Shown here piece after piece: positions 1 to 64,000 of a stretch of DNA of 64,000 nucleotides. The stretch's first letter is position 1. Each line of letters begins with the position of its first letter. A model generated the notes under the pieces. The model made no database searches. It saw nothing but the letters and a program-made list of their open reading frames with translations, and was not told the DNA's origin. A program made the translations under genes and the position numbers. The DNA comes from Bursaphelenchus xylophilus (lineage: Eukaryota; Nematoda; Chromadorea; Rhabditida; Aphelenchoididae), in contig CAJFCV020000006.1 of the NCBI GenBank assembly GCA_904066235.2, positions 2,232,001 to 2,296,000 on the forward strand. Reading direction: 5' to 3'.

Positions 1-237
1 CAAACACACCATCATAGTTACAAGGTTCATTGCGGTGTACAAAATGTCGCCCAGCACACTCATCAACAAGATACGACAATAATTCCTTGTGGTTTGGTTC
101 TTCATCGTCAACGCCAAATACACCACGATGCCATTGAGAGAAAACGAGACTGTAGCCAGCACCAGTTCGTATACGAAATGAATCTCTCGTATCGCTACAA
201 ACAGTCGGTCATTCTCAACCATTTCGCTGACATTCAT
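1..237 (-). CDS. Str-superfamily-like chemoreceptor, first exon only (gene runs off left edge)
   Basis: Exon 1 of a seven-transmembrane receptor; the rest lies outside the window. The ATG is at 237-235, and the 76 codons end with Met-Met at position 10 followed by GTGTGT, a usable but non-optimal donor. The protein has an FVAIRE stretch, a first membrane segment containing LNGIVVYLAL, then TTRNYCRILLMSV leading into membrane segment 2. The same motifs, and the same phase-0 donor after Met-Met, occur in the genes at 1433-2675, 4779-6339 and 8494-10889, so it is a member of that tandem array. A role in chemosensation is inferred from the family. Intactness of the rest is unknown. Confidence 0.8.
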   Translation of the reverse strand, partial: MNVSEMVENDRLFVAIREIHFVYELVLATVSFSLNGIVVYLALTMKNQTTRNYCRILLMSVLGDILYTAMNLVTMMVCL

Positions 238-676
238 TCTGAATGACTCACAAAGATGTCATGTACAAGTATGAATAAATTGAGACGATGAAAATAGCAA
301 TGAAATACTTTCTTCACAATCTCACCTAATAAGATCCTCCCTAGTACGACCAACAAACAGGATGAGAATCTGTTTTTCGAGACTTATCGCGTGTGTCTTG
401 GACATGTTTTTCCTCCCTGCTTTTGTCTGCAGTTGTTACCGGAAAGTATTTGCATGGATGACAAAAGTGTGGATATATATTTACATGTTTGTAGTAGCTT
501 ATAATAGTCCGTGCAAAGTCATTGGAGCCTTTTTTTGCACTGTGGAGTGAAGCCGCGGCAACAGCTCTTGGCCCGCAGCTATGTAACAAAAAACAGGGGA
601 GTTTACTGTCTTTCATTGTTATGCGGAATTAGCAACAGTAAAAAGCATCCAAATCGGTTGTAAAGTATCAGCCTGC

Positions 677-923
677 CTATTAGCATTTTCATAAAGTGCA
701 TGGACTTTTGCACTGTGCATATCGCTTTCTTCGCGCGACACGATCCTTTTCAAAACATTTTTGCACGGTGCAATTGTCTCAAGTTTCGCGGCGGCGCAAT
801 GGAAAAAAGCTTGTGTCGCAGCGATTTTGTTTGAGAAATCAAATTGCACTGTGCAGTCGACCTTTTTCTTGCACAGTGCGGCGAGCGACGAAAAGTCCAT
901 GCACTTTATGAAAATGCTAATAG
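677..923. mobile_element. Palindromic MITE with CACTGTGC motifs
   Basis: Terminal inverted repeats of about 35 bp match (677-711 against 889-923; each reads CATAAAGTGCATGGACTTTT internally). The interior carries several GCACTGTGC / GCACAGTGC words. A related shorter element is at 10297-10440. There is no coding capacity. Confidence 0.8.
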
Positions 924-937
924 AAAATGTAAGCGCA

Positions 938-1064
938 AAGTCGCTGCGCCGATCCCGTCGCAACTGAAAGACAATTTGCTTTTATCGCGAGACAATTCAT
1001 TTTCTCGGCGGCGATGCGATCTTAGATGCGACAGGATGTTCATTATTTTCCCGACAGACTGATA
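938..1064. mobile_element. Family A (subfamily A2) MITE, left end missing
   Basis: The right end reads TTCCCGACAGACTGA. The interior resembles the other A2 copies, with GACAATTCATTTTCTCGG and a GCGATGCGAT stretch. The left terminus is absent, probably lost next to the palindromic MITE at 677-923. Confidence 0.7.
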
Positions 1065-1275
1065 GTTTCAGAGTTATTAAGCTGACGTGAGTTCGACTTG
1101 TTTAGTTTTTATTATCTTTCGTTTAAATTGTATATAAATTAGTTTGATTACTCTCTCAATTCATTTAGTACAACTCCTTACTGGCCTCATTACGTGATCG
1201 ACGAGAATAGTTGGGCAGGTAAAAATAAGAAAGAAAGATTAGAAAGTAATTCTTTGGGTTACATACATACTAGTC

Positions 1276-1335
1276 TGTCGGGAAAGCAATGGGACTGCGA
1301 CAATTTGCTCATCATTTTCCCGACAAACTGATAAT
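1276..1335. mobile_element. Very short family A MITE (about 60 bp)
   Basis: Both termini (AGTCTGTCGGGAAA and TTTCCCGACAAACTGA) are present around only about 25 bp of interior, flanked by TA. It is probably an internal deletion derivative. Confidence 0.75.
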
Positions 1336-1432
1336 ATACTTAGAAATCAATATAAATGATAAATAATAGACCAGATGTTAATTACTGCAACGTAGACAAA
1401 AATATTGCGCTTTTACCAAGCTAGCCCAAACT

Positions 1433-2675
1433 TCAATGCATCATGGTGTGATCAGCTCTAGACGAAGTCTCTGGAACGGTCGAAATAGCTGAGGTTGTGA
1501 CATTGCCACTGCCCATAATCCTCTTCCGGAACGATGGGATAACCAGAAGAACGGTGATGGCGTTGATGATCGGGATTGCCGAGATTGATGGGGCAATGTA
1601 CATCCCGCTCCAAGATACGTCCATTTTGAGTTGAGCCATAATCGTGGCCAGCAAAACAGGAAGGCCCACAATTAGACCTGGATAGGTCGCCTAGAATAGG
1701 TTGAAATTACCAACACTTTCTTAAGCTTTGGCAAAGAATGACCATTTTTTGCAACGAACGTCTTACCTGCAACGCCATGACTTTATTCAACTTCTTTTGG
1801 GCGTCTTTCGTATTCGTACTCATATTGAGTGTGTCGGAATTCAAAACCTTTTGTATTCTCCTTCCAGTGGTCACGATTATAACGTATAAAACTACAATCG
1901 ATATTTGACTGCAGCAGAAATGCAGAATCGGTCCCAAATTGGCCTGAAATCAAAGATAAATACAAGACGAATTGGTAGTAAAAATCTACAAAAAACTCTT
2001 TAAAAATTCGGCATGACTTTCGTACCGTATCACCCGTGACAAACGTCGGTGTGTCGAAAGACTATAACGGATGTCCTCGAAGGATTATCGTGTCCGCTTC
2101 GTTTGCGGGCTCAAAACACACAAAAGACGCGAATCCCTGGCCCACGCACCAAGTCATTCCCAAACAGTACAATAATGCAAATTTGGCGACACTGAGCCCA
2201 TTCTTGCATAATGCATAGTATCGATAGACAAATTGAACCATGATTGTCATGATTGTGACGTACATGCCAGTCAGCCAAAGGGCACACATCAACATGTTGT
2301 TGGGGTAGGTGCTGTGAATGTAGGGGCCGGTGGTGATGAAATACATCTTGCCGGCGCGGATTTCAACAATCTACAAAGAGTGGGAGTTTTAACGCTGATG
2401 ATTGGAAGAGGCAAAAAAACAGAATTTTTTGAGCTTACCATCATGGTGACAAAGTTGAGAGCCGTGTAAATCATGTCCCCCATGACGCTCATCAACAGGA
2501 TACGACAGTAATTCCTCGTGTTTTTGCTCTTCATTGTCAAAGCGAGGTAGACAACAACTCCATTCAGAAGGAATGAGATGCTAGCCAGAACCAGCTCGTA
2601 AAGAAAATGATAATGCCGGATGGCGGCAAACAAAGGGTCAGGTTGACTAGCCGGTGAAATTGTAGAGTTTATCAT
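1433..2675 (-). pseudogene. Str-superfamily-like chemoreceptor with in-frame stop
   Basis: Four exons: 2675-2439, 2370-2026, 1943-1767 and 1690-1433, all introns phase 0. Read through, they give 338 residues with seven predicted membrane segments. Exon sizes 345 and 177 for exons 2 and 3 match the sister genes exactly. In exon 2 the codon at 2064-2062 is TAG where the paralog at 4779-6339 has TAC (Tyr) in the motif HPLYSFDTPTF. This truncates the product after about residue 181, before membrane segments 5-7. The exon 2 donor is GTACGA, where the sisters have GTAAGC or GTAGGG. Everything else is well preserved, so the lesion looks recent or polymorphic. A probable trans-splice acceptor (AACTTTCAG) lies 13 bases upstream of the ATG. 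Confidence 0.85.
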
Positions 2676-2725
2676 CTTTGACTAAGACTGAAAGTTGCGG
2701 TTATTTGAACGAAGTGAGACTAGTG

Positions 2726-2812
2726 TTGAAAGGCCCGACAACCTAGTAGCGAATCAAGGCGAGAGCTCAAGAGCCAAGTGATTTGTTTAATGGAATTTTG
2801 AAGCACACGTTG
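2726..2812 (-). mobile_element. LTR-like fragment, end portion
   Basis: On the minus strand this ends GGGCCTTTCAACA and matches the fragment at 8062-8235, sharing GTTGAAAGGCCC, GCGAGAGCTC and GATTTGTTTAATGG-like stretches. In the longer copy the order TATAAAAGG, then AATAAA, then the CAACA terminus is typical of a long terminal repeat. No internal retrotransposon coding sequence was seen. Confidence 0.5.
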
Positions 2813-3156
2813 GTCTTTTTTTTATATGTTAAAATAAGCTAAAATCAGAAAGAGTGGACATATTGCAAGTCTCCGCCAAGCTTTCACCTTGCGTCCGCCG
2901 AGCATCCAACAGCTTTGGTAGGCCTCGTAGGCACTTCATAAACTTTTTTTTGGCTATCCACTATACTCTCTGGAACATACAGGCACGATTGAAAACAATA
3001 CACCGTAAAGTACACCTAATTTTTCCCATCTTTTTACAGATATAACTTCGAGAACGTCCTTAGAAAACAAAGACGACACCATCTCCCTCTTACTCACAGT
3101 CCCCAATTACGACACATCCATCAGCATCTGCTCTTATATACGTACCACACATGTGT

Positions 3157-3330
3157 TGTTTGACGTTCTTAGAATATTGGACCCGTTCGTTCACCATCCA
3201 ACACTAACGTCAGTGTAGCGGGTAAAAGAGATTATCTGTCGCAAAGAGAAAGTACTTCTTGGGGGAAGTTCTTAGACGTAGGCTTCCGTTATATACCGCA
3301 GTAATAATTTTTTAGCTACAATACAGTAGG
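3157..3330 (+). repeat. Dispersed repeat, LTR-like, also at 60655-60790
   Basis: About 130 bp match in inverse orientation the segment at 60655-60790. Shared words include CTAACGTCAGTGTAGCG, AAAAGAGATTATCT and GACGTTCTTAGAA. A TATATA-type box occurs at the same relative place in both. Most likely a promoter or LTR fragment of one element family. Confidence 0.5.
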
Positions 3331-4044
3331 AGATGCCAGATTCCACGGAAGCTGGAGTTATCCACGCTGTGTCAACTTGATGGAATTTATGGAGAGAGAG
3401 ACGTCCCCCGTGTCAACTGTTTCTCTAGCTGATTTTCCCCGATGTTCGAGAATGTTCGATGGAGAGATCCCGAATCGGAGCGCCTGAATCACAGCACCGA
3501 ACCATCTCTGAGGTTTTATCCCGTTTTGATCAGTGGAGGTAGTAGTTGTGTAATTGTATTGAAGTTTGTATTGTGTGTTGTTGTTGAGTATTGTTGAAAC
3601 GTTGTGTTTCGGTATTGCATTGTATTGCTATTTTAATCTATTGTATTTGTTACTCTTTTGATAAATTGATCTATTCGAGTTGAGTATCATTTATTCTCGT
3701 GTTTATTTCCAATGGGAACGAAATCATTCGATTACCCGATTTCCACATCCGCAACCTTCTACTTGGAAGGCCAAGTATTTTCAGGTGGAAGGTGTTGGAA
3801 GTAATCGACTGCAGAGACCACCGCAGGACAACTAGCCAGCCCGTTATTTTTTCTATCCGAAGGTGGAAACGGATAGGAGACATTAAATTAAAGCATTTTT
3901 TGGGTTGTCCGGCCATAGGTTGAGATACGGCGCCAAATAATAAACAAAATTCCAGACGAATATTCAATTATGACCATGGAAAATAAATTTGGCACTCTCG
4001 ACAAGCTGTAACATCAAGAAAACGACTGTCCTGTACTAGCCCGT

Positions 4045-4570
4045 TTGCAAAGTTGCTGGAGTGATTTTCGCGACATGCACTGTGCGAAACAAAAGCTTAT
4101 CTTTCACTTTGCAATTTCTTGCTTTTTGCAATCTTTTTCTTCCCGGACATCGGTCCGTTTTTCCTGTCAACCCATATCGTTGCGGCCACAAATGACTTCG
4201 CCTGGGACAGTAGCTGTTCATCGTAATGAATTTTAAGTTCCTACTGTCAATTTTAGATCCATCTAAAACGAGGGAAAATTGGGGCAGTTCAGGAAATTGT
4301 TGGAAACGGAAGTGAGCAGCATGAATTCGATATCGCCTTATACACGACGGCTTGGGCGCTTCAGGATGAGATAGATTGACGATGTTGGCAAGAATTATGG
4401 CCTCTGCTAATTTTTGCCCTGACTGGACAGTGGAAACCATTATGATTCGCTTCACGTTTTTCTTGCAATGGTTAGCATAAATAAATATAAATAGAAATTG
4501 CGGCTTTTTGGGCTGTCGCTCGCACACTGACTTTTTCTGCACAGTCGCAAAAATCACTCCAACGACTTAT
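4045..4570. mobile_element. TIR element with GTGATTTTCGCGACA ends
   Basis: The left end (GCTGGAGTGATTTTCGCGAC) is mirrored near 4540-4570 as GTCGCAAAAATCACTCCAACGAC. The left arm carries CATGCACTGTGCGAAA followed by TTTGCAATTTCTTGC. This is the single-copy form of the module that is tandemly amplified at 53330-53850; a second relative is at 30829-30985. Confidence 0.65.
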
Positions 4571-4572
4571 GA

Positions 4573-4723
4573 CTTGTCGGGAAAATAATATGCACTTGTC
4601 GCAGTAAAATTTCTTGTCGCAGTCGCGCACCAAACCCCTCGTCGTTGCTAATCGCCGCAAAAGCGATGATGGAGAATTCCAAAGCGCGGCGAATCCGCAT
4701 TATTTTCCCGACAGACTGAGAAT
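4573..4723. mobile_element. Family A (A1) MITE
   Basis: The ends are CTTGTCGGGAAAATAATATG and TTATTTTCCCGACAGACTGA. The interior shows the A1 signature of CTTGTCGCAG words and an AAAGCGATGATGG core, ending CGGCGAATCCGC. Confidence 0.8.
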
Positions 4724-4778
4724 AAAAATAGCTTTTTTTAGCCACAGTGACATGCTCTCTACGCACTTTATGAAACTA

Positions 4779-6339
4779 CTAATAACAATTAAGAATATTC
4801 TCATCATTCTCAGCTCTGGCGTTGACTTTCGCAATTGATGTCCAATGTAAATGTAACACCTTGTGATCAACCTTGGAGGAGGTATCATGGCCGGTGGAAG
4901 TCAGTGCGGTCGAGACTTTACTGCCCAGAATCCTCCGTCGGAACGATGGGATGACCAACAGAACGGTGAACGCGTTGATAATTGGGATTGTGGAGATTGA
5001 TGGAGCAAAGTACATCCCGCTCCAAGACGCGTCCATTTTGAGCTGAGCCATCGCTGTGGCAAGCACAACGGGAAGGCCTACAATTAGACCGGGATAGGTC
5101 GCCTAGAACACGATGAAATTATTATACAACCGCTTTCTTGAACTTTGACCAAGAATGAGCCGTGTTTTCCCAACAAATATCTTACCTGCAATACCATGAC
5201 TTTATTCAATTTCTTTTGGGCGTTCTTCGTATTCTTGCTCATATTTAGTGTGTCGGAATTCAAAGCCTTATGTATTCTCTTTCCAGTGGTCACGATTATA
5301 ACGTATAAAACGACAACTGATATCTGACTGCAGGCAAAATGGAGAATCGGCCCCAGGTTGGCCTGCAAACAACCATCATCAAAAAATCAGCGTTTTTTCG
5401 GTGCAAAATGTCTCGCCTCGCCGCAGTTCCGCACCAAATCTGCTAGCCGCTAGTGGCCACAAGGCGATGATTATAAGTTTCAAGAATCCACAAAATTTTC
5501 TAGAAAGTGTGATACGTGTTTCCTAATAATTATTTTACTGTTTGCAAACTTGCCGTTTTTGTTCTATAGGACATAAAGAAAGTTTGCCATTTCGTTTCCT
5601 AAGCCGCAAAAATGCATTTCAAAGGTAGTTGTACTGGACCTTTACGTTATGAAAAGTTCAAAATTCGTGCTTACCGTATCACCCGTGACGAACGTCGGGG
5701 TATCAAAGGAGTACAACGGATGTCCTTGGAGGATTATCGTATTCCTTTCGGTTGCGGGCTCAAAACAAAGAAAAGCCGCGAATCCCTGGCCAATGCACCA
5801 AGTCATCCCCAGACAATATATTAACACAGATCTTGTCACACTCAGTCCACTTTTGCATAATGTATAGTACCGATAGACAAATTGCACCATGATGGTCATG
5901 ATTGTAAAGTACATGCCGGTCAGCCACAGAGCGCACATCAACATGTTGTTGGGGTAGGTGCTGTGAATGTAGGGCCCGGTGGTGATGAAATACATCATCC
6001 CAGCGCGGATCTCGACGATCTGGAAAGGTGTAAGATGATGACATGTCTGATATACATATGTAGAATCGAACTGAGTTCTTAGAAACAAAAAATATCAAGC
6101 CTTACCGTCATGGTAAGCAAATTTAAACTAGTATAAATGAGATCTCCCATCACACTCATCAAAAGAATGCGACAATAATTCCTCATGGTCTTGTTTTTCA
6201 TTGTCAGAGCCAGGTAGACCACAACTCCGTTGAGGAAAAACGAGAGCCCAGCCAGAAGCAGCTCGTATATCGCATGATAACGCCGAATAGCGACAAATAA
6301 AGGATCCGGCTCGCCCAAGGTTGGGGTTGTTAAGTTCAT
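4779..6339 (-). CDS. Str-superfamily-like chemoreceptor
   Basis: Intact four-exon receptor of 359 residues: exons 6339-6106, 6019-5675, 5362-5186 and 5102-4779, all introns phase 0. An upstream in-frame ATG exists at 6393, but the ATG at 6339 (MNLTTPTLGEP) aligns with the starts of the sister genes and follows a trans-splice-like acceptor (CAATTTTTAG). Key motifs are FVAIRRYH before membrane segment 1, MRNYCRILLMSV at segment 2, the exon 2 start IVEIRAG, and MIMVQFVYRY-like residues after segment 3. NTKNAQKKLNKVMVLQ precedes segment 6, and IPIINAFTVLLVIPSFRRR closes segment 7, as is typical for the Str/Srd/Srh group. The C-terminal tail is about 20 residues longer than in its neighbours. It is the closest paralog of the pseudogene at 1433-2675. 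Family membership is clear; the exact subfamily and ligand are unknown. Confidence 0.88.
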
Positions 6340-6714
6340 TGTGGCTTTAGCAAAGGCTAAAAATTGTGTATGCTGGAAGAAGATCAGCCTCAAAAAATGA
6401 GCATTACGCGGAACTTGTTCGAGGGCTTAATGCCCATAAAAGGCTGTCTGTATACTCCCGGACGTATTATATTTCGAAGCCCTTTAGCTCGGTTATTCAC
6501 TGTGCCACATTCTCCAGATTTTAACTGTAAAAAGAGAGCTGCGAAATAGTCAGTAAAACGAATTTTTTATATTAATTTCTGCCTGTCATGACTAGTATAT
6601 CTGCCAAGTTTCAATGTGATTCATTTATTTTCACTTGAGATTTGGATGGTCAAAAATTTCTACTGGAAATTGTAACAACTCCACATAAAAAATAATTTTT
6701 TTTCATGGCCAACT

Positions 6715-6800
6715 AGCAAAAATACGGCCCAAAAGAGATGTTTTTCTCTTTGACGGCTCTCCGATTTATGCGTACTCTCTCGGCGGCAAGATTCACTCTT
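6715..6800. mobile_element. Fragment of family C element
   Basis: Shares with complete family C copies the interior words TTTCTCTTTGACGGCTCTCCG and TCTCTCGGCGGCAAGATTC (compare 14290-14340 and 57220-57270). Termini are missing. Confidence 0.55.
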
Positions 6801-6834
6801 TCACATTGAAAATCGCATCGCCTTAAAAAGAATG

Positions 6835-6922
6835 AATTGTGTCGCGACAAAATCAAATCGCTTTTCACTACAGCGACACGATGCAACGACATTGTGCTCA
6901 TTATTTTCCCGACAGACTGAGA
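6835..6922. mobile_element. Family A (A2) MITE, right half
   Basis: The interior GTCGCGACAAAATCAAATCG and the right terminus CATTATTTTCCCGACAGACT are present; the left terminus is replaced by the family C fragment. Confidence 0.7.
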
Positions 6923-7371
6923 TCAACAAATAAAAAAAATCGCTAGCGCGAGAACCGTAACTCACTGAACTTATCCTATACATTTTTCAGCTCAAGGCGG
7001 GACTAAATGCGTGCTGTATCAGGAAATTTTCGTTTGGAATGCTCACTAAATCAAATTTAAGAGCGGAATTTGATTACTGATTCAATAAAAAGTCACAACA
7101 TGGACAGTTCTGTCTCAGCTAATTCAGTTTTATTTCGAAAACCTCACAGTACGTTTTGGAGTGCACAATTGTGCTTCAGAAAGGAATGATAAAGGCGCGT
7201 GAAATAGAGAAGGGAACTGTTCAAGTGGCTTTTCGTCCTCAAAATTATCGCAAAAACTACATATTTTAAAATTTTCTCTATAATTTTTACCCCATTTTTG
7301 AAGATACTGATATTGAAGCGTTCCAGCCCGAAAACACAAATATTGATAACATTGGTTGTGGCCAGAGATTG

Positions 7372-7640
7372 CCACGGCTCCGGAGCCGGCTCTGGCTCTG
7401 AGCGGCTCCGGCTCCGAGCCGGGAGCCAGAGCCGGAGCCGGAAATTTTGGGCGCGGCTCCGGCTTCCGAGCCCAATGTCGGAGCCAGGCATCTCAGCGTT
7501 AAGAAAAGTAAAAATTTCATGATCTTGTTAAACCAACTTGCACAGGACCCGGGATTCGGAGCCGGAGACCTTTTTAAAGGTCTCCGGTTTTTTATGGGAG
7601 CCGGAGCCGAAATTTTGACCGTGGTAATCTCTGGTGGTGG
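7372..7640. repeat. GC-rich GGCTCC/GGAGCC hexamer tract
   Basis: Irregular tandem GGCTCC and its complement, arranged so that the two halves can pair (7375-7420 against 7420-7480). A second cluster lies at 7555-7625 around GGTCTCCGG. Base composition differs sharply from the AT-rich flanks. No function can be assigned. Confidence 0.6.
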
Positions 7641-7844
7641 CTTGAGTTCCAAAAACCGTTGACTAGACCGCCAAAGCAATCGTATTACTTATTAACGACA
7701 TTTCGGAAAATGGAAATAGGAGACGGGGAATGTTATTTTGCTTTTAATGCATTAACCTAATAAACTCTGCAACAACGTGAAAAGAAGAAATTTTTTATGG
7801 TGTTTTATTTTTACGTCTACTGTCCAAATGTACATATCAAAAAG

Positions 7845-7936
7845 GAATTTGATTTTGCATCGACACAATTCATTTTCTCGGCAGCGGTGCAATTTGCGCT
7901 TACAGAGTGGTGATTATTTACCCGACAGACTGATGT
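7845..7936. mobile_element. Family A (A2) MITE, right half
   Basis: The interior CGACACAATTCATTTTCTCG and the right end ACCCGACAGACTGATG are present; the left terminus was not found. Confidence 0.7.
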
Positions 7937-8061
7937 CCAGTTCTAATTTCAGCGGCAATAAACTTCCTCTTCAATTGTTTTGTCTTTTCAATCGACCACA
8001 CTTCTTTATAATCCTCTTATTTATGTTGCTATTTTTAATCCGAATTTTTTGTGCGGTCTTA

Positions 8062-8235
8062 CTACATGTTGAAAGGCCCAACAATCCAGTAACGAGACAA
8101 GACGAGAGCTCAGGAGTCAATTGATTTATTCAGTGGAAAGGAGGCCTTTTATAGGGAAGCCCCACGTAGGAAAGTACGATCAAATTTGAATAAACGAATA
8201 CAATTCCTTGTGGGAAAATCCTCGAAGCTCGGTCG
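8062..8235 (-). mobile_element. LTR-like fragment (solo LTR candidate)
   Basis: Read on the minus strand: a TATAAAAGG box near 8150, an AATAAA near 8125, GAGCTCTCG, and a terminus GGGCCTTTCAACA at 8062. The order matches an LTR with promoter, poly(A) signal and CA end. It is shared with 2726-2812. No gag or pol coding was seen nearby. Confidence 0.5.
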
Positions 8236-8493
8236 TTCCGCCTCACACTACATATAGGTGTACAGTATGAGTATATATTATAGTAAGGTGCCTTCACCTG
8301 AGAGATATCAATAGCAAAACAAATATCAACCCATTTATTACTCGATACTCTCAACCTTTTCTTGAAATAAATCGCACCCAAATATTTGCATATTAGCAAA
8401 CGATAAAAAGATTTACAAAATCAATATAGAGCTTCCTGAACAAGCCGCACCTTCTCCGCAATAGTCTGGCCTATATATAGGTAAATCTCCTGA

Positions 8494-10889
8494 TTAATGG
8501 ATCTCCATTCCAGTGTGCGTGTGCTCCGAAGTCTCTTGAATCGTGGACTTTGTGTAGACCGTGGCCTTGGCTATGCGCAAAATGCGCTTCCGGAACGACG
8601 GGATCACCAGCATGACCGTTACGGCGTTGATGATCGGAATGGCCGAGATCGACGGTGCGAAGTACATTCCGGTCCAGGAGGCGTCCATTTTGAGCTGAGC
8701 CATCAGAGTGGCCATGACAATGGGAAGACAGACGATAACGCCGGGGTAGGTTGCCTAAAACGTATATAAGTAAACGTGGCGATTAGCGATTGATCCGAAG
8801 GCGGCGCCTGGGCGAAGAGGTTGCCTGGGGGCACTTATTTTTTTCGCTATGGGCCCCTGGCGGAATAGGGCGCCTTGAGGGAAATTTACTTAGAAGATGG
8901 TACCTAACAAAGATGAAAGTGAGCAAAGAGGGTCCATGAGCAAAGAGGAGACCTTGAGGAAAAAATCTTTGTGGTAAGGGGGGACCAAGACCTATTTTTC
9001 AAGGTTTTTTTGGGTCGACAAAAAAAAATATAGGGTAAGAGGGGCCCAGGTCGAATTTTTTAAAATCATTTTTTTTTGACAACCCAAAAAAGTCATCCGA
9101 AATCTGCCTTGTCCCTCCTATATACAAGGTGGGGCATCTTTGTGGCCCGATTTGAATTGGCTATAACTTCTTTAGTTCTTGGCCAAATCTTAAAATTCTT
9201 TTTTCCCTGAATCCTCAGACAACCCCATTTCGGATCTGACCTGCCACACAACCCAATACGACAAATGCCGAGAAAGCTAGATATAATGTCTTACCTGGAG
9301 CACCATCACTTTATTCAGCTTCTTCTGCCCTTCCTTTGTATTCTTACTCATGTTGATACCGTCTGAGTTCAGAAACTTGTTGATCCTTCGGCCCGTGACA
9401 ATGATTATCACGTAGAGAAAAGCACAGGCACACTGACTGCAACAAAAATGGACAACTGGCCCAACGCTTGCCTAAAAATGCGCATTGTAAATTTTCAGGC
9501 GCAAGAACAGTTATCTGTAAGTCTGTCGGGAAAATAATGTAGATTTGTCTCCGCAAAATGTTCGCCACGTCGCAGCACCAAATCCCAACTCGTGACAAGC
9601 CTTCAAGAAAGCGGTGATGGGCTTCAAGGCACGATGGATCCACATTATTTCCCGACAGACTGATACTAGTCGGCGCAAAAAGTCTTTGGAATTTTTCGCG
9701 GCCCCCAAATCCCGTCGCACCCCGAAATGTCGATTTGTCGCTGAGAAAAATGGGAATCGCGCGCGACAATAAGGCAAAATCAACGAAATTGCACAGTGCA
9801 AAAGCACTTTTCGGGTTCATGCACAGTGCAAAGTCGCAGAAAATTCCAAAGACTTTTTGCGGCGACTAGTACCTATTCAATATAATTTTCCAGCCCTACC
9901 GTATCTCCTGTCACGAATGTCGGAGTGTTAAAGGAATACAATGGATGCCCCTGTAGAATCTCCCTATTCTCCGGAGTCTCGGCTTCAAAGCAGAGGAACG
10001 CCGCGAACCCTTGGCACAAGCACCAAGTCAGCCCGAGGCAATACAACGAAACAAACTGAGTGATGCTCAACGCTGTTCGGCACAACGCATAATACCGATA
10101 GACGAACTGAACCATGATTGTCATGATCGTGACGTACATTCCACTCAGCCACAGAGCGCACATCAACATGTTGTAGGGGTAGGTGCTGTGGATGAAGGGC
10201 CCGGTTGTGATGAAATACATCATCCCAGCGCGGATCTCGACGATCTGAAAGGGGAAATGAAACTTTTTTTAGCGCTTTTAGGGTGTTAGGCTGTTTTCAG
10301 TATTTTCATAAAGATGGACATTTTTTGTCTTTCGCACAGTACAAAATCCAAAAAAGGTGAAATGCACGGTGCAAGATGAGGGTTCTTTGTGCACAGTGCG
10401 GAGCGCGGCAAATGTCCATGCACTTTGTAAAAATACTAACATCAGTCTGTCGGGAAAATAATGAGCACAATGGCGCATCCCAAATTGCAACACCGTCAAG
10501 AAAACGAATTCGCGACAAAATCAAATTGCTTTTCACTTCAGCGAAGCGATCGGCGCAACGGCATTGTGCTCATTATTTTACCGACAAAATAATGCGGAAA
10601 TACTATGATTAGTCATGTCCTCTCCTACCATCATAGTCAACAAGTTCAGGCACGTGTAGATCAAATCGCCCGCGACACTCATCAACAAGATACGGCAGTA
10701 GTTACGGATGGTCCGATTCGCCATCGTTAGCGCCAAGTAGACCACAATTCCATTCAGAAGGAACGATATACTCGCCAAAAGTAGTTCATAATAAAAATGA
10801 TAATGCCGGATTGCGACAAAAACGGGGTCGGGTTCAGGGATTGGATAAAGCGTGACGTTGCTAGCAAAAGTCTCGGCTGTAGTCGACAT
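8494..10889 (-). CDS. Str-superfamily-like chemoreceptor
   Basis: Intact four-exon receptor of 347 residues: exons 10889-10629, 10244-9900, 9471-9295 and 8754-8494, all phase 0, with exons 2 and 3 again exactly 345 and 177 nt. The start MSTTAETFASNV lies four bases after CTTTTTCAG, a strong spliced-leader acceptor. Motifs are FVAIRHYHFYYELLLAS (segment 1), IRNYCRILLMSVAGD (segment 2), IVEIRAG at the exon 2 start, NTKEGQKKLNKVM before segment 6, and IPIINAVTVMLVIPSFRKR at segment 7. The N-terminal extracellular part has an N-x-T glycosylation site (NVT). Introns are swollen: intron 1 holds a CACTGTGC MITE (10297-10440) and a family A element (10442-10590), intron 2 holds a family A element (9522-9664), and intron 3 is 540 bp of low-complexity DNA. 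Chemosensory role inferred from the family. Confidence 0.88.
9522..9666. mobile_element. Family A (A1) MITE in receptor intron 2
   Basis: Complete copy: AGTCTGTCGGGAAAATAATG at the left, CCCGACAGACTGA at the right, flanked by TA. The interior has the A1 AAGCGGTGATGGGC core. Confidence 0.85.
10297..10440. mobile_element. Palindromic MITE with CACTGTGC motifs, short form
   Basis: The ends CAGTATTTTCATAAAGATGG and CCATGCACTTTGTAAAAATAC are inverted matches. The interior has GCACAGTGCGGAGCG. Related to the element at 677-923. Confidence 0.75.
10442..10590. mobile_element. Family A (A2) MITE in receptor intron 1
   Basis: The left end is TCAGTCTGTCGGGAAAATAA followed by the A2 signature GAGCACAATG; the right end GTGCTCATTATTTTACCGAC is slightly decayed. 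Confidence 0.85.
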
Positions 10890-11316
10890 CTGCTGAAAAA
10901 GGAGGCAAGATTATGGCGCCATGACGTGTCAGAGAATGCAAAGAAATTTAAAACTCTTATTATTAAGACTGTGAAAAAAACGGTAAAGGTGGACCAAGGT
11001 AATAATCGCGCCGCAAGGAGCGTGGGAGAAGTCCTGAAATGCGCTGTGCGGAAGCGAAACAATGTCCACGCACTTCATCAAAGTACTCGACGGACCAAAG
11101 AGTCATGTCTGCAAAATGCGTCATCGTACTTGTCGCATGCGACGAGTAAGTTTACGTGTACGTCGACCACCCACGGTAAAGAATTATTGTCTTCGAAAAG
11201 GGCGATCAAAGCACAGTACACTCTTTCTTTGCACCCCGACAAATTTCATTTTGCCCGATGTTACAATTTTTCCAAAGTGTGCAGAGCTTTTGTCATGGGC
11301 CACATAGTGGACAAAA

Positions 11317-11358
11317 CCTCTTTTGGCCGCGTGCATTTGCGCGCGGCCAAAAGAGGTT
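11317..11358. repeat. Near-perfect 17-bp hairpin
   Basis: The arms AACCTCTTTTGGCCGCG and its exact complement CGCGGCCAAAAGAGGTT are separated by about 9 bases. It lies inside a repeat-rich spacer that shares words with the palindromic element at 17156-17530 (GTCGCATGCGACGAG). Probably the centre of a larger degraded palindrome. Confidence 0.6.
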
Positions 11359-11714
11359 AATTTTTTGGTGCAACCGGATATCGCTGCGACACAAGCTTTT
11401 CTCACAGAGCAGGCTCGAAGTTTGGGCGTACGAAAGAAATTGCACAATGCAAAATGTTTTGAAAACAATGGTTTGAAAACGAGCATGCACTGTGCGATGC
11501 GAAAAAAAGCCGAAGAAAGTCCGCGAACTTTTGAAAAAGCGTAATACCTCGTCGCAACGCCGAACGCATACGCCTTCACATTGCGAAAACGTATCAATAC
11601 TACTGTATTAGACCTGTCTAGAAAAAAACCCCAATGTTAATACGTGCTACTGACAAAAAATAATGCGTCCACTCCCACTTGTAGAACATACCCAATTTTT
11701 ACTGTTATTTCCGG

Positions 11715-11835
11715 TATCACGCACTTTTCCATACAATCAACAACTTAAATTCAAATTATCTACTTGAGTTTCTTTCTGACTCGCCCGCGCGGTGGTAACG
11801 GTAATGGACACTTGGCCAATTTCACACGCCTAACA
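11715..11835 (+). pseudogene. Orphan relic of an Srt receptor exon
   Basis: On the plus strand this segment is strongly similar to exon 4 of the Srt-like gene at 23494-27797 (26253-26119, minus). The shared order is TATCACGC, AATCAACAACTT, ATTATCTACTTGAGTTTCTT, then TGACTCGCC(C/G)CGCGGTGGTAA, then TTGGCCAATTT. An internal deletion of about 19 bp breaks the frame, and in-frame stops follow. No other Srt exon was recognised within 1 kb, so it looks like a dispersed fragment of a lost copy. Confidence 0.7.
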
Positions 11836-11953
11836 CTAATAATAAGCACAATGTCGCTGTGCCGTCGCTGAAATAAAAAGCAATTTGATTTCTTCGCGAC
11901 ACAATTCATTTTCGCGGCAGCGATGCGATTTGCGATGCGTCGGTGTGCTCATT
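11836..11953. mobile_element. Family A (A2) MITE, right end missing
   Basis: The A2 interior (GCACAATGTCGCTGTGCCG, CACAATTCATTTTCGCGG) runs to GTGCTCATTAT. There it is cut by the family A1 element starting at 11954. Confidence 0.75.
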
Positions 11954-12106
11954 ATCAGTCTGTCGGGAAAATAATGTGGATTAGTCGCAGCAGATGTTAT
12001 GCCTCGTCGCAGACGCGCAGAAAGTCCCCGACTAACCGTCGCAAAGCGATGATGGGCGGCGATTCCAAGGCGCGATGTATGCATATTATTTTCCCGACAG
12101 ACTGAT
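11954..12106. mobile_element. Family A (A1) MITE inserted at an A2 copy
   Basis: Complete copy with TCAGTCTGTCGGGAAAATAA and TATTTTCCCGACAGACTGA ends. The interior has AAAGCGATGATGGGCGG. It abuts the truncated A2 copy. Confidence 0.85.
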
Positions 12107-12596
12107 AAGCCTCTGGGCGCAACCGCATCAAAGATCTCTAACAATGAGCGATTAAAACTTCGTTCCCCTCTTCATTGCCCACATAAAAAATGGCACACGC
12201 CCAATTTTGAACCCTAATTTATATACTGTCTCACATCAACGACGAATTTGACCAAACGTGGGATACCACAACGCATTAACAACTAATTATAACAAAGACC
12301 TACGTACTTTGGCCAATACTTTGAAGGAACCCGAATTCTTGGGGTAAGATTGTAGACCGACCGGCTTAACGTTGTCCTTATCCGCGTTCTTAGCAACAGG
12401 GGCGGTATAACGAATGGTCAAAAAGAAAGCTCAAGAAGCCAAGTCTTCGGTGAAGTAATCCCCTGATTACTTGGATTTCAACATGACAAGTAAGAAAATG
12501 CAGGATATTGGGCAAGATTAGCAGTTTACATACAAGATGTCAGACATCAGAAGTGTAGCACAACATGTAAATTATGATCAAAGGATGTAAATATAT

Positions 12597-12751
12597 CAGT
12601 CCGTCGGGAAAATAATGTGGATTTGTCGCGCTTCGAAATCGCTCATCTTCTTTTTGCGATGGCTAGCCGCGGCTGAAGATTTGGTGGTGGCTGTGACGAG
12701 ACGACCATTTTGATGTGATAAAACCACATTATTTTTCCGACAGATTACTAA
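12597..12751. mobile_element. Family A (A1) MITE
   Basis: The ends are CAGTCCGTCGGGAAAATAAT and ACATTATTTTTCCGACAGA, with an A1 interior (GGATTTGTCGCG, GCCGCGGCTGAAGATTTGG). Confidence 0.8.
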
Positions 12752-12814
12752 TTATCAATTTTTGCTGTAAAATTGCAAGAAAACAGGTTTAAAATTGAAT
12801 GATAAATTTTTTCG

Positions 12815-12870
12815 GAGACGCGATGGACGCAACGACATTGTGCTCATGATTTTCCCGACAGACTCATAAC
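12815..12870. mobile_element. Family A (A2) MITE, right end only
   Basis: ACGACATTGTGCTCATGATT then TTCCCGACAGACTCA; the left part is missing. Confidence 0.65.
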
Positions 12871-12962
12871 TCATTTTTGTGTTATTTTTTCAAGACTATT
12901 GCTTATGGTAAAGGCTTTATTATATATGTATACAAAAAGATATAAATAGAATTGAATAACTT

Positions 12963-14704
12963 TTACCTTCTAATAAACCCCGTGGACCACGGCCGCCTTT
13001 GGGCTGCGCTGATCCAGTTATTCTGAAGACATGCCACCCCATTGCAGCGCGTCAAATTCTTCACCACGTTCCTCAACACATACGTTGTTGTCAACGCGTC
13101 AATCACGAACGACATTGCGTAATAAACATGGACGAACGCCGAGCGTGACGCGTCCTTGTCCTGCAACATGTAACGGATGAATTGCGGCATCACACAGCAC
13201 GTGACTTGCGTAATTCCCGAACAAACCGCCACTTTTTCGATGAAGGCGTTCCGACTTCGTGGACGTCGAATCTTGTAGTGAATCGAGAGCACAAAGACGA
13301 CCACTAAGATCAGATTGAGGACGCCAAGAGCGGCGCGCACCTTGAACAAGTCATTCGCGTGGTTGCGGAAGGCCGTGGCGTAGAAACTCAACGTGTCTGG
13401 AATCATGGAGAGATAAAGCTCGTCGCAAAAAGTCCTCAAAAGTTTACAGTGCGGTTTTGGCGCGTCGCTCCAAAAATCGCGAAGAAAATGCTTTGAATCG
13501 GGTAGTAACAGTGCTATCAATCTGTCGGGAAAATAATGTGGACTTGTCGCAAAGAAATATCTCGTCGCAATCGCGCGCCAAATCCTCAGCCAACCTTCAC
13601 AAAGCGATGATGGGTGATTCCAAGCCGAGACAAATCCATATTATTTTCCCGACAGACTAATATACATGATGTTGTCAAAAACTTTTTTAACGAAAATTCA
13701 AAACAAACTGAAATTTTAAGCCCAAACGTACCACTACGTCGGCTTACAGGAAGTTCGGTTGCAGCCGTTGTGATCATCAGTGTAGCGCCTGTCAGTAGTG
13801 AGAAACCAATGAGGAAGGGGAAAAGGCTAACGCGATCGAAGAGAGGTATGAGTACGGCCATGATTCGGTCTGTGACGAGGAAGACGACTGAAAATCCAAT
13901 CAAAATCAAGCCAGTATTGTAAGCAGTTCCAAGCCAGAAAAGAACAAGGCCATCAACATGAAGTGGGGCTAAAAGATGTGAAAGTTGAGAGCGCTTGGAT
14001 CAATCGAAATTATATAGTTTTACAAGTGGAGTACCCCAAGTGCGACGCTCAGATTATGATGAAACCTGAGACAAATTTAGGTTCTTTTTTCTAGTTATTG
14101 TGTGAAACTCCTAGTTCGCGATTTACAGAAACGACTGAGGTTTTAAGACCGAAAGTTGCAAAACTGTGATACTTTTTAGCGAATTTTGGCATGAAAAGTT
14201 TCATGCTTATTTCTACCGTAGAGGGTAATCTGTTAACAAGGGGTCAATTTTTCTCCCCGAAACTAACAAAGTCACCGCCAAAACATGTTTTTTCTCTCTG
14301 ACCGCTCTCCGTATTTCACCTTCTCTCTCGGCGGCAGCGATCGTTGAATATCGCGGCCGCCCCGGCAAAGCGCGAGCTGAAACTTTTTTTTCATGCCGGA
14401 TGTTCGATGTGTGTGCCATGTTTAAGGAGAATCCGAGCCCCGCACTTCGAGTACTTTCATGCTACTCAATCCTACCTCCAGTCTGACGCCAACACGACAA
14501 AGAATACCCATCAGACAGCACTGCCAATGCAGCAGTAAACAACCAAACAGTGATATGAAACACCAGTGTCATCGGCGCCCGGAACTGACAGCCCTGCCGT
14601 TTATACAACAAGTGCAAGTTGTTGACATGAGAAACAACCGTATAGAGGCCAACAATTATCCGAAACGTAAACTGGAACAGCTTCGCCTCGCGGATTAACA
14701 GCAT
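12963..14704 (-). CDS. Nematode seven-transmembrane receptor, family unassigned (copy 1)
   Basis: Three exons: 14704-14476, 13968-13732 and 13396-12963, both introns phase 1, 299 residues. The ATG lies one base after TTTGCTCTCAG, a strong trans-splice acceptor. Seven hydrophobic segments are visible. Motifs shared with the next two genes are LFWLGTAYNTGLILIGFS (segment 3), VTDRIMAV after it, ELPVS after segment 4, FRNH then RAALGVLNLIL (segment 5), FIEKVAVCSGITQ (segment 6), and VIDALTTTYVLRNVVKNL (segment 7). It differs from the Str-like cluster in exon structure and motifs. I could not place it in a named serpentine family. Intron 1 contains a complete family C element (14022-14461), starting 14 bp from the exon 1 donor; intron 2 contains a family A element. 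Short N-terminus, probably extracellular. Confidence 0.8.
13515..13662. mobile_element. Family A (A1) MITE in receptor intron
   Basis: The ends are AATCTGTCGGGAAAATAATG and TTATTTTCCCGACAGACTAA. The interior has AAAGCGATGATGGGTG. Confidence 0.85.
14022..14461. mobile_element. Family C TIR element in receptor intron 1
   Basis: The left end is GTACCCCAAGTGCGACGCTC. The right end is an inverted, slightly diverged copy (GCACTTCGAGTACTT). The interior has CTCTCTCGGCGGCAGCG and AAAGCGCGAGCTGAAACTTT, as in the complete copy at 56953-57403. Confidence 0.8.
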
Positions 14705-15288
14705 TCTGAGAGCAAAACAAGAGTTCACCGAAAAATTAAGGCTGTTTTTATACGCTCTAATTAACTCATAATCCGATTCTTGGCTATTGCGTTAAAAACC
14801 GAATCCTACGTGATTTGCAGTGTTTTTAAAAGCCCCCAATCCTACATGATTTTCACGGCTTTCAAAGGGCAACTACATATAACGACATTAAAGGACAACT
14901 ACAACTTGAAATTTACGGCGTGGCAGACGGCCTGCCGCACTATTGTTTGTTCTCGCATGTCTTGAAAACAATCCAGAAATAATTTTAAAACTGTTGAGCA
15001 ATGGATTTTCGCAGGAAGTATCAAATGATGTGGCAAAATGCCTCCCTCTAAAAAACTCCGATGTCAAAAGCGCGTCCTCCAAAACGGGGTTTTTTCGTTG
15101 GAGAGGGAGGCATTTTGCTACATTTTTTGATACTTCCCGGAAGCAAAATGGTACGTGTTTTGCCATTGGATCAGGTCTGTCACTGTACGAAGAAAAAAAT
15201 TTGTAACATTCCGCCTTCCAAGTCTAAAAGCGAAATTCAAATGCATATACCTTGGTTCTCACAAAAATACGACATAGCAGTAATAGCT
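14705..15288. other. Intergenic spacer
   Basis: Contains the family B element at 15013-15187; otherwise AT-rich with nothing recognisable. Confidence 0.6.
15013..15187. mobile_element. Family B MITE, left end missing
   Basis: GAAGTATCAAATGATGTGGC at the left is the inverse of CTACATTTTTTGATACTTCC at the right. The right terminus is CCATTGGATCAGGTCTGTCA then CTGTA. The interior hairpin has CTCCCTCT / AGAGGGAG. Confidence 0.8.
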
Positions 15289-16720
15289 TTATTTCGACAT
15301 TCGTCTTTCGATTCCAATCTTATTCTTCAACGTTATACACGGGCCTTTGCCGTTGCCAAAATACAACACCGTCGTTGTTCCCTTTGTCAACTTCAAGACT
15401 ACATAGCGCAAGACGTAGGTTGTGCTTATCGCGTCCACCGCATAAGAGAGTATGTAATAGGAGCGGGCGAAGCTTTGACAGGCTTCATCGTTCTGCAGCG
15501 TTTTCCGCACAACAATCGGGAAGACGGTGCAGAGGATTTGCGTGAATGCGGAACAAATTGCCACTCTTTCGATGAATCTGTTGCGCCTTCGCGACTTGCG
15601 TAGCTTGTATCGGATGATATACATGAAGTTGCTAATTAGGATGAGGTTAATTACACCCAACACTGCTCGCAGTCGGAACATGTAATTCCCATGGTTACGG
15701 AAGGTGACATTGTAATAGCTGAATTGGCCTAAAAAAAGGTTTTTGTCCTGAATACGGTAACACAGGCGTACCAGACTCTAATGGAATTGGCAGCTCTGTA
15801 ATGCATGTTACCATCAACGTAACGGAGGTGATGATGGCCGCGATGGCGATCATTGTCCTTGTAGCATTGTATTTGGTGGCCAGTGGGGCGATTACAGCGA
15901 TAACTCGGTCGGCTACTAATATAGCAACCGAAAATCCGATTAGTACCAGGCCGATAATGTAAAAGGTCCCAAGCCAGAAAACTATGTAGTTGTTGGAGTG
16001 GATAGCAACTAAAAAATATACAAGGTTTAATTACAAGGCAGGCCAAAAAGTCTTGACACGTGTTCATCATGCGCTGTCGGGCAAAAAATTCATGGTGCAC
16101 GCCGACCATGCAGAATGCATGGTTTTGAACAGGGCAAATCAAAGCGTATATCGCGCGAAGAAACTGCGCCCTAGACATGGCTGGCGCGGCCCATTTGAGC
16201 CCCGGTCCCGTGGTAGGTTGAAATATGTAAAGTGGCCAGTCTAGGCCGACTTTTTTGTGGCCGAGCCTAAAAAATCAGCTTGGACTGGTCACTTTCCAGA
16301 TATTCACCTCCTAGAAGTCCGAGAAGGGCCCAACCGGGCCGCGCCAATGTCTAATTCGCTAAGTACTGATAGTTTGTCGCATAAAGCCACTCCGCGACGC
16401 CAACCGCACCAAAAAAAATGCCAAGACTTTTTCGTCCGCCTAGTATGACACTCAATACGACAGAAATTATACGCCGTATATTAAAACATGCCTCCATCCG
16501 GTCTCCAGACTAGGAAAATGTAGACGCAGTACAAACTTGCGAAGATGGACGCGAAAATCCAAGAGCAGATATGAAAGACCAAAGAAGTTGGCGCTTTCTT
16601 TGCACTTTTGTTCCTTCGATAAAGTAAAAACAGGTTACGAACTTGCAATACAACTGTTCCAGTGCTGACATTGAAGAAGAGCAAAAACTGAAAGAGCGTG
16701 GTTTGCCGTTGGGAGAACAT
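15289..16720 (-). CDS. Nematode seven-transmembrane receptor, family unassigned (copy 2)
   Basis: Three exons: 16720-16492, 16008-15772 and 15728-15289, both introns phase 1, 301 residues. Exon 1 (229 nt) and exon 2 (237 nt) have exactly the lengths of copy 1. The ATG follows CCTTTGCAGAA, a trans-splice-like acceptor. The paralogs place the exon 1 donor at WRPDG; here that site is GC (GCATGT at 16491-16486) rather than GT, so intron 1 would be a GC-AG intron. Read without splicing, the frame stops three codons later. Motifs are VFWLGTFYIIGLVLIGFSV (segment 3), VADRVIAV, ITELPIPLES, FRNH, RAVLGVINLILI (segment 5), FIERVAICSAFTQI (segment 6) and VDAISTTYVLRYVV (segment 7). Intron 1 carries a 0.4 kb repeat (16038-16446). 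Confidence 0.8.
16038..16446. mobile_element. Repeat F, TIR-like element in receptor intron
   Basis: The ends are GGCCAAAAAGTCTTGACACG and a mirrored CCAAGACTTTTTCGTCCGCC. It shares GTGCACGCCGACCA and TTGTCGCATAAAGCCACT with the element at 17156-17530, and the CTTGACATGT word with the large palindrome at 26289-26844. Confidence 0.65.
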
Positions 16721-17662
16721 TTCTGCAAAGGTAAATGTAGTTTCCAACAGAATTCCAAAAGCGCAAATACCAGAATCGAACGTATGCACCGAGCCCATGC
16801 AATTACACACTGCACTAATTAAGCGTTCATGTGGTACTTTTATTTGTGATATATCGCTGTGTACACGCTTAATACCATGTTTTCCAACGACCCATAATTG
16901 CAACCCTACAACATACCGGGAAGAAGGAAGTCGATGTGCGTTTTCAAATACTTTCCGTTACATGTCATTATCATGTTGCTGGGGAGAAAATAGTTTCTTC
17001 TTGGCTAAATTACGTGTGCTTATGCCTACATGTAGTGTGTACAACAGGGCTGGAAATTAATTGTTTAGCGGTGGAACAGGAGTGAATCTGACTGCTCAAC
17101 GAAGTTATGAGGCGCAGTAGAACACAAAGAAACGTACTACTACCGGCCAGGAAAATCTTGACATGTTTGCAGTATGCGTCGTCGCGCAAAAAAACTTGTC
17201 GCACGGGGACGAGGAAAATTCACGATGCACGCCGACCACGCACGGTGCGAAATGAATTCTCTCGAAAATGGCAATAAAACCTTATGTCGCCCGAAGAAAC
17301 TGCGCAGTGCGTTTTCGTTCGCTCTGTACTCATTGTTTGTCGCGTAAAGCCACTTCGCAATACCGACCGTACTATGCGGACTGTTAAGTTTTTTTCATCC
17401 GAGCGACATAAGCTTTGATCGCCTTTTCAAAGACATTGATTTCACACTTGCGTGGTCGACGTGCACGTAAATTTTGCTCGTCGCATGCGACAAATTTTTC
17501 ACGCAACGCGCACAGTGCAGACATGTCAAGCCTTTTTGGCCCCCCAATACATGTGATCAATAATGGCAATCTCATCGTCAACGGCTTTCTTCCAGCCCGG
17601 GTTGTTGGCATAACTTTTATCGAAAAAAAGACTATTTCTTTAAAAACTATTTATTTTCAAAA
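16721..17662. other. Intergenic spacer
   Basis: No gene seen. It holds the repeat F copy at 17156-17532; 16721-17150 has nothing recognisable. Confidence 0.6.
17156..17532. mobile_element. Repeat F, palindromic copy
   Basis: CTTGACATGTTTGCAGTATG at the left is mirrored by GTGCAGACATGTCAAG at the right. The interior pairs GTCGCGTAAAGCC-type words and contains CGCGCACAGTGC. Confidence 0.65.
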
Positions 17663-18760
17663 TCAATCGTACGGAGTGCTGAAGTGAGTAGAGCCCCGTT
17701 GCGGTGGCTTAGCGCTCTGCGGGATAACACTGTTCTTCATATCTTTCAACACTTTCCAATGCGCGTGCACCGTTACCACACTCTCCAGCGACAGTCCAAG
17801 AGCATTATAAATGTGGACAAAGTACAAGTATTTTGGAAGGAAGTACTGAAAAAACAACCGGACCATTTGTGGCAACACCCCATGAATCCCTTGAAAAATT
17901 GTCGCCACAATCAAGACTCTCTCTGCGAGTTCGTCGCGGTTTTCGAAATGCGAATAATGGGAACGCACAGCGGCGACGAGACGGAGAAAGAGGCACAAAT
18001 TCACGATCCCAATAAGAACCCGGCCAGCCATTAGGGCCCACATATGGTACTCCGGAACGAATTCGTAAAAAGTCAAACTTGCTGGAACATAAAACCTCAA
18101 AATCTCTTCTGGGCCCAACTTACAGCTATCCCATTCAAGAGGGAATTCGAAAATGCCAGTTCCGAGCAACACGACTACAACAAAAGCCACCCAAATTCGA
18201 TAAAAGATCTTGGGAAGTCGGGTGACATCAAGATAATTTGGATTCACCAGCAAAATTGTCCGATCTAGGATCATTAAGGCAATACACATTCCGGAAATTG
18301 CAATTCCGTCATACACGCCAGTGCCAAGGAAGTACATAATCCAACCGTTGGAATGGATTCGGACTGAAAGAAAAGGAAAACTGGAGCTTATGCCTGATGG
18401 AAATCGTCATTTCCCCCAATTCACGACAAGTAACCAAAATGGATGCCAAAATACCCTACCTGGATATGGCCGCCATATAATCACAACATAAAACGCGTAA
18501 ACCACAATCGCCGACAAGTTTCCAACCCACGTTGCCATGTGAATAATTACCACTTTCGGGGGTTTGGCTTTCTCTTTCCGCCTCACCGCAACTTTGAAAT
18601 TCATAATCTCGATAATCAAAGCGGGAAGGGAACACAAAAACAACGTCAGATATTCGATATATTGGATGTAGCGAATCTGCCAACTCTCCATTTGTAGAAG
18701 CAATGGGATACCGTTTGTGGGAAGAGTCCCATTCGAATGGTGGGTAATGACAGTCTTCAT
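17663..18760 (-). CDS. Nematode seven-transmembrane receptor, family unassigned (copy 3)
   Basis: Two exons, 18760-18460 and 18363-17663, with a phase-1 intron at the same place as in copies 1 and 2 (after IIWRPYP). The product is 333 residues. The second intron of the other two copies is absent, so exons 2 and 3 are fused. The N-terminus is longer (about 30 residues) with an N-x-T site (HSNGTL). Seven hydrophobic segments are visible, with motifs MYFLGTGVYDGIAISGMC (segment 3), LDRTILLV, GIFEFPLEW after segment 4, RVLIGIVNLCLFLRL (segment 5), ERVLIVATIFQGIHG (segment 6) and LESVVTVHAHWKVLKDM (segment 7). It is clearly homologous to copies 1 and 2 but diverged. No trans-splice acceptor is evident immediately upstream. 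Confidence 0.85.
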
Positions 18761-19024
18761 TGGTGTGAATGTGTGAGAAAGTCAAAGTAATCAGAAAGCG
18801 AAATTTTGAGGGAAATTACAGAGTAATTGGCAGGTTGTGAAGAGTTTTTTCCCCTGGTTTATTTATCCTAATTGGTGTATCTGCGAGTGAAAGAAAGTGT
18901 GCGGAGAGAGTGGATGTGTAGCGAGCATATATTACTAAAATTAAACGAATAAATTGCCGAGAGACAACACTGGTCCGTCCGCGAAGTTGCTAATTTATTG
19001 TGAAACAAAAAACAATATTCAGAA

Positions 19025-20101
19025 TTAATCCTGATAAGCGGTTCTGTTCAATACATCTACAAAAGCTTGTTTTTGGATTCCCGGCGGGTCGTAGACGTAT
19101 GATCCATTAACAACCATCGTATTTGCTGCCCTGGGAATGCAGAATTGACGACGGACACAGAAGAATACGTACAAGAGGACTTGAAGTATAACCAGAACGA
19201 CTGCATAAAACAGGTATTTCGTGTTGTATCTTTTGGCTGAGAAAACTAATAGTAGGTCAGTCAGGAAAGTCGCAGTAGTGATTCTAGGCGTTTGCACTGT
19301 ATAAAAAAATCAGAGTGTGAGCGACAGCCCAAAAAACCAGTTTCACGGTGCAAAAAGCATGAAACTGCAATGAGCAAAGCAAAATTCTGTTTTCGCACAG
19401 CGCATTTCGCCGAAAATCACTTTACGGACGGATGTGTGATAAAATGATTGTCTTACATTCCATGCATTCATCTGTCAGACGGCATTCACATCCTTCTGGA
19501 GCGTACGGGACTTTAGAGCAATCGGAAACTGTAGGGCACATTTTATTTTTGGAACTGTCTGAAAACGGCAAAGTAACACAATTGGCATAAAAATCACGAT
19601 TGTTTCTGTACTGCTCGCTAAAAAATTGCGAAGATAATCTAAAAATTTCAACCTTTCTAAAAACCTCAAAAACTTACAAACAATAACTTGCATTGACGCC
19701 AAATCATTCTTGTCATAGCACAACAACCTCAGCGTCTGTTTTCTTGCGACCAAAATTAGCTTATTCGTCAAACAACAGCTCGCATTTTTGTCCTCGGGAC
19801 AAGGAAAGGCTTGTTCCTCACTGACTTCGCTAAAAAAATCACGTGAAAAAAACAGAACGCGGAAAAAAATTGTTGCAAAACGCGGTAAAACTTACACAAA
19901 ATCTTCGCAATTCCTCGCTATCTCCTTCTTGTCCGCGGTGATTTCCATGATTGCCCAATAATAGGGCTGCAGATTCTCGCCCACCGTAGGCGTGCAATCG
20001 ACCATGTAGATCTCGCCCGGTCGCACCCACATGCTATGATATACACGACAGTTCGCGGATTGAACGAAGAACAGCAAAAAGGCGAAAGAAATCCTCACCA
20101 T
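19025..20101 (-). CDS. Secreted-start, single-pass membrane protein, unknown family
   Basis: Four exons: 20101-19896, 19829-19678, 19558-19457 and 19296-19025, giving 243 residues. Frame is kept across all three junctions, with donors GTAAGT, GTAAGT and GTAAGA. The only in-frame ATG gives a signal peptide MVRISFAFLLFFVQSANC. About 160 predicted extracellular residues follow, with at least 10 cysteines, including the pairs CCLTN and CECRLTDEC. One membrane helix lies near residues 182-202 (FYAVVLVILQVLLYVFFCV), followed by a short basic tail. The layout is that of a type I membrane protein with a small disulfide-rich ectodomain. I recognise no domain. It is transcribed divergently from the zinc transporter 1.05 kb away. 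Confidence 0.75.
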
Positions 20102-21153
20102 TCCGAGGGGAATTACAAACAACCAACTCCCAAGATGCGGTTAGAAGAAAAAAGAAAAAAATATGCAAGTTTGCATAAAAAATAAGCTTTCTCCATGAGC
20201 TTAGGCAAAGTTCATGGACAGCAAAATGCAAATAAAATATGTCCTTTGGGACAGATCCATTCTTATCAACAAACTGCAGGCCAAAACACGACCACTATCA
20301 TAACTTTGCATTTCATCAGCATTCCTTATCAAATATTCGCTTTTGGCTTCAGCGCCGGGGTCAGCGTTAATTTTTTAGAGCGATAAGAGGTTGCTCACCA
20401 TTTTTTGAGGTATTCGAGCGTCGATTTCAGTCGCGAAAGTCACTTGCTTTGAAATTTTCGAGACTATTTACGCAAATGTCGTAATAAAACCCGTTTTTGG
20501 TTATTAGATGGTCAATTTCTTGACTAAAAAAGAGTGATGCACCTTTTGTGAGTGAGTAAATGTTGTGATACGAACTTTTTACATTGTTTTGAGCTCTCTC
20601 TACGTGTTTTTTACCTAAAATATTCCTAAAATCTAAAAAAGAAGTTGTTTTTCCCTTTCAATTTGATATTACTAAAGCTATTCGTCATAATTCTACGAAA
20701 ATATTATTTGTCACCCAATGTAGCTACTCATGTCGCATAAACTTTTCTGATTTCACCACCAAAACACTATTCTTTGATCAGGTGAAACACTTGACGCTGA
20801 TCGGGTCAACTGTTCCCCTAAATGAGAAACCCAAAAAGTCTCGGGAATTTTTTCTTTTCCAGCCGAGTTGCTCTTGTTTACGTTTGTAACAAACTGAATT
20901 TTTAGGATAGACTTGGTTTTTATGAACCTTTCTGCCTTCTCCACTAATTTGCACTTGGATCAGACCTAGATTTTTTATTTTTATATCAAAAATCACTTAT
21001 TCTCCCCGAAATACTGGTGTTTTTTAATTTGGTTTTCCCGAAGTTCACGTGAACTGTCTCTTTGAACTCGTCTTTCTCTTGGCGGGTCTGATATTTGCTT
21101 TTTGAGCGGGTAAATTTAGCTGTTTTAGGGTGCAAACCGATTGATGCAAAGCA
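20102..21153. other. Intergenic region between divergent genes
   Basis: AT-rich, with no coding region or repeat recognised. It probably contains the promoters of the membrane protein gene (minus) and the zinc transporter (plus). Confidence 0.5.
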
Positions 21154-23251
21154 ATGTCCATTTCTGAAGGTTCGCCGCGTCGACGATTGTTCTCAACCGG
21201 TGGAATTGGTGATGCGTAAGTTCTTGCGCAATTTTATGAGGTTTTCGATGTCATTTCGTAACTGTTTCTTTTGGAATTTTACGGAAAATCAAGGGGTTTT
21301 GACTTTTTTCGACATGGATAACATTTTGGCTTATTTTTTGTCCAGAAAGGTTTAAAAACTGAGCGAGAGTTCTTTGTACAGCTAAAGAAACATCTTGACC
21401 GTTTATTTTTAGTTTTTTCAACTGTTAAAACATCCAAAATTGTTATGGTTTTTGACCTTATTCATCAAGACCTCATGTATAATATTTTTAGTATCGATTA
21501 TGTCTCAAACGCTTCCGGAAGAAGTTCAGATGGGTTCCATTGCCATGAGCTGACCAGTGAGCAGGTGGAGACGAAAAAGCGAGCCATTCGAGTGCTTTGG
21601 GCCAGCGTGGTGGTCTGTATGTTGTTCATGATCTGTGAGATTGTTGGTGGATGGTGGGCCGCGAGTTTGGCCATTATCACAGATGCGGCTCATTTGGTAA
21701 GTTGTGAAATTTAAATTGGGAAGGGGTTTGACAGTTTCTGTTGATTAATTCTTTATGTTTTGGCTTGTTTTATATTGCACTAGACATTTTCAGCTAACAG
21801 ATCTGGCCAGCATGCTGATATCTCTGTTTTCTCTGTATCTGGCGTCGAGGCCAGCCTCTCAGCGAATGAGCTTTGGTTGGCATCGAGCTGGCAAGTTTTT
21901 TCCAGCAAATTATTTTATCTTTTCGGATATTTTTATATCATTTTTGCGAAGTAAATGTTGATAATTGTTTTAGAAGTTGTTGGAGCTTTCGTATCCGTCT
22001 TCATGATCTGGGTGGTCACGGGTATCTTGGTGTATTTGGCAATCGAGCGAATTATCAGTGCCAAGTACGAAATAGACGGTGAGATTATGGCAATTACTGC
22101 GGCAATTGGTGTTGGCGTAAATATTATGTAAGTTGGACGTGAATTTGATAAAAAAATGATGGGATTTATGGGCTATACAGTAAAGTTATTTCTACAATGG
22201 GAATGAACTATAATTCTGTTGGGAAAATACAGTGGCTTGGCAAAAAAAAAACTTACCATTTTGCATCCGAGAAGTATCAGAAATGTTGCAAAATACCTCC
22301 CTCTCAGTTTTTTTTCACTTGGAGAGGGGGGCATTTTGCTACATTTTTGCTGCTTCCCGGATGCAAAATGGTACTTTTTTCATTGGATCAGGTCCGCCAC
22401 TCTAATCTGGATTTGCCGCTCGGCGATAATGGTCGATTTCCACGCGCGACGAATCCACATTATTTTTCCGACAGACTGATAAAACAAAAATATCGTCAAT
22501 TTTCAGCATGGGTCTTCTCCTCTATTGTGGCGGGCACGGCCACAGTCATCTCGGCGGCGGCCACAACCATTCCCACCCGCCCACGGAACGGACCTCCCTC
22601 CTCCGGTCTGCGAGTGGCACCAGTAATGGCTACGCACCAATTGAAGAAGATGCGGAGCACAACAGCGACGAGAAACGCGGCCCCGAAGTGAATATCAACG
22701 TCCGCGCCGCCTTTGTTCACGTTTTGGGGGACCTGTTGCAAAGCTGTGGGGTCCTGGTAGCCGCTTTGATCATCTTGTGGAAGGTAAGACGGTTTAGAAG
22801 ATAAAAAAAATTTTGATTTTAGCCACAATGGGGTATTGTCGACCCAATTTGCACCCTGATTTTCTCCGTCATTGTCATGTGCACCACTTTCTACATTATT
22901 AGAGATGCATTGGTCGTTCTTTTGGAAGGTAAGAGTCATGGTTAATATAATTTTTTTGTTTAATTTTTAGGAAGACCCTCTTCAATCGACTTCAGCATTG
23001 TTTTCAAGTCCTTGGAGAGCATCGAAGGCGTCAAAAAGGTCCACAATCTCCGCATCTGGGCCCTCACCATGAACAAGATCGCGCTTTCTGTGCATTTGGA
23101 AATTGATCCCGACACTGATGCTCAAGCCGTCCTCAAAGCGACCAGTCTCATGCTCAAACAGAAATTCGGCGTCCACGAATCCACCATTCAAATTGAGGAC
23201 TTCCAGGCCGATTCCGCCGAGTGCAATGAATGCCAGCCGCCAGTTGCCTAA
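21154..23251 (+). CDS. CDF-family zinc transporter (ZnT2/3/4/8-like)
   Basis: Seven exons: 21154-21215, 21492-21696, 21794-21890, 21974-22127, 22507-22783, 22823-22928 and 22971-23251, giving 393 residues. CDF proteins exchange Zn2+ for H+ across vesicle or plasma membranes. Diagnostic features are the N-terminal HCH motif (residues 37-39), and DAAHLLTD with the metal-site H88 and D92 in membrane segment 2. There is also a His-rich loop between segments 4 and 5 (GGHGHSH then GGHNHSH, about 183-196), HVLGD with H244 and D248 in segment 5, and a C-terminal cytoplasmic domain ([17 protein letters not shown]). The length fits the family. The start follows a TTTTAG acceptor 25 bases upstream. Intron 3 begins GCAAGT (21891), a GC-AG intron forced by the conserved HRA-EVVGAF junction. 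Intron 4 holds a nested family B in family A insertion. C. elegans cdf-2 and ttm-1 are the likely relatives; I cannot choose between them. Confidence 0.95.
22213..22483. mobile_element. Family A (A1) MITE interrupted by a family B MITE
   Basis: The left end TTCTGTTGGGAAAATA stops at 22228. The family B element 22229-22404 follows, then the A1 right part resumes with GGATTTGCCGC and ends TTTTTCCGACAGACTGA. The whole lies in intron 4 of the zinc transporter. Confidence 0.8.
22229..22404. mobile_element. Family B MITE nested in family A
   Basis: CAGTGGCTTGGC at the left and GGATCAGGTCCGCCACT at the right; inverted GAAGTATCAGAAATGTTGC / CTACATTTTTGCTGCTTCCC. Confidence 0.8.
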
Positions 23252-23493
23252 GGCAATAATTTTTTAGCTAACTGTTAGCTCAAATTCTTGTCAGATTTAC
23301 ATTTTACAGCCTTGTTACGAGTTATTTTTTATTATTATTTTCACTTATCTTGTGATTTTTTATGTTGTACATCTTGTAGCAGTTTATAAAGCTAAGTAGA
23401 ATACGATTTTTTTGGTCTTTAAAAAAAGTATTAGTCTTTATTGCTATATTTACACCATTTTAAACCCGTGGTCATATGAATTCCACTCTTTTA

Positions 23494-26400
23494 TCACATG
23501 GGAGACGCGGTAACCACGTCCATAGCAGGTGTAACACTGGGTTTCCGGCTATGCGTCGTAATTGCATATTGTGTAGAGGATGTTTGCAACGCCAGACGTT
23601 TCCCTTTCGCGCAGAGAATGCACAGAATCGTCTGATTTAATGTTAGGTAGACCACGGACGGCGCTCCTTCCACTAGAATCCATAGAATATGCGCAGCCTT
23701 TGTGAATTCGGCCGACAGATTGAACAGCTCCAAACATGCGTAAGAACCGGCGCATAGAGCAACAGAACCAGTAACCAGCATGGACTGGGTTAGCAGCTGA
23801 AATGACAGAGATTGGGGTTAGCTAACGTGAAGGACCGGTCCGTGGCAAAAAAGGTACCATCTTGCATCCGGGAAGCATCAAAAATGTGGCAAAATGCTTC
23901 CCTCTCCGAGTGAAAAAAAAAACTTTTTTGAGGGGCGCGGCCTTTGCCTCACAAAAAGAGCGGGCGCTTTTCACTTGGAGAGGGAAGCATTTTGCCGCAT
24001 TTTTGATATTTCCCGGATGCAAAATGGTAGGTTTTTGGCCACTGGATCAGGTCTCCCATTGTATTTTATATTTACAAGGGAAGTACTTGAAGTGCGACGC
24101 TCAGATTTTGATAAAAATTGAAATAACGCACAATATTCCACATAAAAGCAACAAAATAGTGTTGAACATTATCAAAAAAAATTTCTTGCCACGGCGGTTT
24201 CACACAACAGAAAAGCGGGAACCTCGTTTTGTCCTTTTTTGAAGCGGGGGCGCAGCTCGCGGAGGCAAAAAATGACGTTTTTTTACTGTAACTTTTAAAC
24301 TAACAGTCGAATCGAAAATCGACCAGGGATTTAGAAAATAGAATTTGTCTTTTATCTAATGACGTATTAAACACATTGCAGAAGTGAAATCGGAGACCAA
24401 TTGTCTGTGGCGCTAAATTTGCCTATGTTGAGGATACCGTATCAAAACCAAAAATCAAAATGGGAACTTGATATGAAGAAGTGGATATGTAAATACATGA
24501 TTCCGAGTCGATAGACACCGAAAACGTCGAAAAAGGTTGACTGAGCGAGAAGTTATGACACCCAAAAAACATGCTGATTTTTGACAATTTCGAAAAACTA
24601 CAGTATCCTTCGAACAAACAGTCGGATCAAAAATCGACCAGGGATTTAGAAACTACTTTGTCTTAGCTATATTTTGGTATACAGCATGGCTAAGTAGGTG
24701 ATCAAATGAAGAGACTTGTCTGTGGCCGAAAGTACATTGGTCATGTTGTAGTAGGTCAAAGTTGATCGTGAGACAAATGCAAAGGTGGTTATGAGGGGTT
24801 AGGGTGCTACAACAACTCAGTAAGCAATAATCGTTTAGAATCAGCGTCGATTTTGCATTAGCGAGGACTTGTGGTACAGTACCCACCATCACCTTATCCA
24901 CTTTAACTATCAAGGCTTAAGCTACTAAAAGACCATATATTGCGCTTAGACTGTGCTCCTCCATCTCTGTGTTTATAAATTAAACATTTAACAATTATTT
25001 TAGCCTCATATAACCATAGTTGGTTTTCATCAGGTATGCCACAATATGTACAATATTGCTGTAAGCAGCGTTTAAAAAAAGTTTCGGTTTTTGTTGGTCC
25101 CATAGGTTCTAATGCTTCCTCTACATCTTTAAACGGGTTTGCTTCCTCTGTTTAATTAAAATACGGCCTGATTGCTGTTTTAATATTCATTTAAGTAATC
25201 ATGGTAACCGTTACCTCATTTGATGATTTTAGAAACTTTAATGTGGATTCTGAGTTAATTATTGGTCTGAAAAGATCAAGAAAAATGTTTTTTATTCTTT
25301 TAGTATCAATTACATCACACTTCTGATGAAACTGTACGATTTCTTCCTAAACATGTTTCATCGTATACCTTCCTCCGCAAACTGCGCGTTCTTTATTTTT
25401 TTCCCCACCACGAAAGAGACCTTTGAAACCGCCGTGTTGCGAGAAAAAATATATTTTTATCCTGAAACGGAATGCCAAGATCAATGGAATCAGGGAAAAT
25501 TCGCCGGCTTTTGAAGATTTTTTTCGATATTCCGGCCCTTCTTTTTCGGCGGTTACTGCAAAGCGCGAGCTAGAAAGCTCGCAATCGAATAAGAAAATTC
25601 CAATCTCCATCTATGCCAATTTTTATCAAAATCTGAGCGTCGCACTTCAAGTACTTCCCTTGTTAGTTTAGAAATCGGTCATTTTCGATGGCATTCAGCG
25701 AACTTAGCACCGTTATGACCAGAGAAGTTCTCTCGCTTTGTAACCGCGTTATAGCAAAATACCTCCCTCTGTAAAAAACTCCGGTTTAAAAATCGCGTTC
25801 TCTCTTTTTGTGAGAGATGCTCTTCAAACCGGAGTTTTTTTAGTTGGAGAGGGAGGTGTTTTGCTACATTTTTGATACTTCCCGGATGCACAATGGTACG
25901 TTCTTTGCCATTGGATCAGGTCCGCCACTGTATAAGTGCCCGAAACGCGGTCACAGAGAGAGAAAACTCCTTCTGTTCATATAAAAACGTTTTCAACAAT
26001 GTTGTCATTATAGTTTAGAGGTTGTACCCCTCGAAACATGTTTAAACGTTCGAACGCGTTCGGTTATTTGGTTATTTTTGGTCAAATAAGATTACTGAAT
26101 TCTCAGGAAACAACTTACGCTAATGTCTCGCCGTGCAAAATTGGCCAACCGACCATTACCACCGCGCGGCCGAGTCAGAAAGAAACTCAAGTAGATAATT
26201 GGAAGAGTAAAGGCCAAAGTGAAGTTGTTGATTGAGTGGGCAAGCGCGTGATACTATAAATAACATGTAAAATTTTGTTATGTTGTATAAGGCGGGTGGT
26301 GGGCGCTTTAACAGCGGGTAACACGAATTAACATTCGGGTTTTCTAATTAGCGGGCCCCATAGCCTTGACATGTTTCCGTACTGTACGGGCGCATGCTTC

Positions 26401-27797
26401 TTTGGGTCAAAAATTGTCAGAACTTCGCACGACATTCTGTACTATACTTTTTAGCAACAACCGATCTGCGCGACGTTAATTTTTTTCGGAATGCGCTTGC
26501 TTTTTCTGTCCGTATCTGGCTAGCTGTTTGTGCTGGAAGGCTAAAATTTGGTATGGCAGTGAAATAAAAAATTGTCATTTACTGCCGTGCCAAATTTTAG
26601 ACTTCCAACACTAACGGTTAGCGAGATATGAAGAGAAAAAGCAAGCGCATTCCGAAAAAAATTAAAATGTTGCGGAGACCGGGTGTTGTTCTAAAGTACA
26701 GAATGCCGTGCGACGTTCTGGCAATTTTTGACCCAAGGATGCATGCGCTCGCACAATGCGGAAACACGGCAAGACTTTTGAGCCCGCCTAGTGAGAAAAC
26801 CCGAATGTTAATTCGTGTTACTCGCACATCCAGCACCCGCCTTGAAAAAATTTTTTCGTTGTTGCTCTAAAGTACAGAATGTTTTGGAAATTTCTGACCT
26901 ATAGACCTCATTTGTCAGTCGTTTCTGTCCCGCACCGCACATGTGGATGAGGCAGGTCCGAAAATTTAGAGTACAACTCACATCATCCCTATCGACAATT
27001 GCTAACTCTAGCGGATGCGGAGTGAACAGCCAAACTCCGTTGAAGGAGTGGTAGAAAAGCGGATTGACAAACCAGACTGTCGTGAACAGAACAGCAACAG
27101 TCCCCAATAGCCAAATGGGATGGTCGAAGACCCTTTTGTAACTGCCGAATGAAAGGCATCGATTGAGCGCCAGAATTAAACTTGTATACGTATATGCGAA
27201 CCACAATCCTGAAACGCATTTTGTGTGAGATTGAGGTGCCAGTATGTCGGGAAAATAATGTGGATTTGTAGCAGCAAAATGTATAAATGGGAGGTACCAA
27301 TGCGCGTCGAATCCACATTATTTTCCCGACAGAGTGATATAGACGTTCCAGAGGGCTTACCGAGCACCAGACAGCCTTGAAAATACAGTACCATCCGTAT
27401 TGTGTCCGAATCCGTATCACAATAATGCCATCCCATTATAGTCGCAATTCCCGAATAGACTGCGGTGAACGAGAGTTCCAGCACGTCGAGAATGGCCATA
27501 ATCAGCATAAGCCGATAGCAGGAGTTGGCTCTTAGGCGTTCACTTGACATTGCGTACAGGCATGGCAAGTATAAAGTCTAAAGAACATAAAAGCTTAACT
27601 TTTTGACGCTGAAATTGGCTAGTTTAGAGTCTCCTACGATTACGACTTACCATAAAAACAATTCCCATCATCAACAATGCCGTACCATGCAATATGCTTT
27701 TCCGTTGCTCTATTGGCAACACAATGTTGACCTCGTAAAAACTGCAGTTGTATTTCCCCAAGAAGGTGTTGTTGTAATCAAATACGAGTCGGTTCAT
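23494..27797 (-). CDS. Srt-family-like chemoreceptor
   Basis: Five exons: 27797-27651, 27577-27361, 27208-26982, 26253-26119 and 23796-23494, giving 342 residues, the usual Srt length. Srt hallmarks known from C. elegans are all present: YNCSFY in the N-terminus, TLYLPCLYAMSSERLRANSC between segments 1 and 2, LALNRC (N137-R138-C139) at segment 3, and HALAHSINNF at segment 5. The last exon has GAPSVVYLTLNQTI at segment 7. All junctions keep frame; the exon 3 donor is GTGAGT. The probable start is 9 bases after AAAATTCTAG. Intron 4 is 2.3 kb and carries a family B element, the 1.6 kb TIR element and another family B copy. Intron 3 carries a 0.55 kb palindrome. Such a long intron is unusual here and could affect splicing, but no coding lesion is seen. 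Confidence 0.88.
23832..24063. mobile_element. Family B MITE in Srt intron 4
   Basis: The left TIR starts at a diverged GGTCCGTGGCAAAAAAGG; inverted CATCCGGGAAGCATC and GATATTTCCCGGATGC. The right end is CTGGATCAGGTCTCCCATTG then TA. Confidence 0.8.
24074..25665. mobile_element. 1.6 kb TIR element related to family C, carrying a gene fragment
   Basis: Perfect 47-bp terminal inverted repeats: ACAAGGGAAGTACTTGAAGT at 24075 and its complement ending at 25664. The TIR core GTGCGACGCTCAGATTTTG is the family C core, so this is a long relative. No transposase domain was recognised. A minus-strand coding-like stretch (25348-24903) lies inside. Two direct copies of ATCGACCAGGGATTTAGAAA occur at about 24320 and 24640. 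It is inserted in intron 4 of the Srt-like gene. Confidence 0.75.
24903..25348 (-). pseudogene. Coding-like fragment inside the 1.6 kb TIR element
   Basis: Two open blocks, 25348-25215 and 25145-24903, join in frame through a possible intron (donor GTAACG, acceptor AACAGAG). They read about 125 residues, including KCDVIDTKRIKNIFLDLF and then TETFFKRCLQQYCTYC. There is no start codon; the block begins after a stop. Codon use is AT-rich, unlike the neighbouring receptor exons. I recognise no domain. It may be a captured piece of a host gene or a decayed transposon protein. Confidence 0.4.
25741..25932. mobile_element. Family B MITE in Srt intron 4
   Basis: Inverted AAAATACCTCCCTCTG / AGAGGGAGGTGTTTTG arms. 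The right terminus is CATTGGATCAGGTCCGCCAC then TGTA; the left terminus is diverged. Confidence 0.75.
26289..26844. mobile_element. 0.56 kb palindromic element in Srt intron 3
   Basis: The ends AAGGCGGGTG and CACCCGCCTT are inverted. Inside them ACACGAATTAACATTCGGGT is mirrored by ACCCGAATGTTAATTCGTGT, then GAATGCGCTTGCTTTTTCT by its complement near 26635. The centre is near 26567. It shares words with repeat F. Confidence 0.75.
27240..27341. mobile_element. Family A (A1) MITE, short, in Srt intron 2
   Basis: The ends are CAGTATGTCGGGAAAATAAT and TTATTTTCCCGACAGAGTGA with A1 GTGGATTTG / CGAATCCAC inner arms. The interior is deleted to about 100 bp in total. Confidence 0.8.
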
Positions 27798-27961
27798 CGT
27801 CTAGGTCCTAGAATTTTGCTGGATTGGCGAGCAACTCCAAAAAAATTTAAATATAGGTCTTGGAGACAAACTTCAAGTATACTCGCGTGAACGGGCCTAG
27901 GAATTTTCCGCGACTTTTCACTGTCCATTTTGTGCGATAATTGGGACAAAATATTTTTTAA

Positions 27962-28267
27962 AAGGAAAGTACTTATACGGGGTATGGAGTTACAGGTCAA
28001 GACATCAAAAAAATCACAAAATTTTCCTGATTCAGAATATGTAAAAGTTAGCTGCCTAATTTTGGTCTGTAAGGGTGAAAAAATCCTCAGAACTTTTCAC
28101 GCAACAAGTTCCCAGGATTTCTTCACCGTTACAAACAGAGGATTTTTTTACCACTACAAACCAAAATTAGGCACGTAACTTTTTCATATTCTGAATCAGA
28201 AAAATTTTGCGATTTTTTGATATATGTCTTGACCTGTAACTCCATACCCCCATAGAAGTACTTTCCT
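27962..28267. repeat. 0.3 kb palindrome (hairpin)
   Basis: Arms of about 130 bp: GGAAAGTACTTATACGGGGT at the left mirrors CATAGAAGTACTTTCCTT at the right, and CTGATTCAGAATATGTAAAA mirrors TTTTCATATTCTGAATCAG. The spacer is near 28110. Likely a MITE. Confidence 0.7.
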
Positions 28268-28774
28268 TGTCAGAAATTTTTTTGCAAAGCATTTGAGTCG
28301 ACCAGCTACATACTCGAGTGTCGACCGACTGTTGTAGCCTTAGGGATGGCGTGAGTTGTGCGGCAAGCAGCAAAATTTCCCGCACGAATGTAACATGCGG
28401 GTAAGCAACGCCTTCGAAAAATAAACCAAATACATTTTGCACCGTATGAAGCGGAGTGTCGGGAACAATATTGCTTACAAAATCTTTTGAAAAGCTACAA
28501 ACCCTAAAAAGCAGACCAGATAATATAATGTCATTTCAACATTGCCAATTAAGAAAAGGTTTTACGCAAATCGAATGAGTCAAAATCATATTACGCCGGA
28601 ATGGAAATATTCTAGAGACCGAATAATTGAAAGCTTGTGAAATTCTGGTTTGGAGTGTGATATAACCTAAATTTATAGTTTCGAAGATCAGAAATTAATT
28701 GTTGATGATACTAGGCGGACTAGTCTTAATGTTTTTGCATTGTGTGGCAATCGCCGTGAACTTTGCTTGTCGTC

Positions 28775-28922
28775 GCCGTCGGTAAAATAATGTGGGTTCG
28801 TCGCGGCTTCCAATCGCCCTTTTTGGCTTTGCGACGAATAGCCGCGGCTGGGGATTTGGTGCCCGACTGCGACGAGACATTTTGCTGCGATAAATCCACA
28901 TTATTTTCCCGACAGACTGGTA
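28775..28922. mobile_element. Family A (A1) MITE
   Basis: The left end is diverged (CGTCGGTAAAATAATGTGGG); the right end AATCCACATTATTTTCCCGA then CAGACTGG. The interior has GCCGCGGCTGGGGATTTGG. Confidence 0.8.
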
Positions 28923-28960
28923 CAGGAACTATCATTTTTGCGAAAAATATTTTTTTAAAC

Positions 28961-30035
28961 TACAGGGTGTTCAGAGAATTATGGAAAAAACTATTCATTA
29001 ATAACTTTGCGCTCGGTGGTCCAATCCAAAAATTTTTTTTTGCATTTTACAGAAAAACCTTGGAGTTTTTAGAATCTAGAAAAAAAATTTTTCTTTTATC
29101 GGCGGAGACTTCCGTAATCCGCGTTGAATTCGGCGGAGTGTTATTTTCACAAAATAAGGCTTGAATCGTTGTATGTGTAAAGAAAATGGGCGGAAAAGGA
29201 TCCAGCAGATACAATATGACATTTCTTTCAAATTTCTGCGCTTCGGCGGAGACATTTTTTAACCTCGGCGGACGTTTTTTCTCTGACTCCGGATAGTCAA
29301 AATTGGCTGAAACCAAAGCGTATGGTATCCCTCGTGGCGTGGAGTCTAAAAATGACTTAATACGTTGCCAGCTGGCTGGCAGATGAAAAAACGGCAGTTC
29401 GGCGGAGAAATCGGCGAAGAAAAAATGAACATATTTAAGAAATTATTCAAATTTATCCGCCGAGCATCCGCCAATAAGAAGAATCATATTCTTGGTTGAT
29501 TAGGGCCGTATAAGACCTACAATTTTAGTTTTCTCATCATAATTTCTTAAATGGTTTAATTTTTTTCTCCGCCGATTTCTCCGCCGAATCGCCGTTTTTT
29601 CATCTGCCAGCCAGCTGGCGACGTTTTAAGTCATTTTTAGACTCCACGCCACCAGGGATACCATACGCTTTGGTTTTAGCCAATTTTGACTATCCGGAGT
29701 CAAAGAAAAATCGTCCGCCGAGGTAAAAAATGTCTCCGCCGAAGCGCAGAAATTTGAAAGAAATGTCATATTGTATCTGCTGGATCCTTTTCCGCCCATT
29801 TTCTTTACACATACACTTTTCTTTACACGATTCACAGCCTTATTTTGTGAAAAAAACACTCCGCCGAATTCAACGCGGATTACGGAAGTCTCCGCCGATA
29901 AAAGAAAAAAATTTTTTTAGATTCTAAAAACTCCAAGATTTTTCTGTAAAGTGCAAAAAAAAATTTTCGGATTGGACCACCGAGCGCAAAGTTATTAATG
30001 AATACTTTTTTCCATAATTCTCTGAACACCCTGTA
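28961..30035. mobile_element. 1.07 kb near-perfect palindromic transposon
   Basis: Arms of about 490 bp (28961-29450 and 29545-30035) surround a spacer of about 95 bp. The termini TACAGGGTGTTCAGAGAATT and AATTCTCTGAACACCCTGTA are exact complements flanked by TA, as in Tc1/mariner-type elements. The arms carry repeated GGCGGAG words. Open frames in it are mirror images of each other and not genes. Confidence 0.85.
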
Positions 30036-30073
30036 TAAAAAAAATAAAGAGCATCTCCGGCTGTCTTCTTATC

Positions 30074-30210
30074 AATCGGCCTGGAAAATAATGGGCACAA
30101 TGTCGCTGTACCGATTGCGTCGCTGAATTGAAAAGCAATTTGAATTCATTTCCTCGGCAGCGATTATCGATACGACATAGCGCTCATTATTTTCCCGACA
30201 AACCGAGATT
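30074..30210. mobile_element. Family A (A2) MITE
   Basis: The left end is diverged (TCGGCCTGGAAAATAATGGG) followed by CACAATGTCGCTGTACCG. The right end is CTCATTATTTTCCCGACAAA. Confidence 0.8.
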
Positions 30211-30714
30211 CAGCAGCACAGTCAACATAATCTCGAAGCCAAGTGCTCCGTATGCTGACGCACTCGAGTGCAGAAGGGCAGAGTTTTTTTTTGTATATAT
30301 CCTATTTCAATGCGGTGAATATATAAATATGCTACAAGGGACATAGCCAGAGTACTTTGATAATTGGGCGTTTATCAAGTCTTTCATAAATCTTCGAGTA
30401 GAATAATCGCAAACAACGAGAGTATTCCGAATTAACGTGCATTATCGGTAGCCTAATTAAAAAAATAAGCCGTTGTGGTCAGACTAATAATTGGGGGAGC
30501 GGAGACGACGCAAGGAGCAACAGACAATTGCGTAATGAACTTCCCATGAACACTTTTAATTATGTAAACCTAATCCGACCGACGACAAACTTGTAGGCAT
30601 GACATTCGGTTGACGTTCAAAAGTTTTAAGACTAATTACAGACTGCGGAGACTGGACTCTGGTTCATTTTCAATTTAATAGCCGCCCACCTAGGGTCAAA
30701 AAACTGAAATTTTT

Positions 30715-30828
30715 TCGCTTCGGCGAAGTTGTGCACCAAATCTCCAGCCACGGCCAGCCGTCGGAAAGCGATGATGGCCGATTTCAAGCCGCTACGAGTC
30801 CACTATATTTTCCCGACAGGCTGATATC
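30715..30828. mobile_element. Family A (A1) MITE, left end missing
   Basis: The interior GGAAAGCGATGATGGCCG and the right end TATTTTCCCGACAGGCTGA are present. Confidence 0.7.
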
Positions 30829-30985
30829 GCTGGAGTGATTTCGTGACATGCACTGCGAGACCCCAAAAGTTAATCTTGCACTCTGCAGTTTCTTGCTTTT
30901 TGCACCATGCCATAGGCTTTCTTGGGCTGTCGCTCGGACCATGACTTCTTCCGTATAGTGCAAACGCCAAAGATCTCTCCAAAGA
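30829..30985. mobile_element. GTGATTTCGTGACATG element
   Basis: Begins GCTGGAGTGATTTCGTGACA then TGCACTGCGAG, like the elements at 4045-4570 and 53310. The right end is CGCCAAAGATCTCTCC. Confidence 0.55.
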
Positions 30986-31241
30986 CTTTAAAGACGCATA
31001 AGTACATAATAAAGCGACAACCAGGGCATGTACTGTTAAACATATATCATCATTCTACTATATTTTTGTACCACAGTGGTCACAAATTAATACTATTTAT
31101 AATCATAAACAACAAACATCAATATCTATCAATCATATGCGGCATTTATTTCCTTTAACTACATTTCAGTTAAAATAATTTTAGAAGAAGTTCTCTGCTT
31201 CTTCCGACAATATGTACTATGTATATAAATATAATAAATAA

Positions 31242-34200
31242 TTAGAACTCGCACTTCCCGTCGCATCTACACCATGGCTTCACCAGACCCCAGTTCTCGA
31301 TCTCGGTGTTCATCAGAGTGGCCATGTTGTCGGAGGTTGAGCGCGTCCAACTATTGAATACTGTGCTGATTGAGTCCAGCTTCTCATCGTAGGAGATGGT
31401 CGAGTTCCACACAAGATTGGTGATACGTTTCTTGTAGGCGAGGAAGTTGCTCTTCATGTTACTGCTCCATTCATTGTTGTAGGCGTCGTCCAAGGAATCA
31501 GTGAGCTTTGTGTGATTATTATTAAGTGTAATCCACAAGTAACGGTTGTCGCAGGTTGGTGCAACAGTTGTGGTAGTTGTGGTCGTCGTAGTAGTTGTTG
31601 TTGTAGTTGTGGTAGTAGTCGTTGTTGTGGTGGTTGGCGCTTCGGTTGTAGTGGGTTCTTCTGTAGTCGTGGCCTCAGCAGTGGTAGACTCCTCGGTAGT
31701 GGACTCGAAGGGTTCTTCGGTCGTGGCTTCAGCGGCCTCAGTGGTCGATTCCTCGGCTTCAAAAGTGGTGGTCTCGAAGGGTTCTTCGGTCGTGGATTCA
31801 GCGGCCTCAGTGGTCGATTCCTCGGCTTCAAAAGTGGTGGTCTCGAAGGGTTCTTCGGTCGTGGATTCAGCGGCCTCAGTGGTCGACTCCTCGGCTTCAA
31901 AAGTGGTGGTCTCGAAGGGTTCTTCGGTCGTGGATTCAGCGGCCTCAGTGGTCGACTCCTCGGCTTCAAAAGTGGTGGTCTCGAAGGCTTCTTGAGTCGT
32001 GGATTCAGCGGCTTGAGTGGTCGATTCCTCAGCTTCAGAGGTGGTGGACTCCAAGGCTTCTTGAGTCGTGGATTCAGCGGCTTGAGTGGTCGATTCCTCA
32101 GCTTCAGAGGTGGTGGACTCCAAGGCTTCTTGGGTAGTCGATTCAGCGGCTTGAGTGGTCGATTCCTCGGCTTCAGAGGTGGTGGACTCCAAGGCTTCTT
32201 GGGTAGTCGATTCAACGGCTTGAGTGGTCGATTCCTCAGCTTCAGAGGTGGTGGACTCCAAGGCTTCTTGAGTCGTGGATTCAGCGGCTTGAGTGGTCGA
32301 TTCCTCAGCTTCAGAGGTGGTGGACTCCAAGGCTTCTTGAGTCGTGGATTCAGCAGCTTGAGTGGTCGATTCCTCAGCTTCAGAGGTGGTGGACTCCAAG
32401 GCTTCTTGAGTCGTGGATTCAGCAGCTTGAGTGGTCGATTCCTCAGCTTCAGAGGTGGTGGACTCCAAGGCTTCTTGAGTCGTGGATTCAGCGGCTTGAG
32501 TGGTCGATTCCTCGGCTTCAGAGGTGGTGGACTCCAAGGCTTCTTGGGTAGTCGATTCAGCGGCTTGAGTGGTCGATTCCTCAGCTTCAGAGGTGGTGGA
32601 CTCCAAGGCTTCTTGAGTCGTGGATTCAGCGGCTTGAGTGGTCGATTCCTCGGCTTCAGAGGTGGTAGACTCCAAGGCTTTTTGGGTAGTCGATTCAGCG
32701 GCTTGAGTGGTCGATTCCTCAGCTTCAGAGGTGGTGGACTCCAAGGCTTCTTGGGTAGTCGATTCAGCGGCTTGAGTGGTCGATTCCTCGGCTTCAGAGG
32801 TGGTGGACTCCAAGGCTTCTTGGGTAGTCGATTCAGCGGCTTGAGTGGTCGATTCCTCAGCTTCAGAGGTGGTGGACTCCAAGGCTTCTTGGGTAGTCGA
32901 TTCAGCGGCTTGAGTGGTCGATTCCTCAGCTTCAGAGGTGGTGGACTCCAAGGCTTCTTGAGTCGTGGATTCAGCGGCTTGAGTGGTCGATTCCTCAGCT
33001 TCAGAGGTGGTGGACTCCAAGGCTTCTTGAGTCGTGGATTCAGCGGCTTGAGTGGTCGATTCCTCAGCTTCAGAGGTGGTGGACTCCAAGGCTTCTTGAG
33101 TCGTGGATTCAGCGGCTTGAGTGGTCGATTCCTCAGCTTCAGAGGTGGTGGACTCCAAGGCTTCTTGGGTAGTCGATTCAGCGGCTTGAGTGGTCGATTC
33201 CTCAGCTTCAGAGGTGGTGGACTCCAAGGCTTCTTGAGTCGTGGATTCAGCGGCTTGAGTGGTCGATTCCTCAGCTTCAGAGGTGGTGGACTCCAAGGCT
33301 TCTTGAGTCGTGGATTCAGCGGCTTGAGTGGTCGATTCCTCAGCTTCAGAGGTGGTGGACTCCAAGGCTTCTTGGGTAGTCGATTCAGCGGCTTGAGTGG
33401 TCGATTCCTCAGCTTCAGAGGTGGTGGACTCCAAGGCTTCTTGAGTCGTGGATTCAGCGGCTTGAGTGGTCGATTCCTCAGCTTCAGAGGTGGTGGACTC
33501 CAAGGCTTCTTGAGTCGTGGATTCAGCGGCTTGAGTGGTCGATTCCTCAGCTTCAGAGGTGGTGGACTCCAAGGCTTCTTGGGTAGTCGATTCAGCGGCT
33601 TGAGTGGTCGATTCCTCAGCTTCAGAGGTGGTGGACTCCAAGGCTTCTTGAGTCGTGGATTCAGCGGCTTGAGTGGTCGATTCCTCAGCTTCAGAGGTGG
33701 TGGACTCCAAGGCTTCTTGAGTCGTGGATTCAGCGGCTTGAGTGGTCGATTCCTCAGCTTCAGAGGTGGTGGACTCCAAGGCTTCTTGGGTAGTCGATTC
33801 AGCGGCTTGAGTGGTCGATTCCTCAGCTTCAGAGGTGGTGGACTCCAAGGCTTCTTGAGTCGTGGATTCAGCGGCTTGAGTGGTCGATTCCTCGGCTTCA
33901 GAGGTGGTGGACTCCAAGGCTTCTTGGGTAGTCGATTCAGCGGCCTGAGTGGTCGATTCCTCGGCTTCAGAGGTGGTGGACTCCAAGGCTTCTTGGGTAG
34001 TCGATTCAGCGGCTTGAGTGGTCGATTCCTCAGCTTCAGAGGTGGTGGACTCCAAGGCTTCTTGGGTCGTGGATTCAGCGGCTTGAGTGGTCGATTCCTC
34101 AGCTTCAGAGGTGGTGGACTCCAAGGCTTCTTGAGTCGTGGATTCAGCGGCTTGAGTAGTCGATTCCTCAGCTTCAGAGGTGGTGGACTCTAAGGCTTCT

Positions 34201-37200
34201 TGGGTAGTCGATTCAGCGGCTTGAGTGGTCGATTCCTCAGCTTCAGAGGTGGTGGACTCCAAGGCTTCTTGGGTAGTCGATTCAGCGGCCTGAGTGGTCG
34301 ATTCCTCGGCTTCAGAGGTGGTGGACTCCAAGGCTTCTTGGGTAGTCGATTCAGCGGCTTGAGTGGTCGATTCCTCAGCTTCAGAGGTGGTGGACTCCAA
34401 GGCTTCTTGGGTAGTCGATTCAGCGGCCTGAGTGGTCGATTCCTCAGCTTCAGAGGTGGTGGACTCCAAGGCTTCTTGAGTCGTGGATTCAGCGGCTTGA
34501 GTGGTCGATTCCTCAGCTTCAGAGGTGGTGGACTCCAAGGCTTCTTGGGTCGTGGATTCAGCGGCTTGAGTGGTCGATTCCTCAGCTTCAGAGGTGGTGG
34601 ACTCCAAGGCTTCTTGAGTCGTGGATTCAGCGGCTTGAGTGGTCGATTCCTCGGCTTCAGAGGTGGTGGACTCCAAGGCTTCTTGGGTAGTCGATTCAGC
34701 GGCTTGAGTGGTCGATTCCTCAGCTTCAGAGGTGGTGGACTCCAAGGCTTCTTGGGTCGTGGATTCAGCGGCTTGAGTGGTCGATTCCTCAGCTTCAGAG
34801 GTGGTGGACTCCAAGGCTTCTTGAGTCGTGGATTCAGCGGCTTGAGTGGTCGATTCCTCAGCTTCAGAGGTGGTGGACTCCAAGGCTTCTTGGGTAGTCG
34901 ATTCAGCGGCTTGAGTGGTCGATTCCTCAGCTTCAGAGGTGGTGGACTCCAAGGCTTCTTGAGTCGTGGATTCAGCGGCTTGAGTGGTCGATTCCTCGGC
35001 TTCAGAGGTGGTGGACTCCAAGGCTTCTTGGGTAGTCGATTCAGCGGCTTGAGTGGTCGATTCCTCAGCTTCAGAGGTGGTGGACTCCAAGGCTTCTTGG
35101 GTCGTGGATTCAGCGGCTTGAGTGGTCGATTCCTCAGCTTCAGAGGTGGTGGACTCCAAGGCTTCTTGAGTCGTGGATTCAGCGGCTTGAGTAGTCGATT
35201 CCTCAGCTTCAGAGGTGGTGGACTCCAAAGCTTCTTGGGTAGTCGATTCAGCGGCTTGAGTGGTCAATTCCTCAGCTTCAGAGGTGGTGGACTCCAAGGC
35301 TTCTTGGGTAGTCGATTCAGCGGCTTGAGTGGTCGATTCCTCAGCTTCAGAGGTGGTGGACTCCAAGGCTTCTTGAGTCGTGGATTCAGCGGCTTGAGTA
35401 GTCGATTCCTCAGCTTCAGAGGTGGTGGACTCCAAGGCTTCTTGAGTCGTGGATTCAGCGGCTTGAGTAGTCGATTCCTCAGCTTCAGAGGTGGTGGACT
35501 CCAAGGCTTCTTGAGTCGTGGATTCAGCGGCTTGAGTGGTCGATTCCTCGGCTTCAGAGGTGGTGGACTCCAAGGCTTCTTGGGTAGTCGATTCAGCGGC
35601 CTGAGTGGTCGATTCCTCGGCTTCAGAGGTGGTGGACTCCAAGGCTTCTTGGGTAGTCGATTCAGCGGCTTGAGTGGTCGATTCCTCAGCTTCAGAGGTG
35701 GTGGACTCCAAGGCTTCTTGGGTAGTCGATTCAGCGGCCTGAGTGGTCGATTCCTCAGCTTCAGAGGTGGTGGACTCCAAGGCTTCTTGAGTCGTGGATT
35801 CAGCGGCTTGAGTGGTCGATTCCTCAGCTTCAGAGGTGGTGGACTCCAAGGCTTCTTGGGTAGTCGATTCAGCGGCTTGAGTGGTCGATTCCTCAGCTTC
35901 AGAGGTGGTGGACTCCAAGGCTTCTTGAGTCGTGGATTCAGCGGCTTGAGTGGTCGATTCCTCGGCTTCAGAGGTGGTGGACTCCAAGGCTTCTTGGGTA
36001 GTCGATTCAGCATCTTGAGTGGTCGATTCCTCAGCTTCAGAGGTGGTGGACTCCAAGGCTTCTTGAGTCGTGGATTCAGCGGCTTGAGTGGTCGATTCCT
36101 CAGCTTCAGAGGTGGTGGACTCCAAGGCTTCTTGAGTCGTGGATTCAGCGGCTTGAGTGGTCGATTCCTCAGCTTCAGAGGTGGTGGACTCCAAGGCTTC
36201 TTGAGTCGTGGATTCAGCGGCTTGAGTGGTCGATTCCTCAGCTTCAGAGGTGGTGGACTCCAAGGCTTCTTGGGTAGTCGATTCAGCGGCTTGAGTGGTC
36301 GATTCCTCAGCTTCAGAGGTGGTGGACTCCAAGGCTTCTTGAGTCGTGGATTCAGCGGCTTGAGTGGTCGATTCCTCGGCTTCAGAGGTGGTGGACTCCA
36401 AGGCTTCTTGGGTAGTCGATTCAGCGGCCTGAGTGGTCGATTCCTCGGCTTCAGAGGTGGTGGACTCCAAGGCTTCTTGGGTAGTCGATTCAGCGGCTTG
36501 AGTGGTCGATTCCTCAGCTTCAGAGGTGGTGGACTCCAAGGCTTCTTGGGTAGTCGATTCAGCGGCCTGAGTGGTCGATTCCTCAGCTTCAGAGGTGGTG
36601 GACTCCAAGGCTTCTTGAGTCGTGGATTCAGCGGCTTGAGTGGTCGATTCCTCAGCTTCAGAGGTGGTGGACTCCAAGGCTTCTTGGGTAGTCGATTCAG
36701 CGGCTTGAGTGGTCGATTCCTCAGCTTCAGAGGTGGTGGACTCCAAGGCTTCTTGAGTCGTGGATTCAGCGGCTTGAGTGGTCGATTCCTCGGCTTCAGA
36801 GGTGGTGGACTCCAAGGCTTCTTGGGTAGTCGATTCAGCATCTTGAGTGGTCGATTCCTCAGCTTCAGAGGTGGTGGACTCCAAGGCTTCTTGAGTCGTG
36901 GATTCAGCGGCTTGAGTGGTCGATTCCTCGGCTTCAGAGGTGGTAGACTCCAAGGCTTTTTGGGTAGTCGATTCAGCGGCTTGAGTGGTCGATTCCTCAG
37001 CTTCAGAGGTGGTGGACTCCAAGGCTTCTTGGGTAGTCGATTCAGCGGCTTGAGTGGTCGATTCCTCGGCTTCAGAGGTGGTGGACTCCAAGGCTTCTTG
37101 GGTAGTCGATTCAGCGGCTTGAGTGGTCGATTCCTCAGCTTCAGAGGTGGTGGACTCCAAGGCTTCTTGAGTCGTGGATTCAGCGGCTTGAGTGGTCGAT

Positions 37201-40200
37201 TTCTCAGCTTCAGAGGTGGTGGACTCCAAGGCTTCTTGAGTCGTGGATTCAGCGGCTTGAGTGGTCGATTCCTCGGCTTCAGAGGTGGTGGACTCCAAGG
37301 CTTCTTGGGTAGTCGATTCAGCGGCCTGAGTGGTCGATTCCTCGGCTTCAGAGGTGGTGGACTCCAAGGCTTCTTGGGTAGTCGATTCAGCGGCTTGAGT
37401 GGTCGATTCCTCAGCTTCAGAGGTGGTGGACTCCAAGGCTTCTTGGGTCGTGGATTCAGCGGCTTGAGTGGTCGATTCCTCAGCTTCAGAGGTGGTGGAC
37501 TCCAAGGCTTCTTGAGTCGTGGATTCAGCGGCTTGAGTAGTCGATTCCTCAGCTTCAGAGGTGGTGGACTCCAAGGCTTCTTGGGTAGTCGATTCAGCGG
37601 CTTGAGTGGTCGATTCCTCAGCTTCAGAGGTGGTGGACTCCAAGGCTTCTTGGGTAGTCGATTCAGCGGCTTGAGTAGTCGATTCCTCAGCTTCAGAGGT
37701 GGTGGACTCCAAGGCTTCTTGGGTAGTCGATTCAGCGGCTTGAGTGGTCGATTCCTCGGCTTCAGAGGTGGTGGACTCCAAGGCTTCTTGGGTAGTCGAT
37801 TCAGCGGCTTGAGTGGTCGATTCCTCAGCTTCAGAGGTGGTGGACTCCAAGGCTTCTTGGGTCGTGGATTCAGCGGTTTGAGTAGTCGATTCCTCAGCTT
37901 CAGAGGTGGTGGACTCCAAGGCTTCTTGGGTAGTCGATTCAGCGGCTTGAGTGGTCGATTCCTCAGCTTCAGAGGTGGTGGACTCCAAGGCTTCTTGGGT
38001 AGTCGATTCAGCGGCTTGAGTAGTCGATTCCTCAGCTTCAGAGGTGGTGGACTCCAAGGCTTCTTGGGTAGTCGATTCAGCGGCTTGAGTGGTCGATTCC
38101 TCGGCTTCAGAGGTGGTGGACTCCAAGGCTTCTTGGGTAGTCGATTCAGCGGCTTGAGTGGTCGATTCCTCAGCTTCAGAGGTGGTGGACTCCAAGGCTT
38201 CTTGGGTCGTGGATTCAGCGGTTTGAGTAGTCGATTCCTCAGCTTCAGAGGTGGTGGACTCCAAGGCTTCTTGGGTAGTCGATTCAGCGGCTTGAGTGGT
38301 CGATTCCTCAGCTTCAGAGGTGGTGGACTCCAAGGCTTCTTGGGTAGTCGATTCAGCGGCTTGAGTGGTCGATTCCTCGGCTTCAGAGGTGGTGGACTCC
38401 AAGGCTTCTTGAGTCGTGGATTCCGCGGCTTGAGTGGTCGATTCCTCGGCTTCAGAGGTGGTGGACTCCAAGGCTTCTTGGGTAGTCGATTCAGCGGCTT
38501 GAGTGGTCGATTCCTCAGCTTCAGAGGTGGTGGACTCCAAGGCTTCTTGGGTCGTGGATTCAGCGGTTTGAGTAGTCGATTCCTCAGCTTCAGAGGTGGT
38601 GGACTCCAAGGCTTCTTGGGTAGTCGATTCAGCGGCTTGAGTGGTCGATTCCTCGGCTTCAGAGGTGGTGGACTCCAAGGCTTCTTGGGTAGTCGATTCA
38701 GCGGCTTGAGTGGTCGATTCCTCAGCTTCAGAGGTGGTGGACTCCAAGGCTTCTTGGGTCGTTGATTCAGCGGCTTGAGTGGTCGATTCCTCAGCTTCAG
38801 AGGTGGTGGACTCCAAGGCTTCTTGGGTAGTCGATTCAGCGCCTTGAGTGGTCGATTCCTCGGCTTCAGAGGTGGTGGACTCCAAGGCTTCTTGAGTCGT
38901 GGATTCAGCGGCTTGAGTGGTCGATTCCTCGGCTTCAGAGGTGGTGGACTCCAAGGCTTCTTGAGTCGTGGATTCAGCGGCTTGAGTAGTCGATTCCTCA
39001 GCTTCAGAGGTGGTGGACTCCAAGGCTTCTTGGGTAGTCGATTCAGCGGCTTGAGTGGTCGATTCCTCAGCTTCAGAGGTGGTGGACTCCAAGGCTTCTT
39101 GGGTAGTCGATTCAGCGGCTTGAGTGGTCGATTCCTCGGCTTCAGAGGTGGTGGACTCCAAGGCTTCTTGAGTCGTGGATTCCGCGGCTTGAGTGGTCGA
39201 TTCCTCGGCTTCAGAGGTGGTGGACTCCAAGGCTTCTTGGGTAGTCGATTCAGCGGCTTGAGTGGTCGATTCCTCAGCTTCAGAGGTGGTGGACTCCAAG
39301 GCTTCTTGGGTCGTGGATTCAGCGGCTTGAGTGGTCGATTCCTCAGCTTCAGAGGTGGTGGACTCCAAGGCTTCTTGAGTCGTGGATTCAGCGGCTTGAG
39401 TGGTCGATTCCTCAGCTTCAGAGGTGGTGGACTCCAAGGCTTCTTGAGTCGTGGATTCAGCGGCTTGAGTAGTCGATTCCTCAGCTTCAGAGGTGGTGGA
39501 CTCCAAGGCTTCTTGGGTAGTCGATTCAGCGGCTTGAGTGGTCGATTCCTCGGCTTCAGAGGTGGTGGACTCCAAGGCTTCTTGGGTCGTGGATTCAGCG
39601 GCTTGAGTGGTCGATTCCTCGGCTTCAGAGGTGGTGGACTCCAAGGCTTCTTGGGTCGTGGATTCAGCGGCTTGAGTAGTCGATTCCTCAGCTTCAGAGG
39701 TGGTGGACTCCAAGGCTTCTTGGGTAGTTGATTCAGCGGCTTGAGTGGTCGATTCCTCAGCTTCAGAGGTGGTGGACTCCAAGGCTTCTTGGGTAGTCGA
39801 TTCAGCGGCTTGAGTGGTCGATTCCTCAGCTTCAGAGGTGGTGGACTCCAAGGCTTCTTGGGTAGTCGATTCAGCGGCTTGAGTGGTCGATTCCTCAGCT
39901 TCAGAGGTGGTGGACTCTAAGGCTTCTTGGGTAGTCGATTCAGCGGCTTGAGTGGTCGATTCCTCAGCTTCAGAGGTGGTGGACTCCAAGGCTTCTTGAG
40001 TCGTGGATTCAGCGGCTTGAGTAGTCGATTCCTCAGCTTCAGAGGTGGTGGACTCCAAGGCTTCTTGGGTAGTCGATTCAGCGGCTTGAGTGGTCGATTC
40101 CTCAGCTTCAGAGGTGGTGGACTCCAAGGCTTCTTGGGTCGTGGATTCAGCGGCTTGAGTAGTCGATTCCTCAGCTTCAGAGGTGGTGGACTCCAAGGCT

Positions 40201-43200
40201 TCTTGGGTAGTCGATTCAGCGGCTTGAGTGGTCGATTCCTCAGCTTCAGAGGTGGTGGACTCCAAGGCTTCTTGGGTAGTCGATTCAGCGGCTTGAGTGG
40301 TCGATTCCTCAGCTTCAGAGGTGGTGGACTCCAAGGCTTCTTGGGTAGTCGATTCAGCGGCTTGAGTGGTCGATTCCTCAGCTTCAGAGGTGGTGGACTC
40401 CAAGGCTTCTTGAGTCGTGGATTCAGCGGCTTGAGTAGTCGATTCCTCAGCTTCAGAGGTGGTGGACTCCAAGGCTTCTTGGGTAGTCGATTTAGCGGCT
40501 TGAGTGGTCGATTCCTCGGCTTCAGAGGTGGTGGACTCCAAGGCTTCTTGGGTCGTGGATTCAGCGGCTTGAGTAGTCGATTCCTCGGCTTCAGAGGTGG
40601 TGGACTCCAAGGCTTCTTGAGTCGTGGATTCAGCGGCTTGAGTGGTCGATTCCTCAGCTTCAGAGGTGGTGGACTCCAAGGCTTCTTGAGTCGTGGATTC
40701 AGCGGCTTGAGTGGTCGATTCCTCGGCTTCAGAGGTGGTGGGCTCCAAGGCTTCTTGAGTCGTGGATTCAGCGGCTTGAGTGGTCGATTCCTCAGCTTCA
40801 GAGGTGGTGGACACCAAGGCTTCTTGGGTAGTCGATTCAGCGGCTTGAGTGGTCGACTCCTCAGCTTCAGAGGTGGTGGACTCCAAGGCTTCTTGAGTCG
40901 TGGATTCAGCGGCTTGAGTAGTCGATTCCTCAGCTTCAGAGGTGGTGGACTCCAAGGCTTCTTGGGTAGTCGATTCAGCGGCTTGAGTGGTCGATTCCTC
41001 AGCTTCAGAGGTGGTGGACTCCAAGGCTTCTTGGGTAGTCGATTCAGCGGCTTGAGTGGTCGATTCCTCAGCTTCAGAGGTGGTGGACTCCAAGGCTTCT
41101 TGAGTCGTGGATTCAGCGGCTTGAGTAGTCGATTCCTCAGCTTCAGAGGTGGTGGACTCCAAGGCTTCTTGGGTAGTCGATTCAGCGGCTTGAGTGGTCG
41201 ATTCCTCAGCTTCAGAGGTGGTGGACTCCAAGGCTTCTTGGGTAGTCGATTCAGCGGCTTGAGTGGTCGATTCCTCAGCTTCAGAGGTGGTGGACTCCAA
41301 GGCTTCTTGAGTCGTGGATTCAGCGGCTTGAGTAGTCGATTCCTCAGCTTCAGAGGTGGTGGACTCCAAGGCTTCTTGAGTCGTGGATTCAGCGGCTTGA
41401 GTAGTCGATTCCTCAGCTTCAGAGGTGGTGGACTCCAAGGCTTCTTGGGTAGTCGATTCAGCGGCTTGAGTGGTCGATTCCTCAGCTTCAGAGGTGGTGG
41501 ACTCCAAGGCTTCTTGAGTCGTGGATTCAGCGGCTTGAGTAGTCGATTCCTCAGCTTCAGAGGTGGTGGACTCCAAGGCTTCTTGGGTAGTCGATTCAGC
41601 GGCTTGAGTGGTCGATTCCTCAGCTTCAGAGGTGGTGGACTCCAAGGCTTCTTGGGTAGTCGATTCAGCGGCTTGAGTGGTCGATTCCTCAGCTTCAGAG
41701 GTGGTGGACTCCAAGGCTTCTTGAGTCGTGGATTCAGCGGCTTGAGTAGTCGATTCCTCAGCTTCAGAGGTGGTGGACTCCAAGGCTTCTTGGGTAGTCG
41801 ATTCAGCGGCTTGAGTGGTCGATTCCTCAGCTTCAGAGGTGGTGGACTCCAAGGCTTCTTGGGTAGTCGATTCAGCGGCTTGAGTGGTCGATTCCTCAGC
41901 TTCAGAGGTGGTGGACTCCAAGGCTTCTTGAGTCGTGGATTCAGCGGCTTGAGTAGTCGATTCCTCAGCTTCAGAGGTGGTGGACTCCAAGGCTTCTTGG
42001 GTAGTCGATTCAGCGGCTTGAGTGGTCGATTCCTCAGCTTCAGAGGTGGTGGACTCCAAGGCTTCTTGGGTCGTGGATTCAGCGGCTTGAGTAGTCGATT
42101 CCTCAGCTTCAGAGGTGGTGGACTCCAAGGCTTCTTGGGTAGTCGATTCAGCGGCTTGAGTGGTCGATTCCTCGGCTTCAGAGGTGGTGGACTCCAAGGC
42201 TTCTTGGGTAGTCGATTCAGCGGCTTGAGTGGTCGATTCCTCAGCTTCAGAGGTGGTGGACTCCAAGGCTTCTTGGGTAGTCGATTCAGCGGCTTGAGTG
42301 GTCGATTCCTCAGCTTCAGAGGTGGTGGACTCCAAGGCTTCTTGGGTAGTCGATTCAGCGGCTTGAGTGGTCGATTCCTCAGCTTCAGAGGTGGTGGACT
42401 CCAAGGCTTCTTGAGTCGTGGATTCAGCGGCTTGAGTGGTCGATTCCTCGGCTTCAGAGGTGGTGGACTCCAAGGCTTCTTGAGTCGTGGATTCAGCGGC
42501 TTGAGTGGTCGATTCCTCGGCTTCAGAGGTGGTGGACTCCAAGGCTTCTTGGGTAGTCGATTCAGCGGCTTGAGTGGTCGATTCCTCGGCTTCAGAGGTG
42601 GTGGACTCCAAGGCTTCTTGAGTCGTGGATTCAGCGGCTTGAGTGGTCGATTCCTCAGCTTCAGAGGTGGTGGACTCCAAGGCTTCTTGGGTAGTCGATT
42701 CAGCGGCTTGAGTGGTCGATTCCTCAGCTTCAGAGGTGGTGGACTCCAAGGCTTCTTGAGTCGTGGATTCAGCGGCTTGAGTGGTCGATTCCTCGGCTTC
42801 AGAGGTGGTGGACTCCAAGGCTTCTTGGGTAGTCGATTCAGCGGCTTGAGTGGTCGATTCCTCGGCTTCAGAGGTGGTGGACTCCAAGGCTTCTTGGGTC
42901 GTGGATTCAGCGGCTTGAGTAGTCGATTCCTCGGCTTCAGAGGTGGTGGACTCCAAGGCTTCTTGAGTCGTGGATTCAGCGGCTTGAGTGGTCGATTCCT
43001 CAGCTTCAGAGGTGGTGGACTCCAAGGCTTCTTGAGTCGTGGATTCAGCGGCTTGAGTGGTCGATTCCTCGGCTTCAGAGGTGGTGGACTCCAAGGCTTC
43101 TTGAGTCGTGGATTCAGCGGCTTGAGTGGTCGATTCCTCAGCTTCAGAGGTGGTGGACTCCAAGGCTTCTTGGGTAGTCGATTCAGCGGCTTGAGTGGTC

Positions 43201-46200
43201 GATTCCTCAGCTTCAGAGGTGGTGGACTCCAAGGCTTCTTGAGTCGTGGATTCAGCGGCTTGAGTAGTCGATTCCTCAGCTTCAGAGGTGGTGGACTCCA
43301 AGGCTTCTTGGGTAGTCGATTCAGCGGCTTGAGTGGTCGATTCCTCAGCTTCAGAGGTGGTGGACTCCAAGGCTTCTTGAGTAGTCGATTCAGCGGCTTG
43401 AGTGGTCGATTCCTCAGCTTCAGAGGTGGTGGACTCCAAGGCTTCTTGAGTCGTGGATTCAGCGGCTTGAGTAGTCGATTCCTCAGCTTCAGAGGTGGTG
43501 GACTCCAAGGCTTCTTGGGTAGTCGATTCAGCGGCTTGAGTGGTCGATTCCTCAGCTTCAGAGGTGGTGGACTCCAAGGCTTCTTGGGTCGTGGATTCAG
43601 CGGCTTGAGTAGTCGATTCCTCAGCTTCAGAGGTGGTGGACTCCAAGGCTTCTTGGGTAGTCGATTCAGCGGCTTGAGTGGTCGATTCCTCGGCTTCAGA
43701 GGTGGTGGACTCCAAGGCTTCTTGGGTAGTCGATTCAGCGGCTTGAGTGGTCGATTCCTCAGCTTCAGAGGTGGTGGACTCCAAGGCTTCTTGGGTAGTC
43801 GATTCAGCGGCTTGAGTGGTCGATTCCTCAGCTTCAGAGGTGGTGGACTCCAAGGCTTCTTGGGTAGTCGATTCAGCGGCTTGAGTGGTCGATTCCTCAG
43901 CTTCAGAGGTGGTGGACTCCAAGGCTTCTTGAGTCGTGGATTCAGCGGCTTGAGTGGTCGATTCCTCGGCTTCAGAGGTGGTGGACTCCAAGGCTTCTTG
44001 AGTCGTGGATTCAGCGGCTTGAGTGGTCGATTCCTCGGCTTCAGAGGTGGTGGACTCCAAAGCTTCTTGGGTAGTCGATTCAGCGGCTTGAGTGGTCGAT
44101 TCCTCGGCTTCAGAGGTGGTGGACTCCAAGGCTTCTTGAGTCGTGGATTCAGCGGCTTGAGTGGTCGATTCCTCAGCTTCAGAGGTGGTGGACTCCAAGG
44201 CTTCTTGGGTAGTCGATTCAGCGGCTTGAGTGGTCGATTCCTCAGCTTCAGAGGTGGTGGACTCCAAGGCTTCTTGAGTCGTGGATTCAGCGGCTTGAGT
44301 GGTCGATTCCTCGGCTTCAGAGGTGGTGGACTCCAAGGCTTCTTGAGTCGTGGATTCAGCGGCTTGAGTGGTCGATTCCTCGGCTTCAGAGGTGGTGGAC
44401 TCCAAGGCTTCTTGAGTCGTGGACTCAGCGGCTTGAGTGGTCGATTCCTCAGCTTCAGAGGTGGTGGACTCCACGGCTTCTTGGGTCGTGGATTCAGCGG
44501 CTTGAGTAGTCGATTCCTCAGCTTCAGAGGTGGTGGACTCCAAGGCTTCTTGGGTAGTCGATTCAGCGGCTTGAGTGGTCGATTCCTCGGCTTCAGAGGT
44601 GGTGGACTCCAAGGCTTCTTGGGTCGTGGATTCAGCGGCTTGAGTAGTCGATTCCTCAGCTTCAGAGGTGGTGGACTCCAAGGCTTCTTGGGTAGTCGAT
44701 TCAGCGGCTTGAGTGGTCGATTCCTCGGCTTCAGAGGTGGTGGACTCCAAGGCTTCTTGGGTAGTCGATTCAGCGGCTTGAGTGGTCGATTCCTCAGCTT
44801 CAGAGGTGGTGGACTCCAAGGCTTCTTGGGTAGTCAATTCAGCGGCTTGAGTGGTCGATTCCTCAGCTTCAGAGGTGGTGGACTCCAAGGCTACTTGGGT
44901 AGTCGATTCAGCGGCTTGAGTGGTCGATTCCTCAGCTTCAGAGGTGGTGGACTCCAAGGCTTCTTGAGTCGTGGATTCAGCGGCTTGAGTGGTCGATTCC
45001 TCGGCTTCAGAGGTGGTGGACTCCAAAGCTTCTTGGGTAGTCGATTCAGCGGCTTGAGTGGTCGATTCCTCGGCTTCAGAGGTGGTGGACTCCAAGGCTT
45101 CTTGAGTCGTGGATTCAGCGGCTTGAGTGGTCGATTCCTCAGCTTCAGAGGTGGTGGACTCCAAGGCTTCTTGGGTAGTCGATTCAGCGGCTTGAGTGGT
45201 CGATTCCTCAGCTTCAGAGGTGGTGGACTCCAAGGCTTCTTGAGTCGTGGATTCAGCGGCTTGAGTGGTCGATTCCTCGGCTTCAGAGGTGGTGGACTCC
45301 AAGGCTTCTTGAGTCGTGGATTCAGCGGCTTGAGTGGTCGATTCCTCGGCTTCAGAGGTGGTGGACTCCAAAGCTTCTTGGGTAGTCGATTCAGCGGCTT
45401 GAGTGGTCGATTCCTCGGCTTCAGAGGTGGTGGACTCCAAGGCTTCTTGAGTCGTGGATTCAGCGGCTTGAGTGGTCGATTCCTCAGCTTCAGAGGTGGT
45501 GGACTCCAAGGCTTCTTGGGTAGTCGATTCAGCGGCTTGAGTGGTCGATTCCTCAGCTTCAGAGGTGGTGGACTCCAAGGCTTCTTGAGTCGTGGATTCA
45601 GCGGCTTGAGTGGTCGATTCCTCGGCTTCAGAGGTGGTGGACTCCAAGGCTTCTTGAGTCGTGGATTCAGCGGCTTGAGTGGTCGATTCCTCGGCTTCAG
45701 AGGTGGTGGACTCCAAGGCTTCTTGAGTCGTGGACTCAGCGGCTTGAGTGGTCGATTCCTCAGCTTCAGAGGTGGTGGACTCCACGGCTTCTTGGGTCGT
45801 GGATTCAGCGGCTTGAGTAGTCGATTCCTCAGCTTCAGAGGTGGTGGACTCCAAGGCTTCTTGGGTAGTCGATTCAGCGGCTTGAGTGGTCGATTCCTCG
45901 GCTTCAGAGGTGGTGGACTCCAAGGCTTCTTGGGTCGTGGATTCAGCGGCTTGAGTAGTCGATTCCTCAGCTTCAGAGGTGGTGGACTCCAAGGCTTCTT
46001 GGGTAGTCGATTCAGCGGCTTGAGTGGTCGATTCCTCGGCTTCAGAGGTGGTGGACTCCAAGGCTTCTTGGGTAGTCGATTCAGCGGCTTGAGTGGTCGA
46101 TTCCTCAGCTTCAGAGGTGGTGGACTCCAAGGCTTCTTGGGTAGTCAATTCAGCGGCTTGAGTGGTCGATTCCTCAGCTTCAGAGGTGGTGGACTCCAAG

Positions 46201-49200
46201 GCTACTTGGGTAGTCGATTCAGCGGCTTGAGTGGTCGATTCCTCAGCTTCAGAGGTGGTGGACTCCAAGGCTTCTTGAGTCGTGGATTCAGCGGCTTGAG
46301 TGGTCGATTCCTCGGCTTCAGAGGTGGTGGACTCCAAAGCTTCTTGGGTAGTCGATTCAGCGGCTTGAGTGGTCGATTCCTCGGCTTCAGAGGTGGTGGA
46401 CTCCAAGGCTTCTTGAGTCGTGGATTCAGCGGCTTGAGTGGTCGATTCCTCAGCTTCAGAGGTGGTGGACTCCAAGGCTTCTTGGGTAGTCGATTCAGCG
46501 GCTTGAGTGGTCGATTCCTCAGCTTCAGAGGTGGTGGACTCCAAGGCTTCTTGAGTCGTGGATTCAGCGGCTTGAGTGGTCGATTCCTCGGCTTCAGAGG
46601 TGGTGGACTCCAAGGCTTCTTGAGTCGTGGATTCAGCGGCTTGAGTGGTCGATTCCTCGGCTTCAGAGGTGGTGGACTCCAAGGCTTCTTGAGTCGTGGA
46701 CTCAGCGGCTTGAGTGGTCGATTCCTCAGCTTCAGAGGTGGTGGACTCCACGGCTTCTTGGGTCGTGGATTCAGCGGCTTGAGTAGTCGATTCCTCAGCT
46801 TCAGAGGTGGTGGACTCCAAGGCTTCTTGGGTAGTCGATTCAGCGGCTTGAGTGGTCGATTCCTCGGCTTCAGAGGTGGTGGACTCCAAGGCTTCTTGGG
46901 TCGTGGATTCAGCGGCTTGAGTAGTCGATTCCTCAGCTTCAGAGGTGGTGGACTCCAAGGCTTCTTGGGTAGTCGATTCAGCGGCTTGAGTGGTCGATTC
47001 CTCAGCTTCAGAGGTGGTGGACTCCAAGGCTTCTTGGGTAGTCGATTCAGCGGCTTGAGTGGTCGATTCCTCGGCTTCAGAGGTGGTGGACTCCAAGGCT
47101 TCTTGGGTCGTGGATTCAGCGGCTTGAGTAGTCGATTCCTCAGCTTCAGAGGTGGTGGACTCCAAGGCTTCTTGGGTAGTCGATTCAGCGGCTTGAGTGG
47201 TCGATTCCTCAGCTTCAGAGGTGGTGGACTCCAAGGCTTCGAAAGTAGTAGACTCGAAGGGTTCTTCGGTCGTGGATTCGGCGGCCTCAGTGGTCGATTC
47301 CTCGGCTTCGAAAGTAGTGGATTCAGCAGCCTCAGTGGTCGATTCCTCGGCTTCGAAAGTAGTGGATTCAGCGGCCTCAGTGGTCGATTCCTCGGCTTCG
47401 AAAGTAGTAGACTCGAAGGGTTCTTCGGTCGTGGATTCGGCGGCCTCAGTGGTCGATTCCTCGGCTTCGAAAGTAGTGGATTCAGCGGCCTCAGTGGTCG
47501 ATTCCTCGGCTTCGAAAGTAGTAGACTCGAAGGGTTCTTCGGTCGTGGATTCGGCGGCCTCAGTGGTCGATTCCTCGGCTTCAAAAGTAGTGGATTCAGC
47601 AGCCTCAGTGGTCGATTCCTCGGCTTCGAAAGTAGTGGATTCGGCGGCCTCAGTGGTCGATTCCTCGGCTTCGAAAGTAGTGGATTCAGCGGCCTCAGTG
47701 GTCGATTCCTCGGCTTCGAAAGTAGTGGATTCAGCGGCCTCAGTGGTCGATTCCTCGGCTTCGAAAGTAGTAGACTCGAAGGGTTCTTCGGTCGTGGATT
47801 CGGCGGCCTCAGTGGTCGATTCCTCGGCTTCGAAAGTAGTGGATTCAGCGGCCTCAGTGGTCGATTCCTCGGCTTCGAAAGTAGTAGACTCGAAGGGTTC
47901 TTCGGTCGTGGATTCGGCGGCCTCAGTGGTCGATTCCTCGGCTTCAAAAGTAGTGGATTCAGCAGCCTCAGTGGTCGATTCCTCGGCTTCGAAAGTAGTG
48001 GATTCAGCGGCCTCAGTGGTCGATTCCTCGGCTTCGAAGGTAGTGGATTCAGCAGCCTCAGTGGTCGATTCCTCGGCTTCGAAAGTAGTAGATTCAGCGG
48101 CCTCAGTGGTCGATTCCTCGGCTTCGAAAGTAGTAGACTCGAAGGGTTCTTCGGTCGTGGATTCGGCGGCCTCAGTGGTCGATTCCTCGGCTTCGAAAGT
48201 AGTAGACTCGAAGGGTTCTTCGGTCGTGGATTCGGCGGCCTCAGTGGTCGATTCCTCGGCTTCGAAAGTAGTGGATTCAGCGGCCTCAGTGGTCGATTCC
48301 TCGGCTTCGAAAGTAGTAGACTCGAAGGGTTCTTCGGTCGTGGATTCGGCGGCCTCAGTGGTCGATTCCTCGGCTTCGAAGGTAGTGGATTCAGCAGCCT
48401 CAGTGGTCGATTCCTCAGCTTCGAAAGTAGTAGATTCAGCGGCCTCAGTGGTCGATTCCTCGGCTTCGAAAGTAGTAGACTCGAAGGGTTCTTCGGTCGT
48501 GGATTCGGCGGCCTCAGTGGTCGATTCCTCGGCTTCGAAAGTAGTAGACTCGAAGGGTTCTTCGGTCGTGGATTCGGCGGCCTCAGTGGTCGATTCCTCG
48601 GCTTCGAAAGTAGTGGATTCAGCGGCCTCAGTGGTCGATTCCTCGGCTTCGAAAGTAGTAGACTCGAAGGGTTCTTCGGTCGTGGATTCGGCGGCCTCAG
48701 TGGTCGATTCCTCGGCTTCGAAAGTAGTGGATTCAGCGGCCTCAGTGGTCGATTCCTCGGCTTCGAAAGTAGTAGACTCGAAGGGTTCTTCGGTCGTGGA
48801 TTCGGCGGCCTCAGTGGTCGATTCCTCGGCTTCGAAAGTAGTGGATTCAGCAGCCTCAGTGGTCGATTCCTCGGCTTCGAAAGTAGTGGATTCAGCGGCC
48901 TCAGTGGTCGATTCCTCGGCTTCGAAAGTAGTAGACTCGAAGGGTTCTTCGGTCGTGGATTCGGCGGCCTCAGTGGTCGATTCCTCGGCTTCGAAAGTAG
49001 TGGATTCAGCGGCCTCAGTGGTCGATTCCTCGGCTTCGAAAGTAGTAGACTCGAAGGGTTCTTCGGTCGTGGATTCGGCGGCCTCAGTGGTCGATTCCTC
49101 GGCTTCAAAAGTAGTGGATTCAGCAGCCTCAGTGGTCGATTCCTCGGCTTCGAAAGTAGTGGATTCGGCGGCCTCAGTGGTCGATTCCTCGGCTTCGAAA

Positions 49201-50643
49201 GTAGTGGATTCAGCGGCCTCAGTGGTCGATTCCTCGGCTTCGAAAGTAGTGGATTCAGCGGCCTCAGTGGTCGATTCCTCGGCTTCGAAAGTAGTAGACT
49301 CGAAGGGTTCTTCGGTCGTGGATTCGGCGGCCTCAGTGGTCGATTCCTCGGCTTCAAAAGTAGTGGATTCAGCGGCCTCAGTGGTCGATTCCTCGGCTTC
49401 GAAAGTAGTAGACTCGAAGGGTTCTTCGGTCGTGGATTCGGCGGCCTCAGTGGTCGATTCCTCGGCTTCGAAGGTAGTGGATTCAGCAGCCTCAGTGGTC
49501 GATTCCTCGGCTTCGAAAGTAGTAGATTCAGCGGCCTCAGTGGTCGATTCCTCGGCTTCGAAAGTAGTAGACTCGAAGGGTTCTTCGGTCGTGGATTCGG
49601 CGGCCTCAGTGGTCGATTCCTCGGCTTCGAAAGTAGTAGACTCGAACGGTTCTTCGGTCGTGGATTCGGCGGCCTCAGTGGTCCATTCCTCGGCTTCGAA
49701 AGTAGTGGATTCAGCGGCCTCAGTGGTCGATTCCTCGGCTTCGAAAGTAGTAGACTCGAAGGGTTCTTCGGTCGTGGATTCGGCGGCCTCAGTGGTCGAT
49801 TCCTCGGCTTCGAAAGTAGTGGATTCAGCGGCCTCAGTGGTCGATTCCTCGGCTTCGAAAGTAGTAGACTCGAAGGGTTCTTCGGTCGTGGATTCGGCGG
49901 CCTCAGTGGTCGATTCCTCGGCTTCGAAGGTAGTGGATTCAGCAGCCTCAGTGGTCGATTCCTCGGCTTCGAAAGTAGTGGATTCAGCGGCCTCAGTGGT
50001 CGATTCCTCGGCTTCGAAAGTAGTAGACTCGAAGGGTTCTTCGGTCGTGGATTCGGCGGCCTCAGTGGTCGATTCCTCGGCTTCGAAAGTAGTGGATTCA
50101 GCAGCCTCAGTGGTCGATTCCTCGGCTTCGAAAGTAGTAGACTCGAAGGGTTCTTCGGTCGTGGATTCGGCGGCCTCAGTGGTCGATTCCTCGGCTTCGA
50201 AAGTAGTGGATTCAGCAGCCTCAGTGGTCGATTCCTCGGCTTCGAAAGTAGTAGACTCGAAGGGTTCTTCGGTCGTGGATTCAGCGGCCTCAGTGGTCGA
50301 TTCCTCGGCTTCGAAAGTAGTAGACTCGAAGGGTTCTTCGGTCGTGGATTCAGCGGCCTCAGTGGTCGATTCCTCAGCTTCAAAGGCGGTAGACTCCAAG
50401 GGTTCTTCGGTTGTGGAGTCTAATGATGCCACGACCTCGCTGTTGTTCTCCGCCTCTCTGACAACTCTACGAGTTTCATTTTTCTGTGAAGGAGCAATTC
50501 GTCGATCGGCAATGTAGCCGACTATTATATCGTATAATAAAGGGGATGCTGAATTTGAAAAAAATGTTAAATTGCTCATTACGGATCCTCTTACCATTTG
50601 CACTCACAAGGAACAACAAAACCAGCCATGAGTAGATTCTCAT
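31242..50643 (-). CDS. Giant secreted acidic Ser/Thr-rich repeat protein (mucin-like)
   Basis: Exon 1 (50643-50595, 49 nt) encodes a signal peptide. A 46-nt intron (GTAAGA...TTCAG, 50594-50549) joins it in frame, phase 1, to one 19,307-nt exon (50548-31242). The product is about 6,451 residues and reads MRIYSWLVLLFLVSANA, with predicted cleavage after ANA. A basic linker (about 40 residues, KNETRR) follows. Next come F-type repeats built from modules ESTTFEAE, ESTTEAA and ESTTEEPF. About 221 tandem 23-residue Q-type units follow (modules ESTTSEAE, ESTTQAA, ESTTQEAL). Four C-terminal F-type units (FETTT), a run of 23 Thr, and a 103-residue end domain with four Cys and two N-glycosylation sites (NHT, NST) finish the protein. 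There is no membrane helix after the signal. The expected fate is secretion with dense O-glycosylation, for example in the surface coat, cuticle, mucus or a gland product. I know no named homolog. The frame stays open throughout, and most unit variation is synonymous, which supports a real gene. Copy number may be affected by assembly. Confidence 0.85.
31688..31985 (-). repeat. C-terminal F-type units of the giant protein
   Basis: Four 69-bp units encoding FETTTFEAE, ESTTEAA and ESTTEEP-type modules. They differ from the N-terminal F units by Thr for Ser in FETTT. They separate the Q-type array from the poly-Thr tract. Confidence 0.85.
37876..38620 (-). repeat. Higher-order repeat of 345 bp (5 units)
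   Basis: The QTAE variant (GCGGTTTGAG on the plus strand) occurs at 37876, 38221 and 38566, exactly 345 bp (5 x 69) apart, with matching neighbours. Confidence 0.85.
44400..46970 (-). repeat. Higher-order duplication of 1,311 bp (19 units) and 966 bp (14 units)
   Basis: Three rare variants recur together at one spacing. The QEAV change is at 44471 and 45782, AELTTQ at 44831 and 46142, and QVAL at 44889 and 46200, each pair exactly 1,311 bp (19 x 69) apart. QEAV occurs a third time at 46748, 966 bp (14 x 69) further on. This is direct evidence of block duplication by unequal exchange. Confidence 0.9.
47233..50400 (-). repeat. N-terminal F-type array of mixed 69-bp and 45-bp units
   Basis: The 23-residue unit (ESTTFEAE, ESTTEAA, ESTTEEPF) is interspersed with a 15-residue unit that lacks the third module. 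The 69/45 order varies and itself recurs (for example 47.5-48.2 kb against 49.0-49.6 kb), indicating duplication of blocks. Confidence 0.9.
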
Positions 50644-50706
50644 TTTCAAGGGCTCCGTTCCTTCCCGAGCACTGAATGTAATGTGCTGAACGTAACGGCG
50701 TTCGGC

Positions 50707-50714
50707 TTTTTATA
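50707..50714 (-). promoter_or_regulatory. TATA box of the giant repeat gene
   Basis: TATAAAAA on the minus strand, about 64-71 bp upstream of the start codon, in GC-rich surroundings. A transcription start near 50680 is inferred. Confidence 0.5.
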
Positions 50715-51014
50715 CGGGCGTGTTGACGTGTGGGCGCCGGTGGAATTCCTGAGCAGGGTCAGAACTCTAATCCGTGTCCGCCGATCCGCCGATACATTGC
50801 GTGGTAGAATTTTTGGAAAAAAACATCGAAAAAAGCTTCAAGGCTTTGGGTTGTTATGCAAATCGTGTGTGTCGAGAGCTGCGGCTGTTCAAAAAAAACG
50901 ATTGAATTTTGGAGTTCCAGGGATTGGCGTACTGTGGACGGCGTCTTCACGTCATTGTGCATCGTATCGATGTCGGGCTTTAAAAAAAACGAAAATGGAA
51001 AAAATCTTTTAAAT

Positions 51015-51169
51015 ATTGGTCTGTCGGGAAAATAATGTGGATTTGTTGCAACAAAATATCTCGTCTTGTCATAGTCATGGGCCAAATTTTCTGGTAGCCA
51101 TCTCAAAGCGATGAAGGGCGATTTTAAGCCGCTACGAATCCACATTATTTTCCCGACAGACTGATATAA
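51015..51169. mobile_element. Family A (A1) MITE
   Basis: The ends are GGTCTGTCGGGAAAATAATG and TTATTTTCCCGACAGACTGA flanked by TA. The interior has AAAGCGATGAAGGGCG. Confidence 0.85.
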
Positions 51170-51584
51170 AGTCTTTTTTTTCTCCGGTGAAAATGAGTTA
51201 GTTTTATGTAGTATGTTTTATGTAGTATGTACTGCTTATAGTTTTCATTGTGACAGTCTGTGAAGTATGAAAAATCATTGTGAAGTCTCTGAAGTATGGA
51301 AATCTGACCTTAAGCAAAAAGCAAATTTAAACATGTGAGCAACGACCAACAATTATTACAATATTTCAAGCGAAAACAGGGAAATTATACATGAAAAAGT
51401 GGGAAACAAAAGGATAAAGGCGCTTAAAATTCCAAATAATTTCAAATATTGTAAAATTCTGCTCATTTTCGACTAACGGGAGTATCCCAAGTGGGGCGCA
51501 TTTTCTTGAAATTTCCCATAAATTTCACATATATGTGACTTAGGGGACATATCAGTACATTTCGTCTTCTGACCATAAAAATGC

Positions 51585-52002
51585 CATACCTTTGGTGCTC
51601 AGATTTTCTTTAAATTTTGCACACATTTCGGGCATAGGCCACTTATCGATTCCTGAAAATTTTAGCTTGTGCTTTGCAGGGAGAGCCAAGATATTCAACG
51701 ATCTTTGGGGCCGAGAGAGTACGCGAAATGCGGAGAGCGCTCAGAGAGAAACCATTTTTTGGTTATACCTTTGTGAATTTCGTATGGAAAAAATTGATTT
51801 TGTGGAAACATTACCCTCTACGATAGAAATAAGCATGAAACTTTTCATGTCAAAATTCACAAAAAAAAATCTGTTTTTTTTTGTCATCTTTCGACCTAAA
51901 AATCTCGGTCGTTCTTGCAAAGTGCGAGCTGGGAGTCTGATATATGTCATAGAGACAATTATTCTAAATTTGTGCCAAGTTTCATCAAAATCTGAGCACT
52001 TA
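51585..52002. mobile_element. Family C TIR element, decayed ends
   Basis: Carries the family C interior: CACACATTTCGGGCATAGGC, TATTCAACGATCTTTGGGG, GCGGAGAGCGCTCAGAGAGA, ATTACCCTCTACGATAGA and GTTTCATCAAAATCTGAGCA. The outer GCGACGCTC portions are altered. Confidence 0.7.
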
Positions 52003-52032
52003 AGGTATCTCCATTTTAAAATGGAGATACCT
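52003..52032. repeat. Perfect 30-bp palindrome
   Basis: AGGTATCTCCATTTT followed directly by its exact complement, with no spacer, at the end of the family C remnant. Confidence 0.85.
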
Positions 52033-52436
52033 AACTTCCGAGGGTTCCCTGTGTCATCGCCTATGTTTTTTTGCTTCTTCTCGTCGATAAAATTTCTTCT
52101 GAACTCAAAACATTCCTCCAGTTAACACTCCGATAATGAAATTTAAATTTATCTTTTTAATGTCACACTTCCGGAATACGATCATGTTTTTTTGTTGACT
52201 TATTAAAATTTCTCCGCCGACAGACGAACACTAAAAATAAAAGCGAAAGCGGATCCAAACTTTCGTGTGGGAGATGTGATTTGAGTTTGTATTCACGGCT
52301 GCATGATACGCTTGTAATCTGACTTTCGGATTCGTTCGTTTCAAATGTTTCATAAATATGTGATCTGTCTGGATCATATTTTGTGTCTGTTGAATTTCGG
52401 AGAACAGATTACAAGAAAAAAAAGAAAAGATAAGTA

Positions 52437-52460
52437 TCAGTCTGTCGGGAAAATAATGAG
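52437..52460. mobile_element. Solo left end of a family A MITE
   Basis: ATCAGTCTGTCGGGAAAATA then ATGAG; no right end follows. A 56-bp tandem repeat begins immediately after. Confidence 0.7.
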
Positions 52461-52464
52461 ATAT

Positions 52465-52618
52465 TTCAACATTCAAATTGAAAAAATTTTTCATTGTATA
52501 AGATGTCACACCTTATTCATTTCAATTTGAAAAAATTTTTCATCGTATAAGATGTCACACTTCATTTTTCTCAATTTGAAAAAATTTTTCATCGTATAAG
52601 ATGTCACTCCTCATTTTT
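52465..52618. repeat. Tandem repeat, about 56 bp, three copies
   Basis: Each copy contains CAATTTGAAAAAATTTTTCA and CGTATAAGATGTCAC. The AT-rich centre AAAAATTTTT is self-complementary. Confidence 0.85.
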
Positions 52619-52627
52619 TCAGTTTTC

Positions 52628-52735
52628 AAAATGAGGGGGAGTGTTCAAAAAGGGGGAGGGTTCTGAAGGGGAAAGTTCAAAAAGGGGTAGAGTTCAGATT
52701 GGGGGAAAGTTCAGAAAAGGGGTAGAGTTCTGCCG
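52628..52735. repeat. G-rich short tandem repeat
   Basis: About seven degenerate copies of a 16-18 bp unit, AAAGGGGTAGAGTTCA-like, with runs of 4-5 G on the plus strand. Confidence 0.75.
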
Positions 52736-53329
52736 CAATGCAAAAAATCTGTATTTTTTACCAAACTTTCAACCTGAAAATCTCGGTCGTTTTTGCAAAG
52801 CGCGCATACGTCTTGAAGAAATTTAGTCTCAATTTCTCCCGAGTTTTTTCCTGTGAACCAATTCTTTATAACATCACTTTCGACCTTTTACTGAGTATAA
52901 ATGAATGATGAAACTGCACTCGCCTCCCCGAAACTTTAATTCCCTCGCTCCTGTTTTCCACCGCGGATTATACGTTTCGCTTTTCCATCTGTTCTAACCT
53001 TTGAACGGGATTCCGCAAAAAACTTTTGACGTGGACTGCCGGGATGATGTAATCCCGGCGTTCGTACTTTGTCAAGGACTCTCTTGCAACAATCAAATCG
53101 AACGCTGACTGTTACGTGAACACGGGCGTAGCTGAGCAAAAATTCTGAGGGGAGGGGAGAGGCCTGGGGTCGGTATGTAAGAAACAAAATTACCTTTGTC
53201 CTCCCTTACCATTATTTTTCTTCGACCCCGGCCTGGGGGGCCATAGGAGATGATTTGCAAAATTTTGAAAAATTGGCAAGGGGGGACCAAGGGGCTCCAA
53301 AAAGCTCGACAAAGTCGCTAGAATGATTT

Positions 53330-53850
53330 TTGCGACACGCACTGTGCGAAAACAAAAGTTCACTTTGCACTGTGCAGTTTCTTGCTTTTATTTTTTCGAC
53401 ATTCACTGTGCAAATTAAAAAAATTTCGCTTTGCACTGTGCAATTTCTTTCTTTTATTTTTGCGACATGCACTGTGCGAAAACCAAAGTTCACTTTGCAC
53501 TGTGCGATTTCTCGCTTTTATTTTCGCGACATGCACTGTGCGAAAACAAAAGTTCACTTTGCACTGTGCAATTTCTTGCTTTAATTTTTACGACATGCAC
53601 TGTGCGAAAACCAAAGTTCACTTTGCACTGTGCAATTTCTCGCTTTTACTTTCGCGACATGCACTGTGCGTAAAAAAAATTTCACTTTGCACTGTGCAAT
53701 TTGCTTCTTTTATTTTCGCGAGATGCACTGTGCGAAAACAAAGGTTCTCTTTGCACTGTGCGGTGTCTTACTTTTATTTTTGCGACATGCACTGTGTGAA
53801 AACAAAAGTTCACTTTGCACTGCGCGATTTCTTGTTTTTTTGCACCGTGC
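53330..53850. repeat. Tandem array of a 64-bp unit with paired CACTGTGC motifs
   Basis: Eight copies at about 64-bp spacing (near 53333, 53396, 53463, 53527, 53590, 53655, 53719 and 53783). Each has GCGACATGCACTGTGCGAAA, then CACTTTGCACTGTGCAATTT and CTTGCTTTTATTTT. The unit is an amplified form of the left arm of the element at 4045-4570. Several frames are open across it only because of periodicity. Confidence 0.9.
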
Positions 53851-53872
53851 AATAGGCGGTTTTGCTGAGGAA

Positions 53873-54195
53873 TTTGGCTTCGTGGAAACTGGACAGAGTG
53901 AAATTGGACAGAGTGAAATTGGACAGAAATAATTTGGACAGAGCGTGTAAATTGGACAGAGTGAAATTGGACAGAGTGAAACTCGACAGATTTTTTTTCA
54001 CTGCAAAAAATAATTATTTGATGATTCAATATTGACATTTCGTACGATTGCAGCGAAAATCTGTCCAATTTCACTCTGTCCAATTTCACTCTGTCCAATT
54101 TCACCCTGTCCAATTTCCACGCTCTGTCCAAATTATTTCTGTCCAATTTCACTCTGTCGAATTTCACTCTGTCCAATTTCCACGAAGCCAGGAAT
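53873..54195. repeat. Palindrome whose arms are 15-bp tandem repeats
   Basis: The left arm has repeated GGACAGAGTGAAATT units between TTGGCTTCGTGGAAA and a spacer near 54030. The right arm is the complement (AATTTCACTCTGTCC), ending TTTCCACGAAGCCA. Arms are about 130 bp. Confidence 0.85.
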
Positions 54196-54703
54196 TTGCC
54201 TGGGGGGGGGAGGTTTTTTTGACCACAGGTATGTCATTTGTGGGAAAATTTTTCAAAAAAAAATTTTTTGCCTTACTCCTCCCTTACAAAAGTTTGCCGA
54301 CCTTAGGCGGACTTTGGTGTCCAAAATGATCGCCTCTGAATTTGTTTTGAATTTTGTGGAGCTTTAGGGAAGCCCAATGCAAATTTTAGTTGTTATTTAT
54401 GGCTGTTTCCCCGAAAAACATCCGCCAAAACTGAGACGCTCGTTCCGCCGATTCATCCCAAGAATAATAATAATTCCCAGTATTGCATCCCTTTTCCCGG
54501 AAACCCAGAAGTTATTCTAATCCAAACAACAATAATCTCCGATTCAAAATGATTTTATTTGTGCTTCATGTTAAAGTATTCAAATGCACTCACCTGATTC
54601 CGCATATTCAAGAAATTTACAGGACAATATGACAAAAAAAAAGATATTATAAGAGACATTAGACCTTAGACCCGCAGATTCAAAGCTTCAAACTTTCAAC
54701 GGC

Positions 54704-56193
54704 TCAGCTTTTGAAGCCAAATTTGATCGGAGCACGTTGGAATCCTCCCTTATTCAAGATTGAGTGTTGTTCAGTTTTCTTGAGTTTGTCCAGCTCTTCT
54801 TTCAGCTGATTCCTTTCCATTTCGGCCTTGGATTTCGCTTCTAACATTTGAAGGCGCTCTTCGTTCTAAAATTGACAAATATTTCCCTTCGTTACCTAAA
54901 CTTGACATGGATAATATAAAAAAAGCCTTACCATTTTATCCTTCTCCAAGTCCAACTCTTTTCTGCGGTCCTCTAGACTCTTTTCCATATCTTTCAGACG
55001 TGCCAAGGTGTCGGCCTAAATTTCAACAAATAAAATCATATTAAACTTGACTCACCTCCCGCTTTCTGGCCGCTTCCATCTCGTCCTTCCACTCATTCTC
55101 AATCTGAGCGCGCAAACGGGCCTCCAGCTCCACTTTGGCTTTTTGAATCCGATCCCGGACCACAGCATCAATCTCCTCATTTCTTGCACGCATCTGAAAG
55201 GATCCAATATTAATATCAAGAAGAGCTGAAAAAACTATGTAAGCTTTAAAACAACAATGAAGAGAATGCTCCGTCCGACAATACGCACATTCTACGGTGT
55301 GCCACGGGCTTCACGATCCAGGAAAATGCATCACAATGCGTCCAAACACCTAAATCTTGGTATGCTCAAGGTAATACGGGCCTGAAAATTATTAGAAAAG
55401 GTGATTGCGATGATGAAATCAATTGTGAAGGACGAATATGAAGTTATCACATGGTTAATCACTTTTATAATAGATGTAGAAGTTGAAGATGAAATAAATT
55501 TTAAATATTGGAGTAGAGAAGCTACCAAGTATAATATCAAGCCAAAAAGTCAAAACTAAGGGAAAAATGGCTGATAATCGTCAATATAGCTGTGTTAAAC
55601 CTTGGAAGAAAAATTACAACCATTGTGGAGATTAAAATTTCATTTCTGATATTATACTTGCCATGATAGTTTTTACTTTCTCTAAACACAAAGGAAAAAG
55701 TAACAGAATACACTTGCCTGCTCATTCACCGTCTCCGTGACCCATTTCAACGCAGCTCCAGTCATTTTATTCGGAGCCCAGTCTTGCTGGCACAGATCCT
55801 TCTTCACGTCATCTGGCATCTGATCATCAGTAAGTGTATGAGTGGCATTAAGCTCAGGAGAGATGTCTTTTGGAGTTGTTGGCCGTTTAGGAGGAGATCG
55901 ACTTCGAGTCCGTTTAGTCGACGGGCTTCGAGAAGAGGAACTGAAAGGAAAACGTAATAGATTGGGCCTATATTATCCATGACAGATGTAAACTTCAAGC
56001 GCTCCTAAAATCCGAAAGATCCAACAATAATAACTTACTACTTTCTTCTCCGGTGGCTTTTGTGATGTCGATCCTTTCTTCGTTCGGAGTCGCGATCCCT
56101 GTCTCTGGACCTGTCGCGATTCCTGGAGCGAGATCTGGAACGATAGCGAGAACGCCGGCGATCATCACGATCACGGGAACGTGAGCGTGCCAT
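54704..56193 (-). CDS. ARGLU1-like RS-domain, coiled-coil protein
   Basis: Five exons: 56193-56039, 55940-55718, 55193-55056, 55015-54932 and 54865-54704, giving 253 residues. The N-terminal 75 residues are Arg/Ser-rich (MARSRSRDRDDRRRSRYRS), typical of splicing-associated proteins. A central part contains TDDQMPDDVKKDL. From about residue 127 a charged coiled coil rich in Arg and Glu runs to the C-terminus, which ends ILNKGGFQRAPIKFGFKS. The order (RS region, long Glu/Arg coiled coil, short basic end) matches ARGLU1, a nuclear splicing and transcription cofactor. Sequence identity looks modest, so the name is by architecture. Intron 2 begins GCAAGT (55717), a GC-AG donor after CAG. The gene is divergent from the ribonuclease gene, with 229 bp between start codons. 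Confidence 0.75.
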
Positions 56194-56422
56194 TCGAATA
56201 TGCCCAAAACTCTCGAGATCTTGTGGGTTTATCGACAGTCGAGAAGAGAATTTTCTTTGGCAAGCCGCCTCTTTTTTAGCGTTCAAATTTTTCGTGGCGG
56301 GACGCAGCAGCAAACACTGTGGGATACAAATTACGACCGAAACTACGGTCGTTTTGGCGGTTGACACTGCACAAAGTAAGTTGAAACCTTTTATTGACTT
56401 ATTCCAATCGTTTTTAGGGAAT
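56194..56422. promoter_or_regulatory. Shared bidirectional promoter region
   Basis: The 229 bp separating the divergent start codons of the ARGLU1-like and NYN ribonuclease genes must contain both 5' regions. A TTTTTAG acceptor six bases before the plus-strand ATG suggests trans-splicing of that transcript. No individual factor site can be named. Confidence 0.5.
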
Positions 56423-58864
56423 ATGAGCAGCCAAACGCAGGCAACCACCGTCTTTCAGTTTACTCAAACAAGCACGGTCAGCGTAAAGCGAGAGAAGGTC
56501 CCGAAAGCTTCGCCCGTGCGTCGAGTCGTCGTCATCGATGGTTGCAATGTCATCTCCAAGTGCTCTGACCGTTCTTACAGCATACACACCTCGAAGTAAG
56601 GGATTAGAACGATTATAAACTTATTTTAGGTAAAAACTAGAGTTTTGATTTTGGGTATGACCTAAAATGTCGTAAAATGGAGAAATTCTCAATTGTTTTG
56701 AATTACTAGGCTATCGGATTGTGATGACTTTTATTTTCAGCAACAAATTCAACGCATTGCCGATATTGTTGATGGTGCACGACTTGATCAAGCGGAAGTT
56801 TGAAGTGTTTGTCACGATCAAAGAGTTCTTTATGTCCCCAAAGACGGTGAATTACGTGTTTGCTCTAGAGGTAAGAGTTTATACTATTCTGTTCTGTTTT
56901 TAGGAAAGTTTGACCTTGTTTTTCCTTTTTTAGACATCAAAATTTTTGACTAACAGGGGAAGTACCCCAAGTGCGACGCTCAGATTTTGATGAAACTTGG
57001 CACAAATTTAGAACAATTTTTTCTAAGATATATGCGAGAATCCTAGCTCGCGCTTTGCAGAAACAACCGGGATTTTTAGATCGAAAGTGTGCGAAAATTT
57101 TACACTTTTTGCCGAATTTCAGCACCAAAATTTTCATGCCCATTTCTATCGTAAAGGGTAATGTTTCCACAAAAAATCAAATTTTTCCGCACGAAACTGC
57201 CAAAGTTATGGCCAAAAAGCGTTTTCCTCTCTGACCGCTCTACACGTTTAGTGTGCTCTCTCGGCGGCAAAAACCGTTCAATATCTCGGCGGCGCCTGCA
57301 AAGCGCGAGCTAAAACTTTCAGGAATTGATGTTTAGTCCATACCCGACGTGTGTGCAAAATTTAAAGAAAATCTGAGCGTCGCACTTGGGGTACTTCCCT
57401 TGTAAAATAATCTCAAACCTCTTCAGAACTCAAACCTCTGCTATTGCTTAGCTTAGTCGCCCATAAAACATCCAAATTCACCCCCATTTTTCAGCAACTC
57501 CGAGCCTTCGAAGTTCTCCATGTCTTCCCAGATGCCGTTGACGACGATCGAATTATTTTGAATACTGCCAAGGCGTATAAAGGCTCTATAATTAGCAATG
57601 ATAAGTTCCGCGACCGCGATGACGGTGAATTCGGAGCTGAGAAGGCAAGACGGATGGGTTTTCGGTACGACGCGGATCCAAATTATTTTCCGAATGTTGA
57701 TAATGCTGGAAAACCCGAGTCGAAATTTTTGTTTGGCTTGAAGTTTGATTACCCGGATTTAAATAGTAAGTTAGGATAGATAGGCTGTATTTGGTGATAA
57801 GAATGATCGATTATGGCCTAAAGTAATATTGGTGGCATTCAAGTTTTCGCTGCAGGGCCAAAGATTGCAATATTTTCTAAATCTTTGAATATAAGCGATT
57901 ATGGCCCAAGAGCGATTATGAGCCAAAAAGATCGATTATGACCCAAAGTCGAAAAAAAGTAGTCTTTTTCAACAAAAAGTGGCTAGCCAAACACTAGGGC
58001 AGGCAGCCAAATTGGGTTAACGGTTGGTCAAGCACTTCGGCGATTGTTACTTTTCTCCCAAGTAGTGCTGTTAAAAATAGTTCTTTCAATTTTTTCCAAA
58101 AATACTTGATTTAGAGATTTGGTTTTTGGTGCTGCTGAAAATATGAACAGGATTTTTAAGATCAACACCATCAAAAACCCATAAATCAAGTATTTTTAGA
58201 AGAAATTGAAAGAACTACTTTGAACAGTACTACTTAAGAAAAAAGTAACGATCACCGAGGTGCTTGACTAACCGTTAACCCAATTGGATACCTGTCCTGG
58301 TGTTTGGCTAGCCACTTTCTGTTGAAAAAGACGACTTTTTTCGGCCTTGGGTCATAATCGATCCTTTTGGCTCATAATCGCTCTTGGACCATAATCGCAT
58401 ACATTCAAAAATTCAGAAAGTATTAGAACCGTCGTTCCTGCAGCGAAAACTTGAAAGTCACCAAAATTGAACCTTTTAGCCAAAACCCAACATTCTTATG
58501 TCCTCAAAATTACTTTAAAAATAAAAATTATAATCGATCTTTTTGGATCATAATCGCTTTCATTCTGACTGTAAATAAATGTTTACTTATCAAAAATTTT
58601 TCAGCGAAAGGCCTGTGTTTCCCAGGAGACCCCGATTACAATGAAGTGAAAAAGATCTATGACACTGTTGGAGAGTTGTATTTAAAAAGAATAATGAGCA
58701 TCACGGATTTGATGGCCAGTTATATCCAACGGGAGCAATGTTATGCTCTGAAAGTGAGATGTCCACCAGCACCGTTCCTTCTGCCCAATGACATGCCTGA
58801 TTTCTATCTGTACCTCCAAAAGAGGCAATCGTACGAAGCCCGAACGGGCTGGGACAAAAAGTAG
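56423..58864 (+). CDS. Zc3h12a-type NYN/PIN-domain ribonuclease (RDE-8/NYN-like)
   Basis: Four exons: 56423-56595, 56741-56870, 57495-57765 and 58605-58864, giving 277 residues. The NYN/PIN fold signature is clear: VVVIDGCNV with D39, a helix-rich middle (LPILLMVHDLIKRKFEV), AVDDDR with D117-D119, and SIISNDKFRDRDD with D137 and D141. These match the acidic catalytic residues of Regnase-1 (Zc3h12a)-type endoribonucleases. No CCCH zinc finger is visible, unlike Regnase-1/REGE-1, so the shorter nematode members RDE-8, NYN-1 and NYN-2, which act in RNAi, are better relatives. Likely role: cytoplasmic RNA cleavage, possibly in small-RNA silencing (inference). The start was chosen at the ATG after TTTTTAG. 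Intron 2 holds a complete family C element and intron 3 is almost entirely a palindrome. Confidence 0.85.
56953..57403. mobile_element. Complete family C TIR element (about 450 bp) in NYN intron 2
   Basis: The ends GGAAGTACCCCAAGTGCGAC and GTCGCACTTGGGGTACTTCC are exact complements, extended by GCTCAGATTTT on each side and flanked by TA. It is the reference copy for the family here. No coding capacity. Confidence 0.9.
57795..58565. repeat. Long palindrome filling NYN intron 3
   Basis: Arms of about 330 bp around a centre near 58180. GATCGATTATGACCCAAAG mirrors TTGGGTCATAATCGATCC; GTGGCTAGCCAAACAC mirrors GTGTTTGGCTAGCCAC; ATAAATCAAGTATTTTTAGA mirrors CCAAAAATACTTGATTTA. The arms carry repeated GCGATTATGGCCC-like words. 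Confidence 0.85.
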
Positions 58865-59104
58865 AAGCTGATAGTGTTACGGTCGAAGTTTTAGACATGA
58901 TTTTTATTAGTTTGCTAATTTTATTCATAGCTTATTATATTGTAGTAGGTCCGGCAGATGAGGTGGCAGCAATTTTTTGATTTTTGAGTAAAAAGTTGAA
59001 ACCAAAATTGGTCAGCCGAATGTTTTCCAGCTTCAGGGCCTCGAATTGTAGTTGATATTTCAGATTGTCATAATGAATAACGGTTTGTGTGGAAAATACA
59101 ACCG

Positions 59105-59314
59105 CTAATATACAATTACATAACCATTTTGTCTACAAAGGGAGGATAATATTTTTTGACGCCATGTCTTGGCGGATTCAGAGGAACGGATTGCATAAAT
59201 AGGCAGTCGGCTGGGTTCCGTGTAGAAATAAAATTTATATCTGCCTTCTGCACACCAGTTCTTGGGACCTTTTTCTGCGGGAAAACCACATGGCGAAAGT
59301 TTTACTGGTATCAA
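59105..59314 (-). pseudogene. Possible degraded Kunitz-type domain
   Basis: A 69-residue open frame reads CGFPAEKGPKNWC then GRYKFYFYTEPSR and, near its end, SSLC. The spacing and the GRYxFYFYT core resemble a Kunitz inhibitor domain, but two or more of the six cysteines are missing. There is no signal peptide or clear partner exon. It could equally be chance. Confidence 0.2.
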
Positions 59315-59628
59315 GAATTAGCCTAATGACATTACTATTTATGGCTTGCATTGTAGTTGAGGTGGCTATTTCATAGCGCGGGGGTTTTGTTGACTACTGT
59401 AATAGCAGCCTCGTCAAGGCTTTCGAATTGTAAAGGATGGCTCAGGCGGAGCTTTCAACCTTATTTCAAGTATTTCCCCGCCAATAATGCGCCAATTTCT
59501 ATAAAATTTGTATCAAATTGAAAATCAGGAAGACCATTTTTTGTTCACAAAACTTTTTGGGGTAGTCATGTCTGGTGGTCGCGGAATTTGAGGTACGTTT
59601 TATAGAAATTGGTGCATTTTTGGAGACC

Positions 59629-59880
59629 TACAGTGACGGAACCGATCCAGTGGCAAGAAACGTACCATTTCGCATCCGGGAGGCATCAAAAATGTGGCAA
59701 AATGTTTCCTTTTCCAAGTGTAAAAACTCCGATTTGAAAAGCATGCTATTTTTGCGAGGGAAAGGCGCCTTTCAAACCGGAGTTTTTTCGGTTTTAGAGG
59801 GAGGTATTTTGCTACACTTTTGATACTTCCCGGATGCAAAATGGTACGTTTTTTGCCACTGGATCAGTTCCGTCGCTGTA
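59629..59880. mobile_element. Family B MITE, complete
   Basis: TACAGTGACGGAACCGATCC at the left mirrors GGATCAGTTCCGTCGCTGTA at the right, each including TA. The inner arms hold GCATCCGGGAGGCATC / GATACTTCCCGGATGC. Confidence 0.85.
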
Positions 59881-59883
59881 CTA

Positions 59884-59955
59884 TCATTCTGTTCGGAAAA
59901 TAACGTGGGTTTGTCTCAAAGCGATGATGGCGCGACGAATCCATATTATTTTCAT
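59884..59955. mobile_element. Family A (A1) fragment fused to a family B copy
   Basis: The left end CATTCTGTTCGGAAAATAAC and the interior AAAGCGATGATGGCGCGACG stop at TATTATTTTC, where family B sequence begins without its own terminus. Confidence 0.7.
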
Positions 59956-60149
59956 GTGGCAAAATGCTTCCCTTTCCAAGTGAAAAAACTTCGTTTTGAA
60001 GGGCGCGCCCTCTCCCTCACAAAAAAATGCGCGTGCTTTTGGAATCGGAATTTTTTTCATTTGGAGAGGGAAGCATTTTGCTATATTTTTGATACTTCCC
60101 GGATGCAAAATGGTACGTTTTTTGCCACTGGATCAGGCCCCCACTCTGC
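59956..60149. mobile_element. Family B MITE, left terminus missing
   Basis: ATGTGGCAAAATGCTTCCC at the left mirrors GGGAAGCATTTTGCTATA. The right terminus is CACTGGATCAGGCCCCCACT. Confidence 0.75.
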
Positions 60150-60269
60150 TTGAAATAAGGTTGAAAGCTTGTACAATTCGAAAGTTTTGACGAGGCTGCT
60201 ATTACATTAGCCAACAAAATCCCCGCGCTATGAAATACCCTACAGAACCACTCTGTATTACCGTAATGG

Positions 60270-60310
60270 GTGTTATTTTTTACTCTAACGCGCAATGTTA
60301 GAGTAAAAAA
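60270..60310. repeat. Perfect 15-bp hairpin
   Basis: ATTTTTTACTCTAAC and its exact complement GTTAGAGTAAAAAAT with a 7-base loop. Confidence 0.6.
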
Positions 60311-60654
60311 TCTAAAATGCATTGTGCAAAGTGGTTGTTATTGCGCCAAAATGCAGTGTGCAAAATAGCAGGAATTTCGCCTTGAGCGGTATATGCCATT
60401 TGAGAGGGTTTTTAAAGTTTTTCTAAAGCCAGTTTCAAAAATTGCCAACGGGATTCGGTTTTGGAGATCTACGGCTTCAAATTGTTTTTGGCTTATTTAT
60501 CAGCACGGCAACCAAAAATAGAACAAAAACCAAAAACAAAAATAGCTTTCGTACGAAAACCCCCCACTGAAAATTCATTCTGATGTTTGTTTTTAATTCA
60601 GCGGTACTGAGAATCGCCAGAATGGGATGGTAGACCCCCGGGGTTGCCGTGCGC

Positions 60655-60790
60655 CGCTATATAAGTCGGTGGCTAAGAATTTCCGCCAAGAATTTCTTCT
60701 TTCGTTGCAAAAGATAATCTCTTTTGCTCGCTACACTGACGTTAGGGTTGGGTGAAAAACGAGCGGCCAAAAATTCTAAGAACGTCTAAT
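60655..60790 (-). repeat. Dispersed LTR-like repeat, second copy
   Basis: Inverse-orientation match to 3157-3330, sharing AGATAATCTCTTTT, CGCTACACTGACGTTAG and TTCTAAGAACGTC, with a TATATAAG box at its left. Confidence 0.5.
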
Positions 60791-60954
60791 TGTCAAAAAA
60801 TAGAATAATAAGTCCGAAGATCGAAACCCCTCACGGAAAATTCATTTTGGCATTTTGTTTGAATTCAACGGATAGCAGTTGGGCGAATTGCCGAAATGAG
60901 ACGGGAAACTCCCTGGGTTGCCGTTCTCCGCCTTGTTTCCGACTTACAGTGGGG

Positions 60955-61204
60955 TACCTGATCCAGTGACAAAAACATGCTATTTTGCATCCGGGAAGTA
61001 TCAAAAAATGTAGCAAAATACCTCCCTCTCCAACTAAAAAACTCCGTTTTGAAGATGCGCTCTTTCCTTTAAAAAAACCCGATTTTTAAAGCCCCCTTTA
61101 AAACGGATTTTTTTAGTTGGAGAGGGAAGCATTTTGCCACATTTTTGATACTTCCCGGATGCAAAGTGGCACGTTTTTTGCCACTGGATCTGGTCCCCCA
61201 CTGT
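60955..61204. mobile_element. Family B MITE, complete
   Basis: TACAGTGGGGTACCTGATCC at the left mirrors GGATCTGGTCCCCCACTGTA at the right. It directly abuts the family C copy starting at 61205. Confidence 0.85.
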
Positions 61205-61540
61205 ACAAGGGAAGCACCCCACGTGCGATGCTCGGATTTCTTTAAATTTTGCCCACACCCCGGGCAATTGCCACATTATTTCCTGAAAATTTTGGCTCAC
61301 GCTTTGCAGAGACTGCTGGGATATTCAACGATCTTTGCGGCCCATAGGGTACGCGGAGAGCGGTCACAGGGTTAAAAACACTTTTTAGCCATGTCTTTGC
61401 TAGTTTCGCGAGGAAAACATTGATTTTTTTGTGGAGATATTACCCTCTACGGTAGAGTTAAACATGAAACTTTTCATGCCGAAGTTCGTTAAAAAAGTGT
61501 CGAAGTTTTGCCGACTTTCGGTCTAAAAATTTCTCGTAAG
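61205..61540. mobile_element. Family C TIR element, right end cut by family B
   Basis: Begins CAAGGGAAGCACCCCACGTG and has the interior CGGAGAGCGGTCACAGG and TTACCCTCTACGGTAGAG. It stops at TTTCTCGTAAG, where a family B copy starts. Confidence 0.75.
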
Positions 61541-61769
61541 TACAATGGCGGAACTGATCCAGTTGCAAAAAACGTATCATTTTGCATCCGGGAAGACATC
61601 AAAAATGCGGCGAAATGCTTCCCTCTCCAAGTGAAAAAACTCCAATTTAAAAAACGCGCCCGCTCTTTTTGTGAGGGAATATGGAGAGGGAAGCATTTTG
61701 CCACTTTTTTGATGCTTCCCTGATGCAAAATGGCACGTTTTTTGCCACTGGACCGGGTCCGTCGCTGTA
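61541..61769. mobile_element. Family B MITE, complete
   Basis: TACAATGGCGGAACTGATCC at the left mirrors GGACCGGGTCCGTCGCTGTA at the right. It ends 112 bp before the start codon of the right-hand receptor gene. Confidence 0.85.
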
Positions 61770-61881
61770 TCCGATGTGAATTTTGAACCTAAAATTCTTT
61801 CCATGCGAATATCTTGACTGTTTATTTCTCGCTGCCGTCAATAGACATTTGTACGGTTACAGAATTTTGCCAAAGTTCTGG

Positions 61882-64000
61882 ATGAACTCCACAGACCTCA
61901 TTGACTCCCTTTCCGAGCCCGATCCATTTTATGTCACCATTCGGCATCTGCATCATGTCTACGAGTATCTGTTGGCAACAATTTCCTTTTCTCTGAATGG
62001 CTGCGTCGTCTATCTGGCGGTGACGACGAGAAACCCCACCATGAAGAATTATTGTTGGGTTCTGTTAATGAGCGTGGCTGGTGATATGATTTATACCTCG
62101 TTGAACTTTTTGAGCATGATGGTAAGTGTTGGAACAAATGGGGGAAACGCTGCAAGTGTGGCAAGGGTCTTTGTAAGGCCGGGACTCGAAAATTTTGAAA
62201 ACGGACCGGCCGTACTTTTCATTGGACCAAGCCTGTTAGCAATTTATATTTTACTTTCTTGTACAGTGACGATCCTAATCCAGTGGTAAAAAAAAGTACC
62301 ATTTTGCATCCGGGAAGTATAAAAAATGTTGCAAAATGCCTCCTTCTCCTACAGTGGGGGACCTGATCCAGTGGCAAAAAACGTATCATGTTGCTTCCAG
62401 GAAGCATCAAAAAATGTGGCAAAATACCTCCCTCTCCAAGCGAAAAAACTGAGATTTAAAAGCGTTCCCGCTCTTTTTGTGAGGAAGAAGGGCGCGCTCT
62501 TCAAAACGAAGTTTTTTCACTTGTAGAGGGAAGTATTTTGCCACATTTTTGATACTTCCCGGATGCAAAATGATACGTTTTTTGCCACTGGATCGGGTCC
62601 CCCACTGTACAAAGAAAACCTCCGTTTTGAAGGGCGCGCCCTTTCCCTCACAAAAAGATCAGGCGCGCTTTTGAAATCGGAGCTTTTTCACTTGCAGAGG
62701 GAGGTATTTTGAAAAATTTTTTGATACTCCCCGGATGTAAAATGGTACGTTTTTTGCCACTGGATGAGGTCCGCTACTGCAGAGTCATCCGAAACTGCTG
62801 CATTCAACCGCATTCCAGATCGTTGAAATCCGCGCCGGCAAAATGTGGTTCATAACGACCGGCCCATTTATTCATAGTGGCTACCCCTACAACATGTTAA
62901 TGTCGTCGCTCTACCTCTCCGGAATGTATGTTACAATCATGACAATTATGGTTCAATTCGTCTACCGGTACGAGGTCCTCTGCAAAAACACCACCTCCAT
63001 GAAAAAGTTCTTCAAATTGTATGCGTTAGGGATTATCTGGTCGGTTGTTCAGGGCTTTCTGACCTGGCCATGTTTCGACCCGCCAAGCGAGGAAGATACG
63101 GCGATATTGAAGTCCCATCCGATGTACACCTTCGACACTCCCACTTATGTCAATGGGGATGTGGTAGGCGTCGTTGATTTGGAAAATTTGAAGAGAATTT
63201 TTTGCAGAAAAACTTGTCCACCATGATTCATTTTACGTCCAGCCAAGTGGTTATAATTCTGTTGTACGTAGTGGTCGTAATTACTGGTCGGCGAATTCAT
63301 AAGGTTCTCAATTCCGAACAAGTCAAAATGAGCAAAAATACAAGAGATGCGCAGTCGAAATTGACAACGGTGATGTTGTTACAGGTGGGTGGGAAAAAAC
63401 TTCTTTTTGATGATGATTTTAGCTTTCTTTTGGGAGGTTCTTCAAGTGCGACGCTGAGGTTTTGATGAAATTTTGGGCACCACATAAAAATTCCTGAAAT
63501 TTTTAACCCCACGCTTTCCAATCGCAGCCAAGAATTCAGTCTTTGGCTTCGAGAGAGCACGCAAAACGCGGAGATTGACATGGCTCTCGGGCCAGTTCGA
63601 AAATGACGGCCCGGTCGACGGAGGGGTTCGGCCCGGCCCGTTTCGAATCTCTTTTGGCCTCGAAACGGGCCGGCCCGAGTAATGTCTATGCGGGGATTCT
63701 GACTCAGCCTTTTCAATGCGAATTTTGACCAACATTTATGTAAAAAGCCTGCCCTGGCGCCATGTCCAGTCTTAACTATGTACCCCAAGTGCGACGCTCA
63801 GATTTTCTTTGAATTTTGCACACACTCCTGGCATAGGCTGGATATCAATTCCTGAAATTTTTAGCTCGCGCTTTCCAGGGATAGCCGAGATATTCAACGA
63901 TCTTCGCGGACGAGAGAGCAGGCGAAATGCGGAGAGCGGTCAGAGAAAACTCTTTTGGGCTCTATCTTTGCCTATTTCGTGCGGAAAAAATAATTTTTTT
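61882..64000 (+). CDS. Str-superfamily-like chemoreceptor, partial at right edge
   Basis: Plus-strand member of the receptor family seen on the minus strand at 0-11 kb. Exons seen are 61882-62121 (240 nt), 62819-63163 (345 nt) and 63208-63384 (177 nt), all phase 0; the last exon is beyond the window. The exon 2 and 3 sizes are identical to the cluster genes. Motifs are MNSTDLIDSLSEPDPF at the start (N-glycosylation site NST), LNGCVVYLAVTTRNP (segment 1), MKNYCWVLLMSVAGD (segment 2), IVEIRAGKMWF opening exon 2, MIMVQFVYRY after segment 3, HPMYTFDTPTYVNGD before segment 5, and NTRDAQSKLTTVMLLQ before segment 6. The reading frame is intact as far as visible. Intron 1 holds two nested family B elements; intron 3 runs off the edge through family C sequence. 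Donors are GTAAGT, GTAGGC and GTGGGT. Confidence 0.85.
62261..62780. mobile_element. Family B MITE interrupted by another family B MITE
   Basis: The left half (62261-62349, TACAGTGACGATCCTAATCC) and the right half (62611-62780, ending GGATGAGGTCCGCTACTG) form one element. It is split by the complete copy at 62350-62609. The two halves continue each other across the insertion (CTCCTTCTC then AACCTCCGTTTTG). Confidence 0.8.
62350..62609. mobile_element. Family B MITE, complete, nested
   Basis: TACAGTGGGGGACCTGATCC at the left mirrors GGATCGGGTCCCCCACTGTA at the right. Inserted at TA inside an older family B copy. Confidence 0.85.
63779..64000. mobile_element. Family C TIR element running off the right edge
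   Basis: Starts TACCCCAAGTGCGACGCTCA. The interior has CACACTCCTGGCATAGGC, ATATTCAACGATCTTCGCGG and GCGGAGAGCGGTCAGAG. A short fragment with the same CAAGTGCGACGCTGAG word precedes it near 63440. Confidence 0.8.

What the first reader, a model, noticed from the sequence alone, without database searches (positions are those of the whole stretch)
31242..50643. A 6,450-residue secreted repeat protein encoded by one 19.3 kb exon
The reading frame stays open for 19.3 kb and is preceded by a short exon that encodes a good signal peptide and splices in frame (G plus CA giving Ala at the cleavage site). The protein is nearly all Glu, Ser, Thr and Ala with an ESTT core every 7-8 residues, so it should be a long, acidic, heavily O-glycosylated filament. 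I know no named nematode protein with this unit. It could be a surface-coat, cuticle, mucus or gland product.
Basis: partly seen in the sequence, partly recalled or inferred. Interest (0 to 1): 0.85.

Follow-up and report, generated by a model that had tools for sequence, protein, structure and literature searches.

The report
Giant mucin-like secreted nematode protein
The pinewood nematode genome carries a gene for a huge, acidic, repeat-built secreted protein that looks like a mucin and ends in a small domain shared by a family of otherwise different repeat proteins, probably made in the worm's salivary (pharyngeal) glands.

Summary
On the minus strand a 49-nt signal-peptide exon, a 46-nt phase-1 intron and a 19.3-kb exon (50548-31242) encode 6,451 residues. 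The long exon has no Met before residue 6381. All seven repeat variants in five or more copies are silent in this frame, against 0 and 1 of 7 in the other stop-free frames, so selection acts on the protein. The genome matches Bursaphelenchus xylophilus Ka4C1. The repeat unit was found only in this gene, but the last 104 residues define a family of at least 12 loci without a Pfam match. Members read join that domain to unrelated tracts: ESTT 23-mers, 186 decapeptides, or Ser-Gly runs. Seven of 12 carry the published gland-associated promoter motif STATAWAARS within 300 bp of the ATG; here it ends 62 bp upstream. Best reading: a giant salivary mucin-like polymer with an anchoring or assembly domain at its end. 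Gland expression, glycosylation and assembly are inferred. It is a new variant of the nematode secreted-mucin theme, with an unnamed end domain instead of ShK.

The parts
50706..50715 (-). GTATAAAAAG: exact STATAWAARS / TATA element, ending 62 bp upstream of the ATG
   Evidence: motif and its 40-70 bp peak from PMC6062891
50595..50643 (-). exon 1: signal peptide MRIYSWLVLLFLVSAN plus the first base of the Ala codon
   Evidence: signal peptide judged by eye (no predictor here)
50549..50594 (-). 46-nt phase-1 intron, GT...AG
   Evidence: a phase-1 intron after a 49-nt signal-peptide exon also in the paralogue at C6:0.87 Mb
31242..50548 (-). exon 2, 19.3 kb, stop codon included
50418..50546 (-). 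unique N-terminal segment of the mature protein, residues 18-60, with 2 N-glycosylation sequons
47217..50417 (-). outer repeat block: mixed 15- and 23-residue E-type units (EAEESTTEAAESTTF / EAEESTTEAAESTTEEPFESTTF)
32037..47216 (-). core: 220 units of the 23-residue Q type (EAEESTTQAAESTTQEALESTTS), all in register
31635..32036 (-). C-terminal E-type units (4) and transition
31566..31634 (-). run of 23 Thr before the end domain
31245..31556 (-). 104-residue end domain shared by a family of at least 12 loci; holds the only 4 Cys of the mature protein; predicted helical
31145..31150 (-). AATAAA polyadenylation signal
   Evidence: by eye

Best explanation
A giant secreted mucin-like polymer of the pinewood nematode, most likely made in the pharyngeal (salivary) gland cells. 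Shown from sequence: a signal-peptide exon in splice-ready frame with one 19.3-kb exon; about 280 tandem acidic Ser/Thr units, of which the 220-unit core shows selection on the protein; a conserved Cys-bounded end domain shared with 11 other loci. Inferred: the signal peptide sends the chain into gland secretory granules, Ser/Thr residues are O-glycosylated, the dense negative charge makes a stretched, water-holding chain of micrometre length, and the helical end domain anchors or pairs chains so that they form a gel or lining. The likely use is lubricating and lining the stylet and pharyngeal lumen, or coating the feeding site, as proposed for the mucin-like gland proteins of C. elegans.
For: Gene model. 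Selection on the repeats. Selection on the end domain against the nearest paralogue: differences at codon positions 38/19/52 over 104 codons, LWL85 dN 0.28 and dS 1.51 (NG86 dN 0.31, dS not computable). Family: the same 12 loci from two reciprocal queries, 9 of them from a third. Repeat units found only in their own genes while the end domain is shared. A public protein model (P0001) splices the relative at C4:12.558 across the same kind of phase-1 signal-peptide intron. Promoter motif in 7 of 12 members, against 597 of 17,735 genes in PMC6062891; binomial 3e-8 if independent, 8e-5 with tandem copies collapsed (4 of 8, the 12.635/12.640 pair counted as having it because one of the two does), 1e-3 with the two chromosome-6 genes merged too. 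Between clusters the 130 bp upstream do not align at the motif; the only match between clusters at E<=0.01 is a 21-bp stretch elsewhere. C. elegans precedent: PMC2563036 (passages).
Against: No transcript, protein or tissue data were seen. The motif is an extended TATA box and may mark any strongly tissue-specific gene: vitellogenin-like genes are in the published table, though one is marked as confirmed in glands. In PMC6062891 7 of 10 newly tested motif genes were in the glands, and 22 of 42 candidates tested to date, most others giving no signal. In this window 3 motif matches stand against 0.95 expected, reached by 6 of 100 shuffles, so its mere presence is unremarkable; the weight lies in position and in the family. 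As a small control, 0 of 3 GH45 cellulase loci looked at (of 17 matches), each with 1.5-kb flanks, held the exact motif. Five of 12 family members lack it. No tool here predicts O-glycosylation, and the mature chain has little Pro (36 of 6,434), unlike classical PTS mucins. The end domain has no Pfam match, so its role is a guess.
Confidence: 0.5

Rival explanations
1. Surface-coat or cuticle mucin: the protein is made by hypodermis or seam cells (or glands) and coats the body surface, as suggested for Mi-MUC-1 of Meloidogyne incognita and the Toxocara canis mucins.
For: Composition and signal peptide fit equally well. Mi-MUC-1 is Ser/Thr-rich and its knock-down reduced attachment of bacterial spores to the cuticle (PMC6638177, summary and passages).
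Against: Promoter motif at the gland-typical distance here, and the motif in 6 further family members.
Confidence: 0.25
2. Host-facing repeat effector in the manner of the HYP family of Globodera: secreted into the plant apoplast, with fast-changing tandem repeats between conserved ends.
For: Similar plan: signal peptide, tandem repeats that differ in kind between members, conserved flank (PMC4177990, abstract and Results part 1). Promoter motif used to pick the published candidate effectors.
Against: No sign of diversifying change in the core: amino-acid variants are in at most 3 copies each and the common variants are silent. A 673-kDa polymer is an unlikely signalling molecule (inference). 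The worm is also cultured on fungus.
Confidence: 0.15
3. Structural polymer of eggs, uterus or molting matrix: the Ser-Gly-rich members are proteoglycans of the egg and the ESTT member is a companion.
For: One UniProt relative bears the automatic name 'Egg protein' (A0A1I7RJ62). Ser-Gly runs with acidic neighbours are typical glycosaminoglycan sites (recalled). GT43 enzymes are reported as more numerous than in other nematodes (PMC3164644 passage); 23 exon-level GT43 matches here.
Against: The name is automatic. The giant has 0.06% Gly. Promoter motif as above.
Confidence: 0.1
4. Not a gene: a 69-bp satellite that is open by chance because its period is divisible by three.
For: A long antisense frame is open too.
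Against: Silent variation in this frame, signal-peptide exon, conserved end domain with paralogues, promoter and polyA signals at the two ends.
Confidence: 0.02

Closest known systems
Toxocara canis secreted mucins (MUC) and C. elegans PHAT pharyngeal-gland proteins (PMC2563036, passages; Loukas 2000 seen as a title only)
   Same: Secreted nematode families with diverse Ser/Thr-rich tracts and a shared small domain; PHAT genes are pharyngeal-gland genes and PHAT-5 lines the lumen.
   Different: The shared domain there is the six-Cys ShK/SXC motif; here it is a predicted helical domain with no Pfam match. The repeat array here is thousands of residues long.
HYP effectors of Globodera pallida (PMC4177990, abstract and Results part 1)
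   Same: Family with conserved ends around tandem repeats that differ in kind between subfamilies.
   Different: HYP repeats are 5-17 residues, vary between individuals and are expressed in amphid-associated cells; the unit here is 23 residues and its protein sequence is kept.
Mi-MUC-1 of Meloidogyne incognita (PMC6638177, summary and passages)
   Same: Ser/Thr-rich protein of a plant-parasitic nematode with predicted O-glycosylation.
   Different: 1,125-bp gene; its sequence was not compared here.
B. xylophilus A0A1I7RJ48 (P0001), A0A1I7RJ62 (P0004), P0005, and a B. okinawaensis protein (P0002)
   Same: True relatives: they share the end domain (27-33% identity to the giant's).
   Different: 443-571 aa; short Ser-Gly tracts (none in the P0004 model) and further internal domains instead of the ESTT array.
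Spider silk proteins (recalled)
   Same: Plan: repeat polymer plus a small conserved helical end domain.
   Different: No sequence kinship shown; composition here is acidic Ser/Thr, not Gly/Ala-rich.

Membership tests
B. xylophilus end-domain family (defined here) | C-terminal domain with invariant C2, W30, Y41-x-K43-R44-I45, W70-T71, W89-G90, C98 among 9 aligned members (positions in the giant's domain) | tested here: met
Nematode ShK mucins (T. canis MUC, C. elegans PHAT) | signal peptide plus Ser/Thr-rich tracts | tested here: met
   signal peptide by eye only
Nematode ShK mucins (T. canis MUC, C. elegans PHAT) | six-cysteine ShK/SXC domains | tested here: not met
   no ShK match in the last 104 or the first 100 residues; only 4 Cys in the protein, residues 6349-6449, so none in the array
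STATAWAARS gland-gene set of B. xylophilus | STATAWAARS within 300 bp, peaking 40-70 bp upstream | tested here: met
   motif ends 62 bp upstream of the ATG
STATAWAARS gland-gene set of B. xylophilus | expression in pharyngeal gland cells | not testable with these tools
   no expression data held
HYP effectors | conserved ends around subfamily-specific tandem repeats | tested here: inconclusive
   plan similar; sequence homology to HYP not tested
Gel-forming mucins (VWD / cystine knot; features recalled) | VWD, C8, CK domains | tested here: not met
   no such Pfam match in the unique ends; no Cys in the array
Spidroins | homologous spidroin terminal domain | tested here: inconclusive
   no Pfam match; the model of the end domain is only of moderate confidence (pLDDT 67), so fold comparison cannot decide

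The most novel reading that the evidence does not exclude
A silk-like design in nematode saliva: one small helical end domain, unknown to Pfam, has been combined with unrelated, separately evolving repeat polymers (ESTT 23-mers, an EGSTTSQAEN-type decapeptide, Ser-Gly runs) to make a set of gland-secreted polymers whose assembly is controlled by the shared end domain, the largest being 6,451 residues.
Probability: 0.2. Interest if true: 0.8.

Novelty: new variant of a known kind. Interest (0 to 1): 0.55.

Why it matters
PMC6638177 (2018, summary) states that mucin function in plant-parasitic nematodes was still unknown. This gene and its family give a genome-defined set of candidate salivary mucins in a major forest pest, with a domain by which to recognise relatives and a promoter prediction that existing gland RNA data could test. 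It also shows how a 19-kb low-complexity coding exon can be missed: no protein of its size class with this end was found in the 5.8-billion-sequence set (194 candidates, none at E<=0.01), although a B. xylophilus protein from a contig of the same length as C4 of this genome is in that set. Ten literature searches of the held library showed no paper on this gene or domain in the rows listed; most lists were partial, and subscription journals are not covered.
Full report
What is there. The window lies at C6:2232001-2296000 of a 78,253,340-bp genome in 8 contigs. Its size, a 12,794,883-bp contig equal to the published N50 of 12,794 kb, 17 exon-level matches to GH45 cellulases and a protein record labelled B. 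xylophilus from a contig of exactly 12,794,883 bp identify it, by inference, as Bursaphelenchus xylophilus strain Ka4C1. The paper (PMC7561696, whole text) counts 11 scaffolds, not 8; I take this as a difference of release. On the minus strand a 49-nt exon encodes MRIYSWLVLLFLVSAN plus one base; a 46-nt GT-AG intron follows; the second exon runs 19.3 kb to a TAA at 31244-31242. The product has 6,451 residues. Met occurs at 1, 6381, 6425 and 6429 only, so the long exon has no start of its own before the end domain.

Architecture. Residues 18-60 are unique. Then come mixed 15/23-residue E-type units, 220 Q-type 23-residue units in register, 4 more E-type units, a run of 23 Thr, and a 104-residue end domain holding the 4 Cys of the protein. 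The mature chain is 673 kDa, pI 4.05, with 2,724 Ser+Thr, 1,741 acidic and 21 basic residues.

Is it coding? A 69-bp unit keeps its frame open automatically, so length proves little; a long antisense frame is open too. The variation among the 220 core units answers it. These were picked by an amino-acid pattern, but they fill residues 1128-6187 without a gap, so no unit there was left out. Of 447 variant bases 426 are silent in the proposed frame; by distinct variants 14 are silent and 13 not, against 52 silent and 155 not among all possible single changes; the seven variants in five or more copies are all silent. The other two frames that are stop-free on the consensus give 0 and 1 of 7. Copies spread by duplication, so cells are not independent, but amino-acid variants stay rare (at most 3 copies each). 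For the E-type units the pattern fixed the amino acids, so no such test was possible. No frame-breaking indel lies in the 19.3 kb of this Nanopore/Illumina assembly. The end domain differs from its nearest paralogue by 38, 19 and 52 changes at codon positions 1, 2 and 3.

Family. The end domain finds 12 places in the genome at E<=10, the weakest at 0.0018; a distant member finds the same 12 at E<=0.01, a third query 9 of them. The tool calls such counts lower bounds. Nearest is C6:0.87 Mb (60% identity): spliced at two introns it gives 373 residues, MKFTTVCVLGMLVVMT-A, with a 49-nt exon 1 and a phase-1 intron as in the giant, and a degenerate Thr/Ala/Glu tract. At C4:2.956-2.963 Mb one uninterrupted frame gives 2,149 residues with 186 in-register decapeptides (commonest EGSSTSQAEN, 56, and EGSTTSQAEN, 51) before the same domain. 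Of the seven members at C4:7.59-7.61 and 12.56-12.64 Mb I looked at the frames of four (L019, L020, L023, L025); they carry Ser-Gly or Ser-rich tracts of very different length and internal domains that may be distant copies of the end domain. C4:7.634 looks short and without repeats, and C4:2.954 nearly so. At the thresholds used neither the ESTT unit (130 matches, E<=1e-6) nor the decapeptide (37 matches, E<=1e-5) was found outside its own gene. So the end domain is shared while the tracts are private. A search with the member at C4:12.558 found five proteins among 4,820 candidates: three from B. xylophilus (two with the automatic names 'PKD domain-containing protein' and 'Egg protein'), one from B. 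okinawaensis (65% identity) and one from an unnamed source; four of the five hold the end domain, the unnamed one (353 aa) ends before it. Neither the giant nor the C6:0.87 protein was found there.

Where is it made? Espada et al. 2018 (PMC6062891; [quoted passage not shown] The giant has GTATAAAAAG ending 62 bp upstream. The window holds 3 matches in 64 kb against 0.95 expected, which 6 of 100 shuffles reach, so position and family carry the weight. Of the 12 members (start codons assigned by me) 7 have an exact match within 300 bp, at 62-66 bp in six and 100 bp in one; chance 3e-8 if independent, 8e-5 with tandem copies collapsed, 1e-3 with the chromosome-6 pair merged as well. The upstream regions of the giant, the C6:0.87 gene and the C4 clusters do not align with each other at the motif. 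Against this: the motif is an extended TATA box; 0 of 3 GH45 loci examined had it exactly; 5 of 12 members lack it.

How it probably works. In C. elegans pharyngeal glands secrete mucin-related PHAT proteins, one of which lines the lumen, and loss of gland function impairs feeding (PMC2563036, passages); its authors call lubrication by these proteins a speculative model. The family here shows the same plan with a different small domain. I infer a gland-secreted, sugar-coated polyanion that lubricates or lines the stylet and pharynx or forms a gel at the feeding site, with the end domain as anchor or assembly unit. AlphaFold gives the end domain four helices at pLDDT 67; its role is open.

Verdict. 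A real, very large secreted protein and a new variant of nematode secreted mucin-like families; the striking part is an unnamed end domain joined to unrelated repeats in a family of at least 12 loci. Interest 0.55: size and family plan are unusual, but the function is inferred.

Noticed in passing
window 51022-51158, 30797-30818 and elsewhere; also in intron 2 of the C6:0.87 paralogue (L016, about 2665-2812): Short inverted-repeat element with ends like TGTCGGGAAAATAATGTGGATT: 17 matches with up to 3 mismatches in the window, 0.00 expected. One copy lies upstream of the giant gene, one end-like match downstream; the copy in L016 was seen by eye.
   Followed up: partly
window 2289-10268 (minus) and 62768-63226 (plus): Serpentine chemoreceptor-like fragments (Str/Srd/Srj) on both sides of the giant gene: 4 of the 10 frames scanned matched those families at E<=0.01, one of them below the Pfam cut-offs; three further long frames (12963-18406) matched nothing.
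   Followed up: partly
window 21322-22804 (plus): Cation-efflux (CDF/ZnT-like) transporter exons, one of two frames over the Pfam cut-off.
   Followed up: no
window 57411-57779 (plus): Zc3h12a-like (Regnase) NYN ribonuclease exon.
   Followed up: no
L018 789-7235 (C4:2956288-2962734): A second single-exon repeat giant: 2,149 residues with 186 in-register decapeptides; no exact STATAWAARS but GTATATATAG ending about 62 bp upstream.
   Followed up: partly
C2, C3, C4, C5 of the own genome: 23 exon-level matches to GT43 glucuronyltransferases. PMC3164644 says the reason for the increase of these genes is unclear (passage); the Ser-Gly-rich family members could be substrates (speculation).
   Followed up: partly
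window 53326-54184: Tandem arrays of 64-bp and 15/48/63-bp units close to each other.
   Followed up: no
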